Assembly: GCA_022432975.1 (NCBI GenBank)
Contig: CM039508.1
Coordinates: 24,925,278-24,989,277, forward strand
DNA length: 64,000 bases
Origin: Begonia masoniana
Lineage: Eukaryota > Streptophyta > Magnoliopsida > Cucurbitales > Begoniaceae
Direction: 5' to 3'
Numbering within the stretch: the first letter of the stretch is position 1; every line of letters begins with the position of its first letter. The translations under genes and the position numbers were made by a program. Under the pieces are notes generated by a model. The model was not told the DNA's origin and did not search any database. It saw nothing but the letters and a program-made list of their open reading frames with translations. This document shows, one piece after another, positions 1 to 64,000 of the stretch.

Positions 1-1
1 G

Positions 2-727
2 AAAGGAGAAAAGCCTCAAAAAGAGAAGGAGATCACCTGCTTTGGATGTGGAAAGCCAGGGCATATGAAGGCCGACTGTCCACATGCTAAGAATCCCAAG
101 AAATTCAAGAAGAAAGCTATGAAGGCCACTTGGGATGATAGTGATGAAGACACCTCCTCAGAAGATGAAGAAGTTGCAAATCTGTGCTTTATGGCACATG
201 AAGATAAGGTTAGTCTTTCATCCAGTAATTTAAGTGATTGTGATAGTGATAATGAAGATGGTGAACTTATTGATGCTTTCAATGATTTAGTTAAACAGTT
301 TGGCATGTTAAAAACTAAATACAATACTTTGAAAAAGGAAAATGCAAACATGGTAGAACTACATGCCAAGACAACTAATGTGCATGTCAAAGAGATTGAT
401 GAGCTTAAAAGCAAAAACAAAGATTTGAATAATATTATACTGAACTTCACTAAGGGTGAAAAATTATTTAAGATGGTAATAGGAGGACAGAGAGCAAATT
501 TTGACAGAACAGGATTAGGTTATGACAAGCCTAATAAAAAGAAAGCTTTTAAGAATTTCTTTGTTAAATCGTCTACCTGTCATGCTTGCAATGAGTTAGG
601 ACATAAGTCGTATGAATGTCCTTTGAAATTAGGTAAGAAATCAAGCAATAAACTTCAATGGGTTCCTAAGGGAACCAGACCTAACACTAGGACCCAAAAG
701 ATTTGGGTACCTAAGAAGACAACCTGA
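2..727 (+). CDS. copia gag polyprotein, C-terminal part
   Basis: Open reading frame already open at the window edge and ending in TGA at 725-727. It encodes the nucleocapsid end of Gag, which packages element RNA in virus-like particles. Two CX2CX4HX4C zinc knuckles are visible, at nt 38-79 (C-F-G-C...H...C) and nt 578-619 (C-H-A-C...H...C), separated by an acidic Ser/Asp/Glu stretch and a Lys/Asn-rich, probably coiled segment. The tail repeats a Trp-Val-Pro-Lys motif common in copia Gag near the protease. The frame differs from pol, which begins about 10 nt downstream, so Pol expression would need frameshifting, reinitiation or splicing. Confidence 0.85.
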   Translation, partial: KGEKPQKEKEITCFGCGKPGHMKADCPHAKNPKKFKKKAMKATWDDSDEDTSSEDEEVANLCFMAHEDKVSLSSSNLSDCDSDNEDGELIDAFNDLVKQFGMLKTKYNTLKKENANMVELHAKTTNVHVKEIDELKSKNKDLNNIILNFTKGEKLFKMVIGGQRANFDRTGLGYDKPNKKKAFKNFFVKSSTCHACNELGHKSYECPLKLGKKSSNKLQWVPKGTRPNTRTQKIWVPKKTT

Positions 728-735
728 TTTCTGTT

Positions 736-3700
736 TTGCAGGTTGACTGCTCTCCCGGGACAAATCTGTGGTACCTTGACAGTGGTTGCTCAAGGCATAT
801 GACGGGAGACTCAACCAAGTTTGCTGTTGTCAACAAAAAGAAAGGGAGTGTTACTTTTGGTGGAAACCAAAAGGGCAAAATCGTTGGCATCGGCAATATA
901 GGTAATCCTTCTCATCCTACTATTGAAAATGTTTTGCTAGTAGAAGAATTAAAACATAACCTGCTTAGCATAAGTCAGTTGTGTGACAAGGGCTATAAAG
1001 TAACCTTCAAATCAAATGCTTGTGTGATCAAAGACATTTCAACTAGTCATATATTGTTTAAAGGATTTAGAAAAGAAAATGTCTATATTGTTGATCTGAA
1101 TGTTTTTGAGCATGTTGATGAGAAGTGTTTTGTTGTTAATTCTCTTAATGACTGTTAGTCTTGGCATAGAAGATTAGGTCACGTAGGGATGGATACCTTA
1201 GCTAAGATTACTAAGGAGAATTTAGTTAGAGGAATCCCTAAGATAACCTTTGAAAAGGATAGGGTCTGTGAAGCTTGTCAAATGGGCAAGCAGATCAAAA
1301 GCTCTTTTGCATCAAAGAATGCAATCTCCACTTCTAAGCCTCTCCAACTTCTTCACATGGACCTCTTCGGTCCTTCCAATATAGCAAGCCTAGGCGGCAA
1401 ATTCTATGCCTTTGTTATTGTAGATGATTTCTCTAGATTCACCTGGGTATATTTCCTGAAGTCTAAGGATGAGACCTTTGAAACCTTTTCTAGCTTTAGG
1501 AAAAGAGTTCAAAATGAAAAGGGACTCACCATTGTTGCTATTCGTAGTGATCATGGTGGAGAATTTGAAAATGAGAGATTTGAACTCTTGTGTCTCAAAA
1601 ATGGAATTGAGCACAATTTCTCTTCACCTAGGACTCCTCAGCAAAATGGTGTTGTTGAGAGGAAGAATAGATCTCTCCAGGAGCTAGCTAGGACTATGCT
1701 TAGTGAAAATTCCCTTCCTAAATACTTCTGGGCTGAAGCTGTTGCTACAGCTTGCTATGTACTCAATCGGGTCTCTATAAGACCTATTCTTGAAAAAACT
1801 CCCTATGAACTTTGGAATGGCAAGACTCCTACTGTTAAGTATTTTAGAGCTTTCGGTTGCAAATTTTTTATTCTTAATACTAAGGATAACTTAGGAAAAT
1901 TTGATTCCAAATCCGATCTTGGAATTTTTCTAGGATATTCTTTGACCAGTAAAGCTTACAGAGTTTTCAATAGGAGAACTCTTGTTGTTGAGGAATCTGT
2001 TCATGTCAATTTTGATGAGACTCTTCAGCCATTAATGAATGTGGATGAGGATGATCCCTTGGAAAAACAACTGGATTCCCTTTCCTTAGTAAAGCCTACA
2101 GATCCCATTCAAGAAGAAAAATCTTTAGAACCTTCTTCTATTCCTCATGATATAGTTTCTGTCAAGGATGAAAATCCTGCTCTTCCTATAGATTGGAAAT
2201 TCATCAAAGACCATCCATTAGATGAAGTCTTAGGTGATCCTTCGTTAGGAGTTAAGACTAGATCCTCTCTTAGGAATCTCTGTGCCAATGTGGCATTTAT
2301 ATCTCAAATAAAACCTAAGAAGTTTGAAGAGGCCGAGAGTGATGAAAACTGGATTTTAGCTATGCAAGAGGAGCTAAATCAATTTGAAAGGAGCAAGGTA
2401 TGGGAACTTGTTCCAAGGCCTAAGGATCATCCCATTATTGGAACTAAATGGGTTTACAAGAACAAATTGGATGAAAATGGGATCGTAGTCAGAAATAAGG
2501 CTAGGCTAGTTGCTAAAGGTTACAATCAAGAAGAAGGTATAGATTTTGAGGAAACCTTTGCATCTGTAGCTAGATTAGAATCCATTAGGATGCTCTTAGC
2601 CTATGCTTGCTACAAAAACTTCACACTCTTTCAAATGGATGTAAAGAGTGCCTTCTTAAATGGTTATATTCAGGAAGAAGTTTATGTAGAGCAGCCCCTA
2701 GGATTTGAAGACTTTGCTAAACCGAATCATGTGTATAGAGTTATGAAAACTCTTTATGGTCTTAAGCAGGCTCCTAGAGCTTGGTATGACAGATTGAAGA
2801 ATTTCCTTGAGGAAAGGAATTTCAAAAAGGGTAACACCGACTCAACTCTATTTACCAGGCAAAAGGATAAGGACATTCTGCTGGTTCAAATATATGTCGA
2901 TGACATTATTTTTGGATCAACCAATGTCAACATGTGTAATGAGTTTTCCTCCCTCATGCAAAGTGAGTTTGAAATGAGTATGATGGGGGAGTTAAAGTTC
3001 TTCCTAGGATTCCAGATTAATCAGTCTCCTGATGGAATCTTCTTCTGTCAAGAGAAGTACATTAAGGAACTCCTTAAGAAATTTGGATTAGAAACTGTCA
3101 AATCTTCTAAAACTCCCATGAGTACCACTACTAAATTGGACAAGGATGAAAATGGTATAAGTGTGGATATCAAGAAATATCGTGGTATGATTGGTTCTCT
3201 GTTGTATCTGACTGCTAGTAGGCCAGTCTTTAGTGTGTGCCTTTGTGCTAAGTTTCAGGCTGCCCCTAAGGAATCTCATTTATCTGCAGTAAAAAGGATT
3301 TTCAAATATTTGAGTGGGACTTATGACTTAGGTTTATGGTATCCTAAGGGAACTTCCTTTGATATGATTGGATATTCAGATTCTAACTATGCTGGTAGTC
3401 TAGTTGATAGGAAAAGCACCACAGGAACATGTCAATTTCTTGGTGAATCTCTAGTGTCTTGGTATTCTAAGAAACAGAATTCTGTTGCACTCTCAACTGC
3501 AGAAAGCGAATATATTGCTGCAGGCAGTTGTTGTGCACAAATGCTTTGGATGAAACAGACTTTGGAGGACTATAATCTGTTCTTTGATAGGATTCCTATT
3601 CGGTGTGATAACACCAGTGCTATCAACATTTCTAAAAATCCTATTCAACACTCTAGAACAAAACATATTGATGTAAGGTATCATTTCATCCGTGAACATG

Positions 3701-3837
3701 TTCAAAGAGGAGATATCTCTTTAGAATTTGTTAATTCTGTAGATCAATTGGCCGACATCTTTACAAAACCCTTGGATGAGAAGACGTTCAATAATATCAG
3801 AATAAGGTTAGGTCTCATTAGGGTTGATAGAAAATAA
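736..3837 (+). pseudogene. copia pol polyprotein (PR-IN-RT-RNaseH) with one nonsense codon
   Basis: One continuous frame apart from TAG at 1156-1158. Domains in order: aspartic protease (LDSGCSRHM near nt 775); GAG-pre-integrase/zinc finger (WHRRLGH at about 1162, CEACQMGK at about 1267); integrase catalytic core ([27 protein letters not shown]); reverse transcriptase beginning near 2340 with YVDD at 2893-2904; RNase H ([12 protein letters not shown]) and the LADIFTKPL tail. The stop lies just before the conserved WHRRLGH block, where the family normally has an open codon, and it separates protease from integrase. Downstream there are 882 uninterrupted codons from the Met at 1189, so the lesion looks recent. 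Confidence 0.92.
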
Positions 3838-4178
3838 TTCTGTCTCTTTTGGAAAATTCCCAAGTGTTAGCAATTCCTTGTTGTGAAAGCATCGGTAGAT
3901 GCTGATTTTTCTCTAAGCATCGGAAGATGCATTTCTACCAGTAGGTATCAGCAGATGCAGTGTTTTCTATCCCATCGGAAGCTGTTCTGATCAATCTGCC
4001 GACACGTGTAACCCATCGGAAGATGTATTCCTCAATCTGCCGACACGTATATCTTCTTCGTCTGGCGATGGGTTATTTCTTTTAAATTAATTCTTCTTCG
4101 CCCAGACACTCTACTTTTCGCGCTCTTTCTCTAAACCCCTGCCCTACCAAACTTTCTCTGTCGAATCCTCTTCTAGCA
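3838..4178 (+). other. pol to downstream-ORF spacer with CATCGGWAGATG repeats
   Basis: No ORF. Between about 3888 and 4065 there are repeated, partly self-complementary words such as gcatcggaagatgc, catcggtagatgctg and ctgccgacacgt. They match in both orientations the motif array of this element's LTR (6862-7545). The last 100 bases are pyrimidine-rich and lead to the ATG at 4179. Function unknown; possibly an internal cis-regulatory block or a 5' leader for a subgenomic RNA. Confidence 0.55.
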
Positions 4179-6386
4179 ATGGAATCTCAAGGTCGATCAT
4201 CTCGCGCCGTTTCCAAACCGACCAAGAAGATGGCCAAAGTTTCTGATCGTCCTTCCCGAGAGATTCCTCGTGGAACGGAGTGGCCAACCTTCTACTTTCT
4301 TACTCAAGCTGCTGAGGTAAAGTACCACAATGACTATCGGTTCAAATCGTTAATTCCTAGTAAGGGTATTTCTTTTGAAGAGTTAGCCGGATTGGACTTT
4401 ATTGAACCCTTGACTGATCTCGGGTTGATAGGTCTCTTTGAGACCGAATCATTCTTCTACCCTGAAGCGATTAGGATGTTTTATGCAAACCTTAGCTTTT
4501 CCACTGATTACCCCTCCATTAAGAGCTACGTCTACAACACTCCCATTGAGATTACTCCTCAGTCCATAAATGCCCTTCTGGGAGCTTCTCATTTGGATAA
4601 CTGCCCTTACAAGTATGTGACAGGGCCTGAGCTACCCTTCTTTGGAACGTCTGATGGACTACAATTTCTCAGGGAAATCACTGTGGACCCCAATTCTTCC
4701 CCTGATCCGTTAAAGGGCAAACATCTGACCCCTAGGGCCAGAGTTTTTCGTCATATGATTGATTTCAATATTGTTCCCAAGGGTGGACATTATGACGAAG
4801 TGAGCTCAATGGAACTATTTGTTCTGTATGCAATCTATCTCAAGACACCCTTCAACATTGGGTATATAGTTGTTCGAAGGATGATTCTTGCTGTCTCCTC
4901 CAGAGCTACATCTCTACCGTATAATCTGCTTCTCATGCGGTTATTTGCTAGTCTTGAGGTTGTTCTTCCAGAGGAGGAGGAGCCTGTGAGACTTCTGCCC
5001 TCCAATTTTTATTCCAACTCCACGCTCAGCAGGATGGGATTCAAAAGTATCGTAAAAGGAAAACCTGCTGTGGATAAAACCAAGAAAAAGACTTCTTTGG
5101 CAGCACCTGTCAGGCGTGGTAAAAGGAAACTTACCCTGCCAGAAGAATCAACTGCTGAAGGAGGAGATGACACTGTAAGTCAATCTCAGGATTCAAGCCC
5201 CCCACCTTCTCCTTTGGTGCGTAGGCATAGGATTGCTCCTTCCTCCATGGCACCCATTTCAGAGGCCACCTCTACTCCCTCATCTGTGTCCCTACCTATT
5301 CCTGAACCTCCTCTTTCACCTCCACCTTCTCTCATCCTACCTTCTAAGCCTGTTTATCCTTCCATCTCTCCGGTGATGCGAGCCATTTCTTCCATACTCA
5401 CCCATGGACCTTCAGCTCTACCATCTCCAGTTCCTCCACCTCCCTCTCCACCTACTCTTTCCTTACCACCTACAGCTCCTCCAGTTCCAGTCCACCCATC
5501 TTCAGCTCCTCCATCTCCAAACCATGAACTTTCAGCTCCTCCATCTCCAATTCATGACCCTTCACCTCATCCATCTCCCGATCAGCAAGAGGTGCTCCCT
5601 CCATCACCTGTCCAACCTGCTCCAATTACTCTGCCAGTCCAACCCCTTCTCTCCAATACTCCTGCAACTCCTGCAACTCCCATAACATATCACAGGAGAT
5701 TTTCCTTAACAGAGGCTCAGTACAATGAGATGCAAGCCTCTATTACCAACCTTGGCATTGCCCTCGGAACAATCCAATGTAAAATGGATCAGAATCATCA
5801 GGCCATGGGCGTTGCTCTGGATACAGGTCTTGGCCTGCTGTCAACAAAGATTGATGGTGATAGGCGAATGGTTGTCCGAGAACTTGAGAAACTCCAATTG
5901 TCCATTGCCGCGTTGACACCTGAACCTGAGCCTGAACCCGAACCATCATGTTCTGGTCTCAATGTTCCCGAGGCCTGCTTTGAAGATTTGCTTCTTCCCC
6001 TTTCCAGGCCTGCTGTTTTTGAAGATGTGCGTCTCATGTCCCTAGATATTCATGAGGCTGAGCTCAAGTTCACTCCTCCTACATTTTCCTCAGCTCCTGC
6101 ATCTTCCTCTCCTCCAGCCTGTCCATTGGAAGCTTCTCCTCCACCAAGTATGGATGTGGTTTCTGGTCCTTCTGTCGAGTCTCCTCCTTGTTTGGACGTG
6201 GAGGTGTCCCGAGAGCCTTCTCCACCTCCTGCTCCCTGTCTGGCAATGGTGGTCTATCAATCGCCTCTCCCTCGAGATCTTGCATTCCTTCAAGCTCTGG
6301 TGGATGGCTTTTTCAATCCCCACCGTGACGTGCCCTCTTATGTTCAGAGAGCTTTTTGGAATCGTCATTTAGATCTTTTCAAATAG
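4179..6386 (+). CDS. Sirevirus-type post-pol ORF, 735 codons (putative plant transposon protein / env-like position)
   Basis: Intact ORF 341 nt after pol in the same orientation. The N-terminus is basic and Ser/Lys-rich. Residues about 35-260 form a globular region resembling the 'putative plant transposon protein' domain found with many plant retroelements (EWPTFYF, an FETESFFYPE segment, ITPQSINALLGAS). Residues about 330-510 are extremely Pro/Ser-rich with tandem APPSP-type words. A helical stretch follows (about 520-585), then a (Pro-Glu) run and another Pro-rich region. I see no signal peptide and no convincing membrane anchor, so the 'envelope' label rests only on position. Function is unknown. 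The full-length frame contrasts with the broken pol. Confidence 0.82.
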   Translation: MESQGRSSRAVSKPTKKMAKVSDRPSREIPRGTEWPTFYFLTQAAEVKYHNDYRFKSLIPSKGISFEELAGLDFIEPLTDLGLIGLFETESFFYPEAIRMFYANLSFSTDYPSIKSYVYNTPIEITPQSINALLGASHLDNCPYKYVTGPELPFFGTSDGLQFLREITVDPNSSPDPLKGKHLTPRARVFRHMIDFNIVPKGGHYDEVSSMELFVLYAIYLKTPFNIGYIVVRRMILAVSSRATSLPYNLLLMRLFASLEVVLPEEEEPVRLLPSNFYSNSTLSRMGFKSIVKGKPAVDKTKKKTSLAAPVRRGKRKLTLPEESTAEGGDDTVSQSQDSSPPPSPLVRRHRIAPSSMAPISEATSTPSSVSLPIPEPPLSPPPSLILPSKPVYPSISPVMRAISSILTHGPSALPSPVPPPPSPPTLSLPPTAPPVPVHPSSAPPSPNHELSAPPSPIHDPSPHPSPDQQEVLPPSPVQPAPITLPVQPLLSNTPATPATPITYHRRFSLTEAQYNEMQASITNLGIALGTIQCKMDQNHQAMGVALDTGLGLLSTKIDGDRRMVVRELEKLQLSIAALTPEPEPEPEPSCSGLNVPEACFEDLLLPLSRPAVFEDVRLMSLDIHEAELKFTPPTFSSAPASSSPPACPLEASPPPSMDVVSGPSVESPPCLDVEVSREPSPPPAPCLAMVVYQSPLPRDLAFLQALVDGFFNPHRDVPSYVQRAFWNRHLDLFK

Positions 6387-6674
6387 TGATTTTTAGTTAT
6401 ATACATTTTTTTTGTTGTTTCTTTTTAATGATTATTTTTTCCCAAACCTACTCTGATGTTGAATGCATTATTTTTTTATATAATGTCAATGGGGGAGAAT
6501 ACTATATTTGATTGAGTTTGATTGGATAAAATTCTTTGGATATACTCTGTGTTTCTGGAATCGCTATGAATGGTTATTTTAATAAAATGCACATACTATG
6601 GGGGAGCGGCTAGAATTATGGGGGAGTATCAAAGTTAATCAAATATATATTGTCATAATCAAAAAGGGGGAGAT
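6387..6674 (+). promoter_or_regulatory. multiple polypurine tracts before the 3' LTR
   Basis: AT-rich untranslated stretch with four GGGGGAG-type purine runs at 6491-6498, 6600-6605, 6620-6626 and 6661-6673. The last abuts the LTR start (aaaaagggggagat then TG at 6675) and is the canonical plus-strand primer. Repeated tracts are a described feature of Sireviruses; whether the upstream ones prime DNA synthesis here is inference. Confidence 0.8.
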
Positions 6675-8237
6675 TGTTGACTTATAGAGTGTTTAAGTCA
6701 TAATTTGTTTTTGATTATGAATTTGTATAATTAATGTACAATTTGATTATGTGTATTTAAAGAAAATAATGAATATGAGTTTATATGGAAATACCCTTGA
6801 AAAAGGTATTTTAGTTGTCTAATAAATCGGTTTGAGTATACAGAATGAAATAGCAACAGGCTTGCATATACCGATCGCTACACGACAAAGAACTGTTGCA
6901 TCTGCCGATAGCTGTTGAAGCTACTCCTGCCGATGCCGGTTCATCACGTGTTGAGATGTATATGCCGATGACATTTACAAGTTTCATCTGCCGAAGCGGT
7001 TTTGAAGATATCTACCGATGACGTGGTCAGCGCTTATTTGTTTCATCTGCCGAAGCGGTTTTGAAGATATCTGCCGATGACGTGTCAAGATGGATCTGCC
7101 GATAGCATTTAACGCGTGCTTCTACCGATCATTACATGAAAGCTTCTGCCGATTGCTAAACAGAAGAAGAAGCCGTTTAGAAGTCAACATCTGCCGATGA
7201 CGTGTCAAAGTTCTCATATGCTACATCTGCCGATGATATTTGAAGACACATCTGCCGATCATCGTTTTGACAATGCTCCTGCCGATGGAGTTTAATGCTG
7301 CCTCTACCGACAGCTCTTCAAGGCTCATCTACCGATGGCGTTTGCAGACGCATCTGCCGCTTAATGGAAAGCTGCTTCTGCCGATAGAAGTTGAAGATAC
7401 TTCTGCCGATGGAAGTCAAGGATACTTCTGCCGATGGAATTCAAGGATACATCTGCCGATGGATTTTTAGGATACATCTGCCGATAACATTTCAAGCTGC
7501 ATTCACCGATGACGTGTACCTGCTCATAAGTTGCATCTGCCGGTGAACTTCCGCCAAATTCAAAGTTAGCCGCGAAGCTACAGTGACGTCGTTTTCAGCC
7601 ATAACTCCAGAACATTAATGGCGACGATGATTTGCAACTACAAACGGCAACGGCTACCTGAACTTGTACGAAAGCTGCTCCAACGGTAACTAAACTTCTA
7701 TTATTGGATAAGGAGCATTGAAGTCAAGCCGATTTGAAGACAGAGTATTTAAGTCAAGCTTAGAGCACGAAGGAACAACTTTTGCGAATTTTCTATTGAG
7801 CCCTAACTTGCGATTAATTATACTCTGTATCAGTTTTCTACATCTCTCTATTCAAAACTTGAGATTCTGTTTTGAGAGCTTGTAGATTATTGTAATCTTC
7901 ATTCAAATCAGAAAAACTTGTAAGGCAGTGGATTGACGCCCGTAAAGTTCAATCCAGGATTGTGTAAGGTTGTGGATCGGCACCCGAAAGCTCGATCAGG
8001 ATTTCTCGTTGAGGAGAAGTAAGGAATCTTCAAGGGGGAGCCTTGGAGCGTGGACGTAGGCAGTTTGGCCGAACCACGTAAAAATACTGGTGTCGAATTT
8101 CTCTCTCTCTCTCTTTACATTATCTGATCACTTGTGATAAATCTATAAGTTTAATCTAGGAGAGAAATTAAGTTGACTAGTAATTAAAATTTAAAAAGGT
8201 CTAATTCACCCCCCTCTTAGACAATACCGATCCTACA
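6675..8237 (+). repeat. 3' LTR of the copia element (1563 bp)
   Basis: Begins TGTTGACTTA directly after the polypurine tract and ends GATCCTACA, so it has TG...CA termini. It contains the motif array at 6862-7545, a TATA-like gagtatttaag at about 7742-7752, a poly(TC) run at about 8100-8115 and a C-rich end (cacccccctctt). The right edge is confirmed by the interrupted gypsy coding sequence. Confidence 0.9.
6862..7545. repeat. array of about 25 CATCTGCCGATG-type motifs in the LTR
   Basis: The core (c/t)tRccgat recurs roughly every 20-30 bp, often as catctgccgatgacgtg. Several copies carry TGACGTG, a bZIP/ABRE-like hybrid box. Spacers differ, so this is neither a simple tandem repeat nor a CRISPR array. 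Its position upstream of the TATA-like box suggests an LTR enhancer, which is inference. Confidence 0.75.
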
Positions 8238-8838
8238 CATACCTTGTGCGAAAGGCTGTCTTAGGGATATCTTCTGATTTGACTTTCAATTGGTAATAAC
8301 CGGACCTAAGGTCAATCTTAGAGAAGACTCGTGCACCATTAAGTTGGTCGAATAAATCATCAATTCTTGGTAATGGATACTTGTTCTTGATAGTTAATTT
8401 GTTCAATTCCCGATAATCAACACACATGCGCAATGATCCATCCTTCTTCTTAACAAAAAGAACAGGTGCACCCCACGGTGAATAACTCGGGCGTATGAAT
8501 CCTTTTTCCAACAGTTCCTCCAACTGTTTCTTTAACTCTCTAAGCTCTGTTGGTGTTAATCTGTAAGGATTCTTAGATACAGGCTCCGCGCTTGGGTAAA
8601 CATCTACAACAAACTCAATTTCTCTATCTGGCGGCAAGCCAGGAAGGTCATCTAGGAATACTTCTGGGAAGTCTTGGACAACTAAGACATTTTGAGGACT
8701 CGATTTTCCTACAACCTGTGTGTCTAAAGCACAGGCCAAAAAGCATAAATACTCTCCGCATGGAAAAGGTCTAGCATCGATAGAGGCAATAACAGACATT
8801 TCCTTACACTTCTTCAAAGCTTGAAAGGTATGTTTCAA
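8238..8838 (-). pseudogene. Ty3/gypsy reverse transcriptase fragment cut by copia insertion
   Basis: About 200 codons. Recognisable family blocks: [20 protein letters not shown] linker, [61 protein letters not shown] and KTAFRTRY. Homology stops exactly at 8238; the following Val and stop codon are copia LTR sequence. The YxDD active-site part is therefore outside the window. It is out of frame with the upstream protease because of a frameshift near 8840. Confidence 0.92.
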
Positions 8839-9240
8839 CCACCAGGGGGTTGAAAACTAACAATTCCAGTCCTACAATCGATTGTGGCATAATGCTTAAA
8901 CAACCAATTCATTCCTGAGATTACATCAAATCTCATTATCTCCATGATAATGAGATCAGCAGGTAGATTCACGCTTCGCACTGATACCACACTATTAAGC
9001 ATCACTCGGCTAGAGTGCATGCTTTCACAGAGGGTAACGTGACATTAAACATATGTTCAGTTGGCGTAGGCTGTACATCTAACTTAACAGCAAATGCAGA
9101 CGCTATAAAAGAATGTGTTGCACCAGAATCTATTAAAGTGAAAGCAGGCATAGAGTTGATCAATATAGTACCTGACACTACCGCGGGCTGATCATCATCA
9201 CTTGACTCCATCATGGAGAATATCCTCGGCTTTATCTTAC
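8839..9240 (-). pseudogene. Ty3/gypsy aspartic protease region with frameshift
   Basis: The minus frame ending at 9002 shows FTLIDSGATHSFI, the retroviral-type Asp protease active site. A frameshift near 9020 moves the next block (SSRVMLNSVVSVRSVNLPAD, GMNWLF) to another frame, which runs to a stop near 8835. Both pieces are family-typical and adjacent, so this is one decayed gene. Confidence 0.85.
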
Positions 9241-10285
9241 CAGGACCATTCTTTAAAGCTGGGCAGTGTCTGTTAATATGACCAACCTTATTACAGTTGT
9301 AGCATCAGGTGACCCTGGGCTTCGGGCAATCCCTGAACGTGTGTCCAACTTCTTCACAATTGAAACACTTTCCGTCCCAAATCTGCACTCACCCAGGTGA
9401 TTCTTTAAACATATCGGGTATTGGGGAAAACTTTCTAGCATTCAGTACTTTCTTTCCTGCTCCTTGACTACCCTGGCCTTCACTAGGCCTCTTCATCCCA
9501 CTCTGTTGGTGTGGCTGAATAAACTTTCGTGGGGCTTCTCTTGCTCTAGTACACTTCATTTCTACTTCTTCCACTTCTAATGCCGTGGACACAACTTCAC
9601 CGTAAGACAAACCTTTAATACCCAAAAACTTGACTCCTCTGTAAATCTCTGGCTTCAGTCCATGCATAAATTGGAATACCTTATCCTCATTCCTCTGTAC
9701 AAGGTGTCCAGCAAATCTGGACAGGGACTCAAACTGTCTATTGTACTCAGACACGGACCTCGTTTGCTTCAAGTTCAAAAACTCCACCTTCTTTCTAGTT
9801 TGAACGGTGTTGTTAAAGTATTTTTCATAAAAAGTCTCTTTGAATTGTGTCCAAGACATTGCCAGAACATCAGTGGTGGTCTCCCTTGTTTCCCACCAAA
9901 GTTGAGCATCCCCAGCCAAATGAAACGTTGCCAAAGTGGCTTTGTCTCCTTCTCCAATGTTGACACATCTGAACATAATCTCAATCTTCCTAAGCCATCC
10001 CTCAGCAACCAGATTGGATGACTGTCCATCAAACGTGGGTGGTTATAATCTCCGGAATCTGTCTCCCGATTGCTCATTGTTGGAACACGAGTTGGTACTC
10101 CCTTGCGCATTTCGGTTCAGTAGCAGTCCCAATTGTTCAGACTGTTGCCGTACCAAAGCTGTTAGCTCCCTAATCACACTAGGATCCTCCTCACTTCTCA
10201 AATTTGGCATCTCTCTCGATACTCTTGGTCTTCCTGGTCGTCTAGCCATTTTGCTATATTCCTGTTCAAGGTTAATTACTCTCAT
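9241..10285 (-). pseudogene. Ty3/gypsy gag with nonsense codons
   Basis: One frame holds the start (ARRPGRPRVSRE just inside 10285), the capsid-like region (GDAQLWWET, SWTQFKETFYEKYF, EYNRQFESLSRFA, FMHGLKPEI) and two zinc knuckles, CFNCEEVGHTFRDC and CYNCNKVGHINRHC. In-frame stops interrupt it at 10043-10045, at 9389-9391 and between the two knuckles (about 9307). All are substitutions, with no indel. It packaged element RNA in ancestors; this copy cannot make full Gag. Confidence 0.88.
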
Positions 10286-10390
10286 AAATATCTAGCAACT
10301 AGGATTAACATAAACACTTACAGTTATTGGAGTACTCCCATGTGACGATCGGCACTGATGAGTAATCTTTTGAACGGTTTAACTAAATGT

Positions 10391-10401
10391 CTCTGATACC
10401 A
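10391..10401 (-). promoter_or_regulatory. primer-binding site (initiator tRNA-Met type)
   Basis: On the minus strand this reads TGGTATCAGAG, complementary to the 3' end of plant initiator tRNA-Met. It is separated from the LTR end (10405) by three bases, which fixes LTR orientation and edge. Confidence 0.9.
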
Positions 10402-10404
10402 AGC

Positions 10405-13400
10405 TGTAACGCCCCGAATTTAATAAACCCGGTTCACTACTCATAATATTGAACCGAACTATGACACTTAGAGAAAATTTTTAAAACTTCACTCAACGAT
10501 CAAATTTGATCTTATAAAAAGAACGTCAAAACTTGCAGCGGAAAACCATTTGTATAAAAGAGCATTTATATACTAATTAAAATATTAGAGACAATTGGTT
10601 GAAAGAAAACAAAAAAAATATAAAACAGAACACATCTACCGCTGAATAGTCCAAGCGGTAGAAATAGAGATAGAATAGTCTCGGCGGTAGAAGTAGAGAC
10701 AGAATACATCTTCTGCTACCGACATCCACCGCTCACATCTACCTGAACGACATCTGCCTTTCGACATCTGCCGAACGACACGTCGACTACTCTCATCTAC
10801 CGCTCAACAGTAACACTCAACCTCCACCGATACACAACATCTACCGATAGACAACTTCTACCAATTGATAACATCTACCGGTAAACAGTAACACTCAACA
10901 TCTACCGAAAGACAACATCTACCGATAGACAACTCCTACCGATTGATAACATCTATCGGTAAACAGTAACACTCAACATCTACCGATAGACAACAGAACA
11001 GCGTATCAACCATTTACACTCTAAACAAAGAACAACTCCGACTGCTAAAAGAACTTGTAAATTTTACTGAAATCATTCAAAACAACCTGACCCAATGAAA
11101 TGCTTGAAAACCAGTAAGAATCAAAGTTAGAACTAACAATGTATCATTATCCGAGAAATCTCAAAATGTATCAGAAATACTAAAAACTATCACAATCATA
11201 AAAATTCTCAGCACACTTCGACAAACATCTGTAACACCCAGTTTCATTGAACCAATTTACATAACCAACTTGTAGTGTACGTTTTATGGATAAAATTGGG
11301 AGAATTAGTGATTAGGTTAATAAATGACTAAGTAATGGCATAATGGTAAATAGAGAATTATAGTGATAACTTATTTAAGGAAAGAGGTTTTGTGATTAAT
11401 GCACTGTAACTGCCACTATTTTTCCATACTTTCTCTCTCAGCATTCAGCTCAAGCTCAACAAAGCTCTCCAGGTGATTCCCTTTCCAATTTTTCTCCAAA
11501 CTAGGTAAGTCAACTTCGATTTCGTGCTACATTGTAACTAGTGATGGTAGAGAAGAGTATAGATGTGAGCTTTGGTGAATGCTGTAGGTGGGAGTTAGTT
11601 TCGGTTTTGTGGTAAATTAAGAATGTACCATGTATAGGACACCCAAACTAGATTCCCTAGATTTCTGGATAGATTATAATGAGGTTTAGCAAAAATCTAA
11701 TTCATATTCTGTTTATGACTTAGGTGAGCAAAACTTCCGAAGTAATTTGAAACCGAGTATTTCCAGGAAGCCAGGTAAGTAGAGTATGCATGTGCCTTCG
11801 AGCCTACATTACAAAAAAGTAGAATTATGTATAGTTTGAATTTGTCTGTATGTCATGTATCATATTTTGAAAGAATACGAAAATGAATTTACATGTATGG
11901 GTATGGTAAGAAATGAACCGATTGCAACAGATAAACTATTAAGGGAACTAATCTGCCCCTTAACTTATGAAGAGGATGTATGACTTTGGGAAAATTGATC
12001 TGCTTCCCAATGGAATTTAGGATCAGATCAGCTGTTAGGGGAACTAATCCGCCCCTTAATTTATGAAGAAGATGTATGACTTTGGGAAAAATGATTCAAC
12101 TCCCAATAGAACCGAGGGATCAGATCAGAGAAAGAACGTGAATGCAACTGAGATGTGAAAGTAGAAACTGCATGACTAGGATTTATGTTTCGGTATATCA
12201 TTTCATTATTGCTTTACTTACTTAGCATTAGGCTAATAGATGAGTTTTGTGATGTAGGTGAAGAAGCCTCAGAAGGTGTGTTCTCTGAGCATGTTGAGGA
12301 CTAGGCTGGTTGGGGGAGCACTTCAATGCCACGGTTTGGTGTTCTGATGAGGCGGTTTAACTATTGTCTATTTATTAAGTTTCAGTGGTTAAGTGACTTG
12401 TGGAAGTATGCAGAGAGTTTTAATAACATTAATAGTTCTGATGATTTTAACAACTTTATGGTTTTCTTGTTCTGAGCATGAAAAACATGATTCGGTTTAG
12501 AGGTAGTTGCTTTGCTGGATATTTTTAGAAAGTTGTGGACTTATGTTGTTTTGAACTATTTTTGGTAAAATGCTCAAGCTCTTTTGGTAGTCAGGAGTTT
12601 TCTTTGTTTAGAGTGAAAATGATTGCTATGCTATTATGTTGAGTATTTTGTCTATCGGTGGATGTAGTCCCCCGGTGGATGTTGAGTGTTTTTCTATCGG
12701 TGGTTGTAGTCCACCGGTGGATGTTGAGTGTTTGTCTATCGGTGGTTGTAGTCCACCGGTGGATATTGAGTATTTGTCGTTTGTGACCGGTGGCCATGTG
12801 CGTAGGAGTGAGTATTGGATTTTTTTGTCGTTTGTGACCGGTGGATGTGAGCGTAGGAGTGAGTATTAGATTTTTGTCATTTGTGACCGGTGGATGTGTG
12901 CGTAGGAGTGAGTATTGGATTTTTGTCGTTTGTGACCGGTGGATGTGAGCGTAGGAGTGAGTATTAGATTTTTTCGTTTTATGATTGGTGGATATTGAGG
13001 GTTACTGTCGTTCGAAGGATTCGATCGGTGGACGTGAGCGGTGGCTATGGGTAGTCGACATGTCGTGTGACTGACACTTTTTACCGGTGGATGCCTTCTA
13101 TTTTCGCCTCTACCGCTGAGACTATTTTATTTCTGCTTCTGCCGTTAACATTGTTTAGCGGTGGATGGCTTTTTGTTTCTATTCTATCACTGGAACTGTG
13201 CAGCGGTGGACGTGTTCTATTTTGTTTTGTTTTCTTTCAACCAATTGTCTTTAACATTTTAATTAAATTAATAAATGTTGTTTTACACAAATGAATTTCC
13301 GCTGCAAGTTTTAACGTTTATAAAGGTCAAACTTTGACCATTGAGCGAAAAGTTGAAATTTTCTCAGAATGTCATAGTATGGTTCAGTATATTGAGTAGC

Positions 13401-14576
13401 GAACCGGGTTTATGTAATTCGGGGCGTTACAACATCAATCCATTTAAACTTCACATACAGACATTAGTCAAACCGCCTCATCAAAGCACCAAATCGTGGC
13501 ATAGATGTGCTCCATCAACTCCACCTATCCCTCTGTAAACTCAGAGAAATCACCTGTTGTAACCTCAGCACCTACATCACAGAACTCATCTATTAGCCTA
13601 ATGCTAAATAAGTAGAGTAAACATGAAATGAAATACTAAATTCATAAATCCTAATCATACAGTTTCTACTTTCACATCTCAGTTGTATTTGCGTTCGTTC
13701 TCTGATCTGATCCTTCTGTTCGATGGGAAGTGGATCAGTTTTCCCAAAGTCATAATATCCTCTACTAGATTAAGGGGCGGATTAGTTCCCTTAATAGCTG
13801 ATCTGATCCCTCTGTTCGATGGGAAGTAGATCAGTTTTTCAAAGTCATAACATCCTCTTCTCGATTAAGGGGCGGATTAGTTCTCTTAATAGTTTGTCTG
13901 ATTCAAACTACCCATGTCTTACCATGCCATTACATGTAAATTCTTTTTCGTGTTCTTTCATAAACATGATGCATGACATACTGAAAACATACAAACAAGC
14001 ATAAATCCTACTGTTTTGTGATGTAGGCCCGAAGGCACACACGTACTCTACTTACCTGGCTTCCTGGAAAAGCTTGGTTTCAAACTACTTCGGGTTTTGC
14101 TCGATCCTAAAACCGTAGACAAAGTATTAGTTAGATCTTTACTAAACTTCATTCTAAACTATCCAGAAATCTAAGGAAACTAGTTGAAAGCTTTGTTCCT
14201 CGAGCATTCACGATTCATCACCAAAACCTGAACTCAGCTCTCACTCACAGCATTCCTAAAACACTCATTCTACCGTAAACCAATCATCAAATGCATATCC
14301 TATATTCATCCTAAATCATCAGCAAAAAGAAATCAAGGAAGAACTCACCTAAGTTGAAGAAGACTCAGAGTGAAAAATCGCTAGAGAAGTTGGCTGAGCT
14401 GAGCTGAAAGAGGAAAGTGAAGAAACAGTGGCGGCTATCCTTCACTAAACCCTCCATTTATAACACATACTACACAAATTACACATATGCCCTTGACTAA
14501 CAAACTTTAACCTATTTAAGCAGCCAATCAAAATCACTTACTTCAATAAAATAAAAGCCACGTACCGGTTGCTACA
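10405..14576 (-). repeat. 5' LTR of the gypsy element (LTR-A), split by a solo LTR
   Basis: In plus coordinates it starts TGTAACGCCCCG and ends GGTTGCTACA. Removing the inserted solo LTR and one target duplication leaves about 1965 bp, equal in length to the related LTR at 28463-30427. It contains about 15 ctaccgatagac-type motifs (10635-10990) and two copies of a unit containing ccgccccttaa (here aaggggcgg at 13770 and 13866). Confidence 0.87.
11230..13431 (+). repeat. solo LTR (LTR-B) nested in LTR-A, target duplication ACATC
   Basis: Starts TGTAACACCC and ends GGGGCGTTACA. The five bases before (11225-11229) and after (13432-13436) are both ACATC. Internal sequence belongs to the same family as LTR-A but in opposite orientation. 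It carries ctatcggtggatg motifs (12650-13030) and two ccgccccttaa-containing units. With no internal region and an intact duplication, it formed by recombination between the LTRs of a complete element. Confidence 0.92.
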
Positions 14577-15346
14577 CTTGGTACGAATGATCATCCTTCA
14601 GGTACTTCCTCCTTAATCCAATTCCATATTCCAAAGTGTCTTTAATGATTATTACACTTATAGCGTAACTTTCATTCATTTTTCTGGTGATAATCCTTTC
14701 AATTTAACACCTAAATATAAACTTGAACGTAAAATTTTAAACGTTTCTTCTATGAACTATATTCCTCAAGATATATTGATTTCCCAAATAAAATCTAAAT
14801 TTCATATATTTTCAATTGGTGATTGATCTAAACAAATTTAAATCTAAGCTCCCCAATTTTCTTTGGGCTGCCATAGTCTCAAAATTTAAAAATTTGTCAA
14901 CTAGAATTTTGTCAAGACTCGACCCGAAGAGCTCCAAAGAATCAGGATTCCCAAAATGGGAAGTTCAAACCAACAACAACGACCTGGTTAACTAACCGAC
15001 ATTCCCTAAGTGGGAACCTTCACACACAATCCTACCTAGCATCCCGAATTAGGATATCATCATCAATTCAATCCAACCAAAAGATATATATTTCATAAAT
15101 TGAAATATCCACATCATCATTCTCATCAATCTCTACATCAAAATACTCATGCGAAAGCTAAACAAAATAAGTACATAAGTCGGTCACGACATGTGACTTT
15201 ATCACCCAAAAGTCCTATGCATCTTTGTACACTGTACCTTGCCTCGGTTTCTCCGTCCTGGTGAACGTCCTCGCTATCTGAAAAATACAAATATCCACCA
15301 AATGAGTCTGTGGCCCAGCAAATAAATTTAACGACTAAACTAGTTA
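14577..15346. other. non-genic repeat-derived stretch
   Basis: AT-rich with no plausible ORF. Recurrent words such as 'cattccctaagtgggaacctt' style segments and a gypsy-LTR-like composition suggest an old minus-strand LTR, continued at 16431-17158 and after 19447. I cannot place its ends. Confidence 0.4.
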
Positions 15347-15351
15347 GCCTA

Positions 15352-16425
15352 TGTAACAACCCAGCCCCCGTAACCCGAGGGTTTACACCGAGCTGTGCGG
15401 TACCATCCCCGCCACGTGGCTTCCTTTTCTGTTCGCCACGTGTACTCACAGAACTTTCCCCTCCCTGTAGGTTATTTTTGCCTTCCTCCCCACTCGAACC
15501 CAGGACCTCAGGGTTAAGTACCTGGGCTACAAGTGAGGAGTACCACTTGGGCTAGTAGCTCAAGTGGTACTTCTCACTTGTAGCCCAGGTACTTAACCCT
15601 GAGGTCCTGGGTTCGAGTGGGGAGGAAGGCAAAAATAACCTACAGGGAGGGAAAAGTTCTGTGAGTACACGTGGCGAACAAAAAAGGAAGCCACGTGGCG
15701 GGGATGGTACAGCACAGCTCGGTGTAAACCCTCGCCTTTTATTGTAACAACCCGGCCCCCGTAACCCGAGGGTTTACACCGAGCTGTGCGGTACCATCCC
15801 CGCCACGGGTACTCCTCACTTGTAGCCCAGGTACTTAACCCTGAGGTCCTGGGTTCGAGTGGGGAGGAAGGCAAAAATAACCTACAGGGAGGGGAAAGTT
15901 CTGTGAGTACACGTGGCGAACAGAAAAGGAAGCCACGTGGCGGGGATGGTACCGCACAGCTTGGTGTAAACCCTCGGGTTACGGGGGCCGGGTTGTGACA
16001 ATAAAAGGCGCCTTTTATTGTAACAACCCGGCCCCCGTAACCCGAGGGTTTACACCGAGCTGTGCGGTACCATCCCCGCCACGTGGCTTCCTTTTCTGTT
16101 CGCCACGTGTACTCACAGAACTTTCCCCTCCCTGTAGGTTATTTTTGCCTTCCTCCCCACTCGAACCCAGGACCTCAGGGTTAAGTACCTGGGCTACAAG
16201 TGAGGAGTACCACTTGAGCTACTAGCCCAAGTGGTACTCCTCACTTGTAGCCTAGGTACTTAACCCTGAGATCCTGGGTTCGAGTGGGGAGGAAGGCAAA
16301 AATAACCTACAGGGAGGGGAAAGTTCTGTGAGTACACGTGGCGAACAGAAAAAGAAGCCACGTGGCGGGGATGGTACCGCACAGCTCGGTGTAAACCCTC
16401 GGGTTACGGGGGCCGGGTTGTTACA
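15352..16425. mobile_element. palindromic array of SINE-like units with TG...CA ends and GCCTA duplication
   Basis: Begins TGTAACAACCC and ends GGGTTGTTACA. It is flanked by perfect 5-bp direct repeats GCCTA (15347-15351 and 16426-16430). Inside are three head-to-head palindromes of a roughly 200-bp module: 15352-15743, 15743-16000 (left arm shortened) and 16019-16425 (407 bp, nearly complete). Palindromes 2 and 3 are joined by the 18-bp perfect palindrome ataaaaggcgccttttat (16001-16018). Each right arm has RNA polymerase III-like boxes: A (TAGCTCAAGTGG, 15556-15567) and B (GGTTCGAGTGG, 15610-15620). TG...CA with a 5-bp duplication indicates integrase-type insertion, while the boxes suggest tRNA-derived SINE ancestry. 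I do not recognise a described family. Confidence 0.75.
15551..15743 (+). repeat. tRNA-related SINE-like arm with A and B boxes
   Basis: Box A TAGCTCAAGTGG and box B GGTTCGAGTGG are 42 bp apart, within tRNA-promoter range. A GC-rich body follows, ending in ccttttattg. It is inverted relative to 15352-15554. It is not a tRNA gene: no cloverleaf and no discriminator end. The same arm recurs at about 15808-16000 and 16219-16425. Confidence 0.6.
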
Positions 16426-16430
16426 GCCTA

Positions 16431-17153
16431 AACCCTATCCACACTATCCAGGCTCATACGCCATCCTCCACCTAATCTTGATTATTTTGAAATCATCTTA
16501 AATCAAATATGTTTTTTATTTGAAATCCATATCATTTATATAAAAATGCATGCAGGTTCGTAATTTGAACCATTTAAAATCCATTATCCATGTTTTAAAA
16601 CCATTTTCAGCAATTAAATAAATCCGATGCAATTAAAATAATGATACAGGATTTAAAACAATTTTTCCTTCTATCACATTTCCAAAACAACAGTTTTTAA
16701 CATTCAAATTGATATGTCAAAAATGCAATCTACTTTAATTGACTCATATGTGTTGAGCTCCGACCTGCAAACACGGTGCAAGCAACTTGAAAGAAGATCT
16801 TTACTTCCCTGGTTAGCAAAACCAAGAAATCTGAAAATGAAAGATGCAAATGGAATATCAAAAGTGCTCGGAATGAAACGAAATTTTAAGGGAGTTTAGT
16901 GAAGTGAGTGAGGTGTGTGCTGGTGGAAAACGTGGTCCATATTCATTGATATGAAGAAGTTATGGAATGTTTCTGAGAATCGGCCAATGGTGCTATTATG
17001 AAGCTTTTGGCAAGAGTTTTTTTTCCAAGGAAGAGAACTCGATAAGGATCGGTTACGGCCACTTCTTGATACTTTCCACTCTTAAAAAAATGGAGAAGAA
17101 GATGACAAAATCCGTTCTTACAAGCTACCAAGCTTGAAGAATGGTTTCGGGGC
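16431..17153. other. non-genic stretch between palindromic array and solo LTR
   Basis: AT-rich. One short open frame (16714-16899) has no recognisable motif. It is probably continuous with 14577-15346 and with 19448 onward, forming the older repeat into which the palindromic array and LTR-G inserted. Confidence 0.4.
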
Positions 17154-17158
17154 GCAAT

Positions 17159-19442
17159 TGTCACGACCCTTTTCCGTATCCTAGTGAAATTTTTTTTTTA
17201 TACACCTTTACTTTAACTGTACATAGGGTGAAATCTAAATCGAAGTCGAAATCGGAATTGAAATCGAAGATCGTTTGGTAAATCATTTAAAACAATTACT
17301 AAAACAAATAAACTTAAACTTAAAAACAATTAAATCGTTTAAAACTATTAATTAAATAAATAAAATCTCTTTTTTTTTTTTTTTATAAAACAACATAGCG
17401 ATCAGTCGCCCAAAATAAGGGGCGACTGATCGTCCCATAGGCGATTGCAACAGGCGACTAGTCGCCTGTTGCAAGTCGCCACGCTCTGGATTTCTCCAGA
17501 GAGCGTCGCCTTTAAATCGCCCAAGAGGCGATTGCTCGCCACCAAGGAGCGAGCAATCGGCATGCTCTCTGGAATTCCTCGAGAGAGCACAGCTCCTTTA
17601 TTCCTTCTTCTTTCTTCTGTTCTCTTTTCTTCCTCCTACGCCCTACACTCCCCATTCTAACACAAAACACTCAACAACAAAACATAACACTCATCAACCT
17701 CTTCTCCTTTCCCACTACTTCTTCACCCAAATCTTTACATACCTCCATAAAATATCCTCCAAACATAACATTTTACTTGAATACTCAAAACCCACAATTC
17801 ACGTTAAACACAATCAAATTTTGTAAAAACGAACTGCGTGGTTCCGTTTAAAAGTGTAACATTTTCTTTCCTGTTAGAAAAAAACATCAAAACACTATAA
17901 AATACAACATATTATCTGTTCAGTCATCAAACATCCTAAAACGTATCAACATCTACGATAAATCTATCTAATCCATAATTATCCCAAACATTACCAAAAC
18001 TCTCAAAAGTCGTCTAACCATGAGTTAACCAGCCCTGCCAAAACACACTCCGCCGCCACGAGCTCCGTCCACCGACTGACTACACTTGATCATCGTAGGG
18101 AGGTTCCTCACCTTCGTTCTCGTCACCTACATCATACGATAAATACATTAAGCCTAATGCTTAGTAAGGAGCGTACTAAACATAACATTACATATATGCA
18201 TGACATTTGTAAAACAGTTTCATTTCGTTTTCTTTTCGTTAAACCATTTTCTTGCCCCATGAGAAACACATGACTTGCCCCGTGAGAAACACATGACTTG
18301 CCCCGTGAGAAACACGTCGTTCGGAATTCATGATCGTTCTTTAATTTGACATTATATAAAACATGCTCATAAATAGTTCGTATGCACTTTAATAAAATAT
18401 GATACATGAAGAGAGACATACGTATAAGTACCTATCGAACGACCACTAACTAATCACTAAGGCACTACTTAAGCTACCCGCCTTACCACCAACCCCTATA
18501 ACTACCTAATTTCATCACAACCATCATTATCAACATCGTTATGACGTAGGGCCTAAGTTGCCGGAAACCTAACACTCACTTACCTGGCGTCCTAGATATG
18601 CCGAGCACCGTCCTTTGAGCTTGGGTTACCTAGGGCATTTAACAACACATCATTAATATCGACTCTCAAACATCAAATCTAAACAAATCGACGTCTCGAG
18701 CTAGGACAAATTCTTCTAAAACTTTAATTCATTTCATTCGAGCATTTCATCGAGCACTTGGTGCTCACTAACTTCAAAACTCCATTAATGGTGCTCAACT
18801 ACATTTCCATCAACCTAACTTAACACTAAATATCAACCAACACCATTAATCTACTCCAACAACCTTCATAATCACTAATACATCATCAATGAGTATAAAT
18901 AAACAACCCTATCGATTTCTAACAAAATCCATAAATTTATTCACAAACCCTAAATCAAAATAGACCCTAAAACCACCAATAAACTTGTCTAGAGTGTAGA
19001 GCTTACCTAAAAGATTGATTTGTTGAAGAAAGTAGAAGGGAAAATCGCCGAAAAAAGGAGGATCGCCGGTGTTGAGAGGTTTGGCGATGGAGGAGAGGAA
19101 AATGTCGCGAGGGAGAGGGAGAACCGTGGAGGAGAGGAAAAGTGAGGGAGAAAAGAGAAAGAAAACCCTTTTTAATTAAAGAATTTGACTTTCTTAATTA
19201 CCTAATTGCCCTTAGTTAACTTCTTAACTTAAATCATTATTTTGTCTATCGGTTTAACTTCTCCAAAATTTCCTTATTCCTCCAAATATTTCTATTTATT
19301 CTTAGGGTCTCAACGAAACTTTCCGTTCGCCATTTGAACTTAATTTATTATTTCTACGAATTATCACTCTCTAATTGATTAAAATATTAAAATTCGAAAC
19401 TTATAGCTCGAAATCCCTAAAACGAATTTCTCGGGCGTTACA
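17159..19442. repeat. solo LTR (LTR-G), target duplication GCAAT
   Basis: Starts TGTCACGACCC and ends CGGGCGTTACA (2284 bp). GCAAT flanks it at 17154-17158 and 19443-19447. The internal words 'cctacatcata' and 'aagcctaatgcttagtaagg' place it among gypsy LTRs like A-E and suggest minus orientation. It contains the hairpin cluster at 17399-17589. A truncated relative lies at about 60428-62026. Confidence 0.9.
17399..17589. repeat. cluster of five hairpins inside LTR-G
   Basis: Successive inverted repeats: cgatcagtcgcc/ggcgactgatcg (17399-17432); a perfect 26-28 bp palindrome centred on ACTAGT (about 17460); cgctctgga/tccagagagcg (17482-17505); cgattgctcgc/gcgagcaatcg (17529-17559); and tgctctct/agagagca (17563-17589). 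It is GC-rich in an AT-rich LTR and would be strongly structured as RNA. Confidence 0.75.
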
Positions 19443-19447
19443 GCAAT

Positions 19448-20093
19448 CCCTCGGTTGTTGTCAACCAAGCTTACCTTGGTGCCTCTTGCTCCAAGCTCTT
19501 CTAATGGAGAGAAGAAAATCCGAGTGTGCTCATTAACATCAGTCGAAAAAACGTACAAGCACCAATACCATGGGCCTAACGATGGTAGGTTAGGGTTTTG
19601 AGTGGGTTGGGCCTTCATTTGGGCTTGCAAGCCATGTCTTCAACTTCAAGTGGGTCAAACCTTTAACTAAGTCACCAACTAATCCTAATATTCATCTAAT
19701 CCTAAAATGCCTAACATGCATGCATATAATATAGTTTAACAAGAAAGACAAATGTTTGCCAATAAACTTGACATAAAAAAAAGTACAAATATCAAAGCTC
19801 GAGAAGACAAATTCTTATGTGAGCATTAAGGTCGCCTCTCTTGTCCTTCCACATGATGAGATGTTTTGGTTGGTCCACGTCCATAGCGTTAATCTCTCTT
19901 TCACCGGTAGGACTGTAGGACTCACAAATTGCTACCCCGCGAGGTTTAGGGACTTTCAACCCAAGGAGGATGTACAGTTAATCTCTCAGTATTTTCATAG
20001 TCATACTATCACACACGAAGAGGCGACACTAGCTCAGTGGGTTTTTATATTACCACAATTTTCCTTCTCCCTTCTTCCTAAATGCATCCTTTA
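19448..20093. other. non-genic stretch
   Basis: No gene recognised. A 91-codon open frame (19819-20094) has no family motif. Upstream sequence probably continues the repeat interrupted by LTR-G. Confidence 0.4.
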
Positions 20094-21194
20094 AAATAGT
20101 TATAAAGCACGTGTCATGTATTTTTAAAGCAACACACTCACCCATGCAATGATATTTGAAATCAGTGGGTTCAACTCAATGCAGTGGTTTTGAAAACCAA
20201 ATATGCTCAATTCAATGCAAGTTATCATTTCAAAACATTTCTATAAAATATTTGAAATAAACCATTTTCACAATTCACAATTCATTATCAATTTGAATAA
20301 AAACAATATGAAATTTCTAACTTCAACATCGAATTTCACTTCAATCATTCCAATCAATTCTTCATTCAATTTAACCAAAAATCTCAATCTATCAAGATTC
20401 AAATCGGAATTGAAATCTATCTCCACCTATCAAGACAATAAAGTCTAAATTAGCTATTTTAATCGTTAGAGATATTTACCGTATGTCAGTTCCACTTCTT
20501 TTCTCGAAATCTCCACCGACCCCAACTATTTCTACGCCAAAACACTCCTCTCGACGTGCTGATCACTTTACTCTAAAGGGCAGATCAACGATTCACACTG
20601 GTCGGTTCTTCTCTGCTTTCTTCTCCTCCCTCTCTGTTTTTTTCGTTCTTAAATAGTTATAAAGCACGTGTCATGTATTTTTAAAGCAACACACTCACCC
20701 ATGCAATGATATTTGAAATCAGTGGGTTCAACTCAATGCAGTGGTTTTGAAAACCAAATATGCTCAATTCAATGCAAGTTATCATTTCAAAACATTTCTA
20801 TAAAATATTTGAAATAAACCATTTTCACAATTCACAATTCATTATCAATTTGAATAAAAACAATATGAAATTTCTAACTTCAACATCGAATTTCACTTCA
20901 ATCATTCCAATCAATTCTTCATTCAATTTAACCAAAAATCTCAATCTATCAAGATTCAAACGGAATTGAAATCTATCTCCACCTATCAAGACAATAAAGT
21001 CTAAATTAGCTATTTTAATCGTTAGAGATATTTACCGTATGTCAGTTCCACTTCTTTTCTCGAAATCTCCACCGACCCCAACTATTTCTACGCCAAAACA
21101 CTCCTCTCGACGTGCTGATCACTTTACTCTAAAGGGCAGATCAACGATTCACACTGGTCGGTTCTTCTCTGCTTTCTTCTCCCTCTCTGTTTTT

Positions 21195-21203
<9 letters not shown>
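20094..21203. repeat. 557-bp direct tandem duplication
   Basis: Copy 1 (20094-20650) and copy 2 (20651-about 21203) both begin aaatagttataaagcacg and end at a tttttttcgttct run. They differ by a few small indels, such as one base in a caaatcgg word and three bases in a ctcctccc run, so the duplication is recent. Small open frames inside are duplicated with it and are not genes. Confidence 0.92.

Positions 21204-21233
<30 letters not shown>
21200..21233. repeat. (CT)n microsatellite
   Basis: About 16 uninterrupted CT units at the end of the second 557-bp copy. Confidence 0.95.
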
Positions 21234-21235
<2 letters not shown>

Positions 21236-22260
21236 CCCTCTTTTCTTCTGTACGTCTTTCTTCTCCATGTAATAGTCACAAAAAAATGCCACTTACCCTT
21301 TTGAAATAGTATTTTTAGGTTAATTTACATAAAAACCAAATTTTATCTAATAAAATACCATTTTGCCATTTAGTTCTTGATTATTTACCAACCAACCAAA
21401 CTTAATTAATTCTTAACCCCCATTAATTTTAATCTAACCCAATTAAATTAGTTTTAATCTAATTATTTTTAATATATTTCAGTTCATCAAATTTTGCCTC
21501 TTACGTTATTCTTTCATCAATACAACTTTTACAACCTCTAATTACATATTATTTATAATGTGCATTCAAAATTACATTTTTACATCTAAAGTCTTAAAAT
21601 TCCCCAACTTCTATCTCATAAATTATATTCCTCAAATTGGTAATTGAAAAATCTAATGTTCATATTTCCTCAAATTTGTATCTGACTATACATTTCAACA
21701 AATGACTATACTCATGTCTAACATTTCTAAGATCCTTAACACATCAACTTATCAGTGGTCAATTGTATCATCAATTCAATTTTACATCCAACTCTTTTCC
21801 TAAACTACGATTACTATAAATTGTTATCTTACTTAATTTCTCTTTCCTTCATAATTTATTTATTAAATTTAACGTCCATATCCTTGAGTAATGATCAACC
21901 TAACTATCTCATTTCTTATAGAAATCTGCACGTAAGTTACTTAGCCTTATGATAATCACCTATAACCTCAACATAAAGTATAACATTATTTTTAATTCCT
22001 CAAGTCACCTTATACATATCCACCCAAATAACTACTTAACATTAATTAACCTTTTGAACTAAATCGTAAGGCATATTCTTGCATTATTTTCTCCTAGCTT
22101 CTCTTACCATAATATCTTATAAGTAATCATAATAAAAAAATAATAATAAGGATTCAATGATTAAACTTGTAAAAGAAAACGTACTTACTGTCGAGGAAGC
22201 TTTTCCATGATGACGCTAGTATTGTTAGGCAGTTTATAGAAATGATTTTAACCAAGTTTT
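21234..22260. other. AT-rich non-genic stretch, possible retroelement interior
   Basis: No ORF of note. It lies inside (5' to 3' on the minus strand) the primer-binding site at 22261, so it could be decayed interior of that element, but I see no gag or pol blocks. Confidence 0.35.
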
Positions 22261-22272
22261 GCTCTAATACCA
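22261..22272 (-). promoter_or_regulatory. degenerate tRNA-Met primer-binding site
   Basis: The minus strand reads TGGTATTAGAGC, one mismatch from the classic plant site, five bases inside the LTR start at 22278. Confidence 0.75.
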
Positions 22273-22698
22273 TTAACTGTAACTCCTTGTGATGCACTGT
22301 TTCTACTTTTAACTTTTAAGTCGTTTATTTTTGTTGAAAACATAAAAGGAATAAGTGTCATTCTTTTAAAAATGTGAACAACGGAAAACTTTGAAACAAT
22401 CCCAATTAAAAAACTTTAAATTTAAATAAACATGTCTTTAAGGTCGTTTCCAAAACAAACACTTGATAAAGGAGTCGTAAATAAAAATTGAAATTTTGTA
22501 AAATAGTAGTTATAAATTTGAAATTCTCTTTTAAATATCATTTTTCTTATTTATTTCTTGGTCAATCTTGCATTAACAACCATGTAATCTCGCCACTTAG
22601 AGCACCTTATCAACTGCATCTTTCATTTGTTTCATTCCTCAGACATGTCAATATTATTCTCACCTACATCACAAACTTCATCTCTAAGTCTAACACCC

Positions 22699-25043
22699 TG
22701 TAACACCCAGTTCTATCGAACTAATTCCCTATTCTTTTTATTAATGGCACACTTTATATGATAATAATAAATGTAGGGTTAATGGGTGACTAGGCAAGAG
22801 CATAAAGGTAATTGGAAATTTAAAAGTGGATAACGTATTTAAGGAAAGGGGTTTTTGGTTAAATGCACTGTAGCCGCCACTCTTTCCCTACTCTCCTCTC
22901 TCGGTATTCAGCTCAAGCAGCAGAGCTCTCTAGGCGATTCTTCCATCCGATTTTCTCCAAACTAGGTAAGTTCTATTTTGATTCCTTGCTGCATTGGTAA
23001 CTATCGATGATTTAGGGAGTAGATAAATGTGAGTTTCGAGAATGCTGTGAGCAAACTAGTTCGGGTTTTGTGGTAATCGGAGATGTATAACGAACTAAGC
23101 TCCTAAACTAGTTTCCATAGGCTTCTGGATAGTGTAGAATGAGGTTTAGTAAAATCTAATCGATAATCTGCCGATGGTTCTAGGTTGAGTAAGCTCCCAA
23201 AGTAGTTTGCAACACCGAGCATTTCCAGGAGAGCCAGGTAAGTGAAGTATGCATGTGCCTTCGGGCCTACATCACAAAACATTAGGATTTTGTTTACTTG
23301 AATGTGTCTGTATGTTATGCATCATATTTTAAAAGTATACGAAAATGAATTTGAATGCATGTTGGCATGGTAAGGAATGAACATAATGAAACAGCTATGT
23401 GAATCAGATTTACTGTTAATGGAAATAATCCGCCCCTTAATGAGACAGTGGATATTTAGACTTTGGGAAATTTGATCCGCTTCCCATCGAACAGGGGGAT
23501 CGGAAACAGCTATGTGAATCAGATTTACTGTTAATGGAAATAATCCGCCCCTTAATGAGACAGTGGATATTTAGACTTTGGGAAATTTGATCCGCTTCCC
23601 ATCGAACAGGGGGATCGGAAACAGCTATGTGAATCAGATTTACTGTTAAGAGAATTAATCCGCCCCTTAATGAGTCAGTGGATATTTATACTTTGGGAAA
23701 GTTGATCCAACTCTCAATTTCACAGGGGGATCTGAACAGAAACGATGCATGAACAACTGAGATGAGAAAGTAGAAATTGCATGTTTAGGAATTCATATTT
23801 CAACATTTCATTTCATTACTGCCTTACTTACTTAGCATTAGGCTAATAGATGAGTTTTGTGATGTAGGTGAAGAAGTGACAGCAGGTGTGTTTACTGAGT
23901 TTGCTGAGGACTAGACTGGTTGGAGGAGTGCATCTATGTAACAATTTGGCAGTTGATGGGGCGGTTTAACTGATGTCAGTTGGTGTGAAGGTTTAGTTGA
24001 CAATGTTTCAATTTAAGTATGTTGAGTTTTCATGACAGTAGTGGTTTCAATATTTGAATACGTTTTTGAGATTTTTCTGATAATAGTATTCTGTTGGGTT
24101 TTAATGTTGGTTCTTTCTGGATTTTGAGTAATGCAATGATTTGAATTGTTTCTGAATGGTTTCAGTGAAGTAAGTAAATTCCTTTCTGTAGTTAGAGTTG
24201 TGTTTGTATAGCAAGGAGTAGTTGAAATGTCGCCCTGTTCTCTATCGGTAGATGATGTCTATCGGCAGATGTTGAGTTGTTGTTCTGTTGTCTATCGGAA
24301 GATGTCTTCAGTAAAGCCATCGGATGATGTCTTCAGTAAAGTCATCGGATGATGTCTTCAGTGGAAGCCATCGGAAGATATAAGTAGAAAGTTTGTCGTT
24401 TGTGATCGGGTGATGTCGAGTGTTAAACCCATCGGATGATGTAGGATGTAAATTTGTCGTTTAGTGATTGGTGGATGTCGTGTATTAAACCTATCGGATG
24501 ATGTAGTAGAAGTTTTGTCATTTAGCGATCGGTGGATGTCGTGTATTAAACCTATCGGATGATGTGGTAAAAGACTTGTCGTTTTGTGGTCGGCAGAGGC
24601 TGGATAAACGAATCATCCGGCTGACGTCATCGGTAGATGCGAGTAGCAAAACTTGTCGTTTTGCAATCGGTTGAGGTTGGATAATTGATTCATCCGGCTG
24701 ACGTCATCGTGGAAGCCTTCGGTTTGTTTCTGCCCTTCTCGTTGACTTTGTTCAGCGAATGATGTGTTTGACTTTTATAAACTTTAAGTATTTCATGCCT
24801 AAGCCTTCATCTCTTCCGGCCGAATTATTTTCTTAATATTTTAATTGATTATTCAAACACTGTTTTATAGTTTTGCTTAACCTTGCTTTGCTCAAAGATT
24901 TTCTGCTGCAAGTTTTTTTTTATGTTTTTAGCAAACGTTCAAATTTGACTTTCGAACGAAGTTTTAAATTTGGTCCGAAATTTTCTTAGTTATGTTCGGG
25001 TTTATGAGTAACAAACCGGGTTCAGAGAACTCGAGGCGTTACA
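22699..25043 (+). repeat. solo LTR (LTR-C), target duplication CACCC
   Basis: TGTAACACCC...GAGGCGTTACA (2345 bp), flanked by CACCC at 22694-22698 and 25044-25048. Same family and orientation as LTR-B. It carries about a dozen catcggatgatg/atcggtggatg motifs (24235-24720) and three copies of a 115-bp unit (23388-23732). Confidence 0.92.
23388..23732 (+). repeat. 115-bp minisatellite, three units, inside LTR-C
   Basis: Units begin gaaacagctatgtgaatc at 23388, 23503 and 23618 and contain ccgccccttaatgag and cttcccatcgaaca. The first two are essentially identical and the third is diverged. Related LTRs A, B and D have two such units. Confidence 0.88.
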
Positions 25044-25048
25044 CACCC

Positions 25049-26345
25049 ACTAAGAGATGCATACAAATAATTTAAGCATGATATGAAATTTTGTAAAAAC
25101 ATGTATTTTCTTTCTTTTTAGTCATTCTTCTTTCTTGACTTTCACTTAACATTTCAATCGTTGTGGTAATTCAGTACAGAGGAATGAGTAAGCACCATTT
25201 GGTCCATCTCATACTAGACAACTAACTTATCCCCGTCTACAATGACTATTTACTTTTCTTTCAGCCTTTCAATCTTTTTTAATAAAAATGTTTTTCATGA
25301 TGCATGAGTCATACATAACAATCAATGCAGAACATAAACATGTATTCCATACCGTTCATCTTTACATTATTATTTTAATCATAATGGTCTACAATCATAA
25401 ACATAACATCCTCGAAGCAATATCATCATAACATAACATTAAAGTCTATCCTCAAGTTAAAATTATTATAACATAACATTAAAGCATATCCCCAAGTCAA
25501 TATTATCATAGACGTAACATAAAAATCAATTATCGAGTCATTATCAACAAAAGCATAACAATAAAATATACGAGTTACCCTAGCAACTTGTGATGTAGGC
25601 CGAAAGGCTAAACACACATCTCTTACCTCTTAGCATGGTAGCGGTAGCCAATGACAATTAACTTTCACTTTGGAATAACCTAACCAATGAAGTTCTTGCA
25701 TGTTAGCATAATTTACAAGATGGAAACAAAAATCCTAGTTGATCCTTTCTTACTCTTATGACCATTTGGGAATCGTTGCCTACTCAATTTAAACATTAAA
25801 TATGCTTACCTTGACAGAGCTTTAGAGATGCTAGGAGGCGGTTCGCAGCTCTAGGAAAATATAATATGTTTTAGGTTAGGATTTTTTGTATAAATATGTG
25901 ATTTCCTCGTCCCTAGTCAACACTTGATTAAGTCATATCGACCACTACTTGACTTTGAATGCGCAAATGTCGACTCCTTTCGGATGCTTTTTCTCTTGGT
26001 TCAGTTGACCACCTGCTCAATCGCTCTTTCATTTGGTCGAAACTTTACCTTGCTATTTTTTTGCTCACTGAAATTTGAAGGTCTATTCAAAGTTTCGACT
26101 GATCTGGAATATTCCCTTATATTTTAGCTTTAACTTTCAATTTATTACTCAATTAATTTTACAGTACCCTTGCATCCTTAAACCTTACGACAACAAATCA
26201 CTCTCCATTACAACACCCTTGCATCCTTAAACCTTATGACAGCAAATCACTCTCCAAAACACTTCATTGATAAAAAAGAAACAACATATAACATAAGTAT
26301 CCTCCAAATATAAGGCTATATTTAAAGAATTTTTTGGGTATTACA
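25049..26345 (-). repeat. right part of LTR-E1
   Basis: Continuation of E1 after LTR-C, including the 'cttgtgatgtaggccgaaaggc' style block and the promoter-distal end ttttttgggtattaca. Open frames here have no family features. Confidence 0.6.
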
Positions 26346-27009
26346 AAGCAAGTGGCTTCTTTTTATTTTTTAGGTCTATCTCTTTTTGTGAGCTTATTTC
26401 CTTGCCCCTTTTTCTGTTGGCAAAATTTATTATATCTTATTTTGATGAAAGTAATCTCCTCAATATCTTCTTCTTTTTCGAACTTTCTCATTTGCCTTCA
26501 TGGTGATCTCATGCGTCACGAAGGATACAATAAGTTCTTCCATTTTGAGAGTTTTGAGGTCTCATGCTTCTTGGATTGCAGTGACCTTGGGTTGCCACGA
26601 TCTTGGAAGGCACCAAATAATTTTATTTGAATAGATTCTACCAAACACTTTCAAACTATTAGTAATATTTAATCGAGTAAATATTTGACTAATAGTCTCA
26701 TCATTTTTTAATAAAAATAGTTCATATTAATGTACTAACATACTCAATTTACTTTCTTTAACTTTATTTGTGCCCACATGTGATCTCAAGTAATCTTCAA
26801 TTCTCAAAGGCATTATTACATCCTTGTACTCTATTGAACTCATCCCTATTAAGTGCATATAGTCACTATCATAAAAAATAAAAAAGGAGGCATAGAAATA
26901 GATTGTCCCTCAACATGCATGTTATTTGAATTAAAAGTCATACCATTTTATCACTATAAAAATCATAAATTTAATCACAAATAAGTCTAAAGTTTGCTTT
27001 GATAGCAAT
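26346..27009 (-). pseudogene. truncated copia gag and leader
   Basis: On the minus strand about 26430-26610 encodes LPRSWQPKVTAIQEA, a stop, then LKTLKMEELIVSF and HEITMKANE, matching the UBN2-type copia Gag. In-frame stops and a frameshift follow. The rest up to 27009 is leader, with a degenerate primer-binding site (tgctatcaaagc on the minus strand) next to the LTR. The element is cut at 26345 by LTR-E1. Confidence 0.75.
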
Positions 27010-27896
27010 TGTAGGATCAAAATTAACCTAAGAGGGAGGGTTAAATTAGGTTTATATATTTTTGATTAAATGTTAACAGCTTGCAATATATTATTTTCTC
27101 TAAACCAAAAATATTAACTTGGATTTGCAATATTCTAAAATAAGATAATCATAGAGATAAGAATAGAGAGATGCAACCAATTTGTTAATGTGGTTCAGTC
27201 AATCTTGCCTACCTACGTATGCACTCTAAACCTCTTATTTGAAGATTCTTTCCTAACTTAACTTATGGGCATCAATCCAAAGCTCTTAAAATGACTCTTT
27301 CATAGGATATCATCTTTTATTCATTAAACAATATATAGGAAAAAAATGTTTGAGCGCAAGTGACTAATCTCACACTCTCTCTAAGATAAAAATCTCAAGT
27401 TTGTATTGGAGAAGAGTGGTGTAAGCTAAAGATTTTGATTTTCAAAAGAATTTGGGCAATACTTCATTGCGATTCTCAAGTTTGGTAGATTGCACAAGAC
27501 TACACTCCTCTATTTATAGAAGTTTTTAGGAGAATAGTGTACCGGTCGACACTTTGACCTAATAGTTGACCCTTAGGAGACCATTGAGAAAAATTTTCAA
27601 ATGTTATCAAAAAACCGGTCGACACTGTGATAGAACTCTCGATCGACACTTCACAAGGTGCGGTGGACACTTAGAACTCTCTAGAATTTCTTAAATTGAT
27701 CATGTAGTTGACACTTTTATTGCCTAGTCACTTTGAGCTCTCTGGAATTTGTTAGAGTAATCAAATATCCATTTTCATGGGTATTTTCAAATATCAACAA
27801 CTTAGATATGATTTAATCATATTTAGAATACTCATCATCAAAATCCATTAAACTTAAATCACTATAAGCTAACTCAGTTTGGGTATCAGTTCTACA
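27010..27896 (-). repeat. 5' LTR of the truncated copia element (LTR-F, about 887 bp)
   Basis: In plus coordinates it starts TGTAGGATCAAA and ends CAGTTCTACA. The minus-strand end reads cctcttaggttaattttgat..., the typical C-rich copia LTR end. The neighbouring primer-binding site and Gag fix orientation. The right edge is chosen on terminal-sequence grounds. Confidence 0.65.
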
Positions 27897-30817
27897 ATAT
27901 GGTATTTATAAATTAAGGTATGGATTTATTTATTATATTTAGGAGTGTAAATATAATTTTTATAAAACTTATTTTGAAACAAGTTTTTATAGTTGAAATA
28001 GTGATCAACTCGGTCCTGTACACCGAATTTGATCGATCTGAGTGAGGATCCTTGTTTGTTACATACTTTTGACTATTTGAAAAAGTGTTTGTTTCTCTAA
28101 ATAAAGTAATAAGACAGTTGATTGTGTAGTGTTATCCGGTGCAAAACTCTAAGCGTAATCAAAGTTATTATGTTATTGTCATCATCGAGTATTGTTTTTC
28201 TCCATATGTGTTGATCATAATGTGCTCGGAATCTGTGAGCAGCTCTTTTTTAAATGAGACTTTACTCGTTTATAGTAGTGGTTTATTTTTATTACATAAT
28301 ACAGTATAACAAATTATTTCAGACCTTTCCTCGGTTGATGTTTTCATCTCATCTTTATCATATGATTTCAATTGTAGCATACTCACTCATTTTTATAAAA
28401 CGCTATACATAACATTTGAATCTTTATTGAGTTAGATTGACTCAAACAAATAACAACCCCTTTGTAACGCCCCGAATTATATAAACCCGGTTCGTTACTC
28501 ATAGCTCGAACATAACTAAGAAAATTTGAACTAAATTTAAAACTTCGCTCGAAAGTTAAAATTTGACATTTTCTAAAACTTCAAAACATTTAAAGACTTG
28601 CAGCGGAAATCATTTAAGTAAAAATAGAGTTAAACAAAACTATAAAAACAATGTTTGAATAATCGATTGGAATATTAAGAAATAATCGACCAAAGAAAGT
28701 AAAGGTTTAATCGTGAAATACTTGAAAAGTTACAGAAGTCAAACGTAGCTGCCGCTGAGCAAAGTCAACGGAAGAGACTGAAACAGAAAACAGAAGGCTT
28801 CTTCCAGTGACGAAACGACAAAAACTTTGGCTACGTCATCCGGTGGATTTAACAAACGACGTCCACCAGTGACTAAACGACAAAGTCCATTTTTCCTTCA
28901 CAAGACAAAACAAAACTGAATACATCGCCCGGTCACTAAGTGACAATTACCCATTGCTCGCAACCACCGGTCATAAGACGACAAAAGTCTTCATATATCT
29001 ACCGATGACGTCAGCCGGATGATTTCCTTTACCCGAAAGACTCATCTCACATCCACCGGTGAACTTCATTCACCAATGGTTGAACTTACAAATTTCACTC
29101 AAAGCATTCAAAACAACATGACCCTAAATAACGTCTGACATTCAACAAATAACCATTAACAAAAGAACAACATCTGTATCCTCGACATAACTTTGGAAAT
29201 AACAAACTCCAACTACATTTAAATCACGTTTTTCTTTGGCAGAGAATAAATTTCCAAGGGTATCAAAACATCAAATAACTACTGAAACTTCACCTACAGA
29301 CAAGTGTTAAACCGCCTCATCAGAACACCAAACCGTGGCAAGAATGTGCTCCAACAGCTTCGCCTATTCCTCAGTAAATTCAGGGAATTCTCCAGTAGTT
29401 ACTTTCACACCTACATCACAAAACTCACCTATTAGCCGAATGTTAAGTAAGTAAAGCAAATGAAATGGAATACTAAAACATAAATCCTAATCATGCAGTT
29501 TCTACTTTCACAACTCAGATGCAATTTCGTTCATTCACTGTTATGATCCCTCAGTTCCATTGGGAGGTGGATCAACTTTCCCAAAGTCATACATCCTCTT
29601 CTCAATTAAGGGGCGGATTAGTTCCCTTAATAGCTGATCTGATCCCTCAATTCCATTGGGAGTGGAATCAGTTCTCCCAAAGTAATAAATCCTCTACTCG
29701 ATTAAGGGGCGGATTACTTCCCTTAATAGCTAATCTGTTTCAATCTGTTCATACCTTACCATAACATTTCATATAAATTCATTTTCGTATTTCTTCAAAA
29801 ACATGATGCATGACATAAAGAAAACACTCAAACATGCATAAACCTACTGTTTTGTGATGTAGGCCCGAAGGCACACACAATACTTCACTTACCTGGCTTC
29901 CCGAGAGGTTCCTGGTTGCAGGATATTCCAAGAGCTGGCTCACCTAAGACATAAGCACAGCATTACTTAAACTTCATTCTCAACATTCGAAAATCTAAGG
30001 GGCTAGTCCTGAGAGTTCTTTTTTTCACCATTCCTGATTCCTCTCTAAACCCCAAATCTCATCCCTTACTCACAGCACTTCTAAAACGCACACATTGTCA
30101 TCCATCAGTTACCTAGACACTAAAGCAGCAAGTAATCGAATCAAAACTTACCTTGGTTGAAGGAAAAATCAGGCAGGGGAATCGCCTAAAGATTCTTGCT
30201 AGAGAACTGATGGCCGAGAGAGAGAGGGATAAACAGAATGGCGGCTACAGGTGCATTAAACCCAAAACATCTTTCCTTAAATACGTTATCCACTTTTAAT
30301 ATCTAATTACCCTTTTACCCTCGTATACTCATTAACTAACCTAATCACTCTTTCTCCAAATTCTTCAAAAATTAGTACATCATAATTTGATAAATTAAAT
30401 TTGGTTTAATAGGAACCGGGTGCTACACCCGTTGAGGTCATAGTCAATGAGATTATGACAAGTTGATCAGGATTGACTTTGACATTATTATTAGTTTATT
30501 TATTCCTTTTAGATTTATTTATTGATGATACCTCGGTAGTTATTTTAGTTATTCTACTTGGATTATCATGTTACTATATATTACGGTGTTTTATTCTCGT
30601 ACAATATTTTATATTTTGGACCTTTACTATTTGACTATTTAGATGTCACTGTAGACCTTCGGTTTAACATAGTACTTTTGGGTAGTGGCTGGTTACTTTT
30701 ATTAAATTTCTTTTGTTTTGTGATATGATTAATTATCATCAAGGGTTGACCAGTTTGATCCTTATGTGGGTCAGATCATTTTATGTTTATGTCTTGTGCC
30801 CTTTCTAATTCGTGATA
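27897..30817 (+). repeat. 5' LTR remnant of a gypsy element (LTR-M), interrupted by solo LTR-D
   Basis: The 3' end ...ttctaattcgtgata corresponds to the cgtgaca end of the LTR at 46901-48542. A weak primer-binding site (about 30822-30835), a ttgagcatcttgaaagtgac leader and a gag start follow, as in that element. The left edge is uncertain. Confidence 0.55.
28463..30427 (-). repeat. solo LTR (LTR-D), imperfect target duplication
   Basis: TGTAACGCCCCG...GGGTGCTACA, 1965 bp, matching LTR-A in length, sequence and orientation. Flanks are ccctt (28458-28462) and cccgt (30428-30432), four of five identical, consistent with an older insertion. It contains motif copies (28745-29060) and two ccgccccttaa-containing units. 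Confidence 0.85.
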
Positions 30818-30958
30818 GAATTTTGATAATAGAGATAGGTTGAGCATCTTGAAAGTGACATATTAAGATAGATAGTGTAATAGCATTTAAAAGACTTGCA
30901 ATTACTATGATTAGGGACATTTTCTAACACTTGAAGTGGACTTTTTAGATTTTCCAGT

Positions 30959-31091
30959 ATGCCTCTAAGAAGAGCTCTTAGAGACGAGTTATAGCACCCA
31001 GTGTGCACAGACATGTAAATCTCAGCCTACTGATCCTTTGGTAACCTTGAACGATGTTGCGCTCTAGAGTTTACCTATGACATGGCATAGT
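30959..31091 (+). pseudogene. gypsy gag N-terminal fragment
   Basis: ATG followed by PLRRALRDE, then a stop and further gag-like residues with more stops. Gypsy Gag proteins often start with such a basic run. It is broken at 31091 by LTR-E2; gag appears to resume at 32923. Confidence 0.55.
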
Positions 31092-32922
31092 TGTAATGTC
31101 TCGTAGCGTACTGTTTCTACTTTTAATTTTAAGTCATTCATTTTTGTTGAAAATGTAAAAGAAATAATTGTCATGCTTTTAAAAATGCGAACAGCGAAAG
31201 ACTTTCAACCAATCTCAATTTAAAACTTCAATAAAAAGAAATACATAGTCTGCATGATCATCGTTCAAAAAAAATATTCAATAAAGCAGTTCATTATTGA
31301 AATTAGACTTAGTAAAAATAGAATTTATAAATTTGAATTTTTTTTTTAAGTATCATTCTTCTTATTTATTTATTGATCAATCTTACACTAACAACCATAT
31401 AACCTCCACCCGTGGGAGCACCTCTTTAACTACATATTTCATTTATTTCCTTCATTAGTCATGTCAATATCATTCTCACCTACATAACAAAATTTATCTA
31501 TTAATCTAATGCTCAGTAATAGATGCATAAATAACAAGAGTGTGATATGTGATTTTGTAAAAACATGTGATTCTTTTTTGTCTTCATTATTTCTTTTCTT
31601 TCACTTAACAGTCTAGTTGTTGGATATAATTTACTCTATGAAGAGGAGAGGGCACCAATTGGTCAACCTCTTAAGAGACAACAACTCGATTCCCGACCCA
31701 CAACAACTATTTGTGTACGTTAGATTAGTCTTTCGTAATAAAAACTATTTCATGAATGCATGAACATACGTATAATTGTGCTATGCATGACATAGGGATA
31801 CAATATCAGTCTACAGTCATAATAACAGCCCCTTCATTATGATGCAAGCATCACATAATTGTATCATTAATAAAAATTAATATCAAATTAAAAGACAATG
31901 TCATATCCACGAATAACACATCACCAATCACCAATTCCTCAAATAATAATAAAACCTCTTATAAATATCTCAATCGGCATCAACATGAATATAAAAATAA
32001 AACACATCCTCGAGTATCAATAAAACATAAAGAGATAATCTACTACTTTGTGATGTAAGCTGAAAGGCCACACGCATACAAAACATCTCTTACATCCATT
32101 AATGTGTCACGTTCAAAAGTCTATGAAATAACATATCCTCAAGCAATATCATCATCAATATAACAATAAAACATAAGGTTTACCCTAGCACCTTGTGATG
32201 TAGCCTAAAAGGCCAAACACATGCAAACATCACTTGCCTCGAAGCCTTCGCACTATAACAGTCGCTTACGATGATTAAACTTCGCTTTGAATAAACCTAA
32301 CCATGAAGATTCCCACGTATTAGTATATGATAGAAGACGATATTGAAAACCCTAATCGATCTCTTCTTATTCTTATGACCATTCAGAGATCGTTGCCTAT
32401 CTGCTTTTGATGTAAAATATGCTTATCTTGACAGAGCTGCAAAGAGGCTGGGAGGTGGCTCATGACTCTGGGATGAATTAATACGTTTTAGGGTTATGGT
32501 TTTTCATACATATATTTTGTTTCTCACGGTACTGGTCGACCCCTCATTAATGTTCAGTCAACCACAAGCCGATACAGAACACGTGAGTGTCGTCTCCTTC
32601 ACTTGGTCATTCTTTTTCTTGGTCTAGTTGACCGCTCCTTAATTTGGTCGATACCTCAACCTTTCTGTTTTTGGCTCATTGCAATTTGTAGCGAAAATGT
32701 CGACCACTTACTGTTCAAGTGTCTACCGATTTGGCAAATTCCTTTCATTTTACTTTTAGTCTCAACTTTTTACTCAACTAAATTTACAATACCCTTGCAT
32801 TCTAAAAGCTTAGGAAAATAAATTCTCTTTCCAGACATATCATTTGCAACAAACTTAACAAACTTAAACATAAGATGTCCTTACCAATCATGCTAGCTTT
32901 ATTAAAATTTTCGAGTCTTATA
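31092..32922 (-). repeat. LTR-E2, gypsy-type LTR inserted in gag
   Basis: Starts TGTAATGTCTCG and ends near tcgagtcttata. It is homologous to LTR-E1, with shared 'tttttgttgaaaa', 'tgatgtaagctgaaaggc' and 'cccttgcattcta' blocks. Flanks atagt/ataag are not a clean duplication, so solo status is not proven. Its last 370 bp belong to the first copy of the 2.07-kb tandem duplication. Confidence 0.65.
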
Positions 32923-33968
32923 ATAAGATCCAGAAGCCCATTGTATGACCTTCTTCAAGGAATTTGGGGGGATGAATCTATTAGTGTTCGGTGGAGAAGT
33001 TGATCCTCAGCCTGGTAAAAATTAGCTAAAGGGTATGCAGAAACAATTGAATGTTTTGCGAGTCTTGACCTGAGTATAGAGTGAGATTTTTCATCTTCTA
33101 CTTTGAAAAGATGGCCAAGGTCGGGTGGAAATCCCTGAGGTTTGAGTATCAAATTGACATTATGATGTAGACACAGTTTAAGATGAGATTTTGTGACAAT
33201 TACTGCAATTTTGGTCACATACAAAATATGATCATCACTTACCTTGGCTTGGGCCATAAGGAGCAGATAGTTCTGGAGTACACTTATGCCATGTTTTGTG
33301 GAGCTGTCATAGTCTATCAAGGATATGAATCCAGTAAACTGGATTGTAAAGTTTAAGAAGAACCTGAGACCAAAGATTCATTTTTTAGGTTATTGTTGTT
33401 GTTGCTCAACTTGTGGAGGATGACCTGAATGAGTTCTTTAGTGATTATAAAGGTAAGGGTAAAAAAGACCAACTATTTAGAGGAAAGATGATATGAAAAG
33501 ATTAGAGGAAAGGTCAAAACAAATGTGGACACATTCAAGGCCGTGGTTAGTTTAGTGATGGACCTTATGCTGTTGGGCATTCAAGCCATTATTTTTACCA
33601 TACATGTAGATAGTCTGAGCTTTTGAGAAGGAATTGTCTAAGTGAGTAAGAGACCTACTCCAACTAGTTCTGCACTGACTACGAAAGTTGCAGCTGGGCC
33701 TAGTTTTGGATTCGACGAAGGATGTGTTGGTCACGGTCAGCATCCATTCTACAAAATGAAAGATCGAATAAATGTTAATAATTTCCCGTTCATTGGCCCA
33801 AGTGACTTGTTCAATTGTCACATCACAACAAAGTACCTTAGATACATTATGAGAAAGAGGAAGCAACTTATTAGATACGGTCATAGATGAAGATAGAGTA
33901 TCCCCACATCTTGTGTGATTTAGATGTGCGCTTAAAGTTTTGGATAATCGTTATTAAGGACGGAAAGA
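32923..33968 (+). pseudogene. internally deleted gypsy remnant: gag piece plus chromodomain tail
   Basis: The plus strand near 32960-33110 gives FFKEFGGMNLLVFGG, VDPQPGK and KGMQKQLNVL, resembling the Gag block that precedes the LLKG...WWES motif. The last 90 bases give MKIEYPH and a short tail ending at TAA, like the C-terminus of gypsy chromodomains, directly before LTR-J. Almost all pol is missing. The 121-codon and 110-codon minus frames here are antisense accidents. Confidence 0.6.
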
Positions 33969-34627
33969 TGTAACATTTCATCGACTTTTGGCCAAAAATT
34001 TGTATTTTTATTATTAATTTGATAAATAAATAAGAATATGTTAATTTAAAGTACATTCTTCTATATGCTAGAAATTGAATAATCTAGTACCAGAGGGTTA
34101 GATTGACGTTAATTTAGAAGAAAGTTAAAGTAAATGAAAAAGTGTTAGTTAAACTGGATGATATGGGGGCAAAAGTGAAAATAATGGAAATTAGGGTTTA
34201 ATAGAGGATGGTGCATTGTTGTAATAAAAGGGCAAAATGTCTTTTAAGTATTTTTCATTTCCCCTCCCTTGCACAGAGAAAACATGAGAGTGGCAGAGAG
34301 ATTTGGAGAAAAAGAAGCAGAAGAAGAAGAATAAGGAAAAGGTTAAAAAGGGCTGAAGATTCGTGCTTCTAGTGGATTGGAAGATCACTAGGGTGCTGAC
34401 GCCCCAGGGAGGATGAGGGTCTTGTCTAAGCCAGGATGCAAGGGTGCTGATGACATAGCAAAAAGGAAGATCTTGGCTAGTGCTACAACTTTTTGTATTT
34501 GGGTGACTCTTAGACAGATTGTGAGAAAATTTAGCTAAAATTTCTTAGTGAAGTTTTTACATTTTTTGAAATCCATTTATTCCATGTTGACTTGAATTGG
34601 TCCTAAGCAGCCAATCATATGTGATTT
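33969..34627 (+). repeat. LTR-J, first copy (truncated)
   Basis: Begins TGTAACATTTCATCG right after the chromodomain tail, where a 3' LTR should start, and runs to the duplication junction. It contains a purine-rich gaagaagaagaat stretch. Confidence 0.6.
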
Positions 34628-34993
34628 TTCAGTCAACCACAAGCCGATACAGAACACGTGAGTGTCGTCTCCTTCACTTGGTCATTCTTTTTCTTGGTCC
34701 AGTGACCGCTCCTTAATTTGGTCGATACCTCAACCTTTCTGTTTTTGGCTCATTGCAATTTGTAGCGAAAATGTCGACCACTTACTGTTCAAGTGTCTAC
34801 CGATTTGGCAAATTCCTTTCATTTACTTTTAGTCTCAACTTTTACTCAACTAAATTTACAATACCCTTGCATTCTAAAAGCTTAGGAAAATAAATTCTCT
34901 TTCCAGACATATCATTTGCAACAAACTTAACAAACTTAAACATAAGATGTCCTTACCAATCATGCTAGCTTTATTAAAATTTCAAGTCTTATA

Positions 34994-36039
34994 ATAAGAT
35001 CCAGAAGCCCATTGTATGACCTTCTTCAAGGAATTTGGGGGGATGAATCTATTAGTGTTCGGTGGAGAAGTTGATCCTCAGCCTGGTAAAAATTAGCTAA
35101 AGGGTATGCAGAAACAATTGAATGTTTTGCGAGTCTTGACCTGAGTATAGAGTGAGATTTTTCATCTTCTACTTTGAAAAGATGGCCAAGGTCGGGTGGA
35201 AATCCCTGAGGTTTGAGTATCAAATTGACATTATGATGTAGACACAGTTTAAGATGAGATTTTGTGACAATTACTGCAATTTTGGTCACATACAAAATAT
35301 GATCATCACTTACCTTGGCTTGGGCCATAAGGAGCAGATAGTTCTGGAGTACACTTATGCCATGTTTTGTGGAGCTGTCATAGTCTATCAAGGATATGAA
35401 TCCAGTAAACTGGATTGTAAAGTTTAAGAAGAACCTGAGACCAAAGATTCATTTTTTAGGTTTTTGTTGTTGTTGCTCAACTTGTGGAGGATGACCTGAA
35501 TGAGTTCTTTAGTGATTATAAAGGTAAGGGTAAAAAAGACCAACTATTTAGAGGAAAGATGATATGAAAAGATTAGAGGAAAGGTCAAAACAAATGTGGA
35601 CACATTCAAGGCCGTGGTTAGTTTAGTGATGGACCTTATGCTGTTGGGCATTCAAGCCATTATTTTTACCATACATGTAGATAGTCTGAGCTTTTGAGAA
35701 GGAATTGTCTAAGTGAGTAAGAGACCTACTCCAACTAGTTCTGCACTGACTACGAAAGTTGCAGCTGGGCCTAGTTTTGGATTCGACGAAGGATGTGTTG
35801 GTCACGGTCAGCATCCATTCTACAAAATGAAAGATCGAATAAATGTTAATTATTTCCCGTTCATTGGCCCAAGTGACTTGTTCAATTGTCACATCACAAC
35901 AAAGTACCTTAGAGACATTATGATAAAGAGGAAGCAACTTATTAGATACGGTCATAGATGAAGATAGAGTATCCCCACATCTTGTGTGATTTAGATGTGC
36001 GCTTAAAGTTTTGGATAATCGTTATTAAGGACGGGAAGA
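34994..36039 (+). pseudogene. gypsy gag/chromodomain remnant, second copy
   Basis: Duplicate of 32923-33968 within the second 2.07-kb unit, with the same stops and frames and a few substitutions. Confidence 0.6.
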
Positions 36040-38995
36040 TGTAACATCTCATCGGCTTTTGGCCAAAAATTTGTATTTTTATTATTAATTTGATAAATAA
36101 ATAAGAATACATTAATTTAAAGTACATTCTTCTGTATGCTAGAAATTGAATAATCTAGTACCAAAGTGTTGGATTGATGTTAATTTAGAAGAAAGTTAAA
36201 GTAAATGAAAAAGTATTAGTTAAACTGGATGATATGGGGGCAAAAGTGAAAAATAATGGAAATTAGGGTTTAATAGAGGATGGTGCATTGTTGTAATAAA
36301 AGGGCAAAATGTCTTTTAAGTATTTTTCATTTCCCCTCCCTTGCACAGAGAAAACATGAGAGTGGCAGAGAGATTTGGAGAAAAAGAAGCAGAAGAAGAA
36401 GAATAAGGAAAAGGTTAAAAAGGGCTGAAGATTCGTGCTTCTAGTGGATTGGAAGATCACTAGGGTGCTGACGCCCCAGGGAGGATGAGGGTCTTGTCTA
36501 AGCCAGGATGCAAGGGTGCTGATGACATAGCAAAAAGGAAGATCTTGGCTAGTGCTACAACTTTTTGTATTTGGGTGACTCTTAGACAGATTGTGAGAAA
36601 ATTTAGCTAAAATTTCTTAGTGAAGTTTTTACATTTTTTGAAATCCATTTATTCCATGTTGACTTGAATTGGTCCTAAGCAGCCAATCATATGTGATTTT
36701 TCAGTCAAAAGGTCAAATCGATAAAAATTTAGGGTTATCGCTTAATTTAAATTACAAAATAACAACGTTAGTTAAGTGGAAGTTACAGTTTTGAAAGAAA
36801 GTTTAAATTTTCAGCCAATTAGAATTAAAGATTTATTTAATACATAAATATCAAATTATATATTATTAATTAAAAATTTTAATTAAATAAAATTTTATAA
36901 AAGCACCGAAGAAACACCCTCCCACTCCCACGGGTGAGAAGGAGAAAGTGGAAGAGAGAACCGGAGTGTTTTGCTCTATATGATTTGTCATCCTAGCATC
37001 CTAATCTTAGTGATTTAGCAACGATTTTCATGCGTACGTTGTTTCTAACCATCTGTTTCGTTCATTTTTGTTGATTTTTGCGCTATTTGTTCATATTTGA
37101 TTTCGAGTTTGAAAACTCAAAATCATTGGTTGAAATCAATGTATTTGAGTTGATTTTGTGCATTGGAATAATTTTTGGGCAGAATTTTTTAGTTTTAGTC
37201 ATCAAAAATAGATATTTACAAAGTTGTCGATGATATGACTAAATTGGGACTTAGCGTGTGCTAAGTCGTGGCATAGAGTCGTTCCATGTGGACGAATGGG
37301 TGTGCATCATGTGGCGTGCGCACAGGCAATCCATGTTGTGGCGCGCCTCCTTTGAGTCACGATGCTTGTGCCTGTATGGCTTTGTGTCGTAGCATTGGGG
37401 CAATTTTGGTAGCCACGGTGTTGCACTTTTGGATTTGCGGTGCTAGCCTCTTTCCTTGTCATTTGACCTATTTTCTGGGCATTGTTTTGGCCCAATTCCT
37501 TAGGCTGTGTTGGACATGAAATAGGCCAAGTTTTGGTTTGGCTTGAAATTCACGGTCGTTTATCATTTTCTTACGTTTTGGGTTTCTAGTCTTGATTTAA
37601 GATCCATCCATTGTGCCTAGTGTTTATATGAGATTTTGACGTTAGATACTTTTTAGGTTTTGATGATGTTTCGTGTTTCGAGACTGTCTCCGTCAACTTA
37701 TTTTTAATTGTCGGAAATACAATCTTCTTCGAGATTGAGGTATCTTTACTCTTCGACATTGTATCACGTTTTTCAAAACGCTTATGTTGTTAAACAACAT
37801 GTTAGCTTTTATAATATAAGTATGACATTTATACATATTTATTTTATGCATGCATAGTATTTCATCTTATTTGATATATATGTCGGACGAACCTTTGGCT
37901 ATTTTTGTTGCAACTTGTCTTGTGATGGCAAGAACAACTTAAAATTCTGTTAATTATGAGAGCACAACTCATACTAGTGCAGGATGCACAATCCTACGTC
38001 AGTTAGGAGAGAGAAAAGTGAATGATTTATAAGTAAAATTCTTCTCTCGCCTTGTGAAAGCAATAACAACCAAAATTTTGCTAATTGTGAAGGTCTAGCC
38101 CATTACCAGTGGGGATACACAATCTCGCATCACTTTGAAGAATAGAAAGTAAACGGTTTATGAATAGAATTTTCATTCCTACCAAGTACAACACGTTTTA
38201 GTCAAATCTCAATAACAAATCTTTACTGGCCTTTGCTCAAAGCAGTCAATATTGTACTAAGAGCACGGGGGACTCCACAGTTTTGGTCTAGTCTTTTGGG
38301 CTCCTTTGTTTGTTACTCCATTTCTGCTGCGCTGAAAATGTTTTATTTATATGTGTGACATGGTATGAAGACAGTGATGACGTGTCCTTCATTTTGAATC
38401 CCTAAACATTGAATGGTCTTGAGATAGTCGTTCTTTCTCTCCTACACGATTGATTTATCTTTAGATAGTCATTATTTCTCTCTTACGTGATTAACTAGTC
38501 TACGAAGAGCCATTATTCTTTCTTTTACGTGCTTTGCAATGTTCAAAGGTCTGTGAGTGACATTATTTTCACTGCGACTAGATTCTACAAAAAATGAAGG
38601 CCCTTTTATTTTGTATATACTAATTATAAAACTTCATTCATTGGCTCATTGTTATTTAATAAAATAAGAAAGCTAGTTTTCTCATGCATTTAGTTATAGT
38701 ACATGATATCTTACTGAGTTAGTTAATCACTTCAAAAAAAAAAAAAAATTAGATAAAGATTGTGTAGATCAAGAGTAGTTGACCGTCCTAGAGTTTCTCA
38801 TTCATTTCCCTTGGGTGTGAGGTATTTTATTTCTTGTACATTATTTTCTTTCTATGTATATATTGCATTTTGTTTTTACTTTGAGGTCACTATGTGAATT
38901 TCGATCCATCTCGTGTGGGCTATCATTATTTTTTCTAAAGTCTTCCATTGTACACGAAAGTTTCGACTAGAATATTGGGTACCCTACAAAGATCG
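36040..38995 (+). repeat. LTR-J second copy and following LTR-like sequence
   Basis: TGTAACATCTCATCGG at 36040, past the end of the duplication (36699), into unique sequence with a TATA-like ttttataaaagc (36890-36901) and a transcribed-region-like cccactcccacgggtgagaagg. Paired 'acaactcatactagtgcagg' and 'cccattaccagtgggg' style blocks (about 37960-38120) are also present. Composition is that of a gypsy LTR. The right end is uncertain; gggtaccctaca near 38990 is a candidate. Confidence 0.45.
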
Positions 38996-39716
38996 ATAAT
39001 GGGAGTCTGTAAATGATATTTATGCGTGTGAGAACAACAATGGGAACTAGGGTAAACGATAAAGAAATAAGTTTTCCTTCTGAGATGTGTCATAATCTAT
39101 AAAAGCGATAAAAGTAATGACCACAATTTGTTGGTGAAAGCCTATGAAGCTGTGGTGGCATTCCACAAAAATAAAGTTGACAATAATAAATGGTAAAACT
39201 CCATTTAATGGGAATGTAGGCAAAATAAAATAGACGTGCGAGTCACATGATGAATGCATTGAATGATGAACATTTACTTGCATTTGGCATTCATATTTAT
39301 AATAGATTTATTGAAATGTCAGTTTTATTAGGTTGGTCGATATTCATGGTCTTGGGAAAGGATTGAGACTTATTTTGAGAAAAACTGCACGATTTGAGAT
39401 TACCACTTGGATATCTAGTGAAGGGAATGAACACTTGCTTCCTCATGTGAAGCGTGGAACATTTCCTTCAGTCATCTGAACGAAGAATGTGTGGTTGTGA
39501 AGAACAGTGACAATTAGAAGTAAATGACGGTTAACCATACCTAGAACTTGATACTGATTACTGTTAAAGGAAGAGCTTACGGATAGTATTCTGTCTCAAA
39601 TCCTGCTTTTTATGTGCTTCAAATATCTTTCACGTTCCTCTTCTATGATCCTATCTTCAATACAATCTTATCATGTGTATCTTCAGTAATAACAAGAAGA
39701 TGAATCAAAAACAAAA
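38996..39716. other. 3' flank of the subtilase gene
   Basis: No gene of its own. It should contain the 3' UTR and polyadenylation signals of the minus-strand gene ending at 39717. A 78-codon minus frame (39047-39283) has no recognisable features. Confidence 0.5.
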
Positions 39717-41995
39717 TCATCCAGCAAAGGACACTGCAATCGGACTTAGAACATTGTGGAGACCGTCATTCCATTTATACCAACCGAAACTGTATTTATC
39801 TTTCTCAGCTTTGCTTAGCATGCCACTTATTGCACTCACCGTCATGGTGAAGGTCCTCTTTTGGCCAACTTTGTCGAAAAGTAAAATGCTAGGAGATGAC
39901 CTTATGGTGGTCCCTTTCGGTGGTCTAGCAGAAAAGAAGTAGATACTCTGTTGAGATCCAACATTTGTTAATGTCCTTGTTATCATTATAGAGCCTTTGA
40001 GATTGGGAATTGCTATGGATGGGTAGTTGAGGTTGACTGATGAAATTGATTTTCTTGGACAGGTGAATTTTGGGTCGATAGTCTTGATTACGAGGCTGCA
40101 AAGATAGAGAATGTAGTCCGAGTATGAGGCGTCGTACACCAACCCGGGATCCACTGCTTTGGTTGGGCGGAAATGGCCAGACCCGAATGCGAAAGGCATA
40201 GAAATAGTACCAGTTTCATCAGACAATGGCAAACCTATGTTGTTTCTTATTCCAGCTGTGAAGGACGATGGAAATCATTAGAAACCATAGCATCAAAGTC
40301 CAATTAAGCTTATAGATTGCATCAAACAAGCATATCAGTCTATCTCAGTCATGATGATCAAACCAGGTATATGATCAAAAGCAGGAAATATGTCTGCATA
40401 TATTGTAGATTAATAAGAAAATTTACAGATTCATTTGATATAACGATCCTTTTATTTGTTTGAGTTACCTGTGGTCATGAGGGCAGATCTTATTGCAGCG
40501 CTGCTCCAAGTGGGATGTATGGCTTTCAAAAGGGCGATGGAGGCAGCAACGTGAGGGCATGACATTGAAGTTCCAGAGAAGATGTTGTACCGAACAACTC
40601 TGTGATCTTGACCAGATAGCCTCGTCGGTGGATTCGCAGGACTCCATGCTGCTAATATATTCAACCCTGGCGCCGTAATGTCCGGCTGAAAACGAACAAA
40701 TAGTTAGAAATCATCACCCTTTCTTGCATCTATTTAATTATAGTGATTCCATGCCGATATTGCTTCTTATTCTATTTCGGTTCCTCAATAAAGCATGAAA
40801 TTACCTTTAGAATGAATGGATCAATGGAATTTGGACCTCTACTTGAAAAGGCAGCCATGGATGGAGCTGGCTTAGTGTGCAACATAGTTTTTGCGGGAAG
40901 GATGGAAGCTGTAGGTTTGTTGGTAGAGTTGATGTACTTCATAATTTTAATGGCGTCTTCATAAACAACTGCAGTGGCTGGAAGAACATGAGCATCACAA
41001 GAGATTTCTGCTCCATTTGCAGGGCCATTTCCCAATATAAAACCAGCTCCTCCTGCTCTCTTCACTTCCATCCCTTTTCCAACTCTCGTCCCTGATCCTC
41101 TCATGCAAAGTACTATCTTCCCTTTTGTTTTTGTCTCTGAAAGTGATCCTGGAAGGCATTGCCTGAAACGTGCACAGTTTGTTCACTAAATTTCAATTGA
41201 AAAGGGTAATGTTTTTGGTGGAAAAGGCAGAAAAAAGTTGGATTTTATTGTCGAAATACCCTGCCATGTCTTTTGTCACGTTCGGTTTGATTACCTCTGC
41301 AGCATATACTATTGAGTACATTTTGTTTTCCAGTTTTGATGGCGTCACCGTTTGACCCTGCAATAGAGATTTTTTCTATTATTACAATTATATATTTGAC
41401 TAAATTTGCAGTGCTCAAGAGTTAAAAATTTGCCTTAATTTTATTGCCGTTTCCAAGAATAACAGGAGCCGGAAACTCCCGATCAACACTGCTGGCAGCA
41501 ACCGTGATAATCCATGGGGCTGGGTTGGACAATGTGGAAGGTCCAGGCCCCGAATTTCCAGCGCTACAAGCCACCACTATGTCCTTCTTAATAGCGTGCA
41601 AAGCTCCCACTGCAATCCCATCATTCGTATAATTCACTGGTTTAGACGTTCCGATCGATATGCTCAGAACATTGACACCGTCGGCAATGGCATCGTCTAT
41701 CGCGGCTAACATGTCTTCTTCAAAACACGTGTTTCCGTCTGCCTTGGTATGACCTGGTATTGGCCAACACACTTTGTAGATCGCCAGTCGGACCAGCGGT
41801 GCACCACCTGACGCAGTTCCCCTGGCAAACCCTCCGAGGGCAGAGGCATTTTTGACCCTTCTCCCACCGACAGTGGAGGCAGTGTGTGTTCCGTGACCAT
41901 CTTTGTCTCGAGGTGATCGATAATCTTCTGTCTTGTTCAAGTGTCCGTAGAATTTTTCGTAGCCTTTGATGTAGTATCTAGCCCCGATTAACTTC
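39717..41995 (-). CDS. SBT5.6: SBT5.6-like gene, exons 5-9
   Basis: 3' block of the gene: catalytic His, oxyanion Asn, PA insert, catalytic Ser and fibronectin-like domain. Acceptors: ttgcag/GAAG (exon 5), ctgcag-like tgcag/GGTC (6), tttcag/GCAA (7), ttcag/CCGG (8) and ttcacag/CTGG (9). Intron 5 begins AAG/gcaaat, a GC-AG intron; the other donors are GT. A gene caller that cannot cross the large intron would report this block as a separate, N-terminally truncated gene. Confidence 0.93.
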
Positions 41996-44900
41996 CTGCA
42001 ACAATGTAATACTAAGCAATATTTAAATGAGAGTAATAATGGAAAACAAGGGATGAATAAAATAAGTGAGAAGGACATATCAACCATACAGCCTAGGAAA
42101 AGTTCGAAATTTGGAAGCACAAAAGATAAGGGGGACCCTTCCAACTGTGTGTACAAAACAAAAACAGCTAAGCTTGCTCATAAACAATCATATTATCTCA
42201 TTTGAAAAAAAAAAAAAAAGAAAAGAAAAATCAACCTTACAAAACAAAATATTCGGAGTAAAGTGTTTTATTTAATTATTGGACTTGTCTAAATTGTTAC
42301 ATGTAGCAAGGGTGTAACTTTAACTCCCATCTAATAATGAGAAAAAAAAAAAAAAAAAAAAAGAATGAGAAGACATTTTATAATAGAATTGCATTGGGTG
42401 TGGCTAGTAGTGAGAATGGTTGGGTTCGGTTCTAACTTTAAAAATATAAGAAAATTGAACCTGGTAGAATCTGAAGTTGTCTAATCAGTTCTTGGTTTCA
42501 TTTTTGGAAAACTAGTCAGAAACCAAACTGAATTATATTGGAAGGGTATTTAATTTTTTTCTGTAACTCTTGTAACATTACAAGTCATGACCGATCAAAG
42601 TCGAGCCAGACAAATAAATATAACCAAAATCATTAAAACCAAAGAAAAAATCGAGGCAAAAATGGAAAATCAAAAAAGACCAAATGTAACATACTAAGGT
42701 TAGTTCATTTTTAAAATTTAAATTCCCAAATCAGAATAAAAATCAAAGTCTTAATTCTAAACATAATCATAGATTTTAGCCCTAAATCTCTCAAGATCGT
42801 AGGGAAATCCGAAATTATCTTCAACAAACAGCTTAACAACTGTTAGCTTGTCATGGAAGGGGCCTCTATGAAAGGCTACACAGTTGGGCTACCAAAGGCA
42901 AGCACAGTAAAAACAAGAAATGCCAGCCCAAGCCCAAATTATATGTTGATGACGTGGCCAAACCGTTAGGAAAGAACACCATTATAACTAGCAGCAATGG
43001 AGAGTGAAGGGGGGGATTTTTTGGTTATCTTTCATTTTTCTATTTTGTTATTTTCTGTATTTTCTATCTTTTCTCTGTAGAACTCTACGAGCCGATTGAG
43101 GATTGAATGAAGATTGCTTGATTTTCTGAAACCTTCGCTCATTTCTGAGTTGTGAACCCTGGGTTACACAACAAGTGGTATCAGAACAACTACGATCAGA
43201 AAATGACAGAAACCAGAGCAGCCGCGATTGGAGGGATGGCTGAATCGAGAGAAAAATCAAACGAAGAGAACCTGCGGAAGCTCACCGACGGGCTCCAATG
43301 ATTGCAAAACGTGATGTCCGATATCAGCACTCAGGTGGCCACCACGGGCCAAAATTTTCAGGATCTGCAAATTAAATAGGACCGTGGAGAGGACATTCCA
43401 CACCTTGGTGCATAAGTTGACAGCACAACAGGAGGTGATTTTGTCCATGCTTATGAAATTGACTCAGTCTCAGTCGAGTACCGGAGTACATCAACCGGGG
43501 GTAACTGACCCTGGCGAGAAATCGGCATCGCTAGGATACCACCCTTCACTGAGAATCAATAGTCCGATCACTGCCGCTGAGATGGCGCCGATTCTCCAGC
43601 AATCAACCGAATCTGGGCAGAAGCAATATGTGGGGACCTATTTTTGGCGACAACAGTAAGCAAGGGGAGATTCATCTATGCGTTCTTCCAGCGCACCAGT
43701 CGCAGCGGCGGAATCGGGGTTGAGGGCAGCCGTATTCGGAGAGCACGGATTGAAACAGCCAGTACACAGTGCTCCATTCCTGCCATTTTAGTCAAATACG
43801 CTAATCCCACCACTTCAGCGACAACATCTTCCTTCCAAATCGGCAGTGCTGAAGGTTGACGACATTACCCTAGCTCTTGCGGGGTCTGGCGCGAACCAGA
43901 CTATGTCTAAACCAATCAATTCAGTTCAGCACGTCGTTGCCTTCAACCCAACCTATGATTAGCTATGGGTGCCTATATACGGTCCTTCACATTCCTATGC
44001 GAATGACGAAATTGCGCAGGGAATGCGAAATCAAAAGCTGAGTTTTGTGGAGAATGTTTCGATTGAGTCGTTTCAGTCTGCCAATGATGTCCGGCTTTCA
44101 TCTCTCGAACTGGAATCTCTTAACGATGGATGCAACGTGCATGCACCTCAACACTCTGGCGAAGATAACAAGAACTTAGCAAATCATTTGAAGGCAACTT
44201 TAGGATCCTCCTGGAAGGAAATTCTTTGTGGATAACAAATTCTGGAAGGAAAAATGGATTTCGAGAGTCCAGCAGTTCTTATCGTGAGTTCATCTGAAGT
44301 TTTAATTCGTAAGATTTTGAACTATAAATCGACACGAAAAAAATGATATTATAAGCCTAGTTGTGTATTTTCCTCGATGAGGTGAGACATAATGTCCAAG
44401 CTCGGCAAGTTTTTGGAACTCTACTTGTGTTGCATATTCTTCCAAAGTACGGTGGTAATTTAGCTCAAATAGTGCATGATGCAGACAAACCTAGCAAAGT
44501 TGTTCATCTTAAAGAGCTTTACCGTCATAATGATCCTGAAGCAACGATTAGATTATTTGAAAGCCAACCATCATTACAACGCAACTCAACTGCAGTCTCT
44601 GAATATGTCAAGGCATTAGTACAAGTTGACAAGTCTCTGAATATGTCAAGGCATTAGTGCAAGTTGACAGGCTGGATGGAATGGAACTTCTCAAGACTTT
44701 ACAGAGAGGCATTTCAAATGCATCTAGGGAAGAAGAAAGTATTGGTGGCTTTTCAGCCTTCAGGAATGCTGGAAAGTCTATCAAAGATGGTGTTCTTGGA
44801 ACTGCCAATGTTCCCATTCATATGGTGGCTACTGAAGGAGGACATTTTAAAGAACAGCTATGGCGAACTATTTGCCTTATTTTATTGGCTTTTCTCTTGA

Positions 44901-47900
44901 TCTCTGCTGTAGGAGCACCTATTGAAGATAGGGGAATCAGTAAAGGATTTGGCCTCAACGAGGAGGTGCAGCTTATAATGGAATCAAATACAAAATTTAA
45001 TGATGTCAAGGGTGTGGATGAGGCTAAGGCAGAACTTGAAGAAACTGTTCACTATCTCCGCGACCCAAAGAGATTTACTCGTCTTGGTGGAAAGCTCCTA
45101 AAAGGTGTTTTACTCGTTGGCCCTCCAGGCACAGGTAAGACAATGTTGGCGAGGGCTATTGCTGGAGAAGCTGGGGTTCCCTTTTTCTCATGTAGTGGCA
45201 GTGAGTTCGAAGAGATGGTTGTTGGTGTTGGAGCCAGGAGAGTTAGGGATTTATTTTCTGCTGCAAAGAAGCGGTCTCCTTGCATTATCTTAATTGATCA
45301 AATTGACGCCATTGGTGGGAGTCGGAATCCAAAGAACCAACAATACATGAATATGACTCTGAATCAGTTATTGGTTGAACTTGATGGCTTTAAACAAAAT
45401 GATGGGATAATTGTGATTGCAGCAACCAATTTTCCCGAGTCATTGGATAAGGCCTTGGTGAGACCTGGGCGTTTGATCGCAACATCGTTGTGCCTAATCC
45501 AGATGTTGAAGGACGAAGGCAGATTTTGGAGTCTCATATGTTGAAGGTCCTGAAGGGAGATGATGTTGACATGATGATCATTGCTAGAGGAACTCCTGGG
45601 TTCTCAGGTGCTGATTTAGCAAATTTAGTGAATATAGCCGCATTGAAGGCCTCCATGGATGAAGCGAAAGCAGTGACCATGGCTGATCTGGAATATGCAA
45701 AGGACAGGATTACAATGGGAAGTGAACGCAAGTCAGCTGTTATTTCAAAAGAGTCGCGAAGGTTGACGGCTTTCCATGAGGGTGGCCATGCTCTTGTTGC
45801 CATTCGTACTGATGGTGCACTTCCCGTGCACGAGGCAACGATAGTACCCAGAGGAATGGCTCTTGGCATGGTTGCACAATTGCCAGAAAAAGACGAGACG
45901 ACTATTTCCTTAAAATAGATGCTTGCTAGGCTTCATGTTTGCATGGGAGGACGGGCTGCAGAGGAGCTTATCTATGGAGAAAGTGAGGTTACATCCGGTG
46001 CATCATCTGATCTCCAGAATGCAACTTCACTCGCTAGAGCGATGGTTACAAAATACGGAGTGAGCAAAGAAGTTGGGCTGGTTTCTCATGACTAAAACGA
46101 CAATGGTAAAAGCATGAGCACAGAGACGAGGTAGAGTGTGGAAGAAGCCGACTGTCGAAGAGCATATGATTCTGTTGCTCTATAAATTTTTATCCTTGAG
46201 GACAAGATATGTTAAAGGGGAGGACTATCATGGAATGGGCTTCAGGCTACACAGTTGGGCTACCAAAGGCAAGCACATTAAAATCAGAAAATGCCAGCCC
46301 AAGCCCAAATAATGCGTTGATGACGTGGCCAAACCGTTAGGGAAGAACACATTATAACGTGCAGCAATGCAGAGTGAAGGGGGGGATTGTTTGGTTATCT
46401 TTCATTTTTCTATTTTGTTATTTTCTGTATTTTCTATCTTTTCACTGTAAAACTCTACGAGCCGATTGAGGATTGAATGAAGATTGCTTGATTTTCTGAA
46501 ACCTTCGCTCATTTCTGAGTTGTGAACCCTGGGTTACACAACATAGCTGTTGAATAAAATCTGCGATGGAAATTGGATTTTGTGGGGAGTCGGCTGGAAC
46601 CTACCCTTATAAATAGAGGTACCCCTAGGAGTTCAAGTACTCACCTCTGCAACTTCAAGTTCTCCACCTTTCGACCTCCAACCATTGTCCAGATGTAGCG
46701 AAGTCCTCCAAGGAAGCAACAACTCCGCTATGAGCAATCGATTGAAGTTTCCGATCAACCTCCCAAGCGAAGTACTCTTCTCGGTCAAAGATTTCACCAC
46801 CAATCGAAGACGCTCTCTACGGTCGAAGCCTCGGACCACCCTCTTCCGGCGAAGGCGCTCATCTCTCTGATGTGCAGCAACTCCGATCGGCGAGGCACAC
46901 TATGAAACCCACCAACAAGTTTAGGGGAGAAAACAGACGAGGACAAAGAGGTAATTTTCTCTTCCCTAAATCAACTTGCCACCTATACAATTCTTCTCCT
47001 CCTACTTAATAATCTCCTTCTGTTATTTCCCCCTCCAGAAACCCTTCTGTTGAAGGCGCCGCGCACCAGAGAAGAAAGAAGGAAACAGAGGGAGAAAGGT
47101 TGAATTGGACCTTCGACGTTCAGCTTCTTCTCGTATTGTTTTGTTTGAGAAATAGTTTTACTCATCTGTTTTCCTTTTTCTTCAGTTCCGAAAGCTTTAT
47201 CTCTTTCTTCTTGGACTTGTTGATTCCTTTGCTGTTGAGGTTTTTTTTTTTTTTGAGATCGAATGAGATTGTCAAAACCCTTGAGTTCTTCTCTGCTGGC
47301 CGTAGGTATGAACCCAAACTCTTGAGTTCTTGTCTGCCATGTTATTGTCAAAACCTTTGGGTTCTTCTCAGCTATGTTTATTGCCAAGGGTTATATATGT
47401 AAAGGTTCTTCTCTGCTGTGGGAAAATAATTTTCGGTATATAAAGGTCTTGCATCAATACTCTAGATATGAGAGACTTATAGTTAGCAAAACAGGGAGTT
47501 GAAATTTCTAGAATGTAGTTATATATGCATTGTAGTCGAGCCCAAATTGTGAAGAAATGAGACCAAATTATGGATTAATTACCCAATTTGATGTGGATTG
47601 TCTTATGGAGAATGAATTGAGAGACAAAATAGCCCAAAAATAATGAATGACTTTATTCTTTGTTAGGTACCAATTTATTGAATTAAAGTGTGGACTCATT
47701 GACTCGGGCACTTGGATATATTGAGTTTTGACATGTTGTAAGTGCAATCGAGGTAGGGGTTTATTTTATTTTTGGTTAAGTATTATTATTTTTAATTCAT
47801 TAATTAAATTCATTTATTTGGCATAAAATGTTCATTTAAATTTTATGCTATTATTTTCATTCACACATTTATCAACTGCATATTTTATCATTGATAAAAA

Positions 47901-50900
47901 TTGTGTGGTTTTAACTAGAAGTAATAGGACAGCTGAAGAGCCGTGTCCTTGGGCGCGAAACCCTAAACCTGATCAGGGTAATTATGGCGTGCGACCGCCT
48001 GATGTCGATGTTTTGGCCTATGGCCCAGTGTGCTCGGAGTCCATGAGAGACTCCATTTTCACCGATCATCTATTTAAATTGAAAACTGCATTTTTATTAA
48101 ATTTCTGCATAATATTTTATAACTGCTGGAAATAAACTCTATCCCTATTGAGTTTAGTCGACTCACCCCAAACGACTACTATTTTTCAGGATTCAGTAAA
48201 GGAGAATTTGATTATTGGCACTGGAACAATCACTTTACAGAAATTCCCTATTTTAATAAACTTTTCTTGAGAAAGTATCTTATATTGTTGAGGTGAGACA
48301 CTACTGTGGATGTGTAAGCTTTGTTGTATTTAATTCACATGTGTTATTTTATTTGGACATATATCATTATATCATCTGGTGTCACTTGTTGGACCTGTTT
48401 ATTTATCTGTCTGGGCTCTAAATCTGAATTGGTTAATATTCCGCTGCGTTTGGTGAAATTTGGTGTTAAGGGTCGGGCGATCTAGTCCTTTTCGGGCCGG
48501 GTCGTTCCCCGTTCTGTTGCGGGTCCCCTTTGGGTCGTGACAGAAAAAAATGGTATCAGAGCAAAGGTTGCCCATCTTGAAAAGTGACACTTATAAGATA
48601 GATGATGTGATGATATACGAGAATTATTCTTGTGCCTAAGGATGTGATACAAAAGCTGATTGGGTCAAATATGCTATTTGGAACGCATCTCGAGGTTGTT
48701 CGCTAGAGAATGATGATATTTCATATACGTGCATATGTGGTTTAGAGTAGTTGGAAATTAATGGAGAAGTGGTAAGTGTACGCTTCGTAAATTGATATAA
48801 GGGATGGAATAAGAGGATTAGAACTCTTTTGGATTAGTTTGTGAACCTTTGGGATTATCTGAAAAATAAAAATTACATCTTATGATATAAGTATTGGTCT
48901 CTTCTAGAAAATTCAAGACTTATATTGTCTTACTGGGAATTCTTTAGTCCGAGTTAGGGATTGTTGTTCGTAAATTTTAATTCAAAGACGAATTGTACGT
49001 ATATTCTCGGTTCAAGAAAATATGGGTGAACGTTCTCAATATGTCTTCATTTTGTGTGTTCGGCTCAAGGATAGGTTTCTGTTGAAGTGGTTAAAGATTC
49101 TTGGATCAAGATTGTTATGAGAGAACCTTTATTTTTAGAAAAATATTGTCAAAATTATAGAGTTGTCTTGTGGTATTAAGGTGTTGGTTGCGATAAATTA
49201 ATGATAAGTTTAAAAAGTATCAGAGTAATAAAATCTGTTTATGACTAACGAGGATATAGTCCGGTTCTATTTTGTTGTTCAAAGTATAAAGAATTTGACT
49301 TTAGAAATTGTTTAAATAAGTATAAGAAGAGAGATGATTGGAAATGGTCTATTATGATGAATATTAAGAGTCATAGAAGATGGACTTTTTGGACATGCTT
49401 ATATAGTTAAAGGGTTAACTTCTATGATTAGTGTTGTTGATGCGTTGTTCCTAGTACAACTATTTATTTTCACAAGTTGAGTGAGGTTGGACTTTACAAA
49501 ATTCTTTTGTTAACACCAATTTCAATATTTTTTTGTTGAAGTGTTTTGGTAGTCACCATGTGTGTACGAAAATTTTTTCATAATGATTCTTGTTAACCAT
49601 GTTCGTGGGCTTGTTAAGTGAACATTGGACAAACACATGGTGCTAGCCTTATATTGACATTATATTATTGGCTTATGTAACGAGTGTAGAAGATTAAAGC
49701 ATTTTGGTGGTGTGCTTCTTTTATTAGTGGTGACCATGTGACAGTGAAGAGGTATGTAGATTTGTCGGTTGTAATCATGTGTTCTGACATCTGTTCTTGA
49801 GGATATGCCTGGGTTACCACCCGACCACGAGATTTATATGTCATTATGTTGCATTAATTTGAATCTACCATTGCTCCAATTTCTTATACTCTATTCATAA
49901 TAATTTCAGTTTAGTGGAGAAGTCTGCATACAAAATGGAATGATTTATAGCGTTGTGCTTGCATGGGTACTGCACGTGGGATGTACCTTTATGATTCAAT
50001 TAGAGACAGTATCGTTGACGTAACTGAATTTGATTGTCAGGTGTTAGATTAATGTTACCATAGATTGGTATATCAGAGGAGAATGTTAAGAAATCTATTC
50101 TATTGTTTTTGGAGTATTTGATGTTGGACTTGCATATGCCACTTATGTACAGGGTTTGAGTTCCATATTGGTCATGTTAAGACTTATGTTGAGCACTAAA
50201 CATTTAAAAACTGTGTTGTGAGAATGTAAAAATCTTTGGTTATATACTCAATGAAAGAAATGTTGCTTTTGGATTACTAAAGTTAAATAATTAATAGACA
50301 ACGTTACTTAAGGTGACCTTTCATTGGATCAAGCTTAGTTTGTGACAGTGTTGGATTGGGAGCAACCAAAGAATATTATTGATGCTTATATTTTTGAGAA
50401 TTAGCTAGTTGTTGTTGTTGAGGCGATGACATTTGTCTTCTATGGTCAATCTTTTGACTCTTTTTACAGTAAAGAATGTTGAGAATGTTTGAAATGAAGG
50501 AATCTGTCAACCTTAAAAGTTAGACACGGATTGAGAGTGACACCTAAGTTGACAGTGATCGATAGTGATTGATAAAAGAGATTTATTTAGATGCACGAGT
50601 TGTACATTTTGAACGTGTGATAATACATCCTTGTAGAGTTCATGTATAAGTATTGTGAAGATTGAGGTATTGAAAGTGAACTTACACCACTTATGGATTA
50701 CGGTTGATCTTAACAATCTTTTGTCTCCATGTGACAAATTTTTCGTAAGGTGTGAAAGTGAGTTGGTTTATATGTCATTTAAATATGTATATCACTTTAG
50801 TCAAGGTGATTAGAATCTCATATAAAAGGGAAAGTTTGATTATATAAATTTGGTTGTAATTTTATCTTGAAAAGTCATATTGGTGAGTTAATGATATGAC

Positions 50901-53900
50901 AGTGTTTTGGTTGACACCCTAAAGACTTTATTTTATATTCAGGGTGAAAAGATTGAGAGCGTCTTTTGACAAGACCTAGAAGTGAGAGGTTGAATCATTG
51001 ATCTGATGGTTTTTGTATGTAATTTAATATAGCTCCTTACTATTTTGCGACATATCAAGGAAATACTTAATCATGAATTTAACAAAATGTTTGGTCAATT
51101 GAGTAATGTAAGATGAGAAAGTTGAGTTGGTGCATTTATATTTTGCAAGGACAAAATTATGAGATCAAATGACATTGTTAATGTAGTCAAGTTTTGGATG
51201 GATTGCCATGGAACTGAATATAGTGGTATGATATATGGTTGAACTTTGACTTATCTATGGTCTGGGGCTAAACAATAGAAACGTGCTAGACTATTCAAAA
51301 TGGTATATTTGGAGTGGACATTTGAAGACATTATGATGGATTTTGTTATCTATAATGGGAATTGTGCACGACCATTTTAATGTCGAAATTTTTATGAATT
51401 GTTTGCCAACCATCATTTCATCTGAGTGTGGATAAATTTCTCTTGAGAAAGCTTTGTGGAGGACATAAATTTTGTTGTGTTTCATTTAGTTATATTTTAT
51501 ATGAATCCAAAGTTTATATCTAAGTTTTTGAACCCATGCTGAGGATTTTGGGCAATGAAATAACTTCAATTTGACTTATCACCTTACGACAAATGGATAG
51601 TCTAAAGGACACTTCACTTTTAATGATATGTTGAGGACGTGAGATTTAATTCTTAGTTATAATTTTTGAATCATTTACCGGATACAAAGTTTGTGTTGCC
51701 ATGGAGATAGAATGAGGATAATTTCGAGAGGCTAAAAGAACTATGCAACTTTTAGAGGTGAGATGTGTTGTTTGAAACCCATGGTTTTGTGTTTCTGAAA
51801 GTCAGGATGTTGTTTTGGTGTGAAGATAAGTTGGTCATGAGTGCAATGGAAGAATCACAATGAAAGAGAAAATACTTAGGAACTTGAATCGGAGATGAGA
51901 ATAAAGTATCCCCAACTATTTAGTGATATGACCTTAATTGATCTAAATTTCGAGGACGAAATTTCATTAAGTGGGGGAGAATGTGAAACCCACCAACCAG
52001 TTTAGGGGAGAAAACAGACGAGGACAAAGAGGTAATTTTCTCTTCCCTAAATCAACTTTCCACCTATACAATTCTTCTCCTCCTACTTAATAATCTCCTT
52101 CTGTTATTTCCCCCTCTAGAAACCCTTCTGTTGAAGGCGCCGCGCACCAGAGAAGAAAGAAGGAAACAGAGGGAGAAAGGTTGAATTGGACCTTCGACGT
52201 TCAGCTTCTTCTCGTATTGTTTTGTCTGAGAAATAGTTTTACTCATCTGTTTTCCTTTTTCTTCAGTTCCCAAAGCTTTATCTCTTTCTTCTTGGACTTG
52301 TTGATTCCTTTGCTGTTGAGGTTTTTTTTTTTTTTTTTTGAGATCGAAGGAGATTGTCAAAACCCATGAGTTCTTCTCTGCTGGACGTAGGTATGAACCC
52401 AAACTCTTAAGTTCTTGTCTGCCATGTTATTGTCAAAACCTTTGGGTTCTTCTCAGCTATGTTTATTGTCAAGGTTTATATATGTAAAGGTTCTTCTCTG
52501 CTGTGGGAAAATAATTTTCAGTATATAAAGGTCTTGCATCAATACTCTAGATATGAGAGACTTATAGTTAGCAAAACAGGGAGTTGAAATTTCTAGAATG
52601 TAGTTATATATGCATTGTAGTCGAGCCCAAATTGTGAAGAAATGAAACCAAATTATGGATTAATTACCCAATTTGATGTAGATTGTCTTATGGAGAATGA
52701 ATTGAGAGACAAAATAGCCCAAAAATAATGAATGACTTTATTCTTTGTTAGGTACCAATTTATTGAATTAAAGTGTGGACTCATTGACTCGGGCACTTGG
52801 ATATATTGAGTTTTGACATGTTGTAAGTGCAATCGAGGTAGGGGTTTATTTTATTTTTGGTTAAGTATTATTATTTTTAATTCATTAATTAAATTCATTT
52901 ATTTGGCATAAAATGTTCATTTAAATTTTATGCTATTATTTTCATTCACACATTTATCAACTGCATATTTTATCATTGATAAAAATTGTGTGGTTTTAAC
53001 TAGAAGTAATAGGACAGCTGAAGAGCCGTGTCCTTGGGCGCGAAACCCTAAACCTGATCAGGGTAATTATGGCGTGCGACCGCCTGATGTCGATGTTTTG
53101 GCCTATGGCCCAGTGTGCTCGGAGTCCATGAGAGACTCCATTTTCACCGATCATCTATTTAAATTGAAAACTGTATTTTTATTAAATTTCTGCATAATAT
53201 TTTATAACTGCTGGAAATAAACTCTATCCCTATTGAGTTTAGTCGACTCACCCCAAACGACTACTATTTTTCAGGATTCAGTAAAGGAGAATTTGATTAT
53301 CGGCACTGGAACAATCACTTTACAAAAATTTCCTATTTTAATAAACTTTTCTTGAGAAAGTATCTTATATTGTTGAGGTGAGACACTACTGTGGATGTGT
53401 AAGCTTTGTTGTATTTAATTCACATGTGTTATTTTATTTGAACATATATCATTATATCATCTGGTGTCACTTGTTGGATCTGTTTATTTATCTGTCTGGG
53501 CTCTAAATCTGAATTGGTTAATATTCCGCTGCGTTTGGTGAAATTTGGTGTTAAGGGTCGGGCGATCTAGTCCTTTTCGGGCCGGGTCGTTCCCCGTTCT
53601 GTTGCGGATCCCCTTTGGGTTGTGACACACACACCTCCTGTATGTTTCGGCAGACGCGATGTGAAAGAGGAAATCGCGAGGAAGGAGAAGAAGATTGGGT
53701 TTTTCTTGTAAGCCCGACCTGTTTCACTTAAAAACGGTGCAGCCGAACCCACCAGTCTACTCAAACCAATTGGTCCAGGTGAATCGAAATGGCCCAGCCG
53801 AATTGAACCGGTCAAACTGGATTGGACCATTGAACCAGAAACAGTACAGACCAGATCATATCACTTCTAGACTGTCAAATTTGACCAGAATTAACTCGGA

Positions 53901-56154
53901 AGCTGATTGAATCGATCATAATTCTACCCTAACCTATCTAAGAATATATTATTAGAGAATTTTTGCCCAAATTCTTGTAAAAGAGATTTATTTAAATGAA
54001 AATTTAATCTCAATTATTTTATTTAGGCAAAAAATTATTCAAAATCTTGAAAAACTATAAACTAGTAAATAAATAGGAAAGAGCAGATCCCTATAACCCT
54101 ACCCTCTCAGAATTCAAGTAAGTAAAAATACAAAATTTTCAACGTTTTGGCTATCGAACCTACATAACAAAACCTATAGTAATTTTCTTTATAATTATTT
54201 TATTATTTGATTATGATATTTGATACGGATGTTTAGACATTGACATATGATCGTATATAGATAAATATGATAGGACATATTGTATACTAATATAATATAT
54301 GAATCTGATGGAATTGACAAAAATATTTGATAGTTAATAAAATCCTAAACAAATTGAGATGACTAATAAAAGTCTGAACGTAAAGGAGGTGACTAATGAA
54401 AGTTTGAATGTATAAGATGACTAATGAAAGTCTGAACAAATGTTAGAAAATGAGTTTCTGTGTATGTAATTGCTAAGTATGGATTTAATAACATATGAAA
54501 TTAATTTACACATACGCATGCTTTTACTTATTGAATTTATCTCATACTTTATAATTTGATGAAAAGTGAATGTTAAAATACAAACTTTCGTGTGTTAATA
54601 TTCAATGACATTCAAAATTATGAAATTTAGGTTTTTAAATATTGATTTTAATCCTAATTTGTTAATCGATTTTGGAAAAAAATTTAGGGTTAAAATGAAT
54701 TTAAAAATTTTGGGGCGTTGCACCAAAATCAAAAAATTTCGATTTGGCTCCAAACCTATGCTCCGTTTAGTTTCAATTGTACGAAAAAATCCAAAACAGC
54801 TGGGCGATCTAGATGTGGAATAGAATGCAACCGCAGTGGAGCAATTCCAGTCTTTAACTCCTACCTGGGAAGAAATTCATTCCGTAATTGGGGGTGGGTA
54901 ATAACACTTATCTTCTTGCTTGTTTTAGGATAACCTTGAAGGTTTTAAGAATTTCTACGCACGAGAGGAAAAGCTAGAACTCCAAAAATAAATCTGTAGC
55001 TACAAAAGATGAAGAGTACACATCTGATCTGACCTTACTTGACGTCTATCTGCTGGCTCTCCTCCTCGCCTACTTTTCAAAAAGTTTCTCCAAACCCAGT
55101 TTTCTAAACTTGCCAATAATGTTTCATTTTTTGAGATTAGGTTTTGTTATTCTTTACGTGGGTGACGTTGTTACGAACATAAATTAAATCTTAGAACTTA
55201 GAACTTAGAAGATCATCATTCTAATCAAATGAAAAGAAAGAAGAACCTGTTACAGTGAGAAGAACCAAAAGCAGGTCCTGTCTGGCAGATTCCCTTCCAT
55301 GATTTAGGAACTGGACCCATCCCTTTGTCTCTGAAGCTCTTTGACTCTGGCCACACACCTGATTCATCACCCACTTTCTCACATTTTCATTTTTATGCCA
55401 ATTTGACACTAATCAAATTACACTCTGGTATTTGTAAATATTAGAGAGAGAGAGAGAGGGAAAGATGATAATGGAAGGATTCAAATGAGAAACAGTGATG
55501 AAAAGTTTTACCACTATCCAAAAGCCCCACCACAATTCCTTCCCCATAGTTGGCTATGGTAAGTAAATCTCTTCCGCTCCTCGTGTTCCTCACTCTTCTT
55601 TCTTCCTCCTCTACTAAGCCTGAAAACTCCCATGACCTTGTTGTATGCACGGAGTACTTTCTTGGGTAGCTTCGGAAGACAGATACCACTTCCTCCATTT
55701 CTGCTAACAAGACCAGGTTTCACAATTCCAGAGAGAGAGAGAGAGAGAGAGAGTCTCAAACAGATATTGTGTTTCTGAAATGGAGTACCAGAGAATTGGG
55801 AGGCTTCATCAGGAGTGAGAACAGCAGCAAAGCCATTGATGCTGTGTTTGTAACTGTAGAGAAGAGAACGTTTTGCATCTTCTTTACTCTCCTTCACAGA
55901 AAGCAAATAAGAATGATGGGCTTCTTCTATTTCGTCCAATGCTCTTTCTCCGCTGTGTTCTCCAAAGTAAACTATATAAACCTAACAACCCACAAAAAGG
56001 AAAAAGGAGCCTTGAGAACAAAGAGCAAAAATTGCAAAAACTCCATAAAAATGAACTCATTCCATTCTCCAAAATAATTAATGACCTGGTTTTCATTACA
56101 GGAAGCAAGAAGAAGAAGAAGAAGAAGAAGAATGGAAGTTAAGAATAACTTCAT
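39717..56154 (-). CDS. SBT5.6: subtilisin-like serine protease, SBT5.6 type; nine exons, intact
   Basis: Exons: 56154-56086, 55981-55789, 55700-55512, 55358-55247, 41995-41434, 41357-41260, 41162-40805, 40685-40469, 40255-39717. They total 2337 nt (778 aa plus TGA), with phase kept at every junction. Signal peptide 1-19 with a poly-Leu core; I9 propeptide about 24-106; predicted mature start at TTRSW (107). The S8 domain has Asp149 (LLDSG), His222 (DGHGTH), oxyanion Asn335 (SAGNSGP) and Ser567 (GTSMSCPH). A PA insert (about 400-480) and a C-terminal fibronectin-III-like domain (about 670-778) follow. Plant subtilases are secreted endoproteases acting in the cell wall. Length and blocks fit Arabidopsis SBT5.6; orthology is inferred. 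Intron 4 is 13.25 kb of nested retroelements; intron 5 uses a GC donor. Confidence 0.93.
42849..43173 (+). repeat. 5' LTR of element K (325 bp)
   Basis: TGTCATGGAAGG...GGGTTACACAACA. Shares over 300 bp with 46226-46543. Confidence 0.93.
43176..43187 (+). promoter_or_regulatory. primer-binding site of element K
   Basis: TGGTATCAGAAC, one mismatch from the plant initiator tRNA-Met site, two bases after the LTR end. Confidence 0.88.
43203..43660 (+). pseudogene. gag-like start of element K
   Basis: ATG with [18 protein letters not shown], a heptad-like LRKLTDGLQ stretch, then in-frame stops at 43299-43301 and 43377-43379. It resembles the N-terminal coiled region of some plant gypsy Gag proteins, but no capsid or zinc-knuckle block follows. 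Confidence 0.5.
43795..44073 (+). pseudogene. captured fragment of splicing factor PRP17/CDC40
   Basis: In one frame: [17 protein letters not shown], then [20 protein letters not shown], a TAG at 43960-43962, [13 protein letters not shown] and [14 protein letters not shown]. These match the N-terminal region, ahead of the WD40 repeats, of plant PRP17 (CDC40), a step-II pre-mRNA splicing factor. Similarity ends abruptly after SIESF. About 90 residues, no WD repeats, one nonsense codon: non-functional. Identification is from memory of the family. Confidence 0.65.
44074..44330 (+). pseudogene. captured fragment resembling CMSS1 (Cms1-like protein)
   Basis: The frame continues with [10 protein letters not shown], then [19 protein letters not shown], a stop (44233-44235), and [18 protein letters not shown]. 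The SWKE...L(C)...GK...PAVLIVS arrangement recalls CMSS1/Cms1 family proteins, linked to small ribosomal subunit biogenesis. The nucleotide-motif region typical of the family is cut off. The assignment is tentative; alternatively an unrelated captured exon. Confidence 0.5.
44370..46131 (+). pseudogene. FTSH4: captured intronless FTSH4-like AAA metalloprotease, broken
   Basis: Homologous to plant FtsH4, an inner-mitochondrial-membrane ATP- and zinc-dependent protease with its catalytic site facing the intermembrane space. Seen: N-terminal helical region ([21 protein letters not shown]); membrane segment near 44870; Walker A GPPGTGKT (about 45121); Walker B with Gln instead of the catalytic Glu ([10 protein letters not shown]); sensor region [13 protein letters not shown]; and zinc motif HEGGH (45775-45789). 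Lesions: 38-bp tandem duplication (44595-44670) shifting the frame, one-base deletion near 45473, TAG at 45916-45918 and TAA near 46093. It lacks the last hundred or so residues. The whole run is intronless, consistent with cDNA capture. Confidence 0.88.
46214..46224 (+). promoter_or_regulatory. polypurine tract of element K
   Basis: aaaggggagga immediately before the 3' LTR. The preceding ccttgaggacaag is a common pre-tract gypsy sequence and supports a gypsy origin. Confidence 0.8.
46226..46543 (+). repeat. 3' LTR of element K (318 bp)
   Basis: TATCATGGAATGG...GGGTTACACAACA, homologous to the 5' LTR. First dinucleotide mutated to TA. Followed by TAGCT. Confidence 0.92.
46901..48542 (+). 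repeat. 5' LTR of element I (1642 bp)
   Basis: TATGAAACCC...GGGTCGTGACA; the start is mutated from TG. It contains a poly(T) run (about 47241-47254), and an open frame at 47845-48135 is duplicated in the other LTR with one residue change, so it is not a gene. Confidence 0.94.
48551..48562 (+). promoter_or_regulatory. primer-binding site of element I
   Basis: Perfect TGGTATCAGAGC eight bases after the 5' LTR. Confidence 0.95.
48563..51970 (+). pseudogene. degenerate gypsy (chromovirus-like) gag-pol interior of element I
   Basis: No long ORF. Short collinear family words remain: PGLPPDHEI near 49808 (protease-RT linker), [10 protein letters not shown] near 50350 (after RT), a [12 protein letters not shown] integrase block near 51315, and NHNERENT, a stop, [14 protein letters not shown] near 51850-51915 (chromodomain). 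A short tail then runs into the polypurine tract. Integrase after RT and a terminal chromodomain indicate a Ty3/gypsy chromovirus. The interior is shorter than a full gag-pol, so deletions are likely. Confidence 0.75.
51971..51981 (+). promoter_or_regulatory. polypurine tract of element I
   Basis: gtgggggagaa abutting the LTR start TGTGAAACC. Confidence 0.92.
51982..53627 (+). repeat. 3' LTR of element I (1646 bp)
   Basis: TGTGAAACCC...GGTTGTGACA. Differs from the 5' LTR by scattered substitutions and a poly(T) length change. Confidence 0.94.
55247..56154 (-). CDS. SBT5.6: SBT5.6-like gene, exons 1-4
   Basis: 5' block: signal peptide exon (23 codons), propeptide exon, exon with catalytic Asp, and exon with VWPES through SSHCN. 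Donors: CAG/gtcatt, CTG/gtactc, GTG/gtaaaa and CAG/gttctt. The split Arg codon at the end of exon 4 is completed exactly by exon 5 at 41995, showing that the two blocks are one gene. The frame following exon 2 in genomic sequence (FSGTPFQ...) is intron. Confidence 0.93.
55730..55752. repeat. (GA)n microsatellite in subtilase intron 2
   Basis: About 11 GA units 30 bp upstream of the exon 3 acceptor. On the coding strand it is (TC)n and may serve as the polypyrimidine tract. A shorter (GA)n lies in intron 3 at 55443-55459. Confidence 0.9.
56107..56131. repeat. (GAA)n microsatellite coding the signal-peptide Leu run
   Basis: Eight GAA/CTT units in exon 1 encode Leu9-Leu16. Slippage here would lengthen or shorten the hydrophobic core in whole codons. 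Confidence 0.93.
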
Positions 56155-56213
56155 TTGGATACCACTCCGACGATGGAAAAATTTACTTACTGTATGGCGA
56201 GGATGATGCTAGA

Positions 56214-56226
56214 GATTTTATAATAA
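56214..56226 (-). promoter_or_regulatory. TATA box of the subtilase gene
   Basis: The minus strand reads TTATTATAAAAT about 65 nt upstream of the ATG at 56154, implying a short 5' UTR. Confidence 0.6.
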
Positions 56227-58859
56227 AATTTGGGAGATTATTCAGCAAAATGATTATCATTAAATAAAAAAAAAAAAAAAAACCCACTTCCCTAGAGTAG
56301 AGGAGGGGACCTTGACTGAGGAATATCAAAGAATGAAACGGTCATCTCCACTGAATTTTCCTTTTTTTCAGTTCGATTTTATATATCTTTTCTTTTATAA
56401 ATACATTTGTTTTCTTAAAATATATTATTCTGAGGAAGAATTTTGAAAATATTCACCTTACATAAAGTTATTTTATGTGAGTAATATCGGAGAATATGGA
56501 ATGAATATGTTATCAATAATTATGTATTTTATTTAAGGGTAAAACTTATTTTGAATATCGAAGTATGGATTTTTAAATTTTTTTTATTAAATTATTAACC
56601 CTAACTAAATAATAATTATTAAAAAAAATCTATATTTTGAGGTTCAAAATGGTTTTTACCATTTATTTAATTAATATAATAATTTAGTTTTCTTTCCTAA
56701 ACATGGAGATAATCCTGGAATCCTTCTTAATTTTAGAACCTAGATTCTTTTCAAAACAAACTTGAATTGGTCTTAACGGATTATGCGTGGATTGTTGTGA
56801 TATTTAAACTGATCCTGGGTTTAGTTCATCCACAAAGAATATGGTTGTCGTTTTACGAAAGATTTGGAATTTTATTTCTGCGTTGACCATCCAAAGCCAT
56901 CAATTATTCATACGCCACATGTTGAGCAAATGATCCACAGTGTATATATATTATTGTTACAAGCATTAATAACTTAGAGTTCGGTGACACCGAATTCTAG
57001 TTGGGTTGGGTCACACTCATATTCAATATTAAAGTTTTGTGATTTCTCTATATTTTGATACTTGTGTCGCAAAATTTAGTGATATTGTTATATATTAAAT
57101 TTCAATAGTGAAATTCTCCTATGTTATTCATTTTTTTCGAAAGAATTTTCTACGTAAATTTAGGTGTCATTGTTTTCTGAGTGTTTTATTTTTTCCATTA
57201 TCGTTCGATTTTGAATAAATAATTAGAAAATACATTAACTAATGTATTGATAGAAAATTGATTGAACATATTATTTTTAGATGAATAATTAAGATTATTA
57301 TAAACTAACCTATCTTGTCTTTTCTGATGACATTTGATGTTTTATTTAGCAACATTGTATTATATTATGAAGTATAAAAAAATTAGGGTTGTTATGATTA
57401 GGGGAAGAGTAGAAGAAGATGAAAAGGGAAGTCTGAAAAATTCCATTTTGTGGGCCTGGGAAGGGACCACCATTTCTCTGCTACAAGCGTGCACAAAGTG
57501 TTGCAATTTGATGCCAATTGTTCCAACATTTTAGCAGTCAGAGTCATGGTTTCAAAAGAGTCAATTTCAACTTCCCTAACTCTTTAGAAGTTGGAACTTG
57601 GCCAAATCTTTTCATCAAGTCAACATTTAGTGGTTCTTGCATGTGTGAGTGCAGTATGGTGGTCCTCTTTGTTGCAATCAAGCTTGTTCCAAAGGATGGA
57701 CATCAATCCAAACAATCGGAAGTTAAAGGTTGTTTGGAGTCAATTTTTTTTTTCTTCTTATAAATAAAAAAGACTGACTTTTATGCTATGATTTTGATTT
57801 ATACAATTTTCATTTAAACGTCACAATGCTCGACTAGAGACAACATGTCTAAATATACAAGGTTTATTTACGAGGAAGTTTGGGAAAAAATCTAAATTCT
57901 CTCGAACCGCTTGCCGAATTAACCATACACCCAAACAAAACCCTTCATGGCCCTTGATAGAATCTCTATGAAGAAGATTTAGGGTGAAAAATAACAAAGC
58001 AGCACGTGAATGAGCGGATAGACAAAAAAATCCTAAGTAAATCCTAACTCTAAAATTTTAGATTGTGAGCTCATATTGGTTTCAATTGGTCAATAGAAGT
58101 TGTGTAAAGCTTTGTTAACCTTTTGAAAACTTTTTTGAAACTTGGGCTTGTAACCTTAAAATTTCGTCCATAAACCAAGGTAAATCCTAACTCTATCTTA
58201 GAGCATTTAACTGTAGAATGATCTTTTTTGGGGTTTCTAGTGTTATATTAAAGTATTTGCACCAAATTTCCTTTGAGTTCAAAGGTCTCATGTGTTTCAG
58301 ACGTCGATAGTTAGAGTTGGATAGAAAAACCCAAATCAAGCAAACAACATGTTGGTAAATAGTTAAGCGAACAAGGTAGGAGTTTTATACGAAAAAAATC
58401 ATCCTACGACCACGACACAAGAATCCATCAGTGAATTTATTAAAAAATCAAGAAAACAAATGTTTTCGTAATGTTACAACATCGAAAGCAATATTATCCG
58501 AGAATTCAACTTTTCTCGAGTTATATCTGTTCACCCTTCTCTCTCACACTCTCTCTCACTCTCTCTTTCTTTCTCTCTCTCTCTCTTATTTTCTCTCAAG
58601 CTCACCTTTTCTTTCCGTTTTTTTTTTTGTTTGTTTTTTTTTTTCTTGACATTCAGCTTACTAACTCATCTATTTGTCACGAAGTAATACAAATCCTAAA
58701 AAAAATCGAGAAAATCGCTGAAATAAAACTGAGCTGAACCAAAAACTATGAACCAATATTTACAATCTTCTCCTTGGTTCCAGTTTCTTCATCTTCACGC
58801 CGCTATCAATCTCTTGCACATATCCTTCGTCCATGCACAAAAGGCTTAAATAAAACTTA
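56227..58859. other. upstream intergenic region of the subtilase gene
   Basis: AT-rich with poly(A)/(T) runs. Short open frames at 57334-57534 and 57518-57763 show no family motif. A CT-rich microsatellite lies at about 58535-58595. No RNA gene or transposon end recognised. Confidence 0.5.
58535..58595. repeat. CT-rich simple sequence
   Basis: Interrupted (CT)n/(CTTT)n run. Open frames here are low-complexity and not genes. Confidence 0.85.
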
Positions 58860-60400
58860 AACTTGGTAGGTGAGAACATTTGTAGGATTCTCCTCGGTGT
58901 CAATTTTTTGAACTTTAACATCTCCTTGCTCGACAACCTCCTTAATAAAATGAAACTTTATGTCAGTATGATTTGATCATTCATGCAAAAGTAGGATCTT
59001 CGTGAGATATATCATACTCTGACTGTCACAGAAAATTGTCGGAACATACACCAACACACCAAGTTTTGAAGCTAACCCCCTCAAATAGAGATATTCCTTA
59101 ACACCTTTAGTCATGGAAATATATTCTGTCTGTGCCGTTGATAATGCCACAGTTTTTTTGTAGCTGAGCCTTCCAACTTATTGCCCCTCAATAAGTAGAA
59201 TGAGCAAAATCTAGACAACCAGAAAAATCAGAATAATTTTCTCCATATGATATTTTCATATCCAGAGAATCTAAAATATATCTCATCACCCATTTTAGAG
59301 CATCTCAATGATATTTTCCTAAATTTGACATAAACCTGTTGGTAACACACAATATAAGCAAGATTGACCAAGTACATATAATTGCATACATAACGCTGCC
59401 AATAATATTCGCATATGGAATTTTCTCGATAAACTGCCTCTCAAATTCATCTCCTGGAGCTTGTTTCTTTGACAACTTCAAATGAGCTGCCAACAACGTG
59501 CTAACACACTTCAGATTTTGCAGACTGAATCAATTAAGAACACGTTCTAAGTATTCTCCTTGAGAAAGCTCCAGAATATCTCTTTCTCTATTTCTGAAAA
59601 ATCTAAATCCCAATAATCTTCCTAACAATGCTCATATCCTTCATTTCAAATTGTTCTCAGAGTTCCTCTTTCAAATTCTAAATTTTTAGTTTACTCCTTC
59701 CTATGATAAGAATGTCATCCACATAGAGCAACAAATAAAGTGCTCTCTCCAATGCCGAATTTGTCACATATACACAACTATCATACTAATTTTAACAAAC
59801 CCGATGCTGGAGATAAAAACATCAAAGTTTCAGATTTCACTGCCTAGGGACTACTTGAAACTATAGAGCGATTTTTTCATAAACAAACCTGATTTGTATT
59901 TTCGTTTTTAAATTCCTCAAGTTGCACATGAAAATGGTTTCCTCCAAATCTCCATGCAAAAATACGGTTTTTACATCTGTTTGCTCAAGTTCCAAATTCT
60001 GAAATTCCATAATCGATAAAACCAACCTTATCGATGTATGATTTACCACGAAAGAGAATATTTCGTTGAAATCTATACCTTCTATCTACATGAAACCCTT
60101 GGCAACTAACCTTGCCCTAAATCTTAGTTTTCCCTTGTTGATAACATCTTCCTTTTGTTTGAAATACACTTATAGTCTACCAGTTTCCGCCTTTCTATTT
60201 TATCCACCAAGACCTAAGTATTGTTTTTTCCTAGCAATGTAATTTCTTCTATTATAGCATCAATTCAGGCATACTTGTCACTTCAACTTACCGCCTCCTT
60301 ATAATTGCCAGGCTCGCCATTTTCAAGATCAACAGACACAAGAAGGGCATAAGCAATAACATTCGCATAACCGAGATGTTGAGTTGGTTTCACTATTCTT
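58860..60400 (-). pseudogene. degraded copia pol (RT and RNase H)
   Basis: Minus-strand blocks in order: HTSIRLVLSIM and LELEQTDVKTVFLHGDLEE near 60040-59940 (RT), YVDDILI near 59715 (active site), PYANIIGSVMYA near 59420, TVALSTAQTEY near 59140 and DIKFHFIKEVVEQGDV near 58950 (RNase H). Frames change repeatedly and stops are frequent. It resembles the Tnt1/Tork lineage, unlike the Sirevirus at 1-8237. LTRs are not recognisable. Its right end is overlain by LTR-H. Confidence 0.85.
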
Positions 60401-60427
60401 TTCGACAGGTTTAACAAAATGTTTTAT

Positions 60428-62026
60428 AAAACATCTCAGAAAACGTTTTATAAAACATCAAAACATAAATCCGTTAACTATTCAGAACCAAACATCCTAA
60501 AATGTTTCTAACCATACAATTATCCTATCTAATCCACCATCAGCCCAAAACATCCCAGAAATTCTCAAAACGCTTACTTACATCTTCATGGGTCAAAATA
60601 GCGTACCGACTGCCCAGCACACTCCCGCAAGCCATCATTCTTCAACTGCTCGTTCCTCGGGTGGAGGGATCTCGTCCTCACCTGTATCGAAATCACCTAC
60701 ACCATACAGACAACTATGAGCTAAAGGCTCAGTAAGCTTCGTAAATGCAGATGCATGTTGTGCATATGAATTTCATAAATCATGCAAACATTTTAATCAT
60801 TACGTCGCAGACAGATTGTCACCGAGGTCTAACCCACCAGATGGAGAGAGTACGTCCGGTGGTTGGACAACCTCTTCCATCTAGCGGGGGAGAAACATAC
60901 TTACATCCGTAAACAGCCATGCTAGAACCCCACCTCGCCATGACCAGATAACAGATTACGTAGATTCATTTCTTTTTCGTAAACATGTGTAGAAATCCAT
61001 TTTCATGCTATTTTAAAATACGTGATACATGAACAGTTAAATGCATAAAATAAACATACAACATGTGTACCATCAAAACTATAAGAGCATAACCTATAAA
61101 AGAACTAATCCTAACTACCCAACCAAAACATTTAAAAAAACAATTCGCCAATATTCCTCAACACGATTTCGACATACGGTGTAGGCCAATCGGCCGTAGT
61201 AAGTCACGAGAACTTACCTGTCGTTCTTAGTGCACCAAGCTCCGTCTGCGGGCTTTGGTCACCTAGAAAATTTCACAATGTCCTTTGTCAAAATCGAGCC
61301 TAAACCATAAAATTTCGTAAACTAACGGAACTCCTAACTAAAGGAAATTTCCTAAAATTCTAATAAACCTCTCTCGGGCATTTTGTCGAGCAATTTACAC
61401 TCACACATAACATACCTCCATTAATGGAGTTTTTCAAGCTCTAATTACCCGGTTTTCCAAACAGAATGCCCTAATCATCCATTATATCGACTAATTACTC
61501 TCAATAATCGTAAAGACGGCAATAACTAACCGTTCCTAACCTAACCCGGTTATTTTTGACAAAACCTAACAAAACCTTAATCGTTTAACAACCTTAAAAA
61601 CCGAGAATAAAGGCCGAGAAACACTAGAAGTTTACCTAGAACCGAGATAGGAGAAGAAAACGTGAAGAAGCTTGGTTGATCGAAGGAGGAATCGTGGAGA
61701 ACGGAGGAGAAAAGCCGTGGAGAACCAAGGCCGCCAGAGAATAAATTCTCTCTGGAGAATTTCGTTAAGGGTGGGGAGGAAGAAGAGGGTAATGTGGTTT
61801 TTAATGAATTTTGACATGAAAATTACTATTTTACCCTTTTTATTTAATTATTCGCTTAGCTCGTTATTTAGCTATTGATTCGGTTTTTCCAAATTTTCTT
61901 ATTTCACCAATAATTCTGACTAATTACTATGGCTCTAATAAAACTTTCCGTTCGTCAAACGGATTTAATTTACTATTTTTACGAATTAAATTGCTATAGG
62001 GTTAAAAACGAAACTTGGGCGTTACA
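60428..62026. repeat. truncated LTR (LTR-H) related to LTR-G
   Basis: Shares with LTR-G the 'aaacatcctaaaa' stretch, the 'cctacaccatacag...ggctcagtaag' block and the ending ttgggcgttaca. About 700 bp corresponding to the TGTCACGACCC end is missing. Nothing in it codes for protein. Confidence 0.7.
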
Positions 62027-62343
62027 CCACCGATTTGAATTCCTAAAATTCCCTTATTTCTCCTAAAATCTATATTAATCATAAGGATCTTAATAAAACT
62101 CTCCATTCACAAAGCAGACTTATTCCACTTATTTATAAAAATACCCTTTATATTACGAGACACATCAAAACTCGTAATTCGACATTACATCTCTAAAAAT
62201 TCTCTCATATCTCCAGATACTCCAATTTATTTATAAGGTTCCAATAAAACTTCTCATTTGCAAAACAGGCTTAATTTGACATATTTACGAAAATGCCATT
62301 CATATGCGAAAAATTGAAAACCCGTCGAAAATCAGGTGTTACA
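62027..62343. repeat. two degenerate repeats of the LTR-H 3' end
   Basis: Modules resembling the last 150 bp of LTR-H recur, each with 'caataaaactt...attc(g/a)caaa' and 'tttacgaaaatgcc'-like words. The second ends in caggtgttaca. Confidence 0.55.
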
Positions 62344-63019
62344 CTAATAGATCATGGTCAATAACTTTGAGATTTATCGCTCCACGGTTCACATCAATCT
62401 AGAGCCTTGGAGAAGGTCTCTCACAAAAAGTCGAGCTATGAATTTCACTAACATTTTTGTTCATTTTGTAGGCCTCATTTTCCTAGCTAGCTTTGAGGAA
62501 AATCATAGTTTCGGCACATAAAGAAGAGGCAAGCCATTCATATGCTTGACGCGATGTCCGAGTCAAGCATCAACCCAATGTGCAGCACCACTCATGTGCT
62601 CAACCTAGACCACTCTCTCTTTGATTGCTTAAAGCCCAAATCCATTGGGGACAAGTCTAGAAAACTAACCACTATTTCAATGTCAAGTCCAAGAGGAAAG
62701 AGAAGCCCAAAGCATGTGAAATCTCGTCAACATCTGAGCCCTCTCACCATTGGCTATAACATTTTCACATGGATGAAGCTTGACACGGCTGAGTCAAAGG
62801 AAGCTAGTCAATGTTTGTGTGATATTTTTTGAAGTCTAAAAAGTATTATAAAATGATCTTGACGTAATAGGTATTAGAAAGAACTTGCTTTTTGGATTGG
62901 GAAGTCAAACTTCCCAAATTGGTAATTCTAGATACTCGGCCCTTGACCTAGTCAAGTACCCTTTTTACTTTTCGATTTTCAAAGCATGTAATGCCTCTTT
63001 TTGGGCGTAAACTGTAGCT
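62344..63019. other. unassigned stretch with a 96-codon open frame
   Basis: The frame at 62542-62832 (plus) is Ser/Lys-rich and contains HVLNLDHSLFD and SSPRGKRSPKH. I recognise no family. It could be a decayed retroelement Gag or chance. No promoter or splice evidence. Confidence 0.3.
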
Positions 63020-63884
63020 TGTCAGTGATTTTACACACTTACACGCAAGTGCACGTGTCGCTAACGAAATAATAAGTAAGTAAAGTATCGATCCCACGAG
63101 GATATTTTTAATTGTAATTAAATTGCTATAAATTTCTATAAATATAGATGGAAATATTGAAATTAAATAAATAATAAGGAATGATAAACTAAAATTAGTC
63201 GAAATTAAATAAGTCTAAAAAATAGAAATACTTTAAAAAAGTAATTATGAAAAAGCCTTGGTTATGGTTGATTTCCTCTTTACATGCAATTTACTCTAAT
63301 GCTACACGATGCTAGAGCATTGATCTTAAACAGCAAGAATAAAAATATTTATAGGTTTCTTTCGAATTGCCTATGTAATTCAATTTCAAAATTTCTCTCG
63401 ACTTTGAAAGAAGGTAACTAACATTGAATTTCTATAAACCCTATTCTTAATGCCAATTGAATTAACGTTAACTACTTTGTAACGTATTAATCCAATTAAT
63501 CAATCGTGCATCTTAACATTTATATTTACCCGTCGATATAATATAAGCATGAAACATCAAACTATCTGTCGATATGAATTGAATTAGACAAAGAATATCA
63601 CGAAAGATTGTTTCAAGCAAAAATGCATTAGCAATGCTGCAGTATTAGTCACAGAACAGCAAGAATTCATATATTTCTAGGGTTCCATCGAATTGCCTAG
63701 ATAAATTCATTTCAGAATTTTCTTTTCAATTTTTGAAAAGACAAAAACTTAATCTGAATTTTCTTATAAACACATTCTTAATGCCAAATAAATTAAAGTT
63801 AGTTACTTTGCAACAATTTTAATTTATTTAATTACTCATGCTCTTAAATCTTATTTACGTTCGTACAAGGAAAAAAGAAGAGAA
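63020..63884. repeat. AT-rich repeat with an internal diverged duplication
   Basis: Starts near ttacacgcaagtgcacgtgtc followed by tatcgatcccacgagga, words that recur in plant intergenic repeats. Two diverged copies of about 210 bp begin at about 63330 and 63645 (acagcaagaat...cgaattgcct...cattcttaatgcca). Element class not determined. Confidence 0.5.
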
Positions 63885-63984
63885 NNNNNNNNNNNNNNNN
63901 NNNNNNNNNNNNNNNNNNNNNNNNNNNNNNNNNNNNNNNNNNNNNNNNNNNNNNNNNNNNNNNNNNNNNNNNNNNNNNNNNNNN
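63885..63984. other. assembly gap (100 N)
   Basis: Exactly 100 N, the conventional placeholder for a gap of unknown size. Only 16 bases follow. Confidence 0.99.
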
Positions 63985-64000
63985 TTTAAATTCAACAATT

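What the first reader, a model, noticed from the sequence alone, without database searches (positions are those of the whole stretch)
42849..46543. Bs1-like LTR retroelement that captured three host gene fragments
Seen: paired LTRs, TAGCT duplication, primer-binding site, polypurine tract, no pol, and in the interior consecutive intronless segments that read as PRP17/CDC40, a CMSS1-like protein and FTSH4, all in element orientation. Known: maize Bs1 is a retroelement carrying several cellular gene fragments, and such cases are rare. Inference: template switching during reverse transcription joined host mRNAs to element RNA. The junctions PRP17/CMSS1 (near 44073) and CMSS1/FTSH4 (near 44340-44370) are abrupt.
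Basis: partly seen in the sequence, partly recalled or inferred. Interest (0 to 1): 0.9.

Follow-up and report, generated by a model that had tools for sequence, protein, structure and literature searches.

The report
Retroelement carrying fused host-gene fragments
A jumping element in this plant genome has swallowed pieces of at least three unrelated plant genes, copied from their messenger RNAs, and it belongs to a family whose members carry different, often in-frame, patchworks of host gene pieces.

Summary
Window 42849-46543 is an LTR retroelement with a 5-bp TAGCT duplication and LTRs that differ by K2P 0.056. It carries PRP17 (43827-44073), CMSS1 (44070-44296) and FTSH4 (44448-46130). 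Parent genes lie on three other chromosomes (C15, C6, C4). One CMSS1 intron and four FTSH4 introns are missing in the element, so it copied spliced mRNA. A remnant of a fourth gene (GBP) precedes the polypurine tract.

Copies share a 5' leader, a CMSS1-derived core and a 3' end; between these, different copies carry fragments of GBP, SF3B1, RIO2, NEMF, lipase, IFRD, HSP70, DnaJ, HSP90, dynamin, ESF1, kinase, PPR and other genes. All cargo recognised is sense. Leader and core share a reading frame in 16 of 19 copies; one young copy (LTRs 99.7% identical) has a 900-aa open frame across leader, core and two host genes.

Best explanation: repeated microhomology-guided template switching onto co-packaged host mRNAs, with retention of open frames. 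It works like maize Bs1; membership was not tested. A maize survey found no LTR element with more than one nuclear gene.

The parts
42844..42848 (.). 5' target-site duplication TAGCT
   Evidence: identical to 46544-46548
42849..43173 (+). 5' LTR, TG...CA
   Evidence: direct repeats D1/D2; alignment; 48 matches of LTR plus leader in the genome, this element included
43176..43187 (+). primer-binding-site-like TGGTATCAGAAC (resembles initiator tRNA-Met PBS, recalled)
   Evidence: sequence read; not tested against a tRNA
43203..43826 (+). 5' leader reading frame shared by the family, presumed gag N-terminal part, broken in this copy
   Evidence: shared with sister copies; no Pfam match, so 'gag' is inference
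43827..44073 (+). captured PRP17/CDC40 fragment (within the single exon of the parent)
   Evidence: 91.5% to the parent locus on C15 (L017; L035 4353-4599); parent 582-aa ORF matches Prp17 PDB 8xi2_W E 2.5e-194
44070..44296 (+). captured CMSS1-like fragment, one intron removed
   Evidence: 94.6% and 90.7% to two exon blocks on C6 separated by a 95-bp GT..AG intron; the name CMSS1 is recalled
44297..44447 (+). about 150 bp of unknown origin, part of the core shared by sister copies
   Evidence: no continued match in the CMSS1 parent locus; a genome search for its source did not complete
44448..46130 (+). captured FTSH4 fragment, five exon blocks, four introns removed, truncated inside exons at both ends
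   Evidence: parent C4 (L056) blocks 89.8-96.9%; splice sites; AAA and Peptidase_M41 Pfam; i-AAA protease in PDB; plant FTSH4 proteins
44594..44669 (+). 38-bp tandem duplication inside the FTSH4 fragment
   Evidence: family D3
46131..46181 (+). remnant of a captured guanylate-binding-protein (GBP) segment
   Evidence: aligns with sister copies L031-L033; GBP identity comes from the upstream part of the same segment in sisters (L029, L032 and L038 match Pfam GBP)
46182..46213 (+). family 3' end (ILEDKD.. frame, presumed end of pol, recalled resemblance)
   Evidence: shared by sister copies
46214..46225 (+). polypurine tract
   Evidence: sequence
46226..46543 (+). 3' LTR
46544..46548 (.). 3' target-site duplication TAGCT

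Best explanation
A non-autonomous LTR retroelement RNA, packaged with host mRNAs, was reverse transcribed with template jumps at short shared sequences, so that PRP17, CMSS1, GBP and later FTSH4 mRNA pieces were stitched into its interior. The order was serial: PRP17+CMSS1 and a GBP piece were already present in sister copies, then an FTSH4 piece replaced most of the GBP piece, and then this copy inserted. The same process has run many times in the family, giving a modular layout: leader - slot A - CMSS1-derived core - slot B - 3' end. Copies whose joins keep one open frame from leader through the core are over-represented, presumably because that frame lets the RNA avoid nonsense-mediated decay or be translated and packaged. 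Shown: insertion signature, parents, intron loss, junction sequences, sense orientation of recognised cargo, frame bias, multi-copy family. Inferred: co-packaging, a helper element in trans, the reason for the frame bias.
For: TSD and paired LTRs. Three parents on three other chromosomes. Five introns absent (CMSS1 one, FTSH4 four) with exact joins. Shared bases at junctions: leader/PRP17 TCTT and core/FTSH4 TAC, PRP17/CMSS1 GTTT; the fourth, FTSH4/GBP, has about 1 nt. Sister copies with other cargo and their own exact TSDs: L038, L039, L040, L041. Pfam/PDB support for many further donors. No Pfam family at E<=0.01 in the three antisense frames of L039 and L040; in the antisense frames across the window element the only match, at E<=1, was the subtilase outside it. 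Leader and core in one frame in 16 of 19 sequences with both anchors, of 22 examined. L040: one 900-aa frame, LTRs 99.7% identical. Divergence: FTSH4 dS pooled 29/360 against PRP17 dS 0.11-0.18 in 7 copies fits PRP17 first, FTSH4 later.
Against: No helper with pol was recognised, but the loci were not searched for one systematically. dN/dS between sister copies is 0.60-1.27 in nine comparisons, so no clear selection on the encoded protein is seen; two of these pairs (L032/L033, L043/L025) hold 9-14 stops in the frame used, so their ratios are unreliable. Frame counts are not independent, because copies share ancestors. L033, L021 and L028 are out of frame between leader and core, and in L040 the 3' end is out of frame with the core. 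The FTSH4/GBP junction shows almost no shared sequence. CMSS1 was not found by protein search (the query was an 85-aa piece).
Confidence: 0.88

Rival explanations
1. Separate processed pseudogenes, made by LINE machinery, landed one after another inside an ordinary LTR element.
For: The CMSS1 and FTSH4 pieces are spliced.
Against: In the window the fragments are internal pieces of coding sequence without poly(A) or inner target duplications (read). They abut with 3-4 shared bases at three of four junctions. Recognised cargo is sense and mostly in frame, and the same joins recur in other loci.
Confidence: 0.04
2. DNA-level capture, as in Pack-MULEs or Helitrons, or ectopic recombination, assembled the fragments.
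For: PRP17 alone is uninformative, because its parent is intronless.
Against: Five introns are missing in CMSS1 and FTSH4; no antisense cargo in the three copies checked; LTR ends and 5-bp TSDs.
Confidence: 0.03
3. The chimeric frame encodes a working protein and is kept by selection on its function (a domesticated gene).
For: Frame bias and the 900-aa frame in L040.
Against: The window copy is broken by stops and frameshifts. Element-to-parent ratios (FTSH4 segments 0.25-0.77, PRP17 0.28-0.77) fit neutral decay against a constrained host gene (host ohnologue pairs 0.07-0.09). Cargo differs among copies.
Confidence: 0.05

Closest known systems
Maize Bs1 retroelement
   Same: LTR element that carries pieces of three cellular genes joined into a chimeric frame (PMC13317346, passages seen).
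   Different: Different host genes. Here there are dozens of loci with many different cargo sets and a shared core between two cargo slots. No sequence comparison with Bs1 was made.
LTR elements with captured genes in maize, rice, sorghum and pepper (PMC2774510, PMC3726574, PMC5664825; passages seen)
   Same: Host gene pieces inside LTR elements; in pepper spliced mRNA copies, often in non-autonomous elements.
   Different: [quoted passage not shown] Pepper authors mention two or three annotated genes inside single elements. Here many of the copies read carry pieces of two or more host genes.
Pack-MULEs and gene-carrying Helitrons (recalled)
   Same: Families that shuffle several host gene pieces per element.
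   Different: Those are DNA elements; here introns are lost and LTRs are present.
TR-GAG and other non-autonomous LTR elements (recalled; the term occurs in the listing)
   Same: Possible gag-like leader and no pol.
   Different: The leader has no Pfam gag match, and the rest is largely host cargo.

Membership tests
LTR retrotransposon | paired LTRs with TG..CA and target-site duplication | tested here: met
   sisters
LTR retrotransposon | PBS next to 5' LTR and polypurine tract before 3' LTR | tested here: met
   read in the sequence; the match to initiator tRNA-Met is recalled
autonomous LTR retrotransposon | protease, integrase, reverse transcriptase, RNase H | tested here: not met
   no such Pfam match in 8 ORFs of the element
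Ty3/gypsy superfamily | order and sequence of pol domains, gag domain | tested here: inconclusive
   no pol, and the leader has no Pfam gag match; lineage not assigned
Bs1 | sequence homology to maize Bs1 | not tested
   no Bs1 sequence compared; the resemblance is in mechanism only
retro-captured host genes | introns of the parent absent in the copy | tested here: met
   CMSS1 1 intron, FTSH4 4 introns; PRP17 parent intronless; not tested for the cargo of sister copies
processed pseudogene (LINE-made) | poly(A) tail and own target duplication | tested here: not met
   window fragments end inside exons and abut each other
Pack-MULE / Helitron | terminal inverted repeats or Helitron ends, introns kept | tested here: not met
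   LTR ends; introns lost

The most novel reading that the evidence does not exclude
This plant hosts a retroelement lineage that works as an mRNA-shuffling machine. Its replication routinely jumps onto host mRNAs at two preferred slots beside a fixed core and back again. In-frame chimeras spread best, because the element RNA must be one long translatable frame. Such a lineage would keep producing new multi-domain reading frames from many housekeeping genes (splicing, chaperone, ribosome-biogenesis), by frame filtering rather than by protein function.
Probability: 0.4. Interest if true: 0.9.

Novelty: new variant of a known kind. Interest (0 to 1): 0.8.

Why it matters
In the passages I saw, capture of several genes by one LTR element is described for Bs1 and mentioned in passing for pepper, and a large maize survey found none. 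A family with many different captures, known parents, readable junctions and young copies would make two open questions testable: how LTR elements acquire host mRNA, and what filters the products. It is also a natural source of new fused reading frames.

Tried and rejected
Tried without result: a protein search with the first 330 residues of the L040 frame (3228 candidates, none at E<=0.001) and with the 85-aa CMSS1 piece (69 candidates, none). I looked for an autonomous partner in two long relatives, C9:39.01M (L058) and C14:42.24M (L064/L065). Both carry host cargo, and I recognised no pol by eye; only three ORFs of L058 were scanned by Pfam. Genome searches for the 150-bp core piece and for the NEMF/lipase parents never got an answer (last tries), so parents were found only for PRP17, CMSS1 and FTSH4. 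The Bs1 paper PMC2899935 is not held. Rejected: a functional domesticated gene, LINE pseudogenes, DNA-level capture (see rivals). Not finding this family in print rests only on the listings.

Named by recall only: PRP3/RDM16-like (L032/L033; the L033 piece had no PDB match, and no Pfam match), BAG6-like (L039, L065; only a sub-cut-off IQ match in L039), Pumilio-like and HSP90 in L065, RBR-like (L016/L018; no Pfam match in L018:1501-2193), and the name CMSS1. VPS39 (L043) has a Pfam match just below the curated cut-off (21.8 against 22 bits, E 2.4e-4).
Full report
WHAT WAS CHECKED. The window lies at C7:24925278-24989277 of a 795-Mb genome, a plant by its genes. The element has a 5' LTR at 42849-43173 and a 3' LTR at 46226-46543, with an exact TAGCT duplication on both sides and K2P 0.056 between LTRs. 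A PBS-like stretch and a purine tract are in place. None of eight ORFs scanned has a pol domain.

THE THREE GENES. PRP17: window 43827-44073 matches C15 at 91.5% and C14 at 79.8%. Both loci hold a long one-exon ORF, and the C15 protein matches a Prp17 structure end to end (E 2.5e-194). The window piece by itself gave only E 0.28 to Prp17. CMSS1: 44070-44125 and 44125-44296 match two blocks on C6 (94.6% and 90.7%) separated by a 95-bp GT..AG intron that the element lacks; the gene name is recalled. FTSH4: 44448-46130 matches C4 exon blocks at 89.8-96.9% (76 mismatches and 2 gaps in 1676 aligned bases, summing the pieces, overlapping ends included). Four introns of about 403, 103, 125 and 725 bp are absent with exact joins, and an ohnologue on C1 is less similar (83.8-91.8%). 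Pfam, PDB and protein searches agree on an i-AAA protease of FTSH4 type. The fragment starts and ends inside exons. The parents sit on three chromosomes, none of them C7, so collinear neighbours are excluded.

A FOURTH REMNANT AND A SHARED CORE. Between CMSS1 and FTSH4 lie about 150 bp of unknown origin that sister copies share. In sisters L029, L031, L032, L033, L034 and L038 this core is followed by sequence that leads into a guanylate-binding protein (Pfam GBP in the three of these six tested over that part, L029, L032 and L038, E down to 2.8e-28). In the window the end of that piece survives at 46131-46181. FTSH4 therefore replaced the middle of an older GBP capture (inference from the comparison).

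JUNCTIONS. Leader/PRP17 shares TCTT and core/FTSH4 shares TAC. PRP17/CMSS1 shares GTTT (parents read). FTSH4/GBP shares about 1 base. By my arithmetic about 5% of random joins share three or more bases; three of the four window junctions do. Junctions of sister copies were not scored.

THE FAMILY. Hits of four probes (LTR+leader, leader/PRP17, FTSH4, CMSS1) were clustered after I left out 14 rows of parents and ohnologues (2, 10, 2) and 5 rows of distant paralogues. They fall into 96 places; 75, the window included, have an interior piece, and they lie on contigs C1-C15 and two small ones (clusters of 16 kb). The search scores at most 40 candidates, so this is a lower bound; some FTSH4-only places may not be family members. 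Only the window was hit by all four probes. I examined 22 family sequences in the frame analysis (window plus 21 loci), and L058, L064 and L065 apart. Exact 5-bp duplications were found around L038 (LTR identity 94.0%), L039 (99.0%), L040 (99.7%) and L041 (90.9%); four more, L031, L032, L033 and L042, have LTR pairs without an exact duplication (its printout was cut in the middle).

CARGO. Tested by profile or structure search: GBP, SF3B1 in L038 (PDB E 5e-46), RIO2 in L030, L022 and L042, NEMF-type NFACT_N and class-3 lipase in L040, IFRD in L042, HSP70 and DnaJ in L039, ESF1 in L028, protein kinase in L019/L038, TDBD in L018, PPR in L027, DUSP/UBP8-like in L037 (3' end of that copy not seen), an armadillo repeat in L039, HSP90 and dynamin in L058. 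Weak: Vps39 in L043, an IQ motif in L039. By recall only: PRP3-like, BAG6-like, Pumilio-like, RBR-like; tests of the PRP3-like and RBR-like pieces found nothing. Splicing factors, chaperones and ribosome-biogenesis factors recur; I did not test whether this exceeds chance, nor whether sister cargo lost introns.

ORIENTATION AND FRAME. All cargo recognised is sense to the element. Antisense was checked in three copies: L039 and L040 match no Pfam family at E<=0.01, and across the window element the only match was the flanking subtilase. Leader and core anchors lie in one frame in 16 of the 19 sequences that have both (L041, L022 and L057 of the 22 lacked one). The misses are L033, L021 and L028. 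L037's leader is in two frames and is counted by its later part; the window's core itself is in two frames and is counted by its first part. By slot-A cargo type 9 of 10 have an in-frame member, which chance would give about 4 times in 10,000 by my arithmetic if types were independent, which they are only in part. Core and 3' end agree in 7 of 9 (L033 by the end of its core); the window is ambiguous and L040 does not agree. L040 has one open frame of 900 aa.

SELECTION AND TIMING. Nine comparisons of sister copies give dN/dS of 0.60-1.27; host ohnologues give 0.07-0.09. Two of the nine (L032/L033, L043/L025) contain 9-14 stops in the frame used, so they mix frames and are unreliable. I read this as constraint on openness of the frame rather than on the protein sequence; that is inference. 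Pooled FTSH4 dS to its parent is 29/360; PRP17 in seven copies gives 0.11-0.18. Half of each against half the LTR distance puts the FTSH4 capture at about 1.5 times and the PRP17 capture at about 2 to 3 times the age of this insertion, roughly.

LITERATURE. The review PMC13317346 (passages) describes Bs1 with three transduced genes. [quoted passage not shown] PMC5664825 (passages) reports retroduplicated genes in non-autonomous elements and mentions two or three genes in single elements. The listings showed no title or abstract start describing a family like this one; subscription papers are mostly not held.

VERDICT. The finding is true, and more interesting than stated: a gene-capturing LTR family with serial, sense and mostly in-frame captures, shown to be spliced for two genes. 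Template switching is well supported for the window element. The helper element, the packaging step and the reason for the frame bias remain inference.

Noticed in passing
window 39720-56000, minus strand: A subtilase gene (I9, S8, PA and fn3 domains) appears split by an intron of about 13 kb (about 42.1k-55.2k); the element sits inside this intron, antisense to the gene.
   Followed up: partly
window 46986-48132 and 52067-53217: ORFs that begin alike about 5.1 kb apart point to a duplicated block in the same intron.
   Followed up: no
window 32958-34544 and 35029-36616, minus strand: ORFs that begin alike about 2.07 kb apart: a likely tandem duplication, without Pfam match in the two ORFs tested.
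   Followed up: no
window 1159-3834 (+), 8236-10042 (-), 4086-6383 (+): A copia-type pol ORF (RVT_2, integrase), ORFs with Retrotrans_gag and RVT_1, and a 766-aa ORF with Transposase_32.
   Followed up: no
L029, L031, L034, L058: Several family loci contain long high-identity tandem arrays with units of about 50-56 bp.
   Followed up: no
L039, L058, L065: Chaperone genes recur: HSP70 plus DnaJ in L039 (with a BAG6-like piece, recalled), HSP90 in L058 and, by recall, in L065 beside a BAG6-like piece. Whether cargo is functionally biased is untested.
   Followed up: partly
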